Source: Haliotis asinina
Taxonomy: Eukaryota > Mollusca > Gastropoda > Lepetellida > Haliotidae
Length of the DNA: 64,000 nucleotides
Assembly: GCF_037392515.1 (NCBI RefSeq)
Contig: NC_090291.1
Span: forward strand, 26,956,001-27,020,000
Direction of reading: 5' to 3'
Position 1 is the stretch's first letter, and every line of letters begins with the position of its first letter. Made by a program: the position numbers and the translations under genes. Below the pieces are notes generated by a model, which worked only from the letters and a program-made list of their open reading frames with translations, was not told the origin of the DNA and did no database searches. Shown here piece by piece: positions 1 through 64,000 of the stretch.

Positions 1-51
1 AGTATGCTCTGCTTCTTCTTCTGGCAGCCGGTAACAGAACTCCAACCAGGA
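1..51 (-). CDS. possible internal exon of a minus-strand gene running off the left edge
   Basis: Read on the minus strand, a splice-acceptor-like TCATCAG (AG at 53-52) is followed by 17 open codons to the window edge: SWLEFCYRLPEEEAEHT. The composition (W, F, C, Y, then an acidic run) looks more like protein than the surrounding AT-rich DNA. No family was recognised and the other end is outside the window. It could be chance. Confidence 0.25.
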
Positions 52-328
52 CTGATGACTAAGCACATGCATCACTGTGATGAACATTTCACATACAAAC
101 ATTTCGTATTCATTCTGATTCTGGAAACATCCTCCATGCTATAAAATACATTGACATTTAACCTCAGTGTAATGTGGAAGAGATACATAGTGAATCATTT
201 GGATTATGCTAATGACATCTAGCAATCAAGTCAGGTTGGAAATAAAACTCCTAAAATAGCGATGTAAACTGCTTTTATACACATCTGTACCGCAAATTAA
301 AAACTAGAAGAGACCTGAAACATGCTTG

Positions 329-455
329 GAGTGAGTGAGTTCAGTTTTACGCCACACTCAGCAATATTCCAGCTAAATGGTGGCGGTCTGCAAATAAACA
401 AGTCTGGACCAGACAATCCAGAGATCAACAGCATGAGCAATGATCTGCACAATTG
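329..455 (+). repeat. abalone-type SINE, 3' truncated
   Basis: The copy starts with GAGTGAGTGAG, then carries the CACTCAGCAATATTCC block and the CTGGACCAGACAATCCAG block shared with the other copies. It stops after CACAATTGG, so the distal half is missing. The downstream flank has its own direct duplication. Confidence 0.8.
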
Positions 456-457
456 GA

Positions 458-748
458 AACATGGGCAGTGTGTTCAGCCTTTCATCACAACATGCATGAG
501 GAATGGATGGATATGTATCAAAGAGTAATGGCACATGGAGCGCTAAGGGTCTCCAAGGATGCAAAGGGAACGTGGGGGTTTCTGGGGACATTAGGGTGTA
601 CAGGGAATGTCAATAGGTACACAAGGTTTGAAGGATTGATAGTGGGTATCCTCCACCTTTTTGTTTACTTGTGACATGGGCAGTGTGTTCAGCCTTCATC
701 ACAACATGCATGAGGAATGGATGGATATGTATCAAAGAGTAATGGCAT
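458..748 (+). repeat. direct duplication of about 74 bp
   Basis: A segment beginning ACATGGGCAGTGTGTTCAGC occurs at about 459-532 and again at about 675-747, both in plus orientation and almost identical through AAAGAGTAATGGCA. About 140 bp of unrelated sequence separates them. The first copy abuts the truncated SINE. No gene was recognised here. Confidence 0.75.
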
Positions 749-959
749 GAGTGTTAAGCGTATCACCCAAAGCATATTCAAAACTAGTAACTTAATGTCA
801 CATAAACACCATTAAAAACAAGGGAAAAGTTAGCAGTACAGTTTTACCAACTCAAAGTGTATCTTTATAGCATCTACTAGGCCCATGCTGATGATGACCA
901 ACCACAACATCTCCACACAGGCATAAGGACATTGTGCATCTTGATACAGTAATAATCAC

Positions 960-1853
960 CTAATCCTGAATATCTCCTCCTACATACAATGTCCCAATCC
1001 TGGATATCACCTCCTACATACAGAGTCCCAATCCTGGATATCATCTCCTACATACAATGTCCTAATCCTGGATATCACCTCCTACATACAGAGTCCCAAT
1101 CCTGGATATCACCTCCTACATACAATGTCCTAATCCTGGATATCACCTCCTACATACAGAGTCCCAATCCTGGATATCACCTACATACAATGTCCTAATC
1201 CTGGATATCTCCTCCTACATACAATGTCCTAATCCTGGATATCACCTCCTACATACAATGTCCCAGTCCTGGATATCTCCTCCTACATACAATGTCCCAA
1301 TCCTGGATATCACCTCCTACAGAGTCCTAATCCTGGATATCACTCCTACATACAATGTCCTAATCCTGGATATCACCTCCTACATACAGAGTCCCAATCC
1401 TGGATATCACCTACATACAATGTCCTAATCCTGGATATCTCCTCCTACATACAATGTCCTAATCCTGGATATCACCTACATACAATGTCCTAATCCTGGA
1501 TATCTCCTCCTACATACAATGTCCTAATCCTGGATATCACCTACATACAATGTCCTAATCCTGGATATCTCCTCCTACATACAATGTCCTAATCCTGGAT
1601 ATCACCTCCTACATACAATGTCTCAATCCTGGATATCTCCTCCTACATAGAATGTCCCAATCCTGGATATCACCTCCTACATACAGAGTCCTAATCCTGG
1701 ATATCACTCCTACATACAATGTCCTAATCCTGGATATTACCTCCTACATACAGAGTCCCAATCCTGGATATCTCCTCCTACATACAATGTCCCAATCCTG
1801 GATATCACCTCCTACATACAATGTCCCAATCCTGGATATCTCCTCCTACATAC
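960..1853. repeat. 34-bp minisatellite (about 27 units)
   Basis: Tandem units read approximately TCCTACATACAATGTCCCAA then TCCTGGATATCACC. Variants are GTCCC/GTCCT, AATG/GAGT and ATCACC/ATCTCC. Several units are shortened to about 31 bp or less by loss of part of the CTCCTACATA segment. The right end is the insertion point of the fold-back element at 1854. One degenerate unit (about 2665-2700) survives beyond that element. Confidence 0.92.
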
Positions 1854-2664
1854 CACAGGCAAACTGTGGCGCAAATGTGGTTGCGCAGCGTAGAGAAAAT
1901 GACCAGTCTTCATATATGCGAGCGAAGCGAGCAAAGGTTGGCAACACACTTCCCTCCCTTCGGTTCAAAAAGTATTTTTCGTGTCAAAATAAAATATCAC
2001 CACCATCAAAGGTACACTCCCTTTCCTCATTAGGTTGTGCTCTCTGATTTCCAACCCCATATTTAATAGTTACTCATGTGAAATATGTTTTATTCAACAT
2101 TTTAAGCGCAACTCATGGTTGCTGGTTAAACGGAGTGAAGGAACAAGAATATGCAGAAATTATAAAGATATACCATATTGCCTAATTTTATCATGATTCT
2201 GGTGGAATGTATTTGTCTTAAGTGTCGGCGTTGTCAGATCTTTTGTAACATTTATTCTACAATAAACACACTTCTGGCGTAGCGGACGTATGAAGCATGG
2301 GAGGTAACTCTTTATGTATTCCATACGGAATAATAACTTGTTCCTTCACTGCTTTGAACCGGAAGCTGGAAGGGGTAATGAAGGCGAAGAAAGGTCTGAT
2401 ATACCACGAGTGACGCTTAAAATGTTGAATAAAACATATTACACGTGAGTAATTGTTAAATATGGCGTTGGGAATCTGAGATCACAACCTAGTCAGGAAT
2501 TTGGAGTGTACCTTTCATGGTGGCGATATTTCATTTTGACACAAAAGATACTTTTTGAACCGAGGCGAGGGAAGTGTGTTGCCAACCTTTGCTCGCAGAC
2601 ATATATGAAGACTGGTCATATTCTCCACGCTGCGCAACCCCACATGCGCTACAGCTTGCCTCTG
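1854..2664. mobile_element. fold-back / long-TIR non-autonomous DNA transposon
   Basis: Left arm about 1854-2147 and right arm about 2337-2664 are inverted copies of each other. Both contain GTTGCGCAGCGT, GACCAGTCTTCATATATG, AGGTTGGCAACACACTTCCC and ATATGTTTTATTCAACATTT in matching order. The right arm has about 80 bp extra near the inner end and a 190-bp spacer separates the arms. The ends read CACAGGC...GCCTCTG and are flanked by direct TACATAC repeats (1847-1853 and 2665-2671), a likely 7-8 bp target duplication. No transposase is encoded. A hAT-like origin is possible but not proven. Confidence 0.8.
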
Positions 2665-2888
2665 TACATACAGAGTCCCAGTTCTGGATATAATCTTGGA
2701 TGTCATGCAAGTACAAGACATCAGTGGTGCTTAGCTGGCCCCTAGATACTCATACAGGGTTGTTATCAATCCCTTCTATGTTATATAAACAGTTAGTACA
2801 GATATTTAACAACCAAGGATTTTTTAATCACGAGGCAATTCTTTGGAACATTTCTAATAAGAAAGGTAAAAAGCAAGTCCTTAACCTG

Positions 2889-3052
2889 AGTGAGTGAGTT
2901 TAGTTTTACATCGCTTCAAACAATATTCCAGCAATGTCATGTCGGAGGAGACAAGAAATGGGCTTCACATATTGTGCTCCTGTAGGGAATCAAACCCTGA
3001 TCTTCAGTGTGATGGGTGATGCCTTATCCAATAGGCAACCTGACCATCCCTC
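2889..3052 (+). repeat. second SINE family (same head, different body)
   Basis: It begins GAGTGAGTGAGTTTAGTTTT like the main SINE, but then diverges: TTCACATATTGTGCTCC and GGGAATCAAACCCTGATCTT, ending near GGCAACCTGACCATCCC. The GGGAATCAAACCC segment looks like the reverse complement of a tRNA T-arm, suggesting a tRNA-related body. Confidence 0.6.
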
Positions 3053-5307
3053 CTGAACATGATTAAACAAACATAGACAACTAGAATCAATACACTAGAA
3101 GTTTTTCATGAATGATTCAAACATTACAAAGTTTGACTTTCTTTGTTCTCATGTGTACTCAGTACTACTTATTGTTACTATGTGACAGCATGCTCACTCT
3201 GCTCTTCCTAGCTTGACATCTCATACCTGTCCTTTCATCTGGAGACAGAGTGTACACTTGCACAGAAGGTTGTGTACTTCAAGATCCTAACACCCAGTCT
3301 CTCACTAACTTTACACTTGCTACAGTAAACATGTTTACCAGGTCAAACTGGGTCATAGTAAGACATATGTCATTACTTATTCCACGCATCCTGCACACAA
3401 AGTGTCTTTCACCTTGAAAGCAAAATAAGAAATAGAACACAAGTTGAATACAGCACATGCCATGTAAATACAACCCACAGACATCCCACTGCCAGAGTTA
3501 GTTGTGTTAGTTAACAAAGACATGCTTACCCACCAGCAGTCACTGCCCTGCAAACAGTCCACAAACACGGAGTATTATCTCCACTGCTAATTACTTCCAA
3601 TCATATACAGTAGTTTGTCTGGATGCTGGATGATGACTGGTGCAGCTGGGTGCTGCTATACAGCAGCAGCAGCAGCAGCAACAGCAACACGTACAGCCAG
3701 ACACAATCCAGGTCAGCACAGTGAACATGTGGGTGGCACAACACCACCATCAACTATCCACCTACAGAACACTTCAACACAATCCATGTCAGTAACTGTG
3801 ACACTAGCGTCAATAATTGTTCAGCTATTCATGGAATTATGATTGACAGTTGTACACATTCTGAAAGTGTACACTCAGAGCATATTAATCAGGCATATGG
3901 ATATCAAGCTTTCACAACCGCCATTAAATACTTAATGAAAGCAGGATACTCAGTAATTGAACAATCTCTCTCACAATTCCATCTTAGGACTTCACTAGGA
4001 GATATATGACAAGCATATAAGACCTATTCATGTAAGTTGGTTCACACAGTTATCTTCTCAAAGCCTAGGTTGTGGTTAGAAAATGGTTTTGACCAGTATA
4101 GTGAAAACTCTCTTTTTAGCATTGTTTGTTAAATGTGTCAGAAATGATAGAAATGTAAATGTCAGAATCAATAATTCTGCATAAATGTCATATGCCTGGC
4201 AATAGCTGAAAAATAGCTTTGATGTTTATCACACTGACAATTCCCATTGTTTAGAGTTAGTGGATCATGACACCAAATCTAATCAACAGACTGATGTGTT
4301 TCAGCATGCAAGTCCTATCTACACTTCCATGATAGATACACCGATTACTTCTGGTTGGAACACTGCAAGTACTGCTACAAAGTTTCACTACACTGCTACC
4401 ATCTCCACATTACTGCCTATCTCGGTCAGCCAATAATGAGTCAATTTTGTTCCAGCAATCTTACTACAAGCCGTGCTAGTCTACATACTCTTCCTCATAG
4501 GGTGTGGTTGACTAACTACAAGTATGGAATGTGTACTCAGAGAACCTGTGCCAGTCTGTTTGAATGACACAAGAAATATAGCACCGTCCTAACAGTCTGT
4601 CGTACACAAGTATTATTTTTTAAACACTGAACTCATACACTGACTGTTACCACTTCTCTATAAGAAAGACATAGATCCTGAACTTGGAACATGCACTGTC
4701 CTCCGTGACTGTAATCACTTCTCTATACATCCTTGATATCGCCAGGGTATATGTTATGATAAATATCCATTGACTACGGCACGGCTCAACCATTTCATTA
4801 CCTCTCTTTGCTGACTCTTTCATTATCTAGCTGATTAAACATGGCTACACAATTGATATTTTAATCAAAGTTACATACAAAATTGTGTGAAACTGATATA
4901 AACTGTTGATGATTTTACTAGTCAAAGAACTGCCATCAAACCATGGAATAATTCCCATTGTTTCAACAGTTCAAACATTCAATACACATCTGCCCCTGAA
5001 TCTCAAGAAAGTCCAGGCTTCTAGACAACAAAAACACCTACCTCTCTCACCTAAGGTGTTACTACCATGCTTAACCACAGCCATGTGGCAGATGACTTTT
5101 GTACCTACTGTTACTTCGACACATCTGCTTCGAGAATACATATAGCTGTGAAAAGACACAGACAAATATGCTGACATTTTGTATCACCTGCAACATGCTA
5201 CATCAAGCAATATCTGACTTTCTCCAATATTGACTCATCCAGTCTTGCTGCCATTCTTTGAGTTGTCTATCTCAACAATTTATGGAGGGCTCATTTATGA
5301 AGTAACT
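3053..5307. other. region without a recognised gene
   Basis: AT-rich DNA with a short (CAG)n tract at about 3660-3690 and a degenerate duplication around 4640-4720 (CACTTCTCTATA twice). Short open segments with splice-like edges exist on the minus strand (for example about 5060-5150), but none forms a coherent product. Confidence 0.4.
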
Positions 5308-5316
5308 GTGTATTTC
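5308..5316. repeat. target-site duplication of the MULE (left)
   Basis: GTGTATTTC directly precedes the transposon end and is repeated exactly at 7477-7485 after the other end. Nine base pairs is in the normal range for Mutator-like insertions. Confidence 0.92.
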
Positions 5317-5591
5317 GACTCCACCCCGCTAGGCCGTTACCCGCTAGTCCGCGACGGGTAAATGACGTAATTCAGTACCGCTAGCCCGCTAAGCTGCTGT
5401 GCTGTTCTAATAATTTACTCCCTCTGTTACCGCTACAACTGATTAATGCAGACAACACCTCGGATAAGGAAAACTAAATTAAAAGGAACAAAAAAAACAA
5501 AAAAACTAGTCTGTATTATATCACCATTTATTTCACATTTTCACATGACCACTTAACTCCTTTTACATAAGCTTTTATTGACGTTTCAATC

Positions 5592-7040
5592 TCATCTTCG
5601 GTACACACTGTCCATCATGTGTCCAATAGCACCCAAGTACGAAGCCAGGCTATGCTCACATAGCATGTACTCAAGTCCTAATCTTTCAAGGCGATTGTCA
5701 ATGTCATCATAACGTCGGCGACGTCTAGGAGCAGACTGTCCTGACTCCAACTGCAGGACTTGCACATTGGATGAGGCCTCCTCATGAATGAAGAGCTGGA
5801 CAACTTCAAATAGATTGGGATGCGACTTCCCAGCTTTCTTCATGAGACGAGTATGAAATCCTTCAACGTGGTTGTTGGTACGTGGTCCATCATATTTGAA
5901 GTAGTTCCACATGATAAGGGGGTAACTTCCATCCATCCAGGTGCGACGAAAATGTTCGACGAACTCTTCGATACGTTGGGCATTGGGAGTATCACTCTTA
6001 ATGAACATGAACGCATCCTTAACTTGTGTCACCGGCACAAATGGAAGGGCTAACAACATCCTAAACCATTTCCTAACACCTGAATCTGACTGGTAGTGAA
6101 TGGAAAGTCCAATGTTCTGCAGTTTGCGCCATAGACTCTGTGCATAGTGAAAATAACATCCCTTAATCGGAACATTATCAAAAACACCACCAGCTGCTTT
6201 CATCAGTCCAAGTTCAAAGTCTTGCATGATATACAGAGGCTTGAGTTGATAGCCCAGACCACTTGCCTTCTCTTTTAACAAAGAGAAAAATCTATAGTAT
6301 GTTGCACTGCTTTTGTTCGGTAACAACCCGAACACAAGAGGCATCATGACACCCAGGACAAACGCATGTACACTGATGACCTGATAAAACAGCTTGGGCG
6401 ATGTGTCGAAGGTACCATCAACGTGATAGGTGTCGGCTTTCTGAAGTTTCTCTAATCCATCGTTGGAAGCAAAGACGACAATCTTGTCATCACCTGTACC
6501 ATCTTCACCAAGTAGGTAGCGATCTCCCTTCACCGTGCGCGTCCACTCTCCTTCCAAAAGAATTTCCTCTCTAGAGGTCGGCATACTTGGGAATCGCTTT
6601 CTCCTCTCACGGTAGAGCACAGACCTCACATTTGCATACTGTGGTAAAGCTGAAGCTGTCTCTGACGGCGTTGCTTCATCTGACCCCCCTTGCTGCAGAA
6701 GCTTGATCTTCTCCTCTTCGTAGATTACTTGCATGGGCAATGTCTCCTCACGGGCACGTTTTCTCATTCCACTCTTCAACTTTCTAGCTGCGACATCTCC
6801 ATGATCGGGTGGATGTGTGTGACTACTGTCTTCTTTCACCACTACTTCATCTTTGAGAATAAGATAAGCTCCACATTTAGTAGACCTCCGTTTGCCACAA
6901 CACCACCTCAACCCATCTTTCTGAATTTTCGATTTGTAGAAAATATAGTTGTCCAAAACTGCAACCTGGTTTCCTCTAGCACCCGTCACAAATTCAACCT
7001 GTCTTTCCATTATTTCGGATTTCTGACAATATCCGAACAT
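5592..7040 (-). CDS. FLYWCH/MULE transposase, 482 aa, apparently intact
   Basis: This enzyme would cut and join the ends of the surrounding element in the nucleus. Residues about 17-80 form a FLYWCH-type zinc finger: aromatic Y32/F34/Y35, then W46, C48, C56, H74 and H76. A basic linker with KRAR (94-97) may be a nuclear signal. The MULE catalytic domain follows: first aspartate D208 in VDGTF, second D274 in IMQDFE, the family-typical C-x2-H (C295, H298) in CYFH, and glutamate E393 in NNHVEGF. One uninterrupted frame has the usual length for small animal MULEs. The start at 7040 is the first ATG of the frame; M11 is an alternative. A domesticated host gene is unlikely because inverted ends and a target duplication still surround it. 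Confidence 0.93.
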   Translation of the reverse strand: MFGYCQKSEIMERQVEFVTGARGNQVAVLDNYIFYKSKIQKDGLRWCCGKRRSTKCGAYLILKDEVVVKEDSSHTHPPDHGDVAARKLKSGMRKRAREETLPMQVIYEEEKIKLLQQGGSDEATPSETASALPQYANVRSVLYRERRKRFPSMPTSREEILLEGEWTRTVKGDRYLLGEDGTGDDKIVVFASNDGLEKLQKADTYHVDGTFDTSPKLFYQVISVHAFVLGVMMPLVFGLLPNKSSATYYRFFSLLKEKASGLGYQLKPLYIMQDFELGLMKAAGGVFDNVPIKGCYFHYAQSLWRKLQNIGLSIHYQSDSGVRKWFRMLLALPFVPVTQVKDAFMFIKSDTPNAQRIEEFVEHFRRTWMDGSYPLIMWNYFKYDGPRTNNHVEGFHTRLMKKAGKSHPNLFEVVQLFIHEEASSNVQVLQLESGQSAPRRRRRYDDIDNRLERLGLEYMLCEHSLASYLGAIGHMMDSVYRR

Positions 7041-7103
7041 TGCAGCTTTTTAAACCATCTCCATGATTTCTAACAAAACATTGCAGAGTAATGAAAATGA
7101 AAT

Positions 7104-7317
7104 GTACGTAACAAAACATACTCATCTTTACCGGAAATCATAAAAATAACATACCACCCGCCGTAAATTCCATGATAGGGTATCCATTATAACATTGCTG
7201 AGACTGATCTGTACGTAACAAAACATACTCACCTTTACCGGAAATCATAAAAATAACATACCACCCGCCGTAAATTCCATGATAGGGTATCTATTATAAC
7301 ATTGCTGAGACTGATCT
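7104..7317. repeat. 107-bp tandem duplication inside the MULE
   Basis: GTACGTAACAAAACATACTC begins at 7104 and again at 7211. The two copies differ by only a couple of bases (CATC/CACC, CCATT/CTATT). Each contains TACCGGAAATCAT. It lies upstream of the transposase start, where a promoter would be expected. Confidence 0.9.
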
Positions 7318-7485
7318 TACCTAAGAAAACACACTCTACTTACCGTCTATCAAAGCATTGCAGAGTAATGAGATTAGAGTAGGGAGGGAGTAATGAGACT
7401 GGAACAGCCACATCGCGGACTACCGGCACACATAATCAATCGCGGTCTAGCGGGAGCGGACTAGCGGGATGATGCCGTGTATTTC

Positions 7486-9158
7486 CTCTTGGTTCTCAGA
7501 ATTGAGAAACCTATGTGCAAACCATATGAATTAGAGTATAAGATTACTAAAAAGGTTTGCGTATCACTATGTTTTCAATTCATACCTCGATCAAAATATA
7601 TACAGTCAGTTCTTATAACTAAAATGTACAGAAGTAAAATGATATCTAAAATAGTTTCACTGAAAACAAGCATATAAATTAGCAGACAGAAAATACAAAG
7701 TTGATTAACATTCCAGGTAAATATAAGTGTGGTGTGAGGTGTAACTGATAATTGTCTAATTTATACACATAACTTGACATGCCAAAAATGTTAGTAGCCA
7801 ATCAACGGCATCAGAAGGACAGGACAACATCATGTTTATTACACTGTGATGCCACATTTCAGTATAGATTCTTGTACCATTGTCAAGCAAGAGTGAAGCA
7901 CTATAGCACAGAATGAACATATACACATCTAACAGGGATAAACAAAGATTACATAATTGTACACATGAAAGGGATTAACGAAAAACAATGGGTATTTGAT
8001 AATTAATTGACTAACAACTAGAGAAAACTACCTGTTCATGAAGCAAGACAAACTGTATGTAGCTGATAAGATTAACATGAAGAAATGAAATGGGTTTTAC
8101 CCATAGTACTGAAGTGGGGAACAAGCACTAAGTAAGTTGAAATATGACTTCCTGAATAAAAGCTTTCACCGGTCATTTCATGATTGAATGATGACTGAAT
8201 GACATTTAAAGTGAACTTGACATTTGACAAGAACATTAAATATGCTTGGTAGTGGAATAGTTTTGAGGCTGCTATGATTCGAAAATGCTTGGCTTTCCCA
8301 TCAACTGTTCATGAATTTCCTGAAGGTGTTTACATAATGTTGCCTTAATTTCATAAAGAGTTCACCCTTTCTATGCATACACAATGTTACATGGGTTGGG
8401 GTAGGGGCTGTTCAGATGCTCACATACATTTATGTTTCTAACTTCCGAAAGAAACTGTCGCCATTACATTAAAATACAATACATGAAGAGTGCCTCTGAC
8501 AGCAGCATGGCCCATAATAATTTACTGGTCTTAGGATTATGAGTAAAATAATACTCTAGCACAAGTTCTCTCTTGTGAGATTACAATCAATAATCTGTGT
8601 TTGCAATCGGATAACACAACACCATTAAGGAAAGTTGACTGTCAGACAGAGGATGAAAGTTCATGTCATTGATTAATCTGAGAAGACAGATCAAGTTCCT
8701 TAAGTAAATATAGATAGTTCCATCAGGCTGTCCTGTGACTGGGAGATGCGGGATCACCAAATCAATAATAAGAGAATAAATCAAGCTGGGAAATGTATGT
8801 ATAATGCAACAGGTAGATGATGTACTCATGCAGGCACCTGGATGTGTAGTCAGCACAAAATATCAACACAGTCATGACAATCAGCTATAATATCAAAATA
8901 ATCTACACAAATAATCCTAATTTACACAAGTATGATACAACCTACAAATAACTTATTTCCAGTCATGTTATTTAATCTATAAAGACTACATAAAGTATCA
9001 AATCATATGTTTGATTTCATAACATTTCAGCCTCTCATCAAAAAAGCATCAAGAGGGAGGAACCCCAATGAAGGAACAGTTGTGTTCAAAATAGGATATG
9101 TTTTGCAAATAATCCCCATCCCAGATGTAAAGGAACAAAGGTGTTGTTTCAAAAAGAT
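7486..9158. other. region without a recognised gene
   Basis: AT-rich sequence with no coherent coding frame. A 31-bp minus-strand segment at 8032-8062 has a CAG acceptor and a GT donor and is in a compatible phase with the exon-like segment at 13998-14149, but it is too short to stand alone. Confidence 0.4.
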
Positions 9159-9262
9159 GAATGAGTGTAGTTTTACGTACACTCAGCAATATTCCAGCTA
9201 TTTGGCTGAGGTCTGTAAATAATCAAGTCTGGACCAGACAATCCAGTGATCAACATCATGAC
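9159..9262 (+). repeat. abalone-type SINE fragment
   Basis: It carries ACACTCAGCAATATTCCAGC and CTGGACCAGACAATCCAGTG and stops after the ATCAACATCATGA block. A second partial copy lies about 100 bp downstream. Confidence 0.75.
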
Positions 9263-9369
9263 CTGCTAATGCTGAATATTTCTGTTATAGAGAGTAAAAC
9301 ATTCTGAATCATTATTCATAAATCAGTACTGAATACTACTGATACAGTTGGCTGCTTTGTCGTTTAACG

Positions 9370-9558
9370 CTCGTCCAGCTATATGGCAGAGGCCTGTAAA
9401 TAATCAAGTCTGGACCAGACAATCCAGTGATCCATGAGCATTGATCTATGTAAAGAGGATACAATGACAAGTGCCAAATAAATCCACATGTCTGACCACC
9501 CAATCCTGTTGGTCACCTATTACGACAAGCATGGGTTGCTGAAGGCCAGTTCATGGAT
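9370..9558 (+). repeat. abalone-type SINE, 5' truncated
   Basis: The copy begins inside the body at CCAGCTATATGGC and includes CTGGACCAGACAATCCAGTG, GACCACCCAATCCTGTTGG and CATGGGTTGCTGAAGGCC. Confidence 0.78.
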
Positions 9559-10598
9559 CTTCATACGTATTTACTGACATTGCAAATTTACTGACAAATA
9601 GAGAATGATGACATCAAAGCCACACAGAACTTCCAGTCACATTAGTGCCATTCTTGCATTTTGCAGTAAATACAATCTATTTGTTTGGTAATCAAAACTT
9701 TGCTGATACAGCATTCTTTCCCAGAAATATCAATGCCTACACTGAGGATGATTTGTGTGCTAGGTATCATGAATAAATTGTTTGATATCACTATCACATA
9801 TCATGGTGTTTTCTTTCAGATAACATGCCAGTCACTAGACTAACAACTGCCTTTCAAAGAAGTTACACTCGCCAGTCATCTAAGTATCTGAATACACTGA
9901 ACAGATAAATCTTAGTGACGTTTTATAATTTTTGGTCGGGCAGGGGGAGTTGATGACGATTTTTATTGAGTTGCACATACAAGGTGAATGCCTCCTCACT
10001 AATATTATTGCACAAAGTAAGTGACCCCCACTTACAAAATTCACTATAAAACAAAAACAATACGGGTGACACCACCCCCTACCCCACTTGCTTAAAATCA
10101 TCACCACGACCCCTAGCCATAAATTATGAACAGTCCCTTTAAAAAACTTGAACAAATAAGAATCGGGCGCTGTGTAATAATCAGAGCAGCCTCCCTTGAA
10201 CATTTGTGTTAAATCTGACAAAAACATATTTGTTTTTACATTAGTGTTGACATTGAGTGACATAATCCTACAGCAACAACTAAAAGTTACTAATGCTTAC
10301 ATAGATGAAACTAATTTTCAGTGAAAACAGAAGATACTATAGAGAACATGTATACATGTATGTTTAATACTGCCGTCTGATTCTGAATTGGTTGAGTCTA
10401 TATTTAAAGTCCAGTTTCAGACTTCACTGTTGTAAACATACTTTGAAACAAAAGAAGTGTTTAAACATTGAAAAGTGACTACAAAAGGCACAAAAAATTC
10501 TGACAAGAAGACAAAGTCATCAATATTCCCTGCAACGGCAAAATATCCTTCATGTATATGTCCACAAGTTATGATTATGCCAAATGTTTTGGTGTGTA
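9559..10598. other. region without a recognised gene
   Basis: No feature supported. A 127-codon minus-strand open frame at 9880-10263 has no recognisable domain, no clean splice context and an unremarkable composition. Confidence 0.4.
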
Positions 10599-10600
10599 TA

Positions 10601-11241
10601 CAGTCGTGCCCCGTTTATCCGAACCCTTGTGGTTTTCTTGAAATCATCTGGATAAACAAATTTCCAGATATCTGAACCACTGCAATAAGAACATAATAGG
10701 CCTCGGATATAATCTTTATCTTGAAACTGATGACACATCAACAAACACTTGCTGCTTCAAATTCAGATTTCCTGTTCGATACACTATGTCTAGACTTAAA
10801 CCGTGTTAACCAGCCACGAGAATAAGCGAATTCTGTGATACTCATGCTATCGCTAAAATTATGTGCCTTTTCAATTAACATTTTGTCATTGACGAGCAAA
10901 TTGACACGCCTCAAAATTAACTCAGTGTCAACTTGCTAATTACAGGTAGTTAATCTTCTCACGCTTCAAAGGCTGCTGTCTTTTTTCATGTTAGAGCACA
11001 CAAGGCCAATTGGTATTTGCGTACGAAAACATACTGACAAGAGCTCAGTCATCCAGATATACAAGAAAAAAATGCATATTATTTAGCATTTTGTATGTGA
11101 AAATGACTGTCTGCTTACAGAATCCGAATTTCTGAATAAGTGAGTGATTCTACAATGTTGGGGTGAATTCATTTTATGGAATTTTCGTTCAGAAAGCAAG
11201 TTTTCCATTTATCTGAGGTTCTGATAAACAGGGCATGACTG
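10601..11241. mobile_element. pogo/Tigger-like non-autonomous element, 641 bp
   Basis: The left end CAGTCGTGCCCCGTTTATCC matches the inverted right end CAGTCATGCCCTGTTTATC, and both are flanked by TA (10599-10600 and 11242-11243). TA duplication with CAGT...CCCGTTTAT ends is typical of the pogo branch of Tc1/mariner. No transposase frame remains. Confidence 0.72.
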
Positions 11242-11245
11242 TATA

Positions 11246-11815
11246 GAAAAGTAGAACAATGAAAGGTTTTAAAAGTTATGCTCTGGAAAGGCATACAAAC
11301 ACCAATTTCAGTCTAAGTCAAACTTGTTGCCATGGAAAAGCTAAAAATATTTTAATCAGAAATAAAAAATTACCAAGAGGCACAGTACACCACTAGACCA
11401 AGCTATGTGCAAAGTTTGCTGAAGAAATAATGAACAGATTTTAGAGTTCTGCTCCAGAAGAGAGCACTACTACCAATTTCAGTCTAAGTCAAACTTGTTG
11501 CAATAGAGACGCCAAAAATATTGTATTCAGAATTTCAAAACTACCAAAAGACACCAGTACACCACCAGATCTATGTGCCAAGTTTGGTGAATAAACATTG
11601 AACAGTTTTAAAAGTTCTGCTCCAGAAGAGAGCACTACCACCAATTTCAGTCAAAGTCAAACATGTTGCCATGGAAACACCAAAAATATTTTACTCAGAA
11701 TTCCAAAACTACCAAAAGGCACTAGTACGCCACTAGACCTATCTCTGTGTCAAGTTTGGTGAAGTAACAGTGAACTGTTTCAAAGTTCTGCTCCAGAAAA
11801 GACAAATGTGCACTG
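11246..11815 (+). repeat. tandem block of about 170-bp units, diverged relative of the 12.4-kb element
   Basis: ACCAATTTCAGTC recurs at about 11301, 11472 and 11639, a spacing of about 170 bp. Units also share TTCTGCTCCAGAA and GTTGCCATGGAAA. The same phrases occur in the 12421-13842 element, so this is an older relative. It begins immediately beyond the pogo-like element. Confidence 0.75.
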
Positions 11816-11989
11816 ATGGACAGAGAACTTTAATACATTAATAACTAAAATAAAAGTAACATAATCTAAGCATTATATAAAATATCATAACATTTTGTTT
11901 CATAATTCATTCATTACAGTTGTGCATAACAGTGCTGCAGCTTCCTATACTTCTCATCCTCTCTTCATAAATGGTCACATCACACATTA

Positions 11990-12240
11990 CAACGAAAACA
12001 GTCAGTCCAAGCTGGTAGTGACAGTGGTTTATTCAACTCAGGCAATAAACAGTAGTTAGTTGCCATGGGACATGGTGACCAACTGATGAGTTAGGTATTT
12101 GGGCACCTGATCAGAGTATTCACTGTTCCTCACAAATCAATGCCTTACTGAGTGAGACTTGTTACGATCAAACCCAAGCCTTCAATGTGAAGAGCACACA
12201 CTTCATTCAACCAATAACCACAAGGCCCTTCTACTAACCA
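11990..12240 (+). repeat. SINE-like relic with tRNA-like tail
   Basis: The segment GATCAAACCCAAGCCTTCAA followed by ACCAATAACCACAAGGCCC resembles the tail of the second SINE family at 2889-3052 (GGGAATCAAACCC...). The head is not recognisable. Confidence 0.4.
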
Positions 12241-12420
12241 TAAGCTGGTTCCATTAACTATACACCAGTCCTCGAGTATTCTTGAGTGTAACGATTACTC
12301 CAGACATTCCATAAACCTGATAACTGAGCCTGATTATGATCATTTATGGTTGCTAAACTATACATTTTCAATATTGTTCACATGAATTTTGACGAAATTA
12401 TGACTGATGAACTAAACAAA

Positions 12421-13842
12421 CAAGAGTCATCAGAGGACGACATACGTCCCCCGGCCCCAACATATTTGAAAAGACAAATCATCTGACAGTTACTTGATGT
12501 TTTTTTTAGACTAAGTCCTAATCGTTTCCGTGGAAATCATGAAAAATATAAATGCAATATCACTGTAAACAGCAAAAGGCACCACTTCAAGATCTGAATC
12601 ATATATATGCCAAGATCTACTGACAGATATCAAATGGTTTTCGAGTTGTGCTCCATAAACCAAGCCCATCCCTCCCTTTTGTGCCTAAGTCCACATTGTT
12701 TTCATGGAAACCGGGACAAATATAAATGCCAAAAATTTGTAAATAGCAAAAGGCACCACTTTGGGGTCTAGCTCACACAGAAATATATAGAGCGGTTTTT
12801 GAGATATGCTCCAGAAATGGAGCCCATCCCTCAATATGAATCGTTTCAATGAAAACCAAGTAAACGTGACAAAAATCTATAAGTAGCAATAGGCACCACT
12901 TCAAGATCTATCTCATATATCTGCCAAGATCTACTGACAGACACCATGAAGTTTTCTAGTTGTGCTCTGGAAACAAAGCCCATCACTCCATTTTGAGAAT
13001 AAGTTCGAATCATTTCCATGGAAACTGGGAAAATGACAACTCACGAAAAAACTATAAATAGCAAAATGTACCACTTTGGGGTGTGCCTCACATATCTGTC
13101 AATTTTTGCTGACAGATATTTGAGTTCATCTCTGGAAACAAAGTCACCAATCCCTTTTGAGACTATTGTTTCCATGGAAACCCAGAAAATAATAAATCAC
13201 CAAAATCTGTAAATAGCAAAAGGCACAACTTTAGGGTCTCTCTGACATATCTGCCACATTTTGCAGAAAGATATGAAGAAGTTTTTTTAGTTCTTCTCCA
13301 GAAACTAAGCCTCTATATTGAGGCAAAGAATCTTTTCAATGGAAACTGGAAAAATTGAAAATGACAAAAATCTGCAAATAGCAAAAGGCACCACTTTGTG
13401 GTCTGCCTCAAATATCTGCCATGTTTTGCAGAAAGATATCGAGAAGTTTTCAAGTTGTGCTCCGGAAATGAAGCACATCGCTCCATTTTGAGACTAAGTC
13501 TGAAACATGTCCATGAAAACTGAGAAAATAATAAATCACAAAAACCTGTAAATAGCAACCACTTCAGGTTCTGAGTGATATATCTACTAGGTTTTACAGA
13601 AAAATATAGAGCATTTTCTAGATATGCTCTGGAAACAAAGCCCATTCCTCCCACTAGCCTAAAACCAAAATGTTCCATGGGAAAACAAAAAAAAATAAAA
13701 GCAAAAGGCACAACCATAGGTTGACAATTTTATATCTATCAAGTTTAGTCTTAAAATATTGAACGGTTTCTGCATTATGCTCTGGAAACAAAATGGGACG
13801 AGGCGTCAACTATATCCTCCCGCATTACATGCTGGGAGGATA
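12421..13842 (+). mobile_element. tandem-repeat transposon with shared ends, copy 1 (HINE/pearl-like)
   Basis: One end reads CAAGAGTCATCAGAGGACGA followed by CCCCCGGCCCC. The other reads GGGACGAGGCGTCAAC followed by a terminal hairpin (TATCCTCCC...GGGAGGATA, 13813-13842). Between them are about eight imperfect units of 140-175 bp, each with GCAAAAGGCACCACTT, a TGCTCCGGAAAC-like phrase and TTTCCATGGAAAC. Copy 2 at 20866-22115 has the same two ends in inverse orientation, which defines the unit. Internal tandem cores plus a 3' hairpin are typical of non-autonomous Helentron relatives in molluscs; that family assignment is inference. No gene is encoded. Confidence 0.65.
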
Positions 13843-13997
13843 AAAATGTAATCCAAAATATAACACATTTTAAACCAATATTATTTCAAACAACCAATTC
13901 TATATTATGTCTATTTAAGCCTTCAAAACGAATGTTGGTTGATAATGGATAAATATGTTACATATGTTATATTCAATAAACAAAAAGTCATACTTAC

Positions 13998-14149
13998 TGA
14001 AGAACACCATGTGTGTTCAAACAAAAGGCATTAGCAACAGAAATATCAGGGTCAAGCGAAATCTCTATGATGATTGAACAAGCTGTGCTATATGTCAAAA
14101 TACATCCAGCAATAGCAACCAGTTCTACCACAGTGATATGCTTGTAGTC
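13998..14149 (-). CDS. candidate exon of an unidentified minus-strand membrane protein
   Basis: On the minus strand an AG acceptor at 14151-14150 is followed by 152 open bases and a strong GTAAGT donor. The product, DYKHITVVELVAIAGCIL... then IEISLDPDIS...CLNTHGVL, contains one convincing hydrophobic helix. Other open segments with splice-like edges lie upstream: 14538-14584, 14820-14856 (starts MIHYLGY) and 14936-15012 (starts MSLSGVYGAS, GTGAGT donor). I could not join them all in phase. Candidate promoter motifs CCGGAAG lie at 15058 and 15253. The family is not recognised and the locus is unresolved. Confidence 0.3.
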
Positions 14150-15049
14150 CTAATTTTAAATACATAGTAAACACTGAACTAACATAACATTACAATGGAA
14201 TATATTCAGTCTGATATGAGATTCATTCCATATGTAATATATTCTAGCCATTGTATCAAATTCTATCTCAAATTCCAAGCATATACATGATATACTGATC
14301 AAGTTTACAGGTCTCCATTCCTTCACATTAAATTGCTGATGGGATAGAATGTAGTATTTGACTGAATGTAACACATGAATAATCTTGTGTCTTATCCCAT
14401 TGTGAGTTGCTAGGTATTGTTCAGGCCTCCATAGAAATCTGGTAATGAAGTGATTCTGATATCCGGAAATTCCTTTATCAGAAATATTTGACATAAATAC
14501 AAGCATCCACAAGAGCAAGATTTGATTGTAAGTACACAGACGTTGTGAGAATGTTGTTTGTGCTACAGGTTCCAATAATGAGTGCTGTATGATCAGAACA
14601 TTTGATTATAATCATGAATCATGAAATGACTGTTGCTAACTACGATGAGATTCCGCTGATAACTGTTAACCATACTGGCATGATAAACAACTACACACTG
14701 GTCACCTATTCCGATCTCTGATGTACGTCCACAAATGAGGAGTGAACACAAATTAGCAATCAGAATATTCAGACTATGTTACTGACATGAAAGTAAGAGA
14801 CTAGGAAGCGGTATGTTACCTTTACTGCTGTCAACATATCCAAGATAGTGAATCATGATTTCACAATCTGCACCTGTGACAATCGATCAGTTACAAATGG
14901 TAATAGCTGAATACGTAGCTGACTAATGGACTCACTTTAATTGCGAATATCTGGGTCTTGTGGACACTTTTAGAGACCTTCTAGAGGCACCATAGACTCC
15001 ACTCAACGACATGTGATTTGGAGTAATTTATCAAGATTGCTTCCTTCTT

Positions 15050-15290
15050 ATTCATTTCCGGAAGTAATGTCACATATACCGCTTAAAACACACGTTATAG
15101 CTGGTCAGTTGTCATTCAGCAGACCTAAGAGTCGATTTATATATTGATGTGTATAAGGCAAGCACACATATAACAATATTTTTCAGAGGATCCGAAAAAA
15201 TATACACGAAATATATGTTTGAGCATGTTTTGTGCGGTCCTTCATCGGGGAACCGGAAGCACAACAGGTGCCTGCTTGACAACAAGACGC
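15050..15290. promoter_or_regulatory. candidate ETS-type (possibly bidirectional) promoter
   Basis: CCGGAAGT at 15058-15065 and CCGGAAG at 15253-15259 are good matches to ETS-factor sites, which are common in housekeeping promoters. The region lies between minus-strand exon-like segments and the putative first exon of the CAP-Gly gene at 15367. There is no TATA box in a convincing position. Confidence 0.35.
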
Positions 15291-15366
15291 CGTTGCATGG
15301 AAGAACTCTAGGCTATGAGTGACCTCAAATGACAAGAGCTCAAAGACGTCAATATTTTCTATCATC

Positions 15367-18300
15367 ATGAAAAGCCAGGATACTGAGGTACCGTGGTGAA
15401 ATCGTCCTACAATCGTTGTGACATTTCATTATTCTCTTACAATCAACCTGAATATTAAAACAAAAATTGTTGCTTGTTCACAGATGTACGAATATTTGAC
15501 TTTCTCTATTTTCAATGAAGGGCTAAGATTGAAAATGTCCAAACGGCCAACAGAAAGTAAAATGTGCCATAGGTGAAAAAAAAGAATATTATGGGAGAGA
15601 ATTCCACCGTTAGTTCTTGGATGAATCTCTTTAAACTGGTTAAACTACTGGTTTGTAGCATGCATTTGATATATCCCAGTGTTCGGGGTTTTCGACGGTA
15701 TAAGACTAAGACAAAAACGTAATTTTTATCTTTAATATCATTTTAAGTTTTGATTTTGCTAATCTTGAGTGATAAAGTTGTATTCGTCTATTTCACAGAA
15801 AAGTATCATGTATTTAAAAAAAAAATAGCGTTTATAACATTGTACCTGCGAAACTGCAGTCGCTTGTCACATCCGGGTATTTTTGTATGTGTTTTCGACG
15901 GTGAGCCATACTTTTCCCTCTGCACTGCGAGAGAGTGTTTTGATCACGTGGCTTCCTGTTTCATACATAACCTGTCACTAGCAGATGACTGATCTTGTTG
16001 AATTTGCTCACTATATTTTGTTATACAGACACTTGATTTTGCATCTGAAGTGGTATTAACAATCGAGGGTAAATAATATTGTTGTTTATTTGCTCTTTTC
16101 ATAACTTAATTTCTTGATTTCAATTGTCAATAAAGCGTCTCACGACAGGAACTGGGCATCCACCCTACCGATGAAACTGTTTGTGCACTCTGATCGTGCA
16201 CATACTTCCTCAATATAGTGCTAGCAATGCAATCGTCGAAATCACCGGAACGCCAAATTCAGCTCGCTTTGGGATACTTTAAAATGGTTTTGGAACTTTT
16301 TTTTTTTTTTTCACTCGTTTGGTCATTTTCGACTGGACATTCTTTTGACAGTATAGAGATTACTGCCCAGTGCCTACTCCTTCTGTATATAGTACCATGC
16401 CGAACCATGTTTTTGGGGTAGTTCTTTTCCTCGTAATTTCTTGTGTAAAGTGAAATGACAGCGCCACCTGTAAACACTGTCTCGTGTGCAGAAGCTTCTG
16501 TGACAGTCGGAACACAAGATGGTTGAAATGTTCAGCTTTCACGGAAGTAGAGGCCTAAATTTCTGTCATAGTTCTAAAATTCTACCGTAGAACATAATGC
16601 TCTTTGAGAACCTTCATAAATGTGATTATAACTTTTGAAATAACACTCACAACTTGTCAAGCGGACCATCGTCTGATCGAATGAAAAGTCAAACATAAAT
16701 ATCATTTGATTTGAATGGAATGTTGCCGACGTAATGAAAAAAACCATTGAACACAAAATTGGTCATCTCTTATATACTTTTTATTCATGCTGCAGGATTC
16801 GTACTAGGCTTGTGACCTCTGGATTCATTTAAAATACTACTGTGATGTTACAATATTCTGCAGACATGACACGTTTTATTGTCCCTGCCATGGCATGCCA
16901 TTCAGACAAGAAGAATGAATGAGCAAATGAATGAATAACTTACCTGTAAATATGTTTATTTTTATCAATTTTCGCAAAAAAACATTCAAATAATCAAGAA
17001 AAAAATTACCAGTTTTGCTTGGCTTTTAATTAAAATGACACGCTGTATTTGTTGATTTCTGTGGAGAAGAATGCATCATATGCACTTCCATACAAGGGCG
17101 TTACCCTGCGCAATAACGAGTAACCTGAAAACATGGTACGTCACCTCTAGCGCTCGTGCTTGCGGACAAGATATGATACTGTAAACCAACTAATTTCTGC
17201 GACTGCAATTTACTGCGAAGCACGCTACTCAGCCAAGACTGCGAGATTTAATTTTGCGAGTGGTTGTTTTGAAACGACCCCTAAATAAACAGAGATCAAA
17301 TCTTGCCCATTGTGTTTTCTTTGACTCAAAGGCGCCGATGACACCCGGGATCATTATAAACACAAACCAAATAATACTGCTGATCTCATTTACTCAGTGT
17401 CGCTCAGGTTGGATTAAAGCCGGACTGTGTGAGTAGATCGCAATACCATTATCTAACATGTCTAATTGACCCCTATCTTTGTGAGGCATTATCATGCTTG
17501 TTGTCACGTGACAGCTGATGGTTATGCAATTAACGGATTAGTGTGGTGTCAACAAGTTTATTGCATTGTCCTGAGACTTGTGTCTGTACTTGAAGAGGTT
17601 TACTTGTCACTTATCGCCATTTTGTTGTTGGAAATAAGCATATTTTTCGTACTTATTACTGCGTGATTTTTAACTGCGATTGACTGTCACTCGCAGTTTT
17701 CGCAATAATAAGTAGGTCGCAGAATATAGTTGGTTTACAGTATGTACATTGCATTGGAAACCAGCAGACGACAGAACATCTTAACAATAAGTTTAAGAAA
17801 GGTGAGGTGATATTTATTCATGGAATTACAGTTTTGATAATTTGCTGATATGCAAGAATGTCCTCTGATCATCTTTGCGTTATTACCCCGAAAACATGTT
17901 ACATCATGGTATGTCTGGAATTTTTCATGTTGACCTTGAAGTGTAAGTGTGAATAATCTACCCCAACGGTAGATGTTTTCAAAACTTCAAAAGTAATGCT
18001 ATAAAATGGGATATTTTTTTTGTAGTTTGGGGTTAGTTTTATAAAACTGTTGAATGCACATTTCCAATAGCATTCGATATAATTATGATAGATGGTAGTG
18101 TTTCCAATGCATATTATGGTTGGAAATTCCATTTGAATCCAGTTTGGATGTGCAGAGGATATGAATGTTCTTAAACCTGAAGGTAACTTATGAAAGATTC
18201 CGAATGTCAAACATTTCAATTTTTGTCAAGTTCTTCATCATGAACATTTAAACATCAGGAATAAACTATAACTAACAAGTGATTGTATGGCATAGCATAA

Positions 18301-21300
18301 CTAAAATTAACAAAACACTGTGTAAAACATTTCCAGTTAATGAGTTATGTGATACACATCAGGAAACAATATTATTATTTAGCGAAAACTGATAGCCATA
18401 GCTGTATTATGTGCATGTCAGGTATGTAATGTCTGCTTCAGCTGGAGCAGGATCCCTACCTGTGTACATGTGGACCTTGCAAGAAGTTCTGGCAGGACTC
18501 CTTCCATAATGTGTCTTCATCCTTGAACTTTTCACCCCAATGTCGGGCGACAGGGTCATCATTCGCTTCCCATGGTCTCCTCCGTTATGGCGACCGTGTC
18601 TTGGTGAAAGGAAAGCACCCAGGTATCATCCAATGCGTATTTTGTCTGTTTTCGTGCATGTCATCAATTACAGAATGTCTTGTTCCAATGTTTGCTGAAG
18701 TACTTGTAAAAACTTTCACTGCCTAGATTCACAACCACCTATTAACATTGTTGAAAATCTTTCCACAAAGCATGTATGATATTAGGACAGTCAGTCTCAC
18801 TGGAACCTGTTTTTGTTTCAGGTTCAGTGCGTTATGTAGGATATGTTGATGACCGTCTCATAGCTCCACGGTTATACGTGGGAGTCAAGCTTGATGACAA
18901 TGGTAGGATATGACTTGTTGGGCAATAGCTGAGGGATGGATGGGTCATGACTGGTTGAAGGATGGATGGGTTCTAATGTGATATGTGGGTAGGTGACAAG
19001 CGGATGGGTGATATATGGATAAGTGATGAGTGGATGCGTGATATGTGGATAGGTGATGAGTGGATGGGTGATATATGGATGGGTGATATGTGGATAGGTG
19101 ACGACCAGATGGGTGATATATGGATAGGTGATATGTGGATAGGTGACGACCAGATGGGTGATATATGGATAGGTGACGAATGGATGGGTGATATGTGAAT
19201 AGGTGACAAGTGGATGAGTGATATGTGGATAGGTGATGAGTGGATGGGTGATATGTGGATAATTGATGAGTGGTATGTGGATAAGTTATGAGTGGATGGG
19301 TGATATGTGGATAAGTGATGAGTGATATGTGGATAAGTTATGAGTGGATGGGTGATATGTGGATAAGTGATGAGTGATATGTGGATAAGTTATGAGTGGA
19401 TGGGTGATATGTGGATGAGTGATATGTGGATAAGTGATGAGTGGATAGGTGATGAGTGGATGGGTGATATGTGGATAGGTGATGACCAGATGGGTGATAT
19501 ATGGATAGGTGACGAATGGATGGGTGATATGTGAATAGGTGACAAGTGGATGAGTGATATGTGGATAGGTGATGAGTGGATGGGTGATATGTGGATAATT
19601 GATGAGTGGTATGTGGATAAGTTATGAGTGGATGGGTGATATGTGGATAAGTGATGAGTGGATAGGTGACAAGTGGATAGGTGATATGTGGATAAGTTAT
19701 GAGTGGATGGGTGATATGTGGATAAGTGATGAGTGGATAGGTGACAAGAGGATAGGTGATATGTGGATGAGTGATTAGTGGATGGGTGATATGTGAATAG
19801 GTGAATAATGGAGTGAAGATATTGAAAGGGTTATGAGTATTTGATGTGATAATGGTCAACATGAAGACATGCCACAAAGTTGTTCTTCAAGTGTGGTGTA
19901 TGACTGTTCTGATTCCAGTCAACTCCGTTCACAATGGTATGTACATGGGCAAGAGATACTTCACATGCCCTCTGGGTCATGGTGCAATGGTCAAGCTGTC
20001 AGATGTGCGACCCCTTGCCCAGGTCTCCCCCCGTCCCCCGCTCAAGGGCAACACCATGTTTCCCAGCTTCAAGGAGGTGTGCAAGAGAAGAAAAGAAAGA
20101 GAAGATAAGTAAGGAAATAATAAAACACGAACTGTAAAGTGTGAATACCCTGTGTTCTCCTCAGTGCAAGGGAGACAAAGCAGCTAAATTTGTTAGGGGA
20201 AGTTGCAATGATGTTAAGTTTGGATTTGTTCATCATTTTTCAGTTAAGTGGATGCAGTGTAGGCTGGTTGGTATGAAATTGAGCTTCCAGGTTTTGTTCT
20301 TTTTGGATACACTCAAAGACTGTTGTGTCAGAGTTAAAGGACCTACAAAAATTCTTCTTAGATATCGAAAGTTTAACACAACCAAATAATTTCATCTTGA
20401 GACAGCCGTAACTTTGACACATGTCAGATGACCTTATAATCAGTTTCGGGTTTGTGTAATGTTTTTCCCATTAATATGAATTTTAAAGGTGTATGTTTTA
20501 TTGTCTTCTGCTCAAGCATGACAGAGCATGTGATCATGTCATTTCTTTCTTAATATATATTTATCAAAATGCACAAAAACGTATATTTTGAAAACTGACG
20601 ATTCTTTTCTAAGGCAGATTTCTGTATGCCATATGAAATGCAAACTTCCTATATTTGTCTTCCGTCTTATGTGTTATTCGACAGGCTTGCAAAGCTGTAT
20701 GCAGAGGCTGAACAACCCAAGAGTTTCTCTGGACGGGCTGCACCAAAACCACCATCCATCAAACCACGCCTTACAAGAACCTGTGACCTTCGCATGTCAT
20801 CGGCGCCTCCCGTCTACTCAACAGGGGACCCTCATGATATAGCTGTCAAGGTGACATACTTTCATTATCCCACAGCATGTAATGCAGGGGGATAGAGTCG
20901 ATGCCCCGTCCATCCGTCCGTCCGTCCGTAATCAATTTGTTTCCGGAGCATAACTCAGAAACCGTTTAATATTTTTAGACCAAACTTGATAAATATATAG
21001 TTGTGCCTTTTGCTTTTTACAGAGTTTGGGCATTTTTCTTTTTTTTTTGTTTTTCCATGGAACATTTTGGTGTTAGTCTAGTGGTGGGGCGGGCTTCGTT
21101 TCCAGAGCAGAACTCAAAAACCATTCAATATTGTTCTGCAAAGCTTGGTAGATATGTGTGGCAGGCCCTAAAGTGGTGCCTTTTGGTATTTATAGGTTTT
21201 TGTGATTTATTTTTTTCAGGGTTTCCATGGAAATGTTTCCAAAATGAAGGGATGTGCTTCGTTTCCGGAGCATAACTCAAAATCTGTTCGATATTTTTCT

Positions 21301-23375
21301 GCAAAACTTGGTAGATGTACCAATCAGAAGCTGCAATGGCGTCTTTTGCTAGTTACAGATTATTGTGACTTCTTAGTTTCTCAGTTTCCGCGGAAACGAT
21401 TCAGACTTTGTCTCAAAAGTGAGAGGTGTGTTTCGTTCCCAGAGCAGAACTCAAAAACTTCTTAATATCTGACAGTGTTACTTGGTAGATATGTGTGGCA
21501 GACCCCAAAGTGGTGCCTATTGCTATTTACATGTTTTTCTGATTTATTATTTTCCCCGTTTCTCTGGAAACGTTTCGGACTTAGTCTCAAAATGGAGGGA
21601 TGGGCTTCGTTTCCAGAGCAGAACTCAAAAACCATTCAATATTTTTCTGCAAAACTTGGTAGATACATCAATTGGAACCTAAAGTGGTGCCTTTTGCTAG
21701 TTACAGGGTTTTTTTGTGATTTATCATTTTATTGGTTTCCATGGAACTCTAAAACTTCTTAATATCTGGCAGTGTTACTTGGTAGATATGTGTCGCAGAC
21801 CCCAAAGTGGTGCCTTTTGCTATTTACAGGTTTTTGTGAAGTGTTATTTTATCGGTTCCATGAACATGTTGCTGACTTCGTTTCCGGAGCACAGCTCGAA
21901 AGCCATTTCATATCTTTCAAAAGGTCTAAGCAGATATACGAGACAGATCTTGAAATGGTGACTTTTTCTGATTGCAGATATATGGCATTTATATTTTTCA
22001 TGAATTCCATGGAAACAATTCAGACATGGTCTAAAAACAATAAGTAACTGTGAGATGATTTGTCCTTTCAAACATGTGGGGGCCGGGGGGATATGTCATC
22101 TTCTGATGACTCTTGTTCATAAATGTTTTCAACACAAAGACTACATGGATTTTTAAGGTAATCATCCGGAACTCCCAAATTTGGCATCAGTACACTTGGA
22201 TTAGATAGAAAATCATAAAAATATGGAGAGGAAAACTTTTGTGACCTTTGTGTGAATATCAGTTTAAATGAATACATGAATTCTATTTGCGAGAGAAAGC
22301 AGTGTTTGAAGGCAGAATTGTAATGTACTAATGGAACTGCTGAAATCTGACTGGTTTCCAAAACAGACTTTTTTGGGATATGGCCTTGAGCACTGGTGCA
22401 GTGGTGCATAGCACGTTTTCACTATACAGTCTTGTGATACTTCCTTAAATGTGTACACAGATTGTTGTGTTTTTCTTATGACTTTGCTTAAATAATACAT
22501 TTTTCTCAAAGAACTTTGAAACAATAACAGAAATGTTTAGAAAGAACATATTGTATGTGTCTGTGTCTGCAGCGTCTTATCTGTAGCCAGGTTTTTAAAC
22601 TAACACCACCTGCTTCCTTTGAACTGAAGAATCACTCTCTTGACAATATTCAGTAATTTGACAAAATTTATTGACTAAATAAACCTGGTTCTCTGGGTAT
22701 TGGAATTGTATGATACTGCTCTGATTAACATCAGTTACTTCAGTGAAGGGCCAGTATTCCTGGATCTTGCACAGTGTAGAAACAGAGTTGTGACACTGAC
22801 GAACATTTAAACAAGAGAACACTTAAATCAGTGTCAAGCCATGCTGTCAGATTCTAATACAGTTATACATGCACCAGGTCTATTAGCAAGTAAGTTAAGA
22901 ATGCAAACCCTGTACAAAACCTACTGTCTTGTTGCTTCACTTACCCCAAGTCTCTTAGAAAAACATTGGTCTTGTTTCTTAACAATTAAGGGAGTAGACC
23001 TTCCTCCTTCACTTCAAATTGGAAGATACTTTAACAGACTCCAGCTTCTGTCATACAAGTGAGGTCTTGTATACTTCCCTTTTACTCTAAAATGCAATGT
23101 CTTATTGACTGCTCCCAACACACTTGTAAAGGTACTTAAAGATATCTATTCATTCTCAGGATGAGAAACGGAAGAAGGAGAAACAGGACCTCTGCCTCCA
23201 ACAGGCCAACTTGTTGAGTCAAGAGGAACTTCAGATGAAACAGTGGCAGCAGCTATTTGGGGGCAAGAAGGATGGACACAAGATGGCCTCCACTCTACAG
23301 AAACTCCACCAGGCATATGAGAAGGGCCTGCATATGGCCCACAGGAAGTCATCTACCAGTAGCACAGACTCATAA
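15367..23375 (+). CDS. CAP-Gly domain protein, six exons (about 284 aa)
   Basis: Exons: 18442-18622, 18822-18902, 19919-20108, 20685-20850, 23160-23375 (stop). All have GT/AG edges and consistent phases. A first exon at 15367-15387 (MKSQDTE, donor GTACCG) fits phase 0 but is tentative. Counting from 18442, residues 8-13 form CTCGPC. Residues about 49-118 form a CAP-Gly domain (GDRVLV, GSVRYVGY, YVGVKLDD, MGKRYFTCPLGHGAMV). CAP-Gly domains bind microtubules or EEY/F tails, so a cytoskeletal role is likely. The usual GKNDG groove reads SVHNG here, so tail binding may differ. A basic proline-rich linker (PRPPLKG, PKPPSIKP) and a helical Lys/Gln-rich C-terminus follow. Introns carry a duplicated module, a TIR element, a minisatellite and a transposon. 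I do not recognise a vertebrate orthologue. Confidence 0.85.
15672..16275 (+). repeat. duplicated 600-bp module, copy A
   Basis: From TATCCCAGTGTT to GCTCGCTTTGGG this segment matches 32017-32615 at roughly nine bases in ten, in the same orientation. Both copies contain GATCACGTGGCTT (a CACGTG E-box), GCAGTCGCTTGTCACATCCG and CTCACGACAGGAACTGGGCA. No terminal inverted repeats or target duplications were seen. An 80-codon frame is open in both, but it starts with TTG and is probably not translated. It lies in the putative first intron of the CAP-Gly gene. Confidence 0.85.
16276..17176. other. intronic sequence without a recognised feature
   Basis: A poly-T run at about 16299-16311, then AT-rich unique sequence. 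No coding frame or repeat relationship was recognised. Confidence 0.4.
17179..17740. mobile_element. mariner-like MITE, 562 bp
   Basis: The left end CTGTAAACCAACTAATTTCT matches the inverted right end CTGTAAACCAACTATATTCT. Both are flanked by TA (17177-17178 and 17741-17742). The inner TIR continues with TGCGAC. No transposase is present. It lies in the large first intron of the CAP-Gly gene. Confidence 0.82.
17743..18441. other. intronic sequence without a recognised feature
   Basis: AT-rich intronic DNA ending in the acceptor TGTCTGCTTCAG at 18441. In the downstream reading frame a TAA at 18427-18429 means the exon cannot extend further upstream. Confidence 0.45.
18915..19815. repeat. GGATGGGTGATATGT minisatellite in a CAP-Gly intron
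   Basis: Irregular tandem units of about 10-30 bp are built from GGATGGGTGATATGT, GGATAGGTGATGAGT and GGATAAGTGATGAGT. Longer blocks repeat at higher order: the stretch from about 19190 recurs near 19520. It fills nearly all of the intron between 18902 and 19919. Long open frames on both strands follow from the period and are not genes. Confidence 0.92.
20866..22115 (-). mobile_element. tandem-repeat transposon with shared ends, copy 2
   Basis: This is the inverted counterpart of 12421-13842. Read on the minus strand it starts CAAGAGTCATCAGAAGATGA with CCCCCCGGCCCCC. It runs through about seven units with GCAAAAGGCACCACTTT and TTTCCATGGAAAC. It ends at ATCGACTCTATCCCCC and the hairpin GCATTACATGC...GGGATA. 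A (CCGT)n tract lies near this end. It starts only 15 bp after the splice donor at 20850/20851 of the CAP-Gly gene. Confidence 0.65.
22116..23159. other. intronic sequence without a recognised feature
   Basis: Remainder of the last CAP-Gly intron, ending in the acceptor TTCATTCTCAG at 23159. No repeat or coding relationship recognised. Confidence 0.45.
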
Positions 23376-26300
23376 TCATGTTTTTTTTTCATTCTCAGTA
23401 CATGCTGCATTTAACAAAATAGTTTGGGTGCTGTTAAATGAGTGCTCACTCAGCAGTATTCAAGCTAAATGGTAGCAGTCTGTCAATAATCCGGTATAAC
23501 AAAATATAACATTTGAAATGTAAAGTCAGTACATTGCCATGAGAGGCCATGAGGATCTTGGCTAGAATTGGTATTCAACCCATTAGTCCAGTGAAATTAA
23601 TGGAAAAAATACAGGTACAGAAATGGTTTTGTATTTATATCATTTACAGTGGTTTGTGAACAATATATAAAAAGTGCTCCCTTGGATGTTGATTGTAAGT
23701 GGCTTTCAAGGGAGAAAACTATGAAAAATGTTTTAAAAATACGTGCAGAACATGGTAAAAAATATTGAAAAACAGACAACTGAAGTGTACAGAATGGTGA
23801 ATAATGAAAATTAGAATTGAAAAAAATTATGACATGAGGTTTGAACTTGGATTTTTGACACTCCTGCCAACGGAAAACGAGAAAATGAGAGTGATCTCCC
23901 CTTTGTTTACAGTCGATCAAAGTGACAGAATGGAAAGAAATGTCTTTTGTTGTAGTCTAACTAGACGAGGGTATTGTTAGCCTAATAGAAAGAAAGGATT
24001 AAAAAGGCAGCTAAAAGCTACAATAAAGAGTGAAAATGATGTGGACTGAGGTAATTGAAAGCTATATTGCTGCACCAAGGTTATAAATGGGACATTCTGA
24101 ATCAAGCCATTCAGGTTTAATAGATCCTGAAGAAACATATGCCAAAAGTAAAATATAACACTTACATTTTCTGTGCTATCAATTCTAAAACAATTTCCAA
24201 AGGTGACTGAAGAATGTTTTTTATCTTTAACTGGCAACTACATACATTCTGAGCAGAATTGAGTTATATCGCATTCATGCCAATGATCAAACGTACCTTC
24301 CAATACATACAAGCTGTATACACACTACATACACTCACACATGCACGCACTCACACTCAAAAGACAGACATTGAACAGCTTCTCCATACTAATATCGGAT
24401 AGTTCTCCACTCATATAACTTTGTTTACGCTAAAAAGAGGAACTAAATTGCATGATCATGAAGTTTATTTTATCCTTGAAAACAGAAAATGTGCTCTGAA
24501 GACTGTTTTATCTATGGTTTTGTTCACATTATATGACTTTTCCACCCAATATATTGGTAGTTTCTTGTGTCCTCTTTGAAAAGATACATTTTAAAGTACA
24601 TTTGAGTCTCAATATAGGACCTTTTAGTGCACATTATTTATTACTTAAACACGTTGAAAACACTCAAATCATTTCTGTATCAATTTTCTTGAGGTTTTGT
24701 CACATTTTGACTGGGCTACATGTGGTGATTTGCAGGATCAGGTCAGGACTGGTTCAGACTTGATTATTAATTGAGCTATCTATCAACAACTGTAATATTG
24801 CAGAGTGCAGCATTAAACAACAGACACCATAGCAAATAAACACCTGGAGATGTGGACAGCACATGGCAAAATGATGCTGTCCCATATGCCAGCTGCTCAT
24901 GAAGTGATGGAACAACTTCAGTGCCCGAAATAGGGGATCATTTGGTTTCCACAGTGAAATGTGACTTAGTGTGTTACAACTATTTATCTCCCGTTGCCAT
25001 TCAAAATATTGCTTTGATCGTCTGCTGTTGAAGATCATTGCAATTAATAAGATATGAGATGTTCATTCTTGATGTTTTGATTGGAAGTGCCTTATCAAGT
25101 GTTGTTTGTCCTGGCATTATTGTAGTTGGTGTTCCTCTTGACACTGTACATACACTGTTAAGTTAATCTAACACAAAAATGTTCTGCTTGACTGTGAGAT
25201 TTGTTTCTATTGCCAAAACATTTGTACATCTACTGACACATATTCTTCCACTGTTCTAGTGTCTTTACAATGTCCAATACCAGGTGAAAGTGGGGGTATG
25301 GCCAGGTGTGTATATTCCCCACATTATTGTACCTGTTGTTTGTGTTAACAAACTTGTTTGTGTCTTAATTACATAATTATATGTAATACCCAATATTCCA
25401 TACATGGATGATTCAGTTAGCGCTAGAATCTTCTATCTTCCCATGGAAGTTGTAGTTCAGGTTTTCACTTCAGAAATGCCTACTATCCAGAAACCGTCTT
25501 TCAACATGTATAGAGACAGAGGGTATGCTGGTTTAATTTGAGGAAGTTAGAAATGAGAGATAACGTACATCTATATCGAGTACCCAGCAAGTTTATATCC
25601 ATTGTACACAAAATGATGTGTCCATGAAATGTATTCTTGACTGTATGTTGTGTCTATGCACTGGCAAAGATTATGTTTTGGAAACATCACAGAACATGAA
25701 CACAGGATCATGTGACTGTGCAACAGTCATTTTAATGTAGTGGTATACATGTACATGTTTCCATGGTTACGTCATTCAATAAGAACACTACATTCTGTAC
25801 ACATTTAACAGTACAGCAGCCAGGCCTTGATGAGTTTCTGTCACTGTAGAATACATAGTGCCCATGATGTAGGTCAACACCTATATTATAGATTTGTTGG
25901 TGCTTGTCTTCTCTGGTCTTCCAGTCTGGTGAGTGCCACACTGTCCACCAGTACATAATTATGTTATTTAGTTACTGACAGGAATACATACATGTATCAT
26001 GATGTCTCCATTTCACCATGTTTTGCATTTGAGTGAGTGCAGTGACTATTTTGACACTATATTGTCTAAAGTTTCACATTCTGTTGAACAGGGTTTGCTG
26101 TTATTCTTCTGAGTGTCATAATACTATTGAAGCTTTTTGTAAGCTGTTATAAATTGAATTAAATCACTCCCCTACTATCTGTACTTGTTGGAAGATCTAG
26201 TGATATGTACTGTGTTTGATAATCTTGTCAAAGCTGGTGATAATGGCTGAATGTAAGATGCCAACCACAATGATGTAGAGACTTCACTGTCAGTCTTAAG

Positions 26301-26385
26301 TTTGCCTGGTCTACCTCTCATCAGCAGCATATTCTGAGTATCCTCCAGTTGTGGTTGGTATGTCCACTAGTTCCTTACCATGGCA
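23376..26385. other. CAP-Gly 3' flank / intergenic
   Basis: A 55-bp fragment of the common SINE (CACTCAGCAGTATTCAAGC) lies at about 23438-23492. A plus-strand AATAAA near 24020 could serve as the polyadenylation signal. The rest is AT-rich without a supported gene. Confidence 0.45.
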
Positions 26386-26605
26386 AACACTGGCAGTGTT
26401 ACCAGGTGCTCCCTGAGGTGCTCCACGTGAGATATCAGGTTGACAGTGTTACCAGGTGCTGCCTGAGCTGCTCCATGTGAGAGTTCATGTTGGCAGTGTT
26501 ACCACATGCTCCCTGAGGTGCCCCATGTGGGAGATCAGGTTGACAGTGTTACCAGGTGCACTCTGAGGTACTCCATGTGAGAGTCCATGTGGATACACAA
26601 TGTAG
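26386..26605. repeat. 60-bp minisatellite, about four units
   Basis: CAGTGTTACCAGGTGCT recurs about every 60 bp (near 26394, 26441, 26491 and 26546), each followed by a CTGAGGTGCTCCATGTGAGA-like phrase. Units are diverged. No gene signal. Confidence 0.75.
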
Positions 26606-27232
26606 GAGTCCATTTTGGTTGTTACCAGGTGCTGCCCTAATGCTAATGTGCTGAAGGCAATATTTTAGGCACTGTATCAAAGCCTCTCTTGTACAAAGAA
26701 TGTCAGATGACAGAGAAAATCTGAAAACGAAAGTGAGTTAGTGAATTAATTGAATGTTCATCAGTATGTCCTGACAAAGATATTACATATAGGTAGGTAT
26801 CAACCTGATCATGGTATCCTGTACATATATTCCACACATAAAACAACTGATAAATACATTCGATTGATAATTCAAGTAGTCATCCCTGGTTACACATTGA
26901 AGGTGATGAAACTTACATTGCTATCAGATAAAAGGATTGCTTTTCATTTCCGTTTAACCCAAGATTTTTTTAAAAAGCATGTGGGTGTCCTTTTAGGGCA
27001 ATCATCATGATCATAATTCGTAGCAGATAGACAGAATCCCATGCCACCTCCAAAACCCTCCCACTTTTACAGCAGGTCAAAACACGGATGGCTAAGACAA
27101 ATTGTGGAAAGGCCAAGGCAACTCTAGATCACAATTCTCTAGTAGCAAAACATTTTCATCAGGGTTTCAGATTTATCACAATGCAACTGACATACATGAA
27201 TTTTCCAAAATCACTGACAATACATTCACTGT

Positions 27233-28075
27233 ATCTAGCCCCCATTAAAACTACTGAACTCTACAGAGACTCCAAATAGTCCTCACTCTGAATCTAGTCC
27301 CTTTTACACCACTAAACCCTTACACAGACTCAAAATAGTACTACACCCTGAATCTAGACCCCCTTAAAACCACAGACCCGTACACAGACTCCCACTAGTG
27401 CTACACCCTGAATCTAGACCCCTTTACACCACAGACCCTTACACAGACTCCCAATAGTACTACACCCTGAATCTAGACCCCTTTACACCACTGACCCTTA
27501 CACAGACTCCCAATAGTACTACACCCTGAATCTAGACCACTTTATACCACTGACCCTTACACAGACTCCCAATAGTACTACACCCTGAATCTGGACCCCT
27601 TTACACCACTGACCCTTACAGACACCCTGAATCTAGTCTGCCTTTACGCCACAGACCCTTACACAGACTCCCAATAGTACTACACCCTGAAACTAGCGCG
27701 GCTTTACACCACAGCCCTTTACACAGACTCCTAAAAGTACCACACCCTGAATCTAGTCCCCTTTTACACCAGAGTGAGTGAGTGAGTTTAGTTTTACACA
27801 CACTAAGCAATATTCCAGCTATATGGCGGCAGTCTGTAAACAATCAATCTGCGCAACTGGGAACCGATGACATGTGTCAACCAAGTCAGCAAGCCTGACC
27901 ATCCAATCCCGTTAGTTGCCTCCTACAACGGGCATAGTTGCCTTTCATGGCAAGCATGAGTTACTGAAGGCCTATTCTACCCGTGACCTTAACGGGTTCT
28001 TCACACCAGAGTCCCTACACAGACTCCCAATAGTACTACATCCTGAATCTAGCCCCATTTACACCAGGTACACCT
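27233..28075. repeat. 57-bp minisatellite split by a SINE
   Basis: Units contain CTGAATCTAGACCCCTTTA, CACCACTGACCCTTACACAG and ACTCCCAATAGTACTACACC. About nine units precede the SINE at 27776-28002, and one unit continues after it to about 28075. The array ends about 30 bp from the AIRIM stop codon (28106), so it lies directly in the 3' flank of that gene. Confidence 0.9.
27776..28002 (+). repeat. abalone-type SINE with 10-bp target duplication
   Basis: A nearly complete copy, from GAGTGAGTGAGTTTAG (overlapping the duplication) through GGCGGCAGTCTGTAAACAAT to GACCTTAACGGGTTCTT. It is flanked by exact ACACCAGAGT repeats at 27766-27775 and 28003-28012. Target duplication confirms insertion into the minisatellite. 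Confidence 0.9.
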
Positions 28076-28105
28076 TCAGTGTATAGTGTCATACAGTATT
28101 TACAA

Positions 28106-29912
28106 CTAATGCATAAAAAGTTCATTATGAATCATTATTACCTGCCCCAGGACAACCTTCATCACAAAAGTCAATAGCACTATTTGTGGTGTATTTGTCA
28201 TAAATAATATGTTGCTACACATGTGATGCATCTATCTAACCTCTGAGGTTTTGTAGAGTGTCTTTGTCCACTGATGACCATGTTTGTGCCAAGGTATCCG
28301 ACCTTAGAGTCTTCTCTTCCGACAACTGTTCTATCCAATGCATCTTCATAATATATCTTTTCATAAGGAAACTAAACAGTCATGGCAATATCTGCCTTCA
28401 CCAAGCACTCCACCCTAAGCATAGTAAATCATGCATTAACATCACACACTGATCCAATACTTGACCAGAAACTAACTTCCATTAATGATATATAGTGTGA
28501 GATATTTAAACTGCTGTTTGACCTGCATGAAAAGGATCGTGTTAGCTGGATCGAGAGTGCTTGAAAAAAGTGACTGAAAGTAACTAATCCTACAGTGGGG
28601 CATGATGACATACACACAACAGAAGACACAGGTCAGGCCTACCTGGGCCTAGAATTTCAAAGCTCTCTCAGTGCTTCATAAGTTAATGTTAATGAATGGC
28701 ACTTACGATTAGGTGCCTGACTCTGAGGGTGCGGGTTCGATTCCCGGATGGGACTCAACCAATAAAAAGTACTAGAATCTGTACTTTACTAAGAAAGTGA
28801 AATCCCAAATATGACATATGTTGCTAAGAGAGCTTCGAAACTCTAGGCCCTAATTTTCAGTTAATCTCCTCTGACAACAGACACACATGCTGAGACAAAG
28901 GATACAAGTCAAAGAGTAAAGAATCTGAATCAACCAGTATTTCCAACATGGCAGACACTGACGGCCATGTTGCTGTCGACTCTGTTATCTTATGCACATC
29001 AAGTTCACTGGAATGTCTCTTGTACAGTTTCACACACTGGTCATGATGTCTGCAGAACTTATCTTGTTCTTCTTTCACAGCACTTCTGAAAATGGACATG
29101 TAACAGGCCTTAAGTTGTGAACTTTGATACATATCATGCCAGTGATGAGACTCTAAAGACAACAAACATATGGCTACAGATTCCAAGGAAGATGAAACAT
29201 CAGCTTCCTATATGACAAATCCAAACAGATTTCCTTTGTTGCTTTTCCCTCCCCTGCCATTACACCCGAGATCTCAAGGGCATTTCTCGGTAACTTAATA
29301 AATAATGACTGTACAGGTGGTATACTTTTCAGTAATAAACATTCAAAATGAAATCTAAAGCATTATTCATTTGAGTACATCAGTTTTTAAAATATGACAT
29401 ACATGAATATCCAGAAATCCACCCATACTGAAAATACAACCATGACATATATCATTATATCCTATCTGAGAGAAGAGTAGACAATATACTGGCAGATTCA
29501 GGTGAGCATGCAGGATGTGCACACTCATGTTCCTTCAGACACCATTCATGTAAGATAGTGACCAGTCACTGGTTTACTCTGGTATTATGTGCACCGCTAA
29601 ATTTTCAAAAGCCTGAAAGTGACCGTACACAATGTAAATGATAACTTACAGCTTGTCATGTAGATTGACTATCTTACTATCCAACTCTGACATAATCTTG
29701 TAGAGAAGCCTCTCCTGGACATCTGGTAATACCTTCCCCACTGGGAGTGCTTCAACAGTCAGGCCTTTACAGTCACAGTACTGCTCACACAGGTTAGCTA
29801 TCACAGCAACCGTACCAGCACAGTCAGCAAGTGTCTTCTCCCAGAGACAGACAGCTGATTCCAGAACTTTGAATGTTTTCTGAAGCTGTTTTTGTAGACT
29901 TAGTTCACCCAT
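28106..29912 (-). CDS. AIRIM: AIRIM (C1orf109-like) ribosome-maturation cofactor, about 215 aa
   Basis: Coding exons on the minus strand: 29912-29650, 29085-28906, 28371-28241, 28179-28106; phases join without a stop. The start reads MGELSLQKQLQKTF; PDVQERLLYKI, PSVSAMLEIL and FLMKRYIMKMHWIEQL align in order with human C1orf109 (PDLKERLRRK, PSVADMLEWL, SYLKRKYLLSSIQW), recalled from memory. Human AIRIM (203 aa) works with the AAA-ATPases AFG2A/AFG2B and CINP in 60S ribosome maturation. The protein is mostly helical, with no signal peptide. An acceptor (TTTTCTAG) just 5' of the ATG suggests a 5' UTR intron. The last exon is the least certain: a GTAATA donor at 28144 could splice on. A MITE lies in intron 2. 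CDCA8 lies head to head. Confidence 0.85.
28645..28850. mobile_element. 206-bp MITE with a tRNA-like core
   Basis: The left end GGGCCTAGAATTTCAAAGCT pairs with the inverted right end GGGCCTAGAGTTTCGAAGCT; the match extends to about 27 bp. Inside, 28710-28755 contains GTGCGGGTTCGATTCCCGG, a good T-arm/B-box with a paired CGGG/CCCG stem. It lies in AIRIM intron 2. No clear target duplication was found. Confidence 0.75.
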
Positions 29913-31499
29913 TACTTGTCAAGTGTTGATCTAGAAAAAAAATTAGTCTGTAAAGAACCTCTACAAATATGACCTAACAGTTTGTGTGAACACAGAATTG
30001 TAAATGTGACATACAGCTGCAAAAACTTTACATCCAGAAAAATTACCCAAATGTTCATTGTCCTTCAACTGTTGTGTTGTGATACTTAAACTACAATATG
30101 TTACTGTTATTTACTTCTATACCTCACTACGATATGAGCCACAAATAACTGTCTGAGATATAACATTATAGTGGTAAGAAATAAACAAAATACAGCTAAT
30201 ATTATTGTTTACTAAACCGGAAATATCCACTGTTAGTTTCTCGACAGACGAAACAAGGTGTCAGGTCTTTCATATTTGATTATCTGATTTGCAAGTTGCA
30301 ATTCAATCACAAATGAATATGCAATCTTCTAACAGCGAATATAAGTCAGCGATGCACTGATCCGCCTTTTAGTGAGTGATTTTAGTTTTACGCCGCACTC
30401 AGCAATATTCCAGTTATATGGCGGCTGTCTGCAAATAAACAAGTCTGGACCAGACAATCCAGTTATCAACAATATGAGCATCGATCTGCCCAATTGGGAA
30501 CCGACATGTGTCAACCAAGTCAGCGAGCCTGACCACCCGATCCCACATGTCGCCTCTTACGACAAGCATAGTCGCCTTTTATGGCAAGCATGGGTTGCTG
30601 AAGGCCTGTTCTATGAGATGTTTTATCCGTCGGAAAACATAAATGTAATGTTTCCACCAATGATGTTGGCTGAGTGATGCAACAGTAAACCAAGAAACGG
30701 GATGTAACGGAGTAGTTTATCGTAGCAGGCTGTGCAAGACAATGACAAATAACATGCACCATGAGATCATTTTCATTATGACATAGTACAAAAGTGTTCC
30801 ATTACGAGGGGGCAGACAAGAATGACACAGTGATGCCAAGGCATTGTGACTCAATGCAAAAAGAGCATATTATTTTCTGACCAAGTACTGTCAGTGCCAT
30901 TGTTCTTTCACAGAAGCATGTTAGAATATAAATTATTACTCACTATTTACTCATTAATAAAAATATATTACAAGAAATAATAAATATTACTGTAATCAAA
31001 TATACAAAATATACATTAGTTTGTATGGCATAATGTTCTTCTCTTTACCTATGGCCCTTCTGACTTAAGTCTATGGCCCTTTCGACTTTTTCAATTTTGC
31101 CCCTTTGTTCTTTTGACTACAACCACTTGTACACTATTTTAACTTCATCCTTCCACTATCTTGTAAAATTGGTTTAGGCCATGGCTTCGTAATATTCTGG
31201 AGTTCAACATCTTCTGCAGTTTTGTTTTTTCTCTTTTTTTTTTTTTTTTTTTTTGCAATCATGATATTGTCTTGTTTGGTCCAATGATCGTTGTATCTGC
31301 TGAACCAGATGCCAATAATGTGTCCAGTCCAATCATTCTTTGAACGCCATGCAGCATGCACTGTCTGTTTGCCAGAAAGGAGTAGTATGTGTCGTAAAAT
31401 AGATGAACACGACGTGGCATAGCTTTAAAAGAATTATTTTATTTACAATTTACATGTACTAGAATTTCATCTGCCTTGTGATTGCGTACAGCTCGAACT
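29913..31499. other. AIRIM 5' flank / probable 5' UTR intron
   Basis: Besides the SINE at 30371-30615 and a T-run at about 31231-31254, this is AT-rich unique sequence. An ACCGGAAAT motif at about 30218-30226 is a weaker ETS-like site and an alternative promoter position for AIRIM. Confidence 0.4.
30371..30615 (+). repeat. abalone-type SINE, nearly complete
   Basis: It runs from AGTGAGTGATTTTAGTTTTA through GCCGCACTCAGCAATATTCC and AATTGGGAACCGACATGTGT to CATGGGTTGCTGAAGGCC. The low divergence makes it one of the youngest copies in the window. Confidence 0.9.
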
Positions 31500-31610
31500 G
31501 GAGAATGAAATACGAAAATGTGTTGTTTACGACAACGGTTTACGATACCGGAAGTGATGTTTGATTGGTGAAGGGAACGTTGATTCAAACCAAAGCGGAA
31601 ATTTCAATAT
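31500..31610. promoter_or_regulatory. candidate shared AIRIM/CDCA8 promoter and CDCA8 5' UTR exon
   Basis: CCGGAAGTG at 31548-31556 is a strong ETS-type site. A GTGAGT donor at 31611 and an acceptor TCCATTTTAG at 33021, 17 bp before the borealin ATG, suggest a 5' UTR exon ending at 31610. AIRIM runs the other way with its own 5' UTR acceptor at 29931. A bidirectional promoter here would match the human arrangement. No transcript evidence is available. Confidence 0.4.
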
Positions 31611-32016
31611 GTGAGTTTTGCAATGTACATCTATTGTCATTACTTTGAGTAAATCGGAATGTGAAGGTGGATACTTCTTTTCAGCAAGTTCGTAATTGTG
31701 AGTTTGGAATCACGAAATTACTTACTCTCATGGAATAAAGAAAACATTTTTTGTAAAATATATAACTCCGGGATAACTGCATGATTATTTTCAGTCTAAC
31801 AGTTCAGTCATTGTTATGAATGTAATTGATGTGTCCTCTCATTCCCTTTTGACGTAAGCCTTTCGGTCATGTCATTTTTGGGAAAGAGTTCCTCCCGTAG
31901 CCCCCTGTTGTCAAAGTTCCTCTATGGGGAGTCCTTCCCCTGTATAATATTTCAACACTGAAATAACTTTAATAAGTTCATTTATTGTTTTTATGCCTGT
32001 TCTAGTTGTTTGAATG

Positions 32017-32615
32017 TATCCCAGTGTTAGTGGTTTTCGACTGTATAAGACAAAAACCTAATTTTTATCTTTAATATCATTTTAAGTTTTGATTTTGCTA
32101 ACCTTGAGTGATAAAGGTATATTCATCTATTTCACAAAAAAGTATTGTATGTTTCCAACAAAAACAGCTTTTATAACATCGTATCAGCAAAACTGCAGTC
32201 GCTTGTCACATCCGGGTATTTTTGTATGTGCTTTTGACGGTGAGCCATACTTTTCCCTCCGCACTGCGAGAGAGAGTTTTGATCACGTGGCTTTCTGTTT
32301 CATACATAACCTGTCACTAGCAGACGACTGATCTTGTTGAATTTTGATCACTATTTTTGGTTATACAGGCAATTGATTTTGCATCTGAAGTGGTATTAAC
32401 GATCAAGGTTAAATAATATTGTTGTTTATTTGCTCTTTACATCACTTAATTTCTTGGTTTCAATTGTCAATAAAACGTCTCACGACAGGAACTGGGCATC
32501 CGCCCTACCGATGAAACTGTTTGTGCACTCTGATCGTGCACATACTTCCTCGATATAGCGCTAGCAATGCAATCGTCGAAATCACCAGAATGTCGAATTC
32601 AGCTCGCTTTGGGGT
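32017..32615 (+). repeat. duplicated 600-bp module, copy B
   Basis: Partner of 15672-16275: same limits (TATCCCAGTGTT to GCTCGCTTTGGG), same orientation, with the CACGTG motif conserved. It lies in the probable 5' UTR intron of CDCA8, about 400 bp after the candidate donor at 31611. Copy A lies about 285 bp after the candidate CAP-Gly donor at 15388. Confidence 0.85.
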
Positions 32616-33038
32616 GAAGTATGCGTGTCAGTTTGTAATGTTAGTTCTTTATGGGGGATGGTTACGGGTGGATCTCTTACCCATTTGTGCAAAACTACCT
32701 TCATCACAATATCTATGTGACTCAACTACACCTTGTCAAAAATGTCCTATCAAAAATATGACATACGCTGTTTCAGTGTTCCATCTAGGGCATGCCCTGC
32801 GGATGTTTTTCTCATTAACAAGCTACTGCTGTCAGTCCTGACTGATCACACCCTTCATACCTAACTATTCATGTATTGTAAGATAAACAAAAATGTATAA
32901 GAACATGATGTAGGCTAAAACATACACAAACATTACAATCAAGATGTGGGAATGAAGTTCAGATACAGTTAGTGCAGAGATAAACTGAGATACATTTTAT
33001 GTATCAGTTTGTCCATTTTAGTACATCTTGAATCCACG

Positions 33039-36000
33039 ATGCCACCTCGCAAGCGAACAACTCGAATAAACAAGCGAGCTAAACCCAAAGCTCCTGAAGG
33101 GGATGAAGGCAAATCGCTGACTGAGCAGGAAAGAGAGCGTAAACTGGAAGTCTTCCTACAAGACTATGATGCTAAAGGTAGTTATTCATTCCCAGGCAAT
33201 ATGTGTCAGGAATATTGCCATGATTAACAGAATAATTAACCATGTGGTCTTGTATCTGGTAGACCAGTGCCTTTAAGCACACTATTACATCAGCAGCAGC
33301 AGCGCACCATTTCTTTACCATGCTTACTGCTATATTAGTTCATATGGCTGAAGGCAATATCCAGCATGAATACATGTCAGTTCATGTTCAGTTATACTGG
33401 CCAAAAATAGTAAGGGATATATTTAAATTTTGAAAATTTGAATAATGATGTATTTATTCAGTGACACACTGATAAAATATCAGTCATAAAAATACTTATA
33501 TTCCTAACTTATTTTATCCATTATCATGATTATATATCAGTCATAAAAATATTTATATCCGTAACTTATTTTATCCATGATCATGATCATATACATGCTA
33601 AGCAAGAGTACTGAGTTAGCATAGCTACTTTTGAATGACACCAGAATCTTGTACGTGTGTTGTACCTTCCACAGAAAAGGTCACCAATACTGATTATCCA
33701 TATTTCAGTTATCTCACCTGAAGTAAACTGGATATTAGTGGGGAATCATAAAGCCCAACCAGTAGTTTTACTGTGCATGACAGTGTGTAGATCGATCTTA
33801 TGCCCTCACTAATGCTTCAGAGCTCCGGATATGCTGCATATTACCAACATTCTGTATTTAATTACCCCCAATATGTCCATTTCAACTTTCATACTTATGC
33901 TTCTTTACAGGTCTTTGTCACATATTTAGAATGTTTTTTCAATCTCTTTTGACATGTTTTTTTCAGTTGAGACCTCTCTTAAGATCATGGAAGATAAGAT
34001 CAATCAGCTTTGTAAGTCAGTAACTGTCCGACTGAAGGGAGAAATCATTCAGCTGCCTCAGGTAAAAGAATTTATACTTATAGCATATCTATAACTTCTA
34101 ATCAGGTATCACTCCATTGTTTATCAAGATGAGTTTTCCTCTTTTTATATGATGTCAAGAGGTCCTTGTCATTGTCCTCAAGCCAAATGTTATGTGGTTT
34201 TCATAAGCCTATACGTATACACTAAGTGTTTTTGTCTTGTTTGTATACCTTTCAGTTACTACAACAAATGCCATTGTTACACCTTGTTGTTAGACCCATT
34301 TCATGTGGTATAGATATACTATTTATAGGTGTGGTTCTTGTGTCTCGATGCGCAGGCTACTGTTTTAATCCAGCTGTTTCCTGGCCGTCAAATGGCCATG
34401 TGGTCATTTCCACACTGTTACATTATATAAAGAGTGTTACCACTTAACCAAATTGTATAACATTCAACCTTAGTCGGTCGTCTTTCCAATCAATAATCAC
34501 TTCTTTCACCAAAACTCAAACGGATATGCACTACATCTATCTTGCCATCAGTGAATGTGTTAAAAGGTGTTCTACATTTGGGAAATTCCTACATATATCA
34601 TACAATAGTATGTCCCTCTTCTTTCCTCAATTTTCACTTTAATGTCAAAACCATATCCAAATACATCCAGAAGATACAATTCGCAGTTTTGAATTCTGTT
34701 TGAAATTATCTGTGATAGCATCCGCTCATTGCAGAGCAAATTTAGTGAAATTGCATGGCTCGTAAATCTAGCCAGTCTTGACACTAAATCACCATTCATT
34801 GCCTCTTTTGTAATTTGAAGTGTGTCTGAATTTAAATGTCAAATTTCACAGGGAGAATCAATTGATTTTAACGAGCATTGGTCAAATCACCAATGCTCGT
34901 TCTGAAACATCGTCAATGATCCAAGAATCGCTCAGAATGTTTAGGAACACAAATATCAAAGTGAACTTTCAGCAAGTGTAGTTACAAAATCATGTCACAC
35001 GTACGTATACCTGTTGTGTGTTGCCCAGTACATCACAAGTATAATTCCAAACCATCTTTCTTCCAATTCCTCATACAGTTCAAAATAAAGTAACAAATGG
35101 TCTTTGTCACCAAAACCAATAGTTTCAGTGAAATTTCAATGAATATCAGGTGTTGCACGGAGAAAGGACCACTCGTCTGAAATGTAACCGAAGCCTGTCT
35201 CAAATTTTACACTGAATAATGTTTTCTCATGTTGTGAGTGATCCGTTCGCCTACCCATTTCATACACTTGCCCATATGTTTTAAAACGTGCATGAGAAGA
35301 GCATCATAGCAAGAGATACATAAATAAAAATAGGTGTATTTTTATTATTTCCACAACTCAATACAACATATCATAATTTTCGTAAGCGTGATGCCATGAC
35401 TGACACAAATTCACACACAACAATAACAGCACTTCTCATTTCTGACTACTGCCCTTGATCACAAAGAAAGCAAAAAGAAAATAACAACCAGCAGATTGTC
35501 AGAATATATAAGACTAATAAATGTCACATTTATCCAAATACTTTGCTTGAAACAATGAAAGTTTCCTTCCAAACATCCTGCGCACCCATGTTGATAAACA
35601 CTCCATTTTGAGAATGTCACTTCTAGTTGGTGATGTCATCCATATGTCGATATAGTTACACATATTTGATATTTTCATTGAGGTGAGGTTATGAATGACA
35701 ATACACACTATCATTTCTGTCTTGCTGGTTACATTTTCAGATCTAATGCTTCTTTTATATTTTTGCACCTATGTTGACATGTGATTAATGTCACTATTTA
35801 CATCTTTTGGCTTTGGGACAAGCAGTGAACATGGTAACAAACGTCAAACCAAACTGCTTTACAATCTGGAACACTGAGTCGGCCCCAGGCCAGTCCATAA
35901 TGGACAGATTCCACTGTATATAGTAATAAATTGTCGTATATAAAACACATTTGGAGAGCAAGCAACATTAGTGTGATTCAGAAGCTTTTAGAATATTGCC

Positions 36001-39000
36001 AACCATTTTGAAACAACTATAAAATCATTGACTGAATTCAATAGATTTTAATTATTTGTTGAAGATCCATTTGGACAGAATTCAAATCATATCCTTTGGC
36101 CCTGGAATACTTGTCATTTCTAAAGGATCCTTTAATAAAAATTTGAGTAAATTAAGAAAAGATATAGGAAATTGTCATAAAGAATAGATAATCTGACAGA
36201 ATCTACAGTCTATTTAAGTTGGAATTCAATTTTGTGCCATTTGATTGTAGTTGTTTCTTAATGCCCCAGGACTAAGTTATCATAAACTCGTAATTCATTC
36301 CAATGTCTGATAGTATCTGGTAAGAATAACTTTTCATACCCTTTGTTCTGGCATCGTATTGTCTAAAGCATTTTACTATTTCTCAGTCTATTCGAAGAAA
36401 GTCTAGATACCCACTCCTAAATGGGTTCTGATAAACAGGCTGGTTAAAACCCATCAACCCTTTCATAAAACAGTGTTATCTTTGTTGTGTTAGTTGGAGG
36501 AAATTAATTTCTGTTTTAGTCACATCAAGCCTGGTTCCTCAGATAGCACTACTAATTGTTCTAAGAGCTTCAGGAGAAAAAAAATCAAGCTGTTTTTCTC
36601 ATTCTTTAGGTTTTTGTATTCCATATTGAGAGCAATAATCAGAAAGTGTTCCAACAGCCCAGCTTTAATGGTCAGTTCATATTAGATGTGTCTTTTCTTG
36701 AAAAATAATCACTATTTCATGATGCTTATCCAGTGTTATCATTCACATCAGGGTCAAGTATCACGGTATAGATGGTCATGGTAACACCCAACATGGTTAC
36801 AGTAAAGCTGACATGCTTTCTTGTCATAACACTGTTCTTTTTTCTTTTGTCTTGAATTGGCTGTGACCTGTAATCATGTATCATTGATGTTTTATGTGTT
36901 CAATTTGTTTTTGCAGAAAGTGCGAGAAATGACAATGGATGATTTTATTGGTAAGTCTTGTGACACAAGCCGCAATAAGTGAATATGATAAATCCAATCT
37001 ATCTGCAGTTTATTCATGACTGAACTCGTCTATTTCATGTATTGAATTCATCGTTCATCTAAATCATGATTCTTTCCATTCTTTTCTTTGTTGACTTTGT
37101 CTAACCCTGGTAGAGGTGGCAGTTTAGTGTTGCTGTTTGGCCTTATGCCTTTTGTTTTACTGAAAATATGAATTAAGTTGCCATGATTATGTGTACACTT
37201 CCATTTGATTCTAGCCTCAGGGGGAACAGTTCAGTGTGCTTTGGAATATCTCGAGATGAAGAGCCAGGAGGAGGACAGTGGAGGCTTTGGCCGAGTGTGT
37301 CCTATGTCAAGTCAGCTGGTTAGAACCATGTGAGTACATACCCATACCAGTGATATTTTTGTTGGTAAGTGTCCTTATCAGTATCTGTCCTTTCAGTGAT
37401 ATCCATGGGGATACATGTCATTGTCAGGGATATCCATGTAAGTGCAAGTCCTTGTCAGTGATATTCATATGGGTATGTGTCTTTGTCAGTGATATCCATG
37501 TGAGTGATTTTAGTTTAACGCTGCATTCAGCAATATCCCAGCCATATGGCCGTGGTCTGTAAATAATTGAGCCTGGAAGAGAATATACAGTGATCAACAG
37601 CATGAGCATCGATATGCACAATTGGGAAGTGGTGATATCTGTCAACCAAGTCAGCAGCAAGCCTGACCACCCAATCCCCTTAGTGGCCTCTTACAACAAG
37701 CATAGTCGCTTTTTATGGCAAGCATGGGTTGCTGAAGGCCTATTCTACCCCTTATCTTCATGAGTTGCCATGTAAGTACATGTCCTTGTTAGTAATGTCC
37801 ATGTCAGTGATATCCATGGGAGTACATTTCCATGTCAGTGATATCCATGGGAGTACATGTCCATGTCAGTAATATCCATGGGAGTACATGTCCATGTCAG
37901 TGATATCCACGGGAGTACATGTCCTTGTCAGTGATATCCATGGGAGTGCATGTCCATGTCAGTGATATCCATGGGAGTACATGTCCTTGTCAGTAATGTC
38001 CATGTCAGTACATGTCCTTGTCAGTGATGTCCATGGGAGTACATGTCCATGTCAGTGATATCCATGGGAGTACATGTCCTTGTCAGTGATGTCCATGTCA
38101 GTACATGTCCTTGTCAGTGATGTCCATGTCAGTACATGTCCATGTCAGTGATATCCATGGGAGTACATGTCCTTGTCAGTAATGTCCATGTCAGTACATG
38201 TCCATGTCAGTGATATCCATGGGAGTACATGTCCTTGTCAGTGATATCCATGGGAGTACATGTCCATGTCAGTGATATCCATGGGAGTGCATGTCCTTGT
38301 CAGTGATATCCATGGGAGTACATGTCCTTGTCAGTAATGTCCATGTCAGTACATGTCCATGTCAGTGATATCCATGGGAGTACATGTCCTTGTCAGTGAT
38401 ATCCATGGGAGTACATGTCCATGTCAGTGATATCCATGGGAGTACATGTCCATGTCAGTGATATCCATTGGAGTACATGTCCTTGTCAGTGATATCCATG
38501 GGAGTACATGTCCATGTCAGTGATATCCATGGGAGTACATGTCCTTGTCAGTCATATCCATGGGAGTACATGTCCATGTCAGTGATATCCATGGGAGTAC
38601 ATGTCCATGTCAGTGATATCCATTGGAGTACATGTCCTTGTCAGTGATATCCATGGGAGTACATGTCCATGTCAGTGATATCCATGGGAGTACATGTCCT
38701 TGTCAGTGATATCCATGGGAGTACATGTCCATGTCAGTGATATCCATGGGAGTACATGTCCATGTCAGTGATATCCATGGGAGTACATGTCCTTGTCAGT
38801 GATATCCATGGGAGTACATGTCCATGTCAGTGATATCCATGGGAGTACATGTCCTTGTCAGTCATATCCATGGGAGTACATGTCCATGTCAGTGATATCC
38901 ATGGGAGTGCATGTCCTTGTCAGTCATATCCATGGGAGTACATGTCCTTGTCAGTCATATCCAATGGAGTACATGTCCTTGTCAGTCATATCAGTGAAAA

Positions 39001-42000
39001 TGGTATCAGGGGAGACTGCCTGAGAAGTATTTAATTAAACATGTTATCCTTGAACTGCATTACTCTTAATTTAGATCCCAAAAACGCCCCAACCTATTGA
39101 GTGAGACCATTATGGAAGAGCAGGGTGCCAGTCCAACACCGACACAGAACCGCAGAAAGGTAAGACTGGACTTGTTCTGTGGACCTGAAACAGTGATGAA
39201 CTGGTTGGTACCTACCTCTGTTATGTAACAGATACACGTGTCATCCACTATATACCTCTCCTTGTAGCAGATTCAGGTGTCACCCACTATATACCTCTCC
39301 TTGTCTCCTTGTAACAGATCCAGGTGTCACCAACTAGATGCCTCTCCTTGTAACAGGTCCTGATCCTCCTATATAGGTATAATGTTATTTCTGTACTCTT
39401 TGGGATGAGATTTTGTAACTAAGGATACTGCTTTAATATTACAGAAAGCCACAGGTAGAACGACAGTGAAGAAAAGCAAGTATTTACAGGAATCCTCCGT
39501 ATACAGACCCTCTGCTGTGATGAACTCTTCATTAAGGTCAAGGTGAGTAATGTAAGTTATTACCAGTCATTAAGGCCAGCATCAAGTACCTGCTATACGG
39601 AGGCCAATCTTTAAGACCTGTATACCGAGGCCAGCCTTTTGTACCTGCACACTGAGGCTAACCTTTACTACCTGCACACAGAGGCCGAGTCCAACCATTG
39701 GTACTTGCACATCAAGGCTAACCTTCAGTACGCCAACCAATGCCAGCCTTTAGTGCCTGCACACTGAGGCCAACACAACCTTTGGTACCTGCACAAATAT
39801 TGGTCATCTGTGTAACATTGTGCGTGTCACTGCAATTCCTGCAAACTGTCTATTTGTTGGACGGGAACAGGATGAGATGTAGTTTTACATAGGAATGAAC
39901 AAAAGAATATTGCTCTATACTGCATCATTTTACATAGGAATACTCTTGGTTTGAGCATTGTCTTCATTATATCATTGATGCAGAACACATGTGATGTTTA
40001 CCTCTGGGAAGTTGTTCCAGGTTGGCATTTATTTTCTGCCGCTATGTAAAGTGGTGATGATACTGGAGTATGTGAGTGAGAAATGTTTGTTTCAGATACA
40101 GAACGCCTTCACAGCGGAGTATGGCTGCCTCAGGATGGGAGACACCCCTCATCACACCCAAGTTTGATCCCAAGTAAGTTAAGTAGGATTACAACAAGTA
40201 CTGTGTTGTAGTCACCACTGATCACACACCCAATTCCCTGACATTGCAAGGTGAGATGCATACACAGGAACAGTTCATTCCCAGTGAGTGTCTCTTGGAT
40301 GTGTATCTAACTGAACTGAAGTCCTCCTTAAAGACTGTTTTGGCTTACTGAGAAAAGTTGCATCCATGCTGGGATTCCATTTTTCAGTTCCTGATATCTT
40401 CCCACAAGGAATATTGGTTCTTTCACCCATGCCATTATATTAACAGACAAAATTGTTTTCACAGTGGTAAGATTTCATGTACAAATATATTTCCAGACCT
40501 CATAGGCTAAGGTTAATTGTTTCTCGGGCACATTTTCTTCAAAAGTAACGAGGGCTGCAGGACTTGCTTTTTTAAAATGTTTAATAGAAAAAAAGTGGCG
40601 AGGACGGAACACATTTTATTTTTATTTTTTTCTCTCAGAAATACATCTAGGGATGATTAGCATGTATTAATGAGTTGTAGATGCAGTCACACTCGTTCTT
40701 ACAGACACTCCTTCTTAAAGTAGACAAATAGATGATCGGAATGCAGTCAAGTCATAGTTATCCTTTTTTAAATGGCAATAAAAAAATAAAAGTGACGCAC
40801 CATGCCCAAGAAATGTTTCACATTTTATATTTAGCCTCATGTTGATGCAAGGTTAGTCTGATGCAACAATCTTGTGACGTCAACACATCAAATCAGAAGG
40901 CAACCAGGTCCTCAATTCCCCATTTGTCATACAAATCAACCGAGTTATCATACCCTTATTTGTCATACAAGGCAAGCACCGCCTCAATTATCATTTGTCA
41001 TACAAGGCAGTCTGGTCCTCAGTTCCCCACTTGTCATACAATGTAACCAGGTCCTCAGTTCCCCATTAGTCATACAAGGCAACTAGGTCCTCAGTTACCA
41101 TTTGTCATACAAGGCAACCAGGTTCTCGGTTCGCCATTTGTCATAAAAAGGAACATGGTACTCAGTTCCCCGTTTGTCAAACAAGGCAACAAGATCTTCA
41201 TTTCTCCATACATATCATACAAAGCAAATAGGTCCTAAATTTCCCATATGTCATACAAGACAATCACTGACCTGTCCCACAAATCAATATGGTCCCTAAG
41301 GTGATCATAACTCCCATACTATAACATTGAGACACTACCTTTGTAGTGCTCTTAGTGAAACAGCACCTTAGTCATCTGTTCCCATGCCTTCTCAGAAGGC
41401 AACCAGGTACTCAGTTCCCCATGCATTCCACACGAAAAATAGTTTGTGAAAACTGGTATGATTATGTTGATATTGCTGATTCTGGCAGAAACATCAAACA
41501 AGTTAAACATGAAAGCCAAACAACATGGAAAACCATGTATTTATTATTATGGACTTATTGTATATATATTGCATTACATTTTGTCTGGCCATACTTCTAG
41601 ACTTCCCTACACACCTGCTGGAGTAAGAGATCCACGCCCTGGGGAACGCCTCCTCTCTATCACTGGCAGTCCTGTCTCCAATCCTGCTGACCCTGCTGTC
41701 AAACTCACGGCAAAGGTGGGTAGCATTGCACCCACTTCACCTGAAACTGCCATCAGATTTACAGGAAAGGTATGTACCTTTGTAACCACACATACCGGGC
41801 CCATCATCTGGCCAGATTATAAGGTAAGCAAAATCAGTCTAAGTAAACTTAGCTCCAGTGTTATTCACTACACTCCTACACTGGGTGTAACAAAATCTAG
41901 TAGGAGGTCACGTCAGTTAACCTTTGAGACTGACAGAGCTTACCAAATCGCGAAAATGGACAGTCTCACATACGTTATAAACCTTATAACTGAATGATTC

Positions 42001-43532
42001 TGAATCGCTTCCGGGTGCTGCACATGGAGCATGCCACAACAGTGAATAAACAGTTGCTGAAAATAGCGTTATGGGCAACATTCATTGATGTTAGCTTGCG
42101 GAAATCTTAGTTAAAGGTAAAGATGACCAAGTGAACAGAAACCAAAAAGCGTATATACTGCTGGTTAAAGATTAGTGTTGTATGTAGATGTCAGTTTGTT
42201 GAGAGATCATTGTCAGTGATCAGTATATTTTGTACGTCCCACCAAACCCATAACAGTAGCCGTTTTGTGATTGGTTAATTCTGTTTAGCTGTCTCGCATT
42301 TGATTGGATAGTCATAGGTCACTCAAAGGTTACCTGATGCGACCTCCTACTAGGTTTTGTTAGACCCAGTGTAGGAGCATAACGAATAACACTAGGGCTG
42401 AGTTTACTTAGACTGCAGCAAAAATCATATCTCAGTAGGAAACTAAGTCATGTGAACTTTCTGTGGAGTCAACCAGCAGCATGACTACCAGATCTGGAAG
42501 ATTTGATACAAGAAAGCATGTGGTATATCTGTATCTTGAAAATGACAGGTGTTCTGTATATTGCTATATATCCAGTTATTTCTGAGTGCCATGGCAGCTT
42601 AAACTGATTTCAGGGTTTATTTGAGTTGAGTTTTCTTTTGCTTGTTTGAAAGAGGTGGTTAAATAAGTGAAGAACAATTTAAGAAAGGTCTGGATTGTTC
42701 AGAGTACCACACATAATTTATGCAGACGGGGAGGTGAAAGTTAGTTCAGTCAGGTCATGAAGCAGACATATATCACATCAAAGTAAAACATCTGTGTGGA
42801 GTATAGGAGAAAACATGCCTCCCAGGTGTTGGTAGACAATATAAAACGGGAGGGGGAGGGATTTCTTGACCCCAATAGGTTTACAATGTCTACCAAAACT
42901 GAGAAGTGTTTTCTGTAACATATATAAAGCCAATGATGCATTATAACAATGTAGATCATCATTTAATAACTTTAACTGAAAAGCATGTAAAATCAATTTA
43001 ATAACAGTTACTATGAATAGATAATTCAATCCAACGTCCTTCGTTGGCCTGGTGGATGTGTGGTAGAGCGTCTGCCCACAATTCTGAGTGTTGCAGTTTC
43101 AATCTTGTTAGGGAAAACATTTGCTCTTTAAGCTTAACCTTGAACAATATTTTTCAATTGGTTTCAGACACTCATATATCATTTGAATGTTGATGTTCAT
43201 ATAGAGTTAGGAAAAGTAAAACCTGGGAAGTGGTCTTGCTAACAGAAAGTAAAACCTGTCCCTACAAATAAAAAAATTCAAAAGCGGTTATTCTGGGAAA
43301 ATGAGATGACCTAATATATAGTGAGAACCCCACTTCAGGTTTACATTGAGTGAGTATTATTACAGCAATAATTATAATAGCAACATTCCTGCAATATCGT
43401 GGCTGTAGCAATGTGGGCCCTTGGTGTTATGAGCAAATGTTTTCCATGTTATGTGAAGACCTTACATGGGCAGATGTTACAATAGGTTCTATTGTGATTA
43501 AGCCAACCTATTGTACTTAATGTACTGTTTGC

Positions 43533-43572
<40 letters not shown>

Positions 43573-43751
43573 TCACCTGACAAGGATATTAACTGCCAAG
43601 TACTGATAATGGTTATTCTGCTTTACAGGGTCTCTCATTTCACATCAACGATATTGATGACTTGGAGAATGCGGACATTGATATTCCAGAAGATCATATA
43701 AAGAAAGTGCTCAGTGTGTTCACCAACATCATGAAGAAAACCAAACAGTGA
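33039..43751 (+). CDS. CDCA8: borealin (CDCA8), chromosomal passenger complex subunit, 311 aa
   Basis: Exons: 33039-33177, 33967-34061, 36917-36950, 37215-37329, 39075-39159, 39445-39542, 40096-40173, 41601-41769, 43629-43751. All have GT/AG edges and add up to one frame of 312 codons. The basic start MPPRKRTTRINKRAK precedes a helix (RKLEVFLQDYDAKVETSLKI) that in human borealin bundles with survivin and INCENP. REMTMDDFIASGG aligns with human REMNWLDYFALGG, and TPAGVRDPRPGERLLSITG with TPGLRTPAAGERIYNISG. The C-terminal exon (DIPEDHIKKVLSVFTNIM) corresponds to the dimerisation region. Borealin targets Aurora B to centromeres and midzone. Human borealin is 280 aa. Introns hold five minisatellites, a SINE and a MITE; the 3' UTR may reach AATAAA near 45402. 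Confidence 0.93.
33480..33596. repeat. 57-bp tandem duplication in CDCA8 intron 1
   Basis: CAGTCATAAAAATA(C/T)TTATAT followed by AACTTATTTTATCCAT occurs twice in direct succession (about 33481 and 33538) with a few differences. Confidence 0.75.
34062..36916. other. CDCA8 intron 2
   Basis: 2.9-kb intron. It holds a perfect 13-bp hairpin at 34870-34901; otherwise AT-rich sequence with no recognised repeat or nested gene. It ends in the acceptor TTTGTTTTTGCAG. Confidence 0.6.
34870..34901. other. perfect 13-bp inverted repeat (hairpin)
   Basis: AACGAGCATTGGT and its exact complement ACCAATGCTCGTT are separated by six bases. It lies deep within a borealin intron; no terminator or microRNA-like longer stem surrounds it. 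Confidence 0.7.
37345..39000. repeat. 31-bp minisatellite in CDCA8 intron 4, interrupted by a SINE
   Basis: Core unit: CAGTGATATCCATGGGAGTA plus CATGTCCATGT, 31 bp, with CCATGT/CCTTGT and GATATCC/AATGTCC variants. Degenerate units at 37345-37500 precede the SINE. About 38 more regular units follow from 37765 to about 39000. The array fills almost the whole intron between 37329 and 39075. Confidence 0.93.
37501..37764 (+). repeat. abalone-type SINE inside the 31-bp minisatellite
   Basis: It runs from TGAGTGATTTTAGTTTAACG through GCAATATCCCAGCCATATGG to GCTGAAGGCCTATTCTACCC. GCCATGTAAGTACATG-type array sequence resumes directly afterwards. Confidence 0.88.
39228..39366. repeat. short minisatellite in CDCA8 intron 5
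   Basis: Three units of about 40-55 bp share CAGGTGTCACC, CACTATATACCTCTCCTTGT and a GTAACAG phrase. Confidence 0.75.
39585..39795. repeat. about 31-bp degenerate minisatellite in CDCA8 intron 6
   Basis: The phrase ACCTGCACACTGAGGC followed by (C/T)AACCTTT recurs about six times with variants (GTATACCGAGGC, CACAGAGGC). Confidence 0.75.
40895..41440. repeat. 36-bp minisatellite in CDCA8 intron 7
   Basis: Units read GGCAACCAGGTCCTCAGTTC then CCCATTTGTCATACAA. About eleven diverged copies run from 40895 to about 41290, with an isolated copy near 41395-41440. The intron's acceptor follows at 41600. Confidence 0.85.
41835..42415. mobile_element. MITE with about 95-bp inverted repeats, 581 bp
   Basis: The left end CAGTCTAAGTAAACTTAG matches the inverted right end CAGTCTAAGTAAACTCAG. 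Both arms continue with GTGTTATTC, CTCCTACACTGGGT, CTAGTAGGAGGTC and TAACCTTTGAG. Flanks contain GCAAAAT and GCAAAAAT, a possible target duplication. It begins 65 bp after borealin exon 8. Confidence 0.82.
43041..43112 (+). repeat. tRNA-derived relic (SINE head)
   Basis: GTGGTAGAGCGTCTGCC resembles a tRNA D-arm/A-box and GCAGTTTCAATCTTG a decayed B-box at about the right distance. The T-arm stem does not pair, so this is not a functional tRNA. Confidence 0.3.
43532..43573. repeat. (GGCT)n microsatellite
   Basis: About ten uninterrupted CTGG units lie 55 bp upstream of the last borealin exon. Confidence 0.95.
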
Positions 43752-46232
43752 GGAAGACTGTCAACAGACCTCTCCGACAGTCAGTCCCTAAAGTTTTACA
43801 GTGTCTGGAGCATGAAATTGGAATTGAGCTGTACACTCATATCTCAACTTGATATGTCCAACGGCTACTCTCAGTATACATGGTATATTACAGAACATGC
43901 TCACTTTGTGAAACATTCTTTATGACAAGGAGAATGTCTTCAAAGACAGATGTATATAGAAAATGAAAGGTGAGGTTTATTGGACATAGCAATACTGACA
44001 GAGGGATTCCCTGAAGCACTCATCGTGTGTACAGGACAAGAATGGAGACACATGGCTCGATTGTCACATTGGACCTCAGCTGACCATTCAAAGCAATACT
44101 GGTGACAAGTGTCACATACAAAAAATGCTGGTTGTTGTCATTATCCTTTCCTGAAAGGCCAGATCAAACCTGTGCTATCAAAGTTTCATTCGAGTAACGT
44201 TCAACTGTAAACAAACTGGGCCTCTTGTTGGTTTCTGATAACATTTGTGCCTGGTGCCTGTTGAACCTGGAGGCATCCCGGACCCTGTTGAACAGTCATC
44301 ATAAAAATGTGACTGTCAGTGTTTGCTTTGTTGAACAGGACACTTGAAGTCTGCAAGTTGGAGCCAATGTTACTACCATTTTGTCACCTGCAGAATTGGA
44401 CATCAAGCAGCTCTCTGCCTTCCATCATCGAACACATATCTTCATATGCATATGTATGCTTCCTTTTACAAACTTTACAAAATATACTATTTGTTGCTGT
44501 AATTAGGTTTGTTAAGGCGGGCAGACACATACTGTAGCTAGTGCATTAGATACTAAACACAACAGAAGACTGGTTATATACATTTTCTCTTAACCCATCT
44601 GTCCAAGTGTTGCATTTGCATGTGTCTGAACTTTGTGGTCCATTTACTTTTGACTTTTTTTAATTTATGTTTGTTTTGGTGAAATTCACAATGTGTTGTA
44701 CAAAACATGGAACATTTGTCAGCTCCAGAAATGTGTAGTCCCATTTACAACAACAAAATATATACTTCCTACTACATCTCCAACTACGCATGCACGCATG
44801 CATGCACACGCACGTCGAAACTGCACTGATCAATGTTCATGTTGTAAATCACTGAAACATGCGTTCTTCGTTTTCATTATTTTCAGACTTTTGGATAGCT
44901 AGCAAATTGCATACTTCTAAACAAACATTCCCTGAAACTGGTCAACAGATTACGATGGGGAGAAAAATATTTTTAAGTAGTATTCTATTCTACTGGAAAC
45001 TAAACTATTCTCATCACTTATGTTACAAGTTCATACACTGCATGTTTCATTTATGAGTTTGGGGACAACTGTCTATAAAGATATCAGTATTGAAATTTAA
45101 TTCTGTAAAGTGTGCTCTACAAACTTATAGGGTTAACTAGTGTTGTAACAAGTTGAGCCATCAGACTTGCATGCAGCCAACTCTTGTGTGGCATGTTTAC
45201 TAAACCATTGTGGTGCTACTCAATATGTATGGAATTAACAAGTTTGTTGTTAGTATTATGATTGTTTCGTAAAACAGAGCCTTGCTGACCAACAGTTCTC
45301 TTGTAAGTGGGAGAAAGCAAGGTTGCTGCAGCACTCCTCTTGATGAAGTCATTTTTCTGCAATAAATTAACCTAAATGTACAAATTATAGGTACAAACTG
45401 CAATAAAGTGTACAGCTTTACATGTCTTTCTGTGTACATTTTTTCATCCAAGAGGAGAACCATCCAAAATCTACGCAAAAACTTTTACAGACGAAATACT
45501 GAAATGTTTTTACACATACTTCTGAAAGATTTGTGTTTTTGTTTTTGGACCCGATTCGATTAGGCAGTGTCAATAAGACTATAAAAGCCTAAAGTGCATA
45601 CCCAACAATCAAGTGGTATCCAGTGGTATAGGTAAAAGATAATTCAGTCATTCTCACTTGACATCCTAATTTTGCCGGCTAGTTTGTCCTGTCATCCCAT
45701 CTGCTTCATTCCTTGTGAAGCTGACCACTGCAGGATGATCCTCTGAACACACTGATGCAAATAAGATCATGTGGTCTGAATTGATTCCTGTTGGCTTTTC
45801 AAACAATAAATTAACATGCAAAAAATAATATAATCAAACTTGATATGAAATGTTTATTAGAATCCACAGAGAAATATGTAAAATGCCTATATTATTGTGT
45901 GGTTATGTGTAACAACCCATGCACATATATCAACTGCCTGGCAGGCCAGACCATATAATAGATAATTATATGGTGTCTGCTGGCAAACCCTGAACCTATA
46001 TAACTGAACATATACAGAATATTAAGAAACACCCCCACTACATTCTGATGCTGGTTCCATCGCATCATGCTAATACAAACTTTCTAATACTAGATTCATA
46101 ATTGTTTCAGTTGCAGAAAACAAGATTCAAACATATTGTCCTTTAATTCAAGATGTGAGTTAATGATGTTCACAAAAACTTTCAATACTTGCTATTGTCT
46201 CTGTAAATACCCTTCAAAGTGCAAAGGACTAG

Positions 46233-46515
46233 CAGTCTAAGTAACCTTAGTCTCTGTAAGTTTCGTTACACCCCACAACTGAGTCTAACAAAACCCAGGA
46301 GGAGGTCGCATCAGGTAACCTTTGAGATTGACAAATCAAAACACAGCTTACCAAATCGAAAGTGGACATTCGTACATACGTTTTGAACTTTTACCTTGGA
46401 AAGGTTTGTACCCGAACGATTCCGAATGGTATTTTCATTACAATCGCTACTGAGTAATGCACATGGGGCACGCTACAATAACTGTAAACAGTGAGTGAAC
46501 AGTCGCTAATAATAG
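46233..46515 (+). mobile_element. one-ended fragment of the 41.8-kb MITE family
   Basis: It starts CAGTCTAAGTAACCTTAG and shares GAGGAGGTCGCATCAGGTAA, CAGCTTACCAAATCG and TGCACATGG with 41835-42080. The other end is missing. Confidence 0.75.
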
Positions 46516-46795
46516 AGTTTTTCTCAATATCCAACTGAAAGGACTAGTAAATTGTTGAGTATGTATTGATGAATACATAGCACAGACATCCATTTTTAAA
46601 AGTAGCATCACTTCTTGACAATCTTAGTTTTCAGGCCACAATCATTTCTACCAAATAAATCCTGTTACTAGTTTTTCATCACTGATTTAGTAAGCTGAAG
46701 TCGTGAGTTATTTACTTATGGATTTGCGTCTATTTCGTGTTGCTTATGGTGGTATAAAACTAAAAAATAACATACTTTGCAAAGTCTATGACTGG

Positions 46796-46962
46796 TTGGA
46801 TGTTTAATGCCACACTCAGTGATATGGTGGCGGTCTGTAAATAACTGAGTCTGGACCAGACAATCCAGTGCTGCATGAGCATGAACATCCATCTACACAA
46901 ACAGGATACGATATGTGTCCACTAAGTCTACGAGTGTAACCACCCAATCCTGTTAGTCACCT
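46796..46962 (+). repeat. abalone-type SINE, diverged
   Basis: GCCACACTCAGTGATATGG, CTGGACCAGACAATCCAGTG and CACCCAATCCTGTTAGTC mark a diverged copy lacking the head. Confidence 0.7.
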
Positions 46963-48495
46963 CTTAATCTATATGTGAAACTGCCTCACATTCATCCCTC
47001 CATAAATGGAAAAGATGCTTAAGTCTGTTCTCAAAACATAACATCCAACACAACAAATCCCTCCTTCAAAAATTCACTTTACTTGAGAACCTGTTGAGAA
47101 TGTAAATCAGCATTTCCAAATTTTGAACTAAGTCTAAAAAGCTCAAGCACAGATCTGAGCAAATGCTTCAGAAGAAATTGTTCGTTTTAAACTTTTACAG
47201 TAACATTTGCTACAAGAACCTTGACAAGCTCAGGAATACAGACTCCCCAGAGAAATGTGATTAGCAAATACTCAGGAAGTGTAAGTTGGAGTTGTTCAAT
47301 GTACCATGTCATAGGTAAAGTATCCGGTACTATCAACCTCTTGATCTGTTTTCCTGGTGTGCATTGTGTGTGTATATATATATAAGACTACTGCATTTGT
47401 TCACCAAAACTTTATTTCTCCTGTTTGTAAATCAGGGACACTTGAGCCACTCTTTGGGCACAAGCTGAAGTACAGCACTGACCAGCTACCATGAATAAAT
47501 AAAAACAAGCTGCTTTGCAAAGGCAAACTTCAGCAAATGCTGGCTTCATACATCCTCAGGACATATACAACACATCTTCATTAAAATCTTATGAAAACTT
47601 CATTTTGACCTCCTTTGAGTAATTTGTTTTCATTGAGTAATATCTATGTTGACTGTCCTCTCTAGGCATTCATTCATTGATCTACAACAGCATGTGACAG
47701 TCACTGCAAGACATATGATGTGCAGCACATTGTGTCAAAAGACATTTCCTTCTGAGGTAATCTTTCACAAACTGATGCATGGGGATAATCAAGAATTGGA
47801 CGGAGACACAGTTCATACAATGTTTCATAATGACACACAAAACCAGGTTCATGTAAGAATACAAGCTGTCGTGCCATGCAGCAGATTTTTGAGAATATAC
47901 AGACAATGACATTGCTTCTTGTGTTCTTGACGTTTCACAACCAGTCCTCAGTTTGTAAATATAGAGAGATCAAAAGTAAACATATTACAAACACAGGAAA
48001 ACAAGATTGATTGACTGCTTGAGATCCTTCACCACATGAACTATCAGACAATTTAGTCCATGAAACAAACATTACTAAGCTGTCATACAAGAGTGATACC
48101 TAAAACTCAATGCAGAAATTACTTTTCTCCACACACTTACATATACGTGTTAATTGCATTGAAAGAGGGATAACTTGTTTTACTATATTAGAACCAAACT
48201 ATGACAGCATGCACTATTTTTCCTAATATTTACGATTTCTTAAATATAGGGCACATTATTTCATTAAAATAAACAAAATGTATCTTAAAACAAAACAGAT
48301 AATCAGACTTTATTATAGTGTGGAAAATATTGTCAGCTGTAATCTGCAACAGACCCTGTACGTACAGCTGCATCAGTTAGACATGCCCCAGTTAGACATG
48401 CATTCTGCGATGACAGCCACTGTCTAAGTAGTTGCTAAACGGTGGACGGTATAAATGAAATCACAAGTTGTTCCAGTGAACGCGAACTCCATGGG

Positions 48496-51400
48496 TTATT
48501 GGGGTTTCTGCAAGGAATGTCCACATAATGAGAATGGGGACCCATCAAGGGACATGTCCCCCTGCATTGATTTCACAGTAAGTCCATCACTAAGGTCAAC
48601 TGTCCTGCCTTCCTTGTCCTGAAATTTAAAGTTGCATCTAGTCAAATGATGACAAAATGGAGACAGACGCAATGCGTAGACACAAAATGATAATAACTGC
48701 TCACCTTTGCATCTGTGGGGATCTACAGACCAGGAGTAAAACTTGGCTATGTCTATCTCCCCTCACCACCAACAATACATGGTATGTCATACAGGTGCAT
48801 TACATGGTGTGTGATAGTAGAACAACAAGGAACATAACAGAAGACATGCAAATGTATCTTGTTGTTTATGGTTAATCCAAATATTTGAAAAACAAATAGT
48901 GTCAGAGCACTTTCGTTCACTTTGTCGTCAGCTGTTTGAAATGTTAACAAAGACATGTCATTTATATATAAAGTTCCAATTAAGGTCAAATGTATACTAT
49001 AACAAAAACTGAATTGATGCATTGCGCCAGACTAAATTAGATACTTAAACCAGGTATAATTACATTTTGAACCATGGCTGAATAATGTTCAATGGGAGTC
49101 ACTGCCAGCAGTATGATTAAGGGTAATAGTAAAGGTCAACATTTAAACCTAGCTGCCTTGACTTTCAGGCAGATGAGCCAAAGATATCTTGTAAGAGACT
49201 AAGCCAATTTTGGCTGGCCATACTATGGTCATTATTGCACCATTTAAGTGAGTGAATTTAGTTTTACACCGCATACAGCAATATTCCAGCTATATGGCAG
49301 CAGTCTGTAAATAATCCAAGTGTGGACCAGACAGTCCATCAACAGCATGAGCTTTGATCTGTGCAGTTGAGAACCAATGTCACGTGTCAACCAAGTCAGT
49401 GAGCCTGACCAGCTGGTCCTGTTAAGTCGCCTCTTACAACAAGCATATTTTACTGAAGGCTGATATTCTAAGCCTGGCCCTTAGGGGTCTGCAACATTTA
49501 AAACAGTGAAAGTTTAACTACTTACAGCTCTATAGTCTAGGAACATTTCTTTGAAGGCTAAAAAGTCACTAAATGTTAGCAGAATTTCAAATATTTCTCC
49601 TTCCAACTCGTCTTTTCTTTCTCTGAAACAATAAAGGAATAAAAAAATTCTTTACTTGTTTAGGAGCAAAAAAGTTTACCTATACACATTATTATACTAA
49701 ATAATTATGATAAATAAAGTCCAAGAGTATCTTTAAGAATACATTACTTAAGTAACGAACAACTAGCTCAAAGTTAATATATTACAACTGTGAGACAGGT
49801 TTTGAATAAGTTGGCACTGTCAGCAGTAGGAATCTACGCTATGGTGACTTAATAATGAATATGAATCCGACAAAGCCAGTATTTGATAGCATGGAGAAGA
49901 TTACACACATGCAAATTATGATGACACTATGAACCAGTCACTATCCACATCTCAGTATGCTCAAGTACTGAATGTGAGGCACCTATTCTGTCTCCCATTC
50001 CCTACAGTATGGACCCAAAGACTATCCTTCATACAATGCCTCTCCACCATGCACTCACTGTTAATACTCACATGAGCTGTTTCGAGAAGTCCTGCATAGA
50101 AAAGCCTGGAATTCTTTTCAACAGCTCATCCGATAAATACTTTTCTACCAAATTAACCTGAAAATTGGTCAATACAGATATCTGAACAGAAACATAGGAA
50201 TGGTGAATGATTTGGAAATAGGTGTGTATCACTTGATCAAAATATCAATGTATTGCAATGGTTTAAGGCATGCTGGCAATGTACCCATTGCAAATTCAAA
50301 CATCCATTGTTAACCTACACAGTTTTCTCTGTAGCAACAGAAATCAAAATAACACAAAACATACTTTAATCTATTATTAAGCTTTTAATTTGTTGTTATC
50401 AACACTGTATCTCTTGTAGAAACTTTCAACTGATCAGAGGTACCTCAACTACTTATCAACTCCTGCTTGCCTGGCATCATGGATGTCTCAGGCCTTGTAA
50501 ACACAAGGAAGTTTACACTATGGGAAAAGGAAAGGTTTATTATCTGGTGTGTGATTACTTTTCTTCTTGTCATGAAAAACTAATGTCACAAAATGGATGA
50601 TAACTTACATATTCTGTATGAATATCTGTATAAACAAACTTGTTTTCTTCAGTGTCTTCAAATTGAATATAGTATTTCTCAAGAAAGTTTCTTTGCTGTG
50701 ACTGAAATTCTTCTTCTGAAAAAGAAAATAATTCATAGCAACAAGGAAAATACATGTACACAAGTTATTTCTGAAATGGATATGAAATGTTTAATTTCCT
50801 TATCAGTTTATTTTTCACAAAAACGCATTAAGAAACTAATTTCTTTCCTGAATATATTTGAATGTCTCCTGATATGTATACATGTATACACAAACAAATG
50901 ACACTTGTCTAACTTCAGTCAAGAGGACTTGTTTTATCACAGCTTTAGTGAAAGCTTGATGTGATGCAGATGTTTAACATTCACCTGTTTGGTAAAGCCG
51001 TCAATCACTGGTTTGTACTGATAGTGTTAAAACATTAACAGGACAATCCTTAAAATTGTAACACATCATCACAGGTTTCCACAACCAAGCACAGTGTCTT
51101 ACAAGTCATCAGTAAGTGACATGTCCAGATGATACGGCAATATATCACATAAACTCTGCAGCAGTAAAATGTTTGAAACTTAACAAAGACAGCAAAGTAT
51201 TCTTACCCATGATGATATCTTCTATATGTCCTATTGTAATGTCGAATTTGGAATCCATAGTATTGGAGCTAAAATGAAAAACAGTGTGGCATTAACAAAA
51301 CAATCAACGACAACTAAGGAAAAATTTTCATCACATCATTATCATTTCCAGTGACATATTACCAAATATCAAAATGTTAAAATACAAATATTTATCATAA

Positions 51401-54400
51401 TGCAGTGTTGGCTCAAGAGAGGGTTTTGGAGTGTTTTGACTCCTCAAATTCAGTGAGGACCCCCCTCTATTTCACATCTGCCCATCTATATAACATTGGA
51501 GGGGGTCCAGAAACATTATTTTCATCAATTTGGATCCACTCAAAATTTCACCCAAATCTAACACTGATAATGCAATAAATATTTATGACAGTTTCATAGC
51601 TTTTACAACACAGGAACTGTATAGAACTGTTGAAACAGGGTGTCACTCATACCAAGCATATACTGGTACCCAGCATTTTCAGTTTTCAAAGCAAGTATAC
51701 AAGTGTCAATCCCCAATGTCATCAACAACCTATGAAACTGATATTACAGTCTACGACTTGTGTTCTACCTGATAGTTCAAAATGAAAAGAACTTGTCATT
51801 TTCTTACTCAAACAGATAAGAGTAAATTAACAGTTGTTCTGCAGCCCACTTGACTGTAAGATATATGCATGCAGACAACTATGACACTATCATCATTCAT
51901 GTATTAGTTCTCGTCACCACCATTGTAGTTTTAGCTTTTCAGCTTTCATTTTTGAAGAGTTGTGTAGGCAATACACAGCAAAACAAGTCATATGGGTGGC
52001 TTCTGGCTCTATTCTATCTGAGGAAAAATGGTTTGCTTTTGGCAGACATTACTATTACCATCAATTAACATAGCAGAATATTCACACTATACATCATGTC
52101 CACTGTACTCTTACATTTTTGTCTGCCTCTTACATTGAAATGTTATTTTGTTCAGAACATTTTTATTGTCAATCTGATACGCAGCTTGCACTCCAAGAAG
52201 TTGATCAGGAGTTGAGACTGACCTCGATGTAGCAAGATCTTCTTCCATGAGATCTATGCCTTGGAAATCCATTGGTTCATGGTCATCTGTTAATGAATGT
52301 CATATATTGAATGAATGAATGAATGAATGAATGAATGAATGAATGAATGAATGAATGAATGAATGAATGAATGAATGAATGAATGAATGAATGACATTCC
52401 AACACTGTTATCAAATACATCCATCACAAAACATTTGCTGTATGGCATTTTCAATAATGGTACTGACAACCACCTGTTGAATACAGTGTGCTGTGGTACA
52501 GGAAATCGCTAATCACTGAATGAAGCCATAAAACACCAAATGTGCCTAGTCCTAAATTGACCAAGAATTTGTTTGGGAATTTGAACTGATGTCCGATGAC
52601 TGGAGGATGGTGGTCTTGAAAGGAGCACGCTCATTCACTAGATCACTGACACACAGAATTCATAGAGTGACTATAAAAAGAGAAGTGATAACTTTTCTTC
52701 AAATCAGAATGGCCATAAAATACATATTTGTTTTGCAGCTCCTCCCTGTCTCACACCCTCACTCCACCCCCAAATAAACATGGAAAATAATGCATGATAC
52801 ATGATCTGTCAAAAGAAATAATGGTTCACAACAATCAACTTCTACTCCATCAAAGTGGCAAATAAGTTTTGTGGGTTTATTTCAATACCTCTCAATAACA
52901 TGGTTAATAAGCTACAGACAGTGAAAGAATAGTGACATAGTCAGTGCGAGCTGGAAAGAAATAGTTATAAATCTATCAGAAAATAGGCTAAAATTATCCA
53001 CAGACTCAGGGATTTGTTATTTAGTTATCTTAGTGGTATGTGGGCTGCCTCACGAAATGCAGTTCATATATCAATTCAGACAACAGTACACATTCGGTCT
53101 CATGTTGTTATATAAGGGGCAAACAAAAGGGTAGTGCATTGATTCTACACACTGATGATCCGAGACAGATAAAATTAGTCAGTTGATGTTGAGTAAACTT
53201 GTCCCAACATTACACCTCAGTCTGCAAGCAAGTATGACTTTGAAGAAATATCTTCCATTACTAACATCAAAGTATAAGCTTGATCACAGTCATTTTTCAA
53301 AGCCTGATTATGTTCAGCAATTTCTAGTTTCATCTAGTATTAAATTCTCTGTCCTAAACAATCAGAACGAAAGATCTCTGCAACTAAGTTGTAGATGATA
53401 CCTTGCAAATTACATGTATCTCAATTTCTTGGGCTGAGTGAGTGAGTTTAGTTTTATGCAGCACTCAGGAATATTCCAGCTATGTGGCAGCAGTCTGTAA
53501 ATAATTGAGCCTGGATCAAACAATCCACTGATCAACAGCATAAGCATTGACATGCGCAACTGGGAATTGATGACATGTGTCGCCCAAGTCAGCAAACCCA
53601 ATCCTGTTATATCACCTCTTACGACAAGCACAGTCGCCTTTTTGGCAATCATGGGTTGCTGAACACCTGTTCTTCCCCAGATCTTCACAGGTGACAATTT
53701 CTTAAGACTAAGTTAGAGTACAGAAGATGATTACTGAAACACTTTCAGGAATAAATTCTCAAAATTGATATCAAGTTGTGCACAATTTTATAAAACATTG
53801 TTCATTTGAAAATGTTTCTTCTCAGTGATTTACATGTAGTACATTTTGTGTTATGATATTATTACCTTGTAACCAAATGAATAGAAGTTAAAGATGCATG
53901 ATAATATTACTAATCTGAATGAAATTAATATTCATTTTAACTGTTTTAACTGTTCAGATTTGTTATCTGGTTATATGGTCCTCACTGTATCTGTATGCAG
54001 TTTCTTAAGCATTTTACTTTGCTCGATGGTGCAGTTATCCAAAATATGAGTGCAATAACATGGACGTTTGGAAGAACAGACGATTTGTAGATTGATTCAA
54101 ACATTTACTAACATACACAATATTTGAAACTTAGAAGACAGTTCATTATGGACCAAACTTATTTACTTATGAATCTGTGTGAGTCTGCCAAGATCCATCA
54201 GATCGGTTGACTTTGCTCAGTTGGGATAGTTGTAAAACAGCAAAATCATTGAAGATGCACATATTTCACAACATATACAAAAGTATATCGGTATCTGATT
54301 ACTGTTCTAATTAATGAAACCCAGAACATGTTTACATATTGTTTTGCATTTCACAATTGAATTAAATGTCATTGACAACCAAAACAAACATTATAAACAT

Positions 54401-54474
54401 TCCAAAAGCAGCAAACAACTTGAACACCATTCTTGTTTGTGTTACTCACGCATGAAACTAATGAGAGTTGTCAT
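48496..54474 (-). CDS. ARL2BP: ARL2-binding protein (BART), 187 aa
   Basis: Minus-strand coding exons: 54474-54450, 52286-52223, 51268-51207, 50715-50609, 50157-50072, 49622-49526, 48618-48496. All join in phase to 188 codons with a stop. The BART domain is unmistakable: GHIEDIIMEEEFQSQQ, FLEKYYIQFEDTEENK, LVEKYLSDELLKRIPGF, ILLTFSDFLAFKEMFLDYRA, each near-identical to human ARL2BP by recollection. BART binds ARL2-GTP and acts at centrosomes/ciliary bases and in mitochondria. The protein is longer than human (163 aa), mainly because of an N-terminal extension (MTTLISFMHDHEPMDF) and a divergent tail ending LCGHSLQKPQ. ETS-type CTTCCGG at 54651-54655 lies upstream. It converges on CDCA8. Confidence 0.93.
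49247..49492 (+). repeat. abalone-type SINE in the last ARL2BP intron
   Basis: It runs from AGTGAGTGAATTTAG through GCAATATTCCAGCTATATGG and TCACGTGTCAACCAAGTCAG to GGCCCTTAGGGGTC, antisense to the gene. Its right end is 34 bp from exon 6. Confidence 0.85.
52308..52393. repeat. (GAAT)n microsatellite in ARL2BP intron 1
   Basis: About 21 uninterrupted tetranucleotide units (GAATGAATGAAT...). It begins about 20 bp upstream, in gene orientation, of the exon-2 acceptor at 52288-52287, so its length could affect splicing. Confidence 0.96.
52394..53434. other. ARL2BP intron 1, proximal part
   Basis: A tRNA-like phrase, GGGAATTTGAACTGATGTCC near 52576, suggests a decayed SINE. Otherwise there is no recognised feature. 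Confidence 0.4.
53435..53694 (+). repeat. abalone-type SINE in ARL2BP intron 1
   Basis: GAGTGAGTGAGTTTAGTTTT, GCAATATTCC-like AGGAATATTCCAGC and CATGGGTTGCTGAACACC mark a near full-length, diverged copy antisense to the gene. Confidence 0.85.
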
Positions 54475-54479
54475 TTTCA

Positions 54480-54680
54480 GTTCTTTGGAGTAACAACAAA
54501 ACCGAAGGGTGATGCTTGCTCCAGCGAGTGAAGATTGAATGTACGATTTCTAACTGCTTCTGAACTTATACACGAACTCCGCACGTGTTGTGACAAGCAT
54601 TCGAATTACAACTCGAGCGTGACCGCGAGATTACTACCCTCATTCCGAACTTCCGGTCATGACGGCTTAAAATTAAACAC
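54480..54680 (-). promoter_or_regulatory. ARL2BP: candidate ARL2BP promoter
   Basis: CpG-richer segment (CTCCGCACGTG, TCGAGCGTGACCGCGAG) just upstream of the ARL2BP start codon, with an ETS-type CTTCCGG near 54650 and a CACGTG near 54583. There is no TATA box. Confidence 0.35.
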
Positions 54681-55234
54681 TTCAAATACCTCAAGTCTAT
54701 TATCAAAGCAGCATGATATATCGATCGTGACATTCGTTTCAGCCACTGTTACCAGAATATAACATAATAACCATGTAGTTTTCACTGTAATTTCTCCTTT
54801 ACTGATATATTACTAATATGGTTTCCCGCGAAGAAATCCAAGTTTTTTTAGTCTTGATTGAAGTGAACTCACATATCCCAAACAGAATACATATGTACGC
54901 TACACGGATGTTTGTTTCGATGACCGCATAATGATATCCGCGAGGAAAAGAGTATTTAAAGGCGACACAAAGGATTGTTTTGTTTACCAACCCGTGTTTG
55001 TGTTGGAACTGGACGCCATATTGGCTCTTCGGCGGAAGTTGACTTTCTGTATCCTCGAAAATGCTAGGCGATCTTCCTGTACGGTGATCGGAAGTTATAT
55101 CAGAGTGAAAAATGTATTATATTTATATATATTAAAATCAATGCATTAAAGTACACGTGTGGAAAGTGAATTGTCTCCAAGGAAAAATATTAACTTCTTC
55201 ATATTTGTCTGTTTCTTCTAGCTAACGTAGGAGC

Positions 55235-55306
55235 GCGTCGGTGGTGTAAAGGTCAGCATGGTTGCCTTCCAAGCAGTCGATCCGGGTTCGATTCCCGGCC
55301 GACGCA
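55235..55306 (+). tRNA. trnG-UCC: tRNA-Gly (anticodon UCC)
   Basis: A 72-bp cloverleaf: acceptor GCGTCGG pairs with CCGACGC, the D-arm is GTGTAAAGGTCAGCAT, the anticodon loop CTTCCAA gives TCC, and the T-arm is CCGGGTTCGATTCCCGG. The discriminator base is A. It is very close to animal tRNA-Gly-UCC genes by recollection. There is no intron. TTTT tracts directly downstream (from 55309) can end polymerase III transcription. Confidence 0.96.
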
Positions 55307-55337
55307 TGTTTTAACTTTTTTTCATATCTTATTTTCG

Positions 55338-55411
55338 ATTGAGTTTGGTTTTACGCCACACTCAGCAATATTCCCGCTTTATGGCTGTGGCCTCTAAATA
55401 ATCGAGGCTGC
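55338..55411 (+). repeat. abalone-type SINE fragment
   Basis: GATTGAGTTTGGTTTTACGC and CACACTCAGCAATATTCCC then GCCTCTAAATAATCGAGGCT. It starts about 30 bp after the tRNA gene. Confidence 0.72.
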
Positions 55412-55599
55412 TTATTTTGGAAGTGAACGATTTTGAATATTTTGTGGTTTCTACTGTAAAATGTATGTGGATTAACAACAACAACAACCAAACAGGACAG
55501 TTCTGTGCCTAGAAGTTGGCTTTCCTTCAGCATCACAAACTTCTAAAATACCCCTCAAAGAAGTAAAACATTGTGATGGTTATGTCTGCTATCCGAAAC

Positions 55600-55945
55600 G
55601 CCAAATAACCAGTGTAATTGTTAGATCAGCTATCGAAAACACCTAACCATCAGTGTAAATGTTAGATATGTTATCAGATATATCATTAAAGATCATTGTA
55701 CGATCTGCTTCCAGAAACATCAACAAAGATTGTCATTGTTCGACCTGTTATCAGAAGATCATCAAAGATTGCCGTCGTTCGACCTGTTATCAGAAGATCA
55801 TCAAAGATTGCCGTCGTTCGACCTGTTATCAGAAACATAAAAAAGATGGTCACTGTTCGATCTGCTATCAGAAACCCCAAGAAAGGTTGTCATTGTCCGA
55901 TGTGTTATCAGAAACATCAACAACGATAGTCATTGTTCCATGTAC
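55600..55945. repeat. 39-45-bp minisatellite
   Basis: GACCTGTTATCAGAAGATCA followed by TCAAAGATTGCCGTCGTTC is nearly perfect in two central units (39 bp). Diverged outer units keep CTG(C/T)TATC(A/C)GAAA. Open frames across it result from a period divisible by three. Confidence 0.85.
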
Positions 55946-57937
55946 ATCTGTTATCCGACTTTCTGTAAACAATTTTCGTGTACTGGAGCGTACACTGTAC
56001 ACTGTTGAACATGTTAAACAAGTACACACGTGGCAACAAGTATCCTATCATTTTAACACATAATAATAACCATTCATATCCACATCGTATTGATCTCTGT
56101 TCGATTACTATTGATTATATGCACCATACAATGCATTTAGATCTGCACGCACTGCGACCAAACCGAACACCACGTTTAATACGTGTCTTCTCACAGCACG
56201 AAAACTTGCCACGTTGATTTATTCCATAGGTCATAAACAAATATTGGGCCATCACATCTGACTCAAAATGATAGTATGCGATGTACAAGCACGTCACCAG
56301 AAGTCTAGATCTCAATCTCACAGAGCATGTTTAGCAATGTATGGGTCGCAAAAGACGTCAGAAATCCGTTCAGTGCAAAAACATGTTGCACTGGAACAAG
56401 GCCTCTGTCAAGAATCGAACGTTATACTTCAACGCCCAACTACATGCCTCACGCAGGCAGTCTGGGCAGTCACTGCAGCTGGCGGAGTTGACAACAGGTA
56501 CTGACTTTTGCTCGGTTATTGACATCTGTGTGATTGAGGATTTCATGTCCGTATCATGACAACACTGCTAATCGCCATACGGCCATCATTATCAGCACTC
56601 CAAAATAAGCCATTTTCCGGTGAATGTTTGCTTCTGTGTTTTCGTTCTTTTGCGGTTAATGGTATGGAACCATGCTATGAACATGGACGGATCCAGGGAT
56701 TTTGGAAGGAGGGGGTCCAGCGGGGTTGAACCCCACCTCCCCACCTCTCATTGGTTCCGCCAACACAAAAACAAAAACCTTCAATGTCATCATAAGTCAT
56801 TTTCAAAAGGGGATGGGATGGGTTCGAACACCACCACCCCCCCACCACCCCCGAACCCTCCCTTTAGATCCGCCAGTGTATGAATACTATGAGATGATGT
56901 GTTGTGAGACTTTACTTCGTGTGTGTGTTTTAAAAACAACAGTCTCCACCACTGTGTTCTCATTCCATAAATTCTATTTCAATCCCTTTTTTGTTAACTC
57001 CTTTTACTCAAAGTTTTCTTGTGATAATCATTTTTGTTAATCTGTATTCAGAATCATTTTCATGTAAATCTTTACATGCGCCATGCAACACCTTTTGTCG
57101 TCTTCTTATTGTAAACAAAGATAGGTCGTGAACATTCTGTGAGACGTGATGCCAATATGTCGTCTTTTGCAATTCATTCAATCCAAACATTGTCGTCAAT
57201 GAATAATGACGCAAAGCGGCGGAAGTTATGAAGGGAAACGAAATGCTTGATGTATAGAGTTAACGTAAAGAGATGTGACGACACTCAGTAAATATCTGCC
57301 TCAAGTATATACTTGAATCGTTAATTATTCTTTGTACCTGATTGGTGCTCGTGTACTGAAGTGGCAGTCAAATGGCAGAATAAAAGGCGTAATTCGCAAC
57401 AGCCATTAAAGTATTAAGTGTATTTAATCCGGATAATAAGATTTCGACCGACGAATGGTCGCCGGTGATTACCTAGCATAGTTGGAGCTAATCCAGCCTA
57501 AATTTAGCCCTACAAGATTAGTGTACACGTTGAATCAGTTATTCATTTATGTATAAACACTAATTAGATTCAACTGCTGCGCAGAGCAGCCATTTAGTCA
57601 TTGTTCCACAACTGACCATGAAAGAACCCAATATACATGTGCTGTTCAAGCTGTCAAACTTTAGCCATCTGCAGGTGCGCAGCAAGTTAGTTGTTTCGTA
57701 AGCCCGGTGGCTTGTAAAGAGACCCTTTTTGAAACCTTTATGATATCCACCTAAAGGCCCTTAGAATAACTACAGAATGGAGTAAAACATACATTTTCGT
57801 TGAAGGGACGATTGTAAATACCTGCATTTCAGTTGTGATTCATGACTGTAGCAAAATATTCACATACGTATAACATGTCGATGGAAAAAAATCATCACGG
57901 AAAGAAAGACTCCTTTCATATTATAACACGAAGAATA
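55946..57937. other. region without a recognised gene
   Basis: A diverged inverted-repeat element may lie at about 56685-56882 (GGACGGATCCAGGGATTTTG against CACTGGCGGATCTAAAGGGA in reverse). Short open frames at 56341-56510 (plus, MGRKRRQKSVQCKN, donor-like end) and 57078-57214 (minus) have no recognised domain. Confidence 0.4.
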
Positions 57938-59156
57938 ACATGTTTACTGTCCACAGTGACTGTATTGGTACTGCTTTGTTTTCATATTATAACATGAAGA
58001 ATAACATGAAGAATAACATGTTTACTGTCCACAGTGACTGTGTTGGTACTGCTTTGTTTTCATATTATAACATGAAGAATAACATGAAGAATAACATGTT
58101 TACTGTCCACAGTGACTGTGTTGGTACTGCTTTGTTTTCATATTATAACATGAAGAATAACATGAAGAATAACATGTTTACTGTCCACAGTGACTGTGTT
58201 GGTACTGCTTTGTTTTCATATTATAACATGAAGAATAACATGTTTACTGTCCACAGTGACTGTGTTGGTACTGCTTTGTTTTCATATTATAACATGAAGA
58301 ATAACATGTTTACTGTCCACAGTGACTGTGTTGGTACTGCTTTGTTTTCATATTATAACATGAAGAATAACATGTTTACTGTCCACAGTGACTGTATTGG
58401 TACTGCTTTGTTTTCATATTATAACATGAAGAATAACATGTTTACTGTCCACAGTGACTGTGTTGGTACTGCTTTGTTTTCATATTATAACATGAAGAAT
58501 AACATGTTTACTGTCCACAGTGACTGTGTTGGTACTGCTTTGTTTTCATATTATAACATGAATAATAACATGTTTACTGTCCACAGTGACTGTGTTGGTA
58601 CTGCTTTGTTTTCATATTATAACATGAAGAATAACATGTTTACTGTTCACAGTGACTGTGTTGGTACTGCTTTGTTTTCATATTATAACATGAAGAATAA
58701 CATGTTTTCTGTCCACAGTGACTGTGTTGGTACTGCTTTGTTTTCATATTATAACATGAAGAATAACATGTTTACTGTCCACAGTGACTGTGTTGGTACT
58801 GCTTTGTTTTCATATTATAACATGAAGAATAACATGTTTACTGTCCACAGTGACTGTGTTGGTACTGCTTTGTTTTCATATTATAACATGAAGAATAACA
58901 TGTTTACTGTCCACAGTGACTGTGTTGGTACTGCTTTGTTTTCATATTATAACATGAAGAATAACATGTTTACTGTCCACAGTGACTGTGTTGGTACTGC
59001 TTTGTTTTCATATTATAACATGAAGAATAACATGTTTACTGTCCACAGTGACTGTATTGGTACTGCTTTGTTTTCATACTGTAATATGAAGAATAACATG
59101 TTTACTGTCCACAGTGACTGTATTGGTACTGCTTTGTTTTCATGTTATAATATGTC
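57938..59156. repeat. 66-bp minisatellite, 18 nearly identical units
   Basis: Units contain AACATGTTTACTGTCCACAG, TGACTGTGTTGGTACTGC and TTTGTTTTCATATTATAACA. The first three units have an extra AAGAATAACATG (78 bp); the rest are 66 bp. Only a handful of substitutions separate units. The first and last two units share TGTATTGG where most inner units have TGTGTTGG, as expected from internal homogenisation. A 441-codon plus-strand frame (57940-59265) stays open because both unit lengths are multiples of three. I regard it as non-coding by default. Confidence 0.95.
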
Positions 59157-59294
59157 AACGGTGTTGAAAACAACCGTTCGGATATGTCAATATAATAATG
59201 TATCTTATCTCTGTAAAACAAGCGGGAAAGACTCGGAAATAGCTCAAAAGCTGAAAACTGTATAAGTATCTATACCGAAACGTCACTGTTGTAC

Positions 59295-59477
<183 letters not shown>

Positions 59478-59947
59478 CGATGTTGTCATCACCACCAATT
59501 CCGATAGGTTTAAGATGGGAAATTTAAAACCTGTTGGTTGTTTATCACTACGTTTCTTATTTCAAAATGCAAGATGCATTGGTGTCTGATTATGTGACTT
59601 GTTTCACCATACTGTCAGTGACATTTATCGGATATGACCAGGTATGAATGACCTAACCTGTAGACATTGTAGTATGTGGGTCTCTAGACTTAAATGCTGG
59701 GACCTTCCCGTCAGTGGAAGCAAACTTCCCAGGAACCTCCTATGACAGGCATACAGTAGTACCCCTTAACCATGATATAATACACTGATACTAAAGCAAC
59801 ATTCACTTAATTCTAACTCCATCCATCAATCCTACTGACATCTCATGTCTCGGAGGCCTTACTGGCCGGGTGGTGTACATTTTATCTTGCGTGTATGTTT
59901 ATGCATGTATACTACGCGATACGAAATCAAAACCTTACATACTTACT

Positions 59948-60135
59948 ACCACGTTCACTGTTTACCATTCTATACAAATGTTGCCTACCACCTTCACTGT
60001 TTACCATTCTGTATAAATGTTGCCTACCATTTTCACTGTTTACCATTCTGTACAAATGTTGCCTACCACCTTCACTGTTTACCATTCTGTACAAATGTCG
60101 CCTACCATGTTCACTGTTTACCATTCTATACAAAT
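59948..60135. repeat. 39-bp minisatellite, five units
   Basis: TTCACTGTTTACCATTCTGT followed by ACAAATGTTGCCTACCACC, repeated five times with few changes. Frames on both strands stay open because 39 is divisible by three. Confidence 0.92.
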
Positions 60136-62385
60136 GTCGTCTACGGCAGTAAAGGCAAAACATTAACCAGTGTACAGCAGAACACTCAAATCCACTAGAC
60201 ATCACAGACATTCAAGATAATGATATTCAAACATTCACCTTTTAGACGTAACGAGACAGGAAATGGTCTGTCTTGACATTTACGCCCAAATAGAATCGTT
60301 TTGGAGGCCGGTTAATTCTCACGCCTTGACGTTTTATATCCATTTTATTGGCAATTATATGTTAGTAGAGTGAGAGAGAAATATTTTTGTTAGATAACTT
60401 CTTTGTTGTTTTTAAAGTTACGTGACCTCAAAAAAGGTCGTTCTGAGCCATCAAAGCTACATCTCGGTATTGTGTTTTTGCCTTGTCGAGATTTGTGTGA
60501 AATTTTATTTGAGTTAAGATGAACAACTGGTGCTATGTTTGGTGAACATGTTAGAAATGAGGTTTAAAGCAGAGCAAACAATGGTCGTGACATATAGTGG
60601 ATATTACATGAGTGCCCATGTCATACTGTGAGTGCCCATATCATACTATGAGTGCCCATGTCATACTGTGAGTGCCTATATATTGATATTTCCCGAGCCA
60701 GAGCGTGGGATAAGCAGACATTTAGGCACGAGCGTCGTAAACATAGTATGCCAAGGGCACGAATATAATATTCTGCTTTTTACTGAAGTCGGTAAATTGA
60801 AGAAAATAAACCCAGATCTTCTTTCAAACATGGGCTGGTTACCCGTCACCGTCGCATGTCACGCAACGTCACAGAAGAACCATGATGTCATGACGTCAAC
60901 ATACCACGACAAAGTGATGGCATCGTATCAAATATATGAACCTCGATATGTTTGCTCTCGAAGGTAATAACATATACGCTATTTTTCAGGGCATTATCAT
61001 TTGCAGAAGCTCGAGCTCTTTCATCGCCGTATCCGACGAAGTGTTGTTCCTTGTGTGCAGAAACACGTATGCACAAAGAAGTGACTGATTGAGTAAATCG
61101 AGACTTTTACTTTCAACCATGGGTCTGCCACGGTGTATGTAACAAGTATCTAAGCCACTGTAATCAATAGTCAACATACATCAAGGGAAATAGTCATTGG
61201 TATAATGAACAACAAGTGATAAATGTCAACTATTGAAAATGAACATGCGTTACCACCTAATCCGCTTTACTCACTTCTCATGACCAACAGTGTTTGGTAT
61301 ATTAACAGTATTAATTCATGATGATTATAATGCCACTTGCAGCGTTGGCCTTTGAATTCATCATATCACTCGTTTGGGATAATCATACTACCGTAATAAG
61401 AAAGTGCACATCTTTTCTCTAGGCATTTTCAACCTTATGACGCCACACACTTTACGGCTGTGTTCTTTCTCAGACGCTGCTCAAAATCTGAGAGCACCAT
61501 TTCATTCCAATTTAAGGTGGACAATCACTATTATTCGATTCGACACACAAGATGATGCGAAATGGTGCTATTTCGTGACTGTCATTTGACAAAACGAACA
61601 TTGAGGTTTAAACGTTTATACAAAATATCTATTCATGAGACATCCGTTTCTTTTAATGTACCGGAACTGAAGACTGTCTTTGCTGTAAGTAAAACTGACA
61701 ACAGCGAACATAAACCCACATACTGAACCAGCAAGCCTGAAGGCTTCGTGTACTTAACCCAAACACAGTTGTTGGAACTCAACATAAGATGTCCACCCTA
61801 GCAGCATCTGTCGTCGTGTTCCTGACAATACAGAAGTACATACCAGATGTGAGTGTGAAAGGTAGCATATACTTACAGCACATCTGTAGACACATGTTTG
61901 AAAGGGGTCGGGGATAGTGTCCTCGGTCCACTGAACCACTTAACACCATCATCCACGCCCTTCGATCGGCCAGTAACAATCATCGTCATCAGACCTTGAT
62001 TTCTCAGGAACCGTGAAGATTGCTATCAAGTGCTGTCATTCAAACAAGGCAAACGTAATCTGTGTATCTACAATTTTGCCTACAGCCCTACAATTTCCGA
62101 ATGTATGTTTCTAGTCTTCTTCACTATACGGTGTCACTAACATGACCTACGACATCGGTGCACCCTTCCCTGTAAGCTCAGTGGAACATAACTCGCTGAC
62201 GCAAACGCCATTGCATGAAACGGTTCTCGGTTGAGGCCATACTCTACGTGCTTGACTCCACCTATAGCCACATTACCTATGTATGTCAGCTGTCAACTAG
62301 CTGAGTTCAATAACGTCAAAACAACAAAAGGTCAGCCTAGAAACCCGACAGTTTATCATTCTATCCCTGATCCTTCCTATCAGAA
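60136..62385. other. region without a recognised gene
   Basis: Four copies of a 21-bp GAGTGCCCATGTCATACTGT-type unit occur at about 60611-60680. Open frames at 60632-60967 and elsewhere lack recognisable domains. No RNA gene was seen. Confidence 0.4.
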
Positions 62386-62590
62386 GGGGCCCGTGAAGAT
62401 CAGGGTTGGAACTGATCTTCAGTAACAGATGCCTTCGTATAGGTAAGACTCGCTGACTTGGTTGACACATGTCGTATCTCAATTGCGTTTGGGATGGTCT
62501 GGTCAAGACTCGATTATTTACAGACAGCCGCTGGAATATAGCCGGAATATTGCTGAGTGCGACGTAAAACTAAACTCATTCACTCCAATC
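62386..62590 (-). repeat. abalone-type SINE, minus orientation, internally deleted
   Basis: Read on the minus strand it shows GAGTTTAGTTTTACG, ACTCAGCAATATTCCGGC, TCGAGTCTTGACCAGAC, ACATGTGTCAACCAAGTCAG and the tail CTTCACGGGC. It is the only minus-strand copy in the window. Confidence 0.82.
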
Positions 62591-64000
62591 AGAAGTAGGT
62601 AAAGCTTAGTGGTTGTTTTAACCCAGTTTAGCTCTCGGCGTTAGGGGAATAATCTGAGGATCGGTTTGTCACGGTGACTTCATCAGCGGCGACTAGCACT
62701 GGACATTCCGTCAGTCGGTTGACAGTGTCGGAGATTACAGACTACAAGAAGGTGTGACGCTGGAGCTGGAACTCCGACGTCGGTGCTATCACGTTATCGC
62801 AATCTTACGTGTCGTGGCAGAATAAGGCTTTCAGTAAATACTGACCCGAACCCTTCTCGTGGGAAGTTTTGTACCGACTGGTCTGCGTCTAAGAGATAAT
62901 TTCATAGTCATTCGAAATACTTATAATTCAGATTCTACAATTTCTAGGACGGGGTTTATGTAAGTGACGCCGTATCAGCCCACAGCCATCTTAGTTTGTT
63001 AACGGTGATATTTGTGGCTCTATATAACCTATAAAGGTTTCCTGTATACTGACTCTTTCTGACTTCGTTCATTTGAGAGTGGTCGTAGAATGCCACTTGT
63101 TGTCTCTGTCACCAGTGGTATAATTACTCCCTATTCAGGGCTTTGCACACGAGTTTGTTATAGTGTCTAGTTATTGTTTAGATCCGTTCACGACTCGCGG
63201 AATGTGGAGCCATACAGAATGGCGCTATACTTACCCCTTCCTATACAAAGATTCAACCATTCGGTCAACTTTTTAACAGGCACCATCCAAACTAGTACCA
63301 GATGAAGATTTGACCAAAGGAAATGTCCAGTTTGTCTTCTGAGTTGTATACACACATGCATGTACAGGTCCTTGTGCACATCTGTGTGTGCGTGCGTGCG
63401 TGCGTGCATGTGTGTTGACGTGTTTTTGTTTGTTGGTTGAGACCATGCATCATTTTTAAAGAAAATACATCTTGTTGAAGCCTACCACCTGTCTAGAAGT
63501 TTCTAGCTCCCAGCGATGAGATACTAAAATATGACGCGAGAAGTCTGTCAGAAAGTTAGTATGCTTCACAATTACAGACACGTAAACAAGTTTGTGTAAC
63601 AAATGCAAAAACTGGGCAGAAACCAGTGCGTACTGGTCACATATCGTTCAGATTTGTAGGTGTGTCGAAAGGCAAGTCTGTCATTGGCTGATAGTCGGTG
63701 ACACTCAGCACCTGAAGGCCGGGCTGTTCGGAATCGGGTCATTTCGACCACTGTCAACAGGCTGTAGTTGCTCTTGTTCCATTCCTGACAGAAGCACTTC
63801 GTCCTTTCGAACAAGCACCGGCTGGGTAAAGGTAAATATTTCTATTGTTTATGGCAAACACGCGGTCACTATTATACTATAGCAACCAACCAAATCACTT
63901 GTGAAGTATCTTTATATATATGCCTTAAGCAAATATATATAACCACCCACATGTTTGTATTTTTGTATGTTCGTCTGTACACCCAGATATTTCTGTATAC
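62591..64000. other. right-edge region without a recognised gene
   Basis: The stretch 62600-62830 is richer in CpG than its surroundings (CGGCGACTAG, CTCCGACGTCGGTG), as in promoter regions. A (TGCG)n tract lies at about 63386-63410. An open plus-strand segment ends in a donor-like AAAG/GTAAAT at 63833-63834. This could be the start of a gene beyond the window. Confidence 0.3.

What the first reader, a model, noticed from the sequence alone, without database searches (positions are those of the whole stretch)
28106..43751. AIRIM and CDCA8 keep the head-to-head order seen in human
AIRIM (minus, ATG at 29912) and borealin (plus, ATG at 33039) are divergent neighbours. In human, C1orf109/AIRIM and CDCA8 are also adjacent and divergent on chromosome 1p (established knowledge, recalled). 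Retention across mollusc and vertebrate lineages suggests a shared promoter linking a 60S ribosome-maturation factor to a mitotic regulator. Candidate: the ETS-type site at 31548.
Basis: partly seen in the sequence, partly recalled or inferred. Interest (0 to 1): 0.75.

Follow-up and report, generated by a model that had tools for sequence, protein, structure and literature searches.

The report
Ancient head-to-head AIRIM–borealin gene pair
Two genes, one for ribosome maturation and one for chromosome segregation, sit back to back in this animal genome as they do in human, and seem to have stayed together although several genes that lie near them in human are elsewhere here; this is a new example of a known kind of ancient gene pairing, and a truly shared promoter is not shown.

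Summary
AIRIM (minus, 3 coding exons, ATG 29912) and CDCA8/borealin (plus, 9 coding exons, ATG 33039) are divergent neighbours; Pfam and human PDB chains confirm both, and each is single-copy in the 1.14 Gb assembly. Human C1orf109-CDCA8 is printed as a head-to-head pair (PMC7817982). Four other human 1p34.3 genes searched lie off the pair's contig C12: UTP11, SF3A3 and MEAF6 on C6, GNL2 on C7. The pair kept its order without that neighbourhood.

A shared promoter is not shown. The ATGs are 3.1 kb apart, and about 1,490 of the 3,126 bp between them is dispersed repeat. The ETS sites are 1,331 bp apart, 573 bp without the repeats. My best model is two adjacent core promoters, possibly once one compact bidirectional promoter; motif and splice evidence is weak. 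No other animal genome or RNA data could be reached. A new member of a known kind.

The parts
28236..28371 (-). AIRIM coding exon 3 with stop codon
   Evidence: aligned to human AIRIM
28372..28905 (-). AIRIM intron 2, likely minor (U12-type): donor GTATCCTTTG, scoring -1.1 as an ordinary donor; branch-point-like TGCCATGAC matches 6 of 9 bases of the recalled consensus
   Evidence: human C1orf109 named as a minor-intron gene in PMC6865273 (passage)
28906..29085 (-). AIRIM coding exon 2
29650..29912 (-). AIRIM coding exon 1, ATG at 29912
   Evidence: acceptor-like TTTTCTAG ending 18 bases before the ATG points to a noncoding first exon
29913..30370 (.). single-copy stretch next to AIRIM; candidate promoter core A at about 30180-30370 with CCGGAA at 30217; candidate minus-strand donor at 30128
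   Evidence: only the self match in own genome; donor score 5.6; CpG o/e 1.10 for 30180-30370, 93.7th percentile (CpG count 81.5th)
30371..30936 (.). dispersed repeat between the two cores
   Evidence: head also at 27777-27979 and elsewhere in the window; 39 non-self matches of 78-81% to 30621 onward
30939..31128 (.). second, older dispersed repeat
31129..31877 (.). candidate core B: CpG peak, ETS core 31548, CCAAT box (ATTGG) 31564, CHR-like TTCAAA 31584, predicted CDCA8 5' noncoding exon donor TAT|GTGAGT at 31610
   Evidence: none of the 66 non-self matches scored falls in it (40 of 163 candidates scored)
31878..32016 (.). degenerate dispersed repeat
32017..32613 (.). about 600-bp dispersed repeat; 42 non-self matches scored in own genome, 39 at 90-95% (lower bound)
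33039..33177 (+). CDCA8 coding exon 1, ATG at 33039; acceptor-like CATTTTAG ending 17 bases before the ATG
33967..34061 (+). CDCA8 coding exon 2
36917..36950 (+). CDCA8 coding exon 3
37215..37329 (+). CDCA8 coding exon 4
39075..39159 (+). CDCA8 coding exon 5
39445..39542 (+). CDCA8 coding exon 6
40096..40173 (+). CDCA8 coding exon 7
41601..41769 (+). CDCA8 coding exon 8
43629..43751 (+). CDCA8 coding exon 9 with stop codon

Best explanation
AIRIM and CDCA8 here are single-copy orthologues of the human pair and have inherited its head-to-head order from a common bilaterian ancestor (shown: gene identity, order, copy number, human pairing in print; inferred: common descent). The pair held together although four other genes of human 1p34.3 lie on other contigs here (shown for those four). 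The likely mechanism of retention is regulatory: the two 5' ends lie in one stretch of open, unmethylated promoter chromatin, so that a break between them would damage the expression of one or both genes (inferred). Here the interval has been enlarged by repeats and probably holds two neighbouring core promoters, A at about 30.2 kb for AIRIM and B at about 31.55 kb for CDCA8, each feeding a short noncoding first exon (inferred from sequence only).
For: Gene models and identities. Single copies. Human head-to-head listing and adjacency among OMIM genes. UTP11, SF3A3 and MEAF6 on C6, GNL2 on C7, pair on C12. Cores A and B lie in stretches without a scored repeat match and have raised CpG o/e (1.10 and 1.62) against 0.24 and 0.27 in the two gene bodies. 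ETS+CCAAT+CHR-like cluster at 31548: 2 such clusters among 40 ETS cores in 184 kb. Splice acceptors 17-18 bases before both ATGs. NF-YA, a CCAAT binder (recalled), is reported at the human CDCA8 promoter by ChIP-PCR (passage, PMC9838039).
Against: No transcript ends were seen. The motif cluster is weak: the simulated mean was 0.47 and 5 of 60 simulations held two or more, but the simulations had only 19.7 ETS cores on average against 40 observed; scaled to 40 the expectation is about 0.95, and I chose the motifs after seeing the site. AIRIM's chosen donor at 30128 (5.6) is not the best of the nine minus-strand candidates; the best, 31726 (6.5), lies in core B. CDCA8's chosen donor 31610 (6.6) is third of 13, behind 32239 (9.8, in a repeat) and 30173 (8.2). 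The repeat at 32017-32613 also has CpG o/e 1.01, and the flanks hold higher CpG peaks, so CpG alone does not mark promoters; both core ranges were picked partly by eye. RSPO1 and EPHA10, which flank the pair in the human table, were not searched. Only two lineages are compared.
Confidence: 0.55

Rival explanations
1. One truly shared bidirectional promoter at core B drives both genes, and AIRIM has a long first intron that spans the repeats.
For: Core B has the stronger CpG peak (31400-31620, o/e 1.62, 99.8th percentile of the window; CpG count 96th) and the ETS+CCAAT+CHR-like cluster. The best-scoring minus-strand donor, 31726 (6.5), and a weaker one at 31454 (4.7) lie there. The human TSSs of the pair are within 1 kb by the definition of that study.
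Against: AIRIM's nearest single-copy, CpG-raised stretch is core A with its own ETS-like site, about 300 bp from its ATG, with a possible donor at 30128. A donor at 31726 would put AIRIM's start beyond the ETS site, inside CDCA8's first intron in my model.
Confidence: 0.25
2. The order is passively retained: nothing has selected for it, and some small blocks survive by chance.
For: Animal genomes keep much local gene order (PMC8851819, abstract start and passages). A functional connection between partners is argued not to drive retention (PMC3403606).
Against: Four of four other 1p34.3 genes searched lie on other contigs, yet this pair stayed adjacent and divergent.
Confidence: 0.25
3. The adjacency is a coincidence: the genes came together independently in the two lineages.
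For: Only two lineages were compared here.
Against: For two single-copy genes among about 20,000 (recalled order of magnitude) the chance of adjacency is about 1 in 10,000, less for the divergent order (my estimate, not a call).
Confidence: 0.05

Closest known systems
Human C1orf109 (AIRIM)-CDCA8 head-to-head pair, 1p34.3
   Same: Same two genes, adjacent, divergent; C1orf109 is called a minor-intron gene in human and AIRIM has a U12-like intron here
   Different: Human TSSs lie within 1 kb by the definition of that study; here the ATGs are 3.1 kb apart with about 1,490 bp of repeats between them; the four other 1p34.3 genes searched lie on other contigs
Conserved bidirectional (head-to-head) gene pairs / divergently paired genes
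   Same: Divergent neighbours with a CpG-raised interval that holds ETS and CCAAT motifs
   Different: The predicted distance between starts is about 1.3 kb, beyond the usual 1 kb limit; no expression data
Ancient animal microsyntenic pairs kept by cis-regulatory constraint (genomic regulatory blocks)
   Same: Gene order kept across phyla
   Different: Neither gene is a developmental regulator with a bystander; promoter sharing fits better than a distant enhancer (inference)

Membership tests
AIRIM / C1orf109 family | CA109-like domain (PF15011) over most of the protein | tested here: met
   E 1.4e-24, residues 10-156, profile 2-147 of 161; human AIRIM 9gwj E 6.9e-19
AIRIM / C1orf109 family | minor (U12-type) intron as in human C1orf109 | tested here: inconclusive
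   donor GTATCCTTTG fits, branch point only 6 of 9 to the recalled consensus; the human intron position was not compared
Borealin / CDCA8 | N-terminal Nbl1_Borealin_N domain and C-terminal Borealin domain | tested here: met
   PF10444 E 2.8e-12 at 35-90; PF10512 E 1.3e-12 at 187-254, profile 4-78 of 118
Conserved head-to-head gene pair | adjacent genes on opposite strands with facing 5' ends in both lineages | tested here: met
   the five interval ORFs scanned gave no Pfam match above a cut-off
Bidirectional promoter | transcription starts less than 1 kb apart | tested here: inconclusive
   ATGs 3.1 kb apart; ETS sites of the two cores 1,331 bp apart, 573 bp without the repeats; no 5' ends seen
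Bidirectional promoter | one element drives both genes | not testable with these tools
   needs reporter or deletion assays
Deep animal microsynteny | same adjacency in several further phyla | not testable with these tools
   no other animal genome was available; the tool says that the window's assembly has no relatives here

The most novel reading that the evidence does not exclude
AIRIM and CDCA8 form a regulatory unit that predates the split of this lineage and vertebrates, has moved between chromosomes as a unit in one of the two lineages, and in this animal is caught in the act of splitting: repeats have pried one compact ETS/NF-Y bidirectional promoter into two cores about 1.3 kb apart, so that one can test whether co-regulation of a ribosome/replisome factor and a chromosome-segregation factor survives the split.
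Probability: 0.25. Interest if true: 0.55.

Novelty: new member of a known kind. Interest (0 to 1): 0.38.

Why it matters
If the divergent order is kept across animal phyla without its wider neighbourhood, it points to a constraint on the interval between the two genes, in which AIRIM (a subunit of the 55LCC ATPase complex that acts on the replisome, PMC11055677, and a ribosome biogenesis factor, PMC12339376, both from the listing) and borealin (chromosomal passenger complex; recalled) are expressed from one chromatin domain. The repeat-enlarged interval in this animal would be a natural test of whether close spacing matters.

Tried and rejected
Wider block synteny: not found for the four genes searched. 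UTP11 (C6:34.46 Mb), SF3A3 (C6:27.55 Mb) and MEAF6 (C6:58.91 Mb) are on C6 and GNL2 on C7, none on C12. Only these four of the other genes in the table of PMC5053025 were searched, by Pfam family, so their orthology rests on the family name. RSPO1, EPHA10 and YRDC were not searched; one whole-genome search was left unused.

Other genes near the pair: Pfam on 10 ORFs of the window gave nothing above a curated cut-off. One search found 453 ORFs of 70 aa or more in the window and its 60-kb flanks, kept 378 after a repeat and composition filter and printed the 148 longest; I handed 104 ORFs to the scan and left out 44 (mostly window ORFs). A recount with slightly different repeat counts placed 100 of the 104 in the top 148. 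The scan found a ribosomal L36 domain, a Tc3-like transposase and a P4-ATPase C-terminus, one ORF each. L36 is in L034, about 84 kb left of the AIRIM stop. The P4-ATPase ORF was not located further. Gene families split over short exons would be missed. Two ORFs at 18.4 and 20.6 kb gave no PDB match.

The Pfam Borealin search of the whole assembly found nothing although the gene is there, probably because its exons are short. So family searches can miss genes here. The repeat searches are lower bounds: 40 of 8,586, 40 of 1,085 and 40 of 163 candidates were scored, and very common words are skipped.

Donors set aside: 32239 (9.8), because it lies in a dispersed repeat, and 30173 (8.2), which remains a rival first-exon end for CDCA8.

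The listings of those for this pair or for paired promoters and gene order showed no title or abstract start that describes the AIRIM-CDCA8 pair in an invertebrate. Only open-licence papers are held, and supplementary tables could not be read. PMC12672016 and PMC2871058 do not name the pair in their main text.

Full report
What is there. The minus-strand gene has three coding exons (29912-29650, 29085-28906, 28371-28236; 192 aa) and the plus-strand gene nine (33039 to 43751; 311 aa), all in frame. Pfam names them CA109-like (PF15011, E 1.4e-24) and Borealin (PF10444, E 2.8e-12; PF10512, E 1.3e-12). The best PDB matches are AIRIM (9gwj, E 6.9e-19) and borealin (9si3, E 1.1e-15). In the 1.14 Gb assembly that holds the window (contig C12), each gene has one copy: three of three AIRIM matches and eight of nine borealin matches lie here, the ninth borealin match being E 0.198 on C7. 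That the species is an abalone was not tested.

Human comparison. A pan-cancer study of head-to-head pairs, which defines them by TSSs within 1 kb, lists 'C1orf109-CDCA' (passage, PMC7817982); I read this as CDCA8. A table of OMIM genes in a 1p34.3 deletion lists C1orf109 directly before CDCA8 (passage, PMC5053025). The two genes thus keep adjacency and divergence in both lineages. A chance meeting of two single-copy genes has odds of about 1 in 10,000 (my estimate from a recalled gene number).

Is it a block or only a pair? Of the other genes in that table I searched four by family: UTP11 (C6), SF3A3 (C6), MEAF6 (C6) and GNL2 (C7). None is on C12. Three of four share C6, which suggests that this contig holds more of the human 1p34.3 genes and that the AIRIM-CDCA8 pair moved away from, or into, that neighbourhood as a unit (inference). 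The domains recognised within 60 kb of the window (ribosomal L36, a P4-ATPase fragment, a Tc3-like transposase; 104 ORFs scanned) do not belong to genes of the table. RSPO1 and EPHA10, the listed human flanks, were not searched.

The interval. Of the 3,126 bp between the ATGs, about 1,490 bp belong to dispersed repeats by the boundaries used: 30371-31128 and 31881-32613. For 32017-32613, 42 non-self matches were scored, 39 at 90-95% and 3 at 80-84% (a lower bound). The other parts include 29913-30370, which matches only itself, and 31129-31877, in which none of the 66 scored non-self matches falls. Within them, 30180-30370 has CpG o/e 1.10 (93.7th percentile) and 31400-31620 has 1.62 (99.8th), against 0.24 and 0.27 in the two gene bodies; by number of CpGs the percentiles are 81.5 and 96. 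These two ranges were picked partly by eye, and the 32017-32613 repeat also reaches 1.01. In fixed 300-bp windows 31401-31700 has 1.42 (99th percentile of the window); the flanking loci hold higher peaks. The five interval ORFs scanned gave no Pfam match above a cut-off.

Motifs. CCGGAA occurs twice between the ATGs, at 30217 and 31548. At 31548 a CCAAT box (31564, on the minus strand) and a CHR-like TTCAAA (31584) follow. Among 40 ETS cores in 184 kb, 6 have a CCAAT box within 50 bp and 2 have both; 60 simulated sequences gave a mean of 0.47 triple clusters, and 5 of 60 had two or more. The simulations held fewer ETS cores (mean 19.7); scaled to 40 the expectation is about 0.95. This is weak. 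NF-YA was found at the human CDCA8 promoter by ChIP-PCR (passage, PMC9838039). The names of the motifs are recalled.

First exons. Both coding starts are preceded by an acceptor-like site, 17 bases away for CDCA8 and 18 for AIRIM, so both genes probably have noncoding first exons. For CDCA8 a donor at 31610 (6.6, third of 13 candidates) just after the motif cluster fits; for AIRIM a donor at 30128 (5.6) fits a start near core A, but the best of the nine minus-strand candidates is 31726 (6.5), in core B. Hence the two-core model: starts near 30.2 and 31.55 kb, 1,331 bp between the ETS sites now and 573 bp if the repeats between them are left out. A single shared promoter at core B remains possible.

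Why kept? A genome-wide study finds that bidirectional pairs are co-expressed but does not support a functional connection between partners as the cause of their retention (PMC3403606, abstract and section 6). AIRIM is a subunit of the 55LCC complex that acts on the replisome (PMC11055677, abstract start and passages), so a proliferation-linked expression of both genes is reasonable, but nothing here tests it.

Verdict. Observation confirmed; interpretation partly supported; a new member of the known class of ancient divergent gene pairs. The new points are single copies, retention without four searched human neighbours, and a repeat-enlarged interval with two candidate cores.

Noticed in passing
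window 28372-28905, minus strand: AIRIM intron 2 begins GTATCCTTTG and looks like a minor (U12-type) intron; human C1orf109 is named a minor-intron gene in a passage of PMC6865273. Whether the positions agree was not checked.
   Followed up: partly
window 5592-7049, minus strand: Open frame of 485 aa with FLYWCH and MULE transposase domains, above the curated cut-offs: a MULE-like transposon gene.
   Followed up: no
window 37500-38992: CDCA8 intron 4 holds a tandem array of a 31-bp unit, 38.8 copies at 37791-38992, and a copy (82%) of the head of the dispersed repeat that also lies between the two genes, at 37500-37747.
   Followed up: partly
L034:2323 (own genome, left flank): The only other ETS+CCAAT+CHR-like cluster in the 184 kb examined lies about 1.3 kb before the open frame that holds a ribosomal L36 domain.
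   Followed up: no
window 57874-59265, plus strand: Open frame of 463 aa made mostly of a repeated unit (SYYNMKNNMFTVHSDCVGTALF); probably a tandem array that stays open rather than a gene (not tested).
   Followed up: no
window 15747-15992 and 32086-32331: Two similar open frames of 81 aa; the second lies in the 600-bp dispersed repeat. Neither has a Pfam match above a cut-off.
   Followed up: partly
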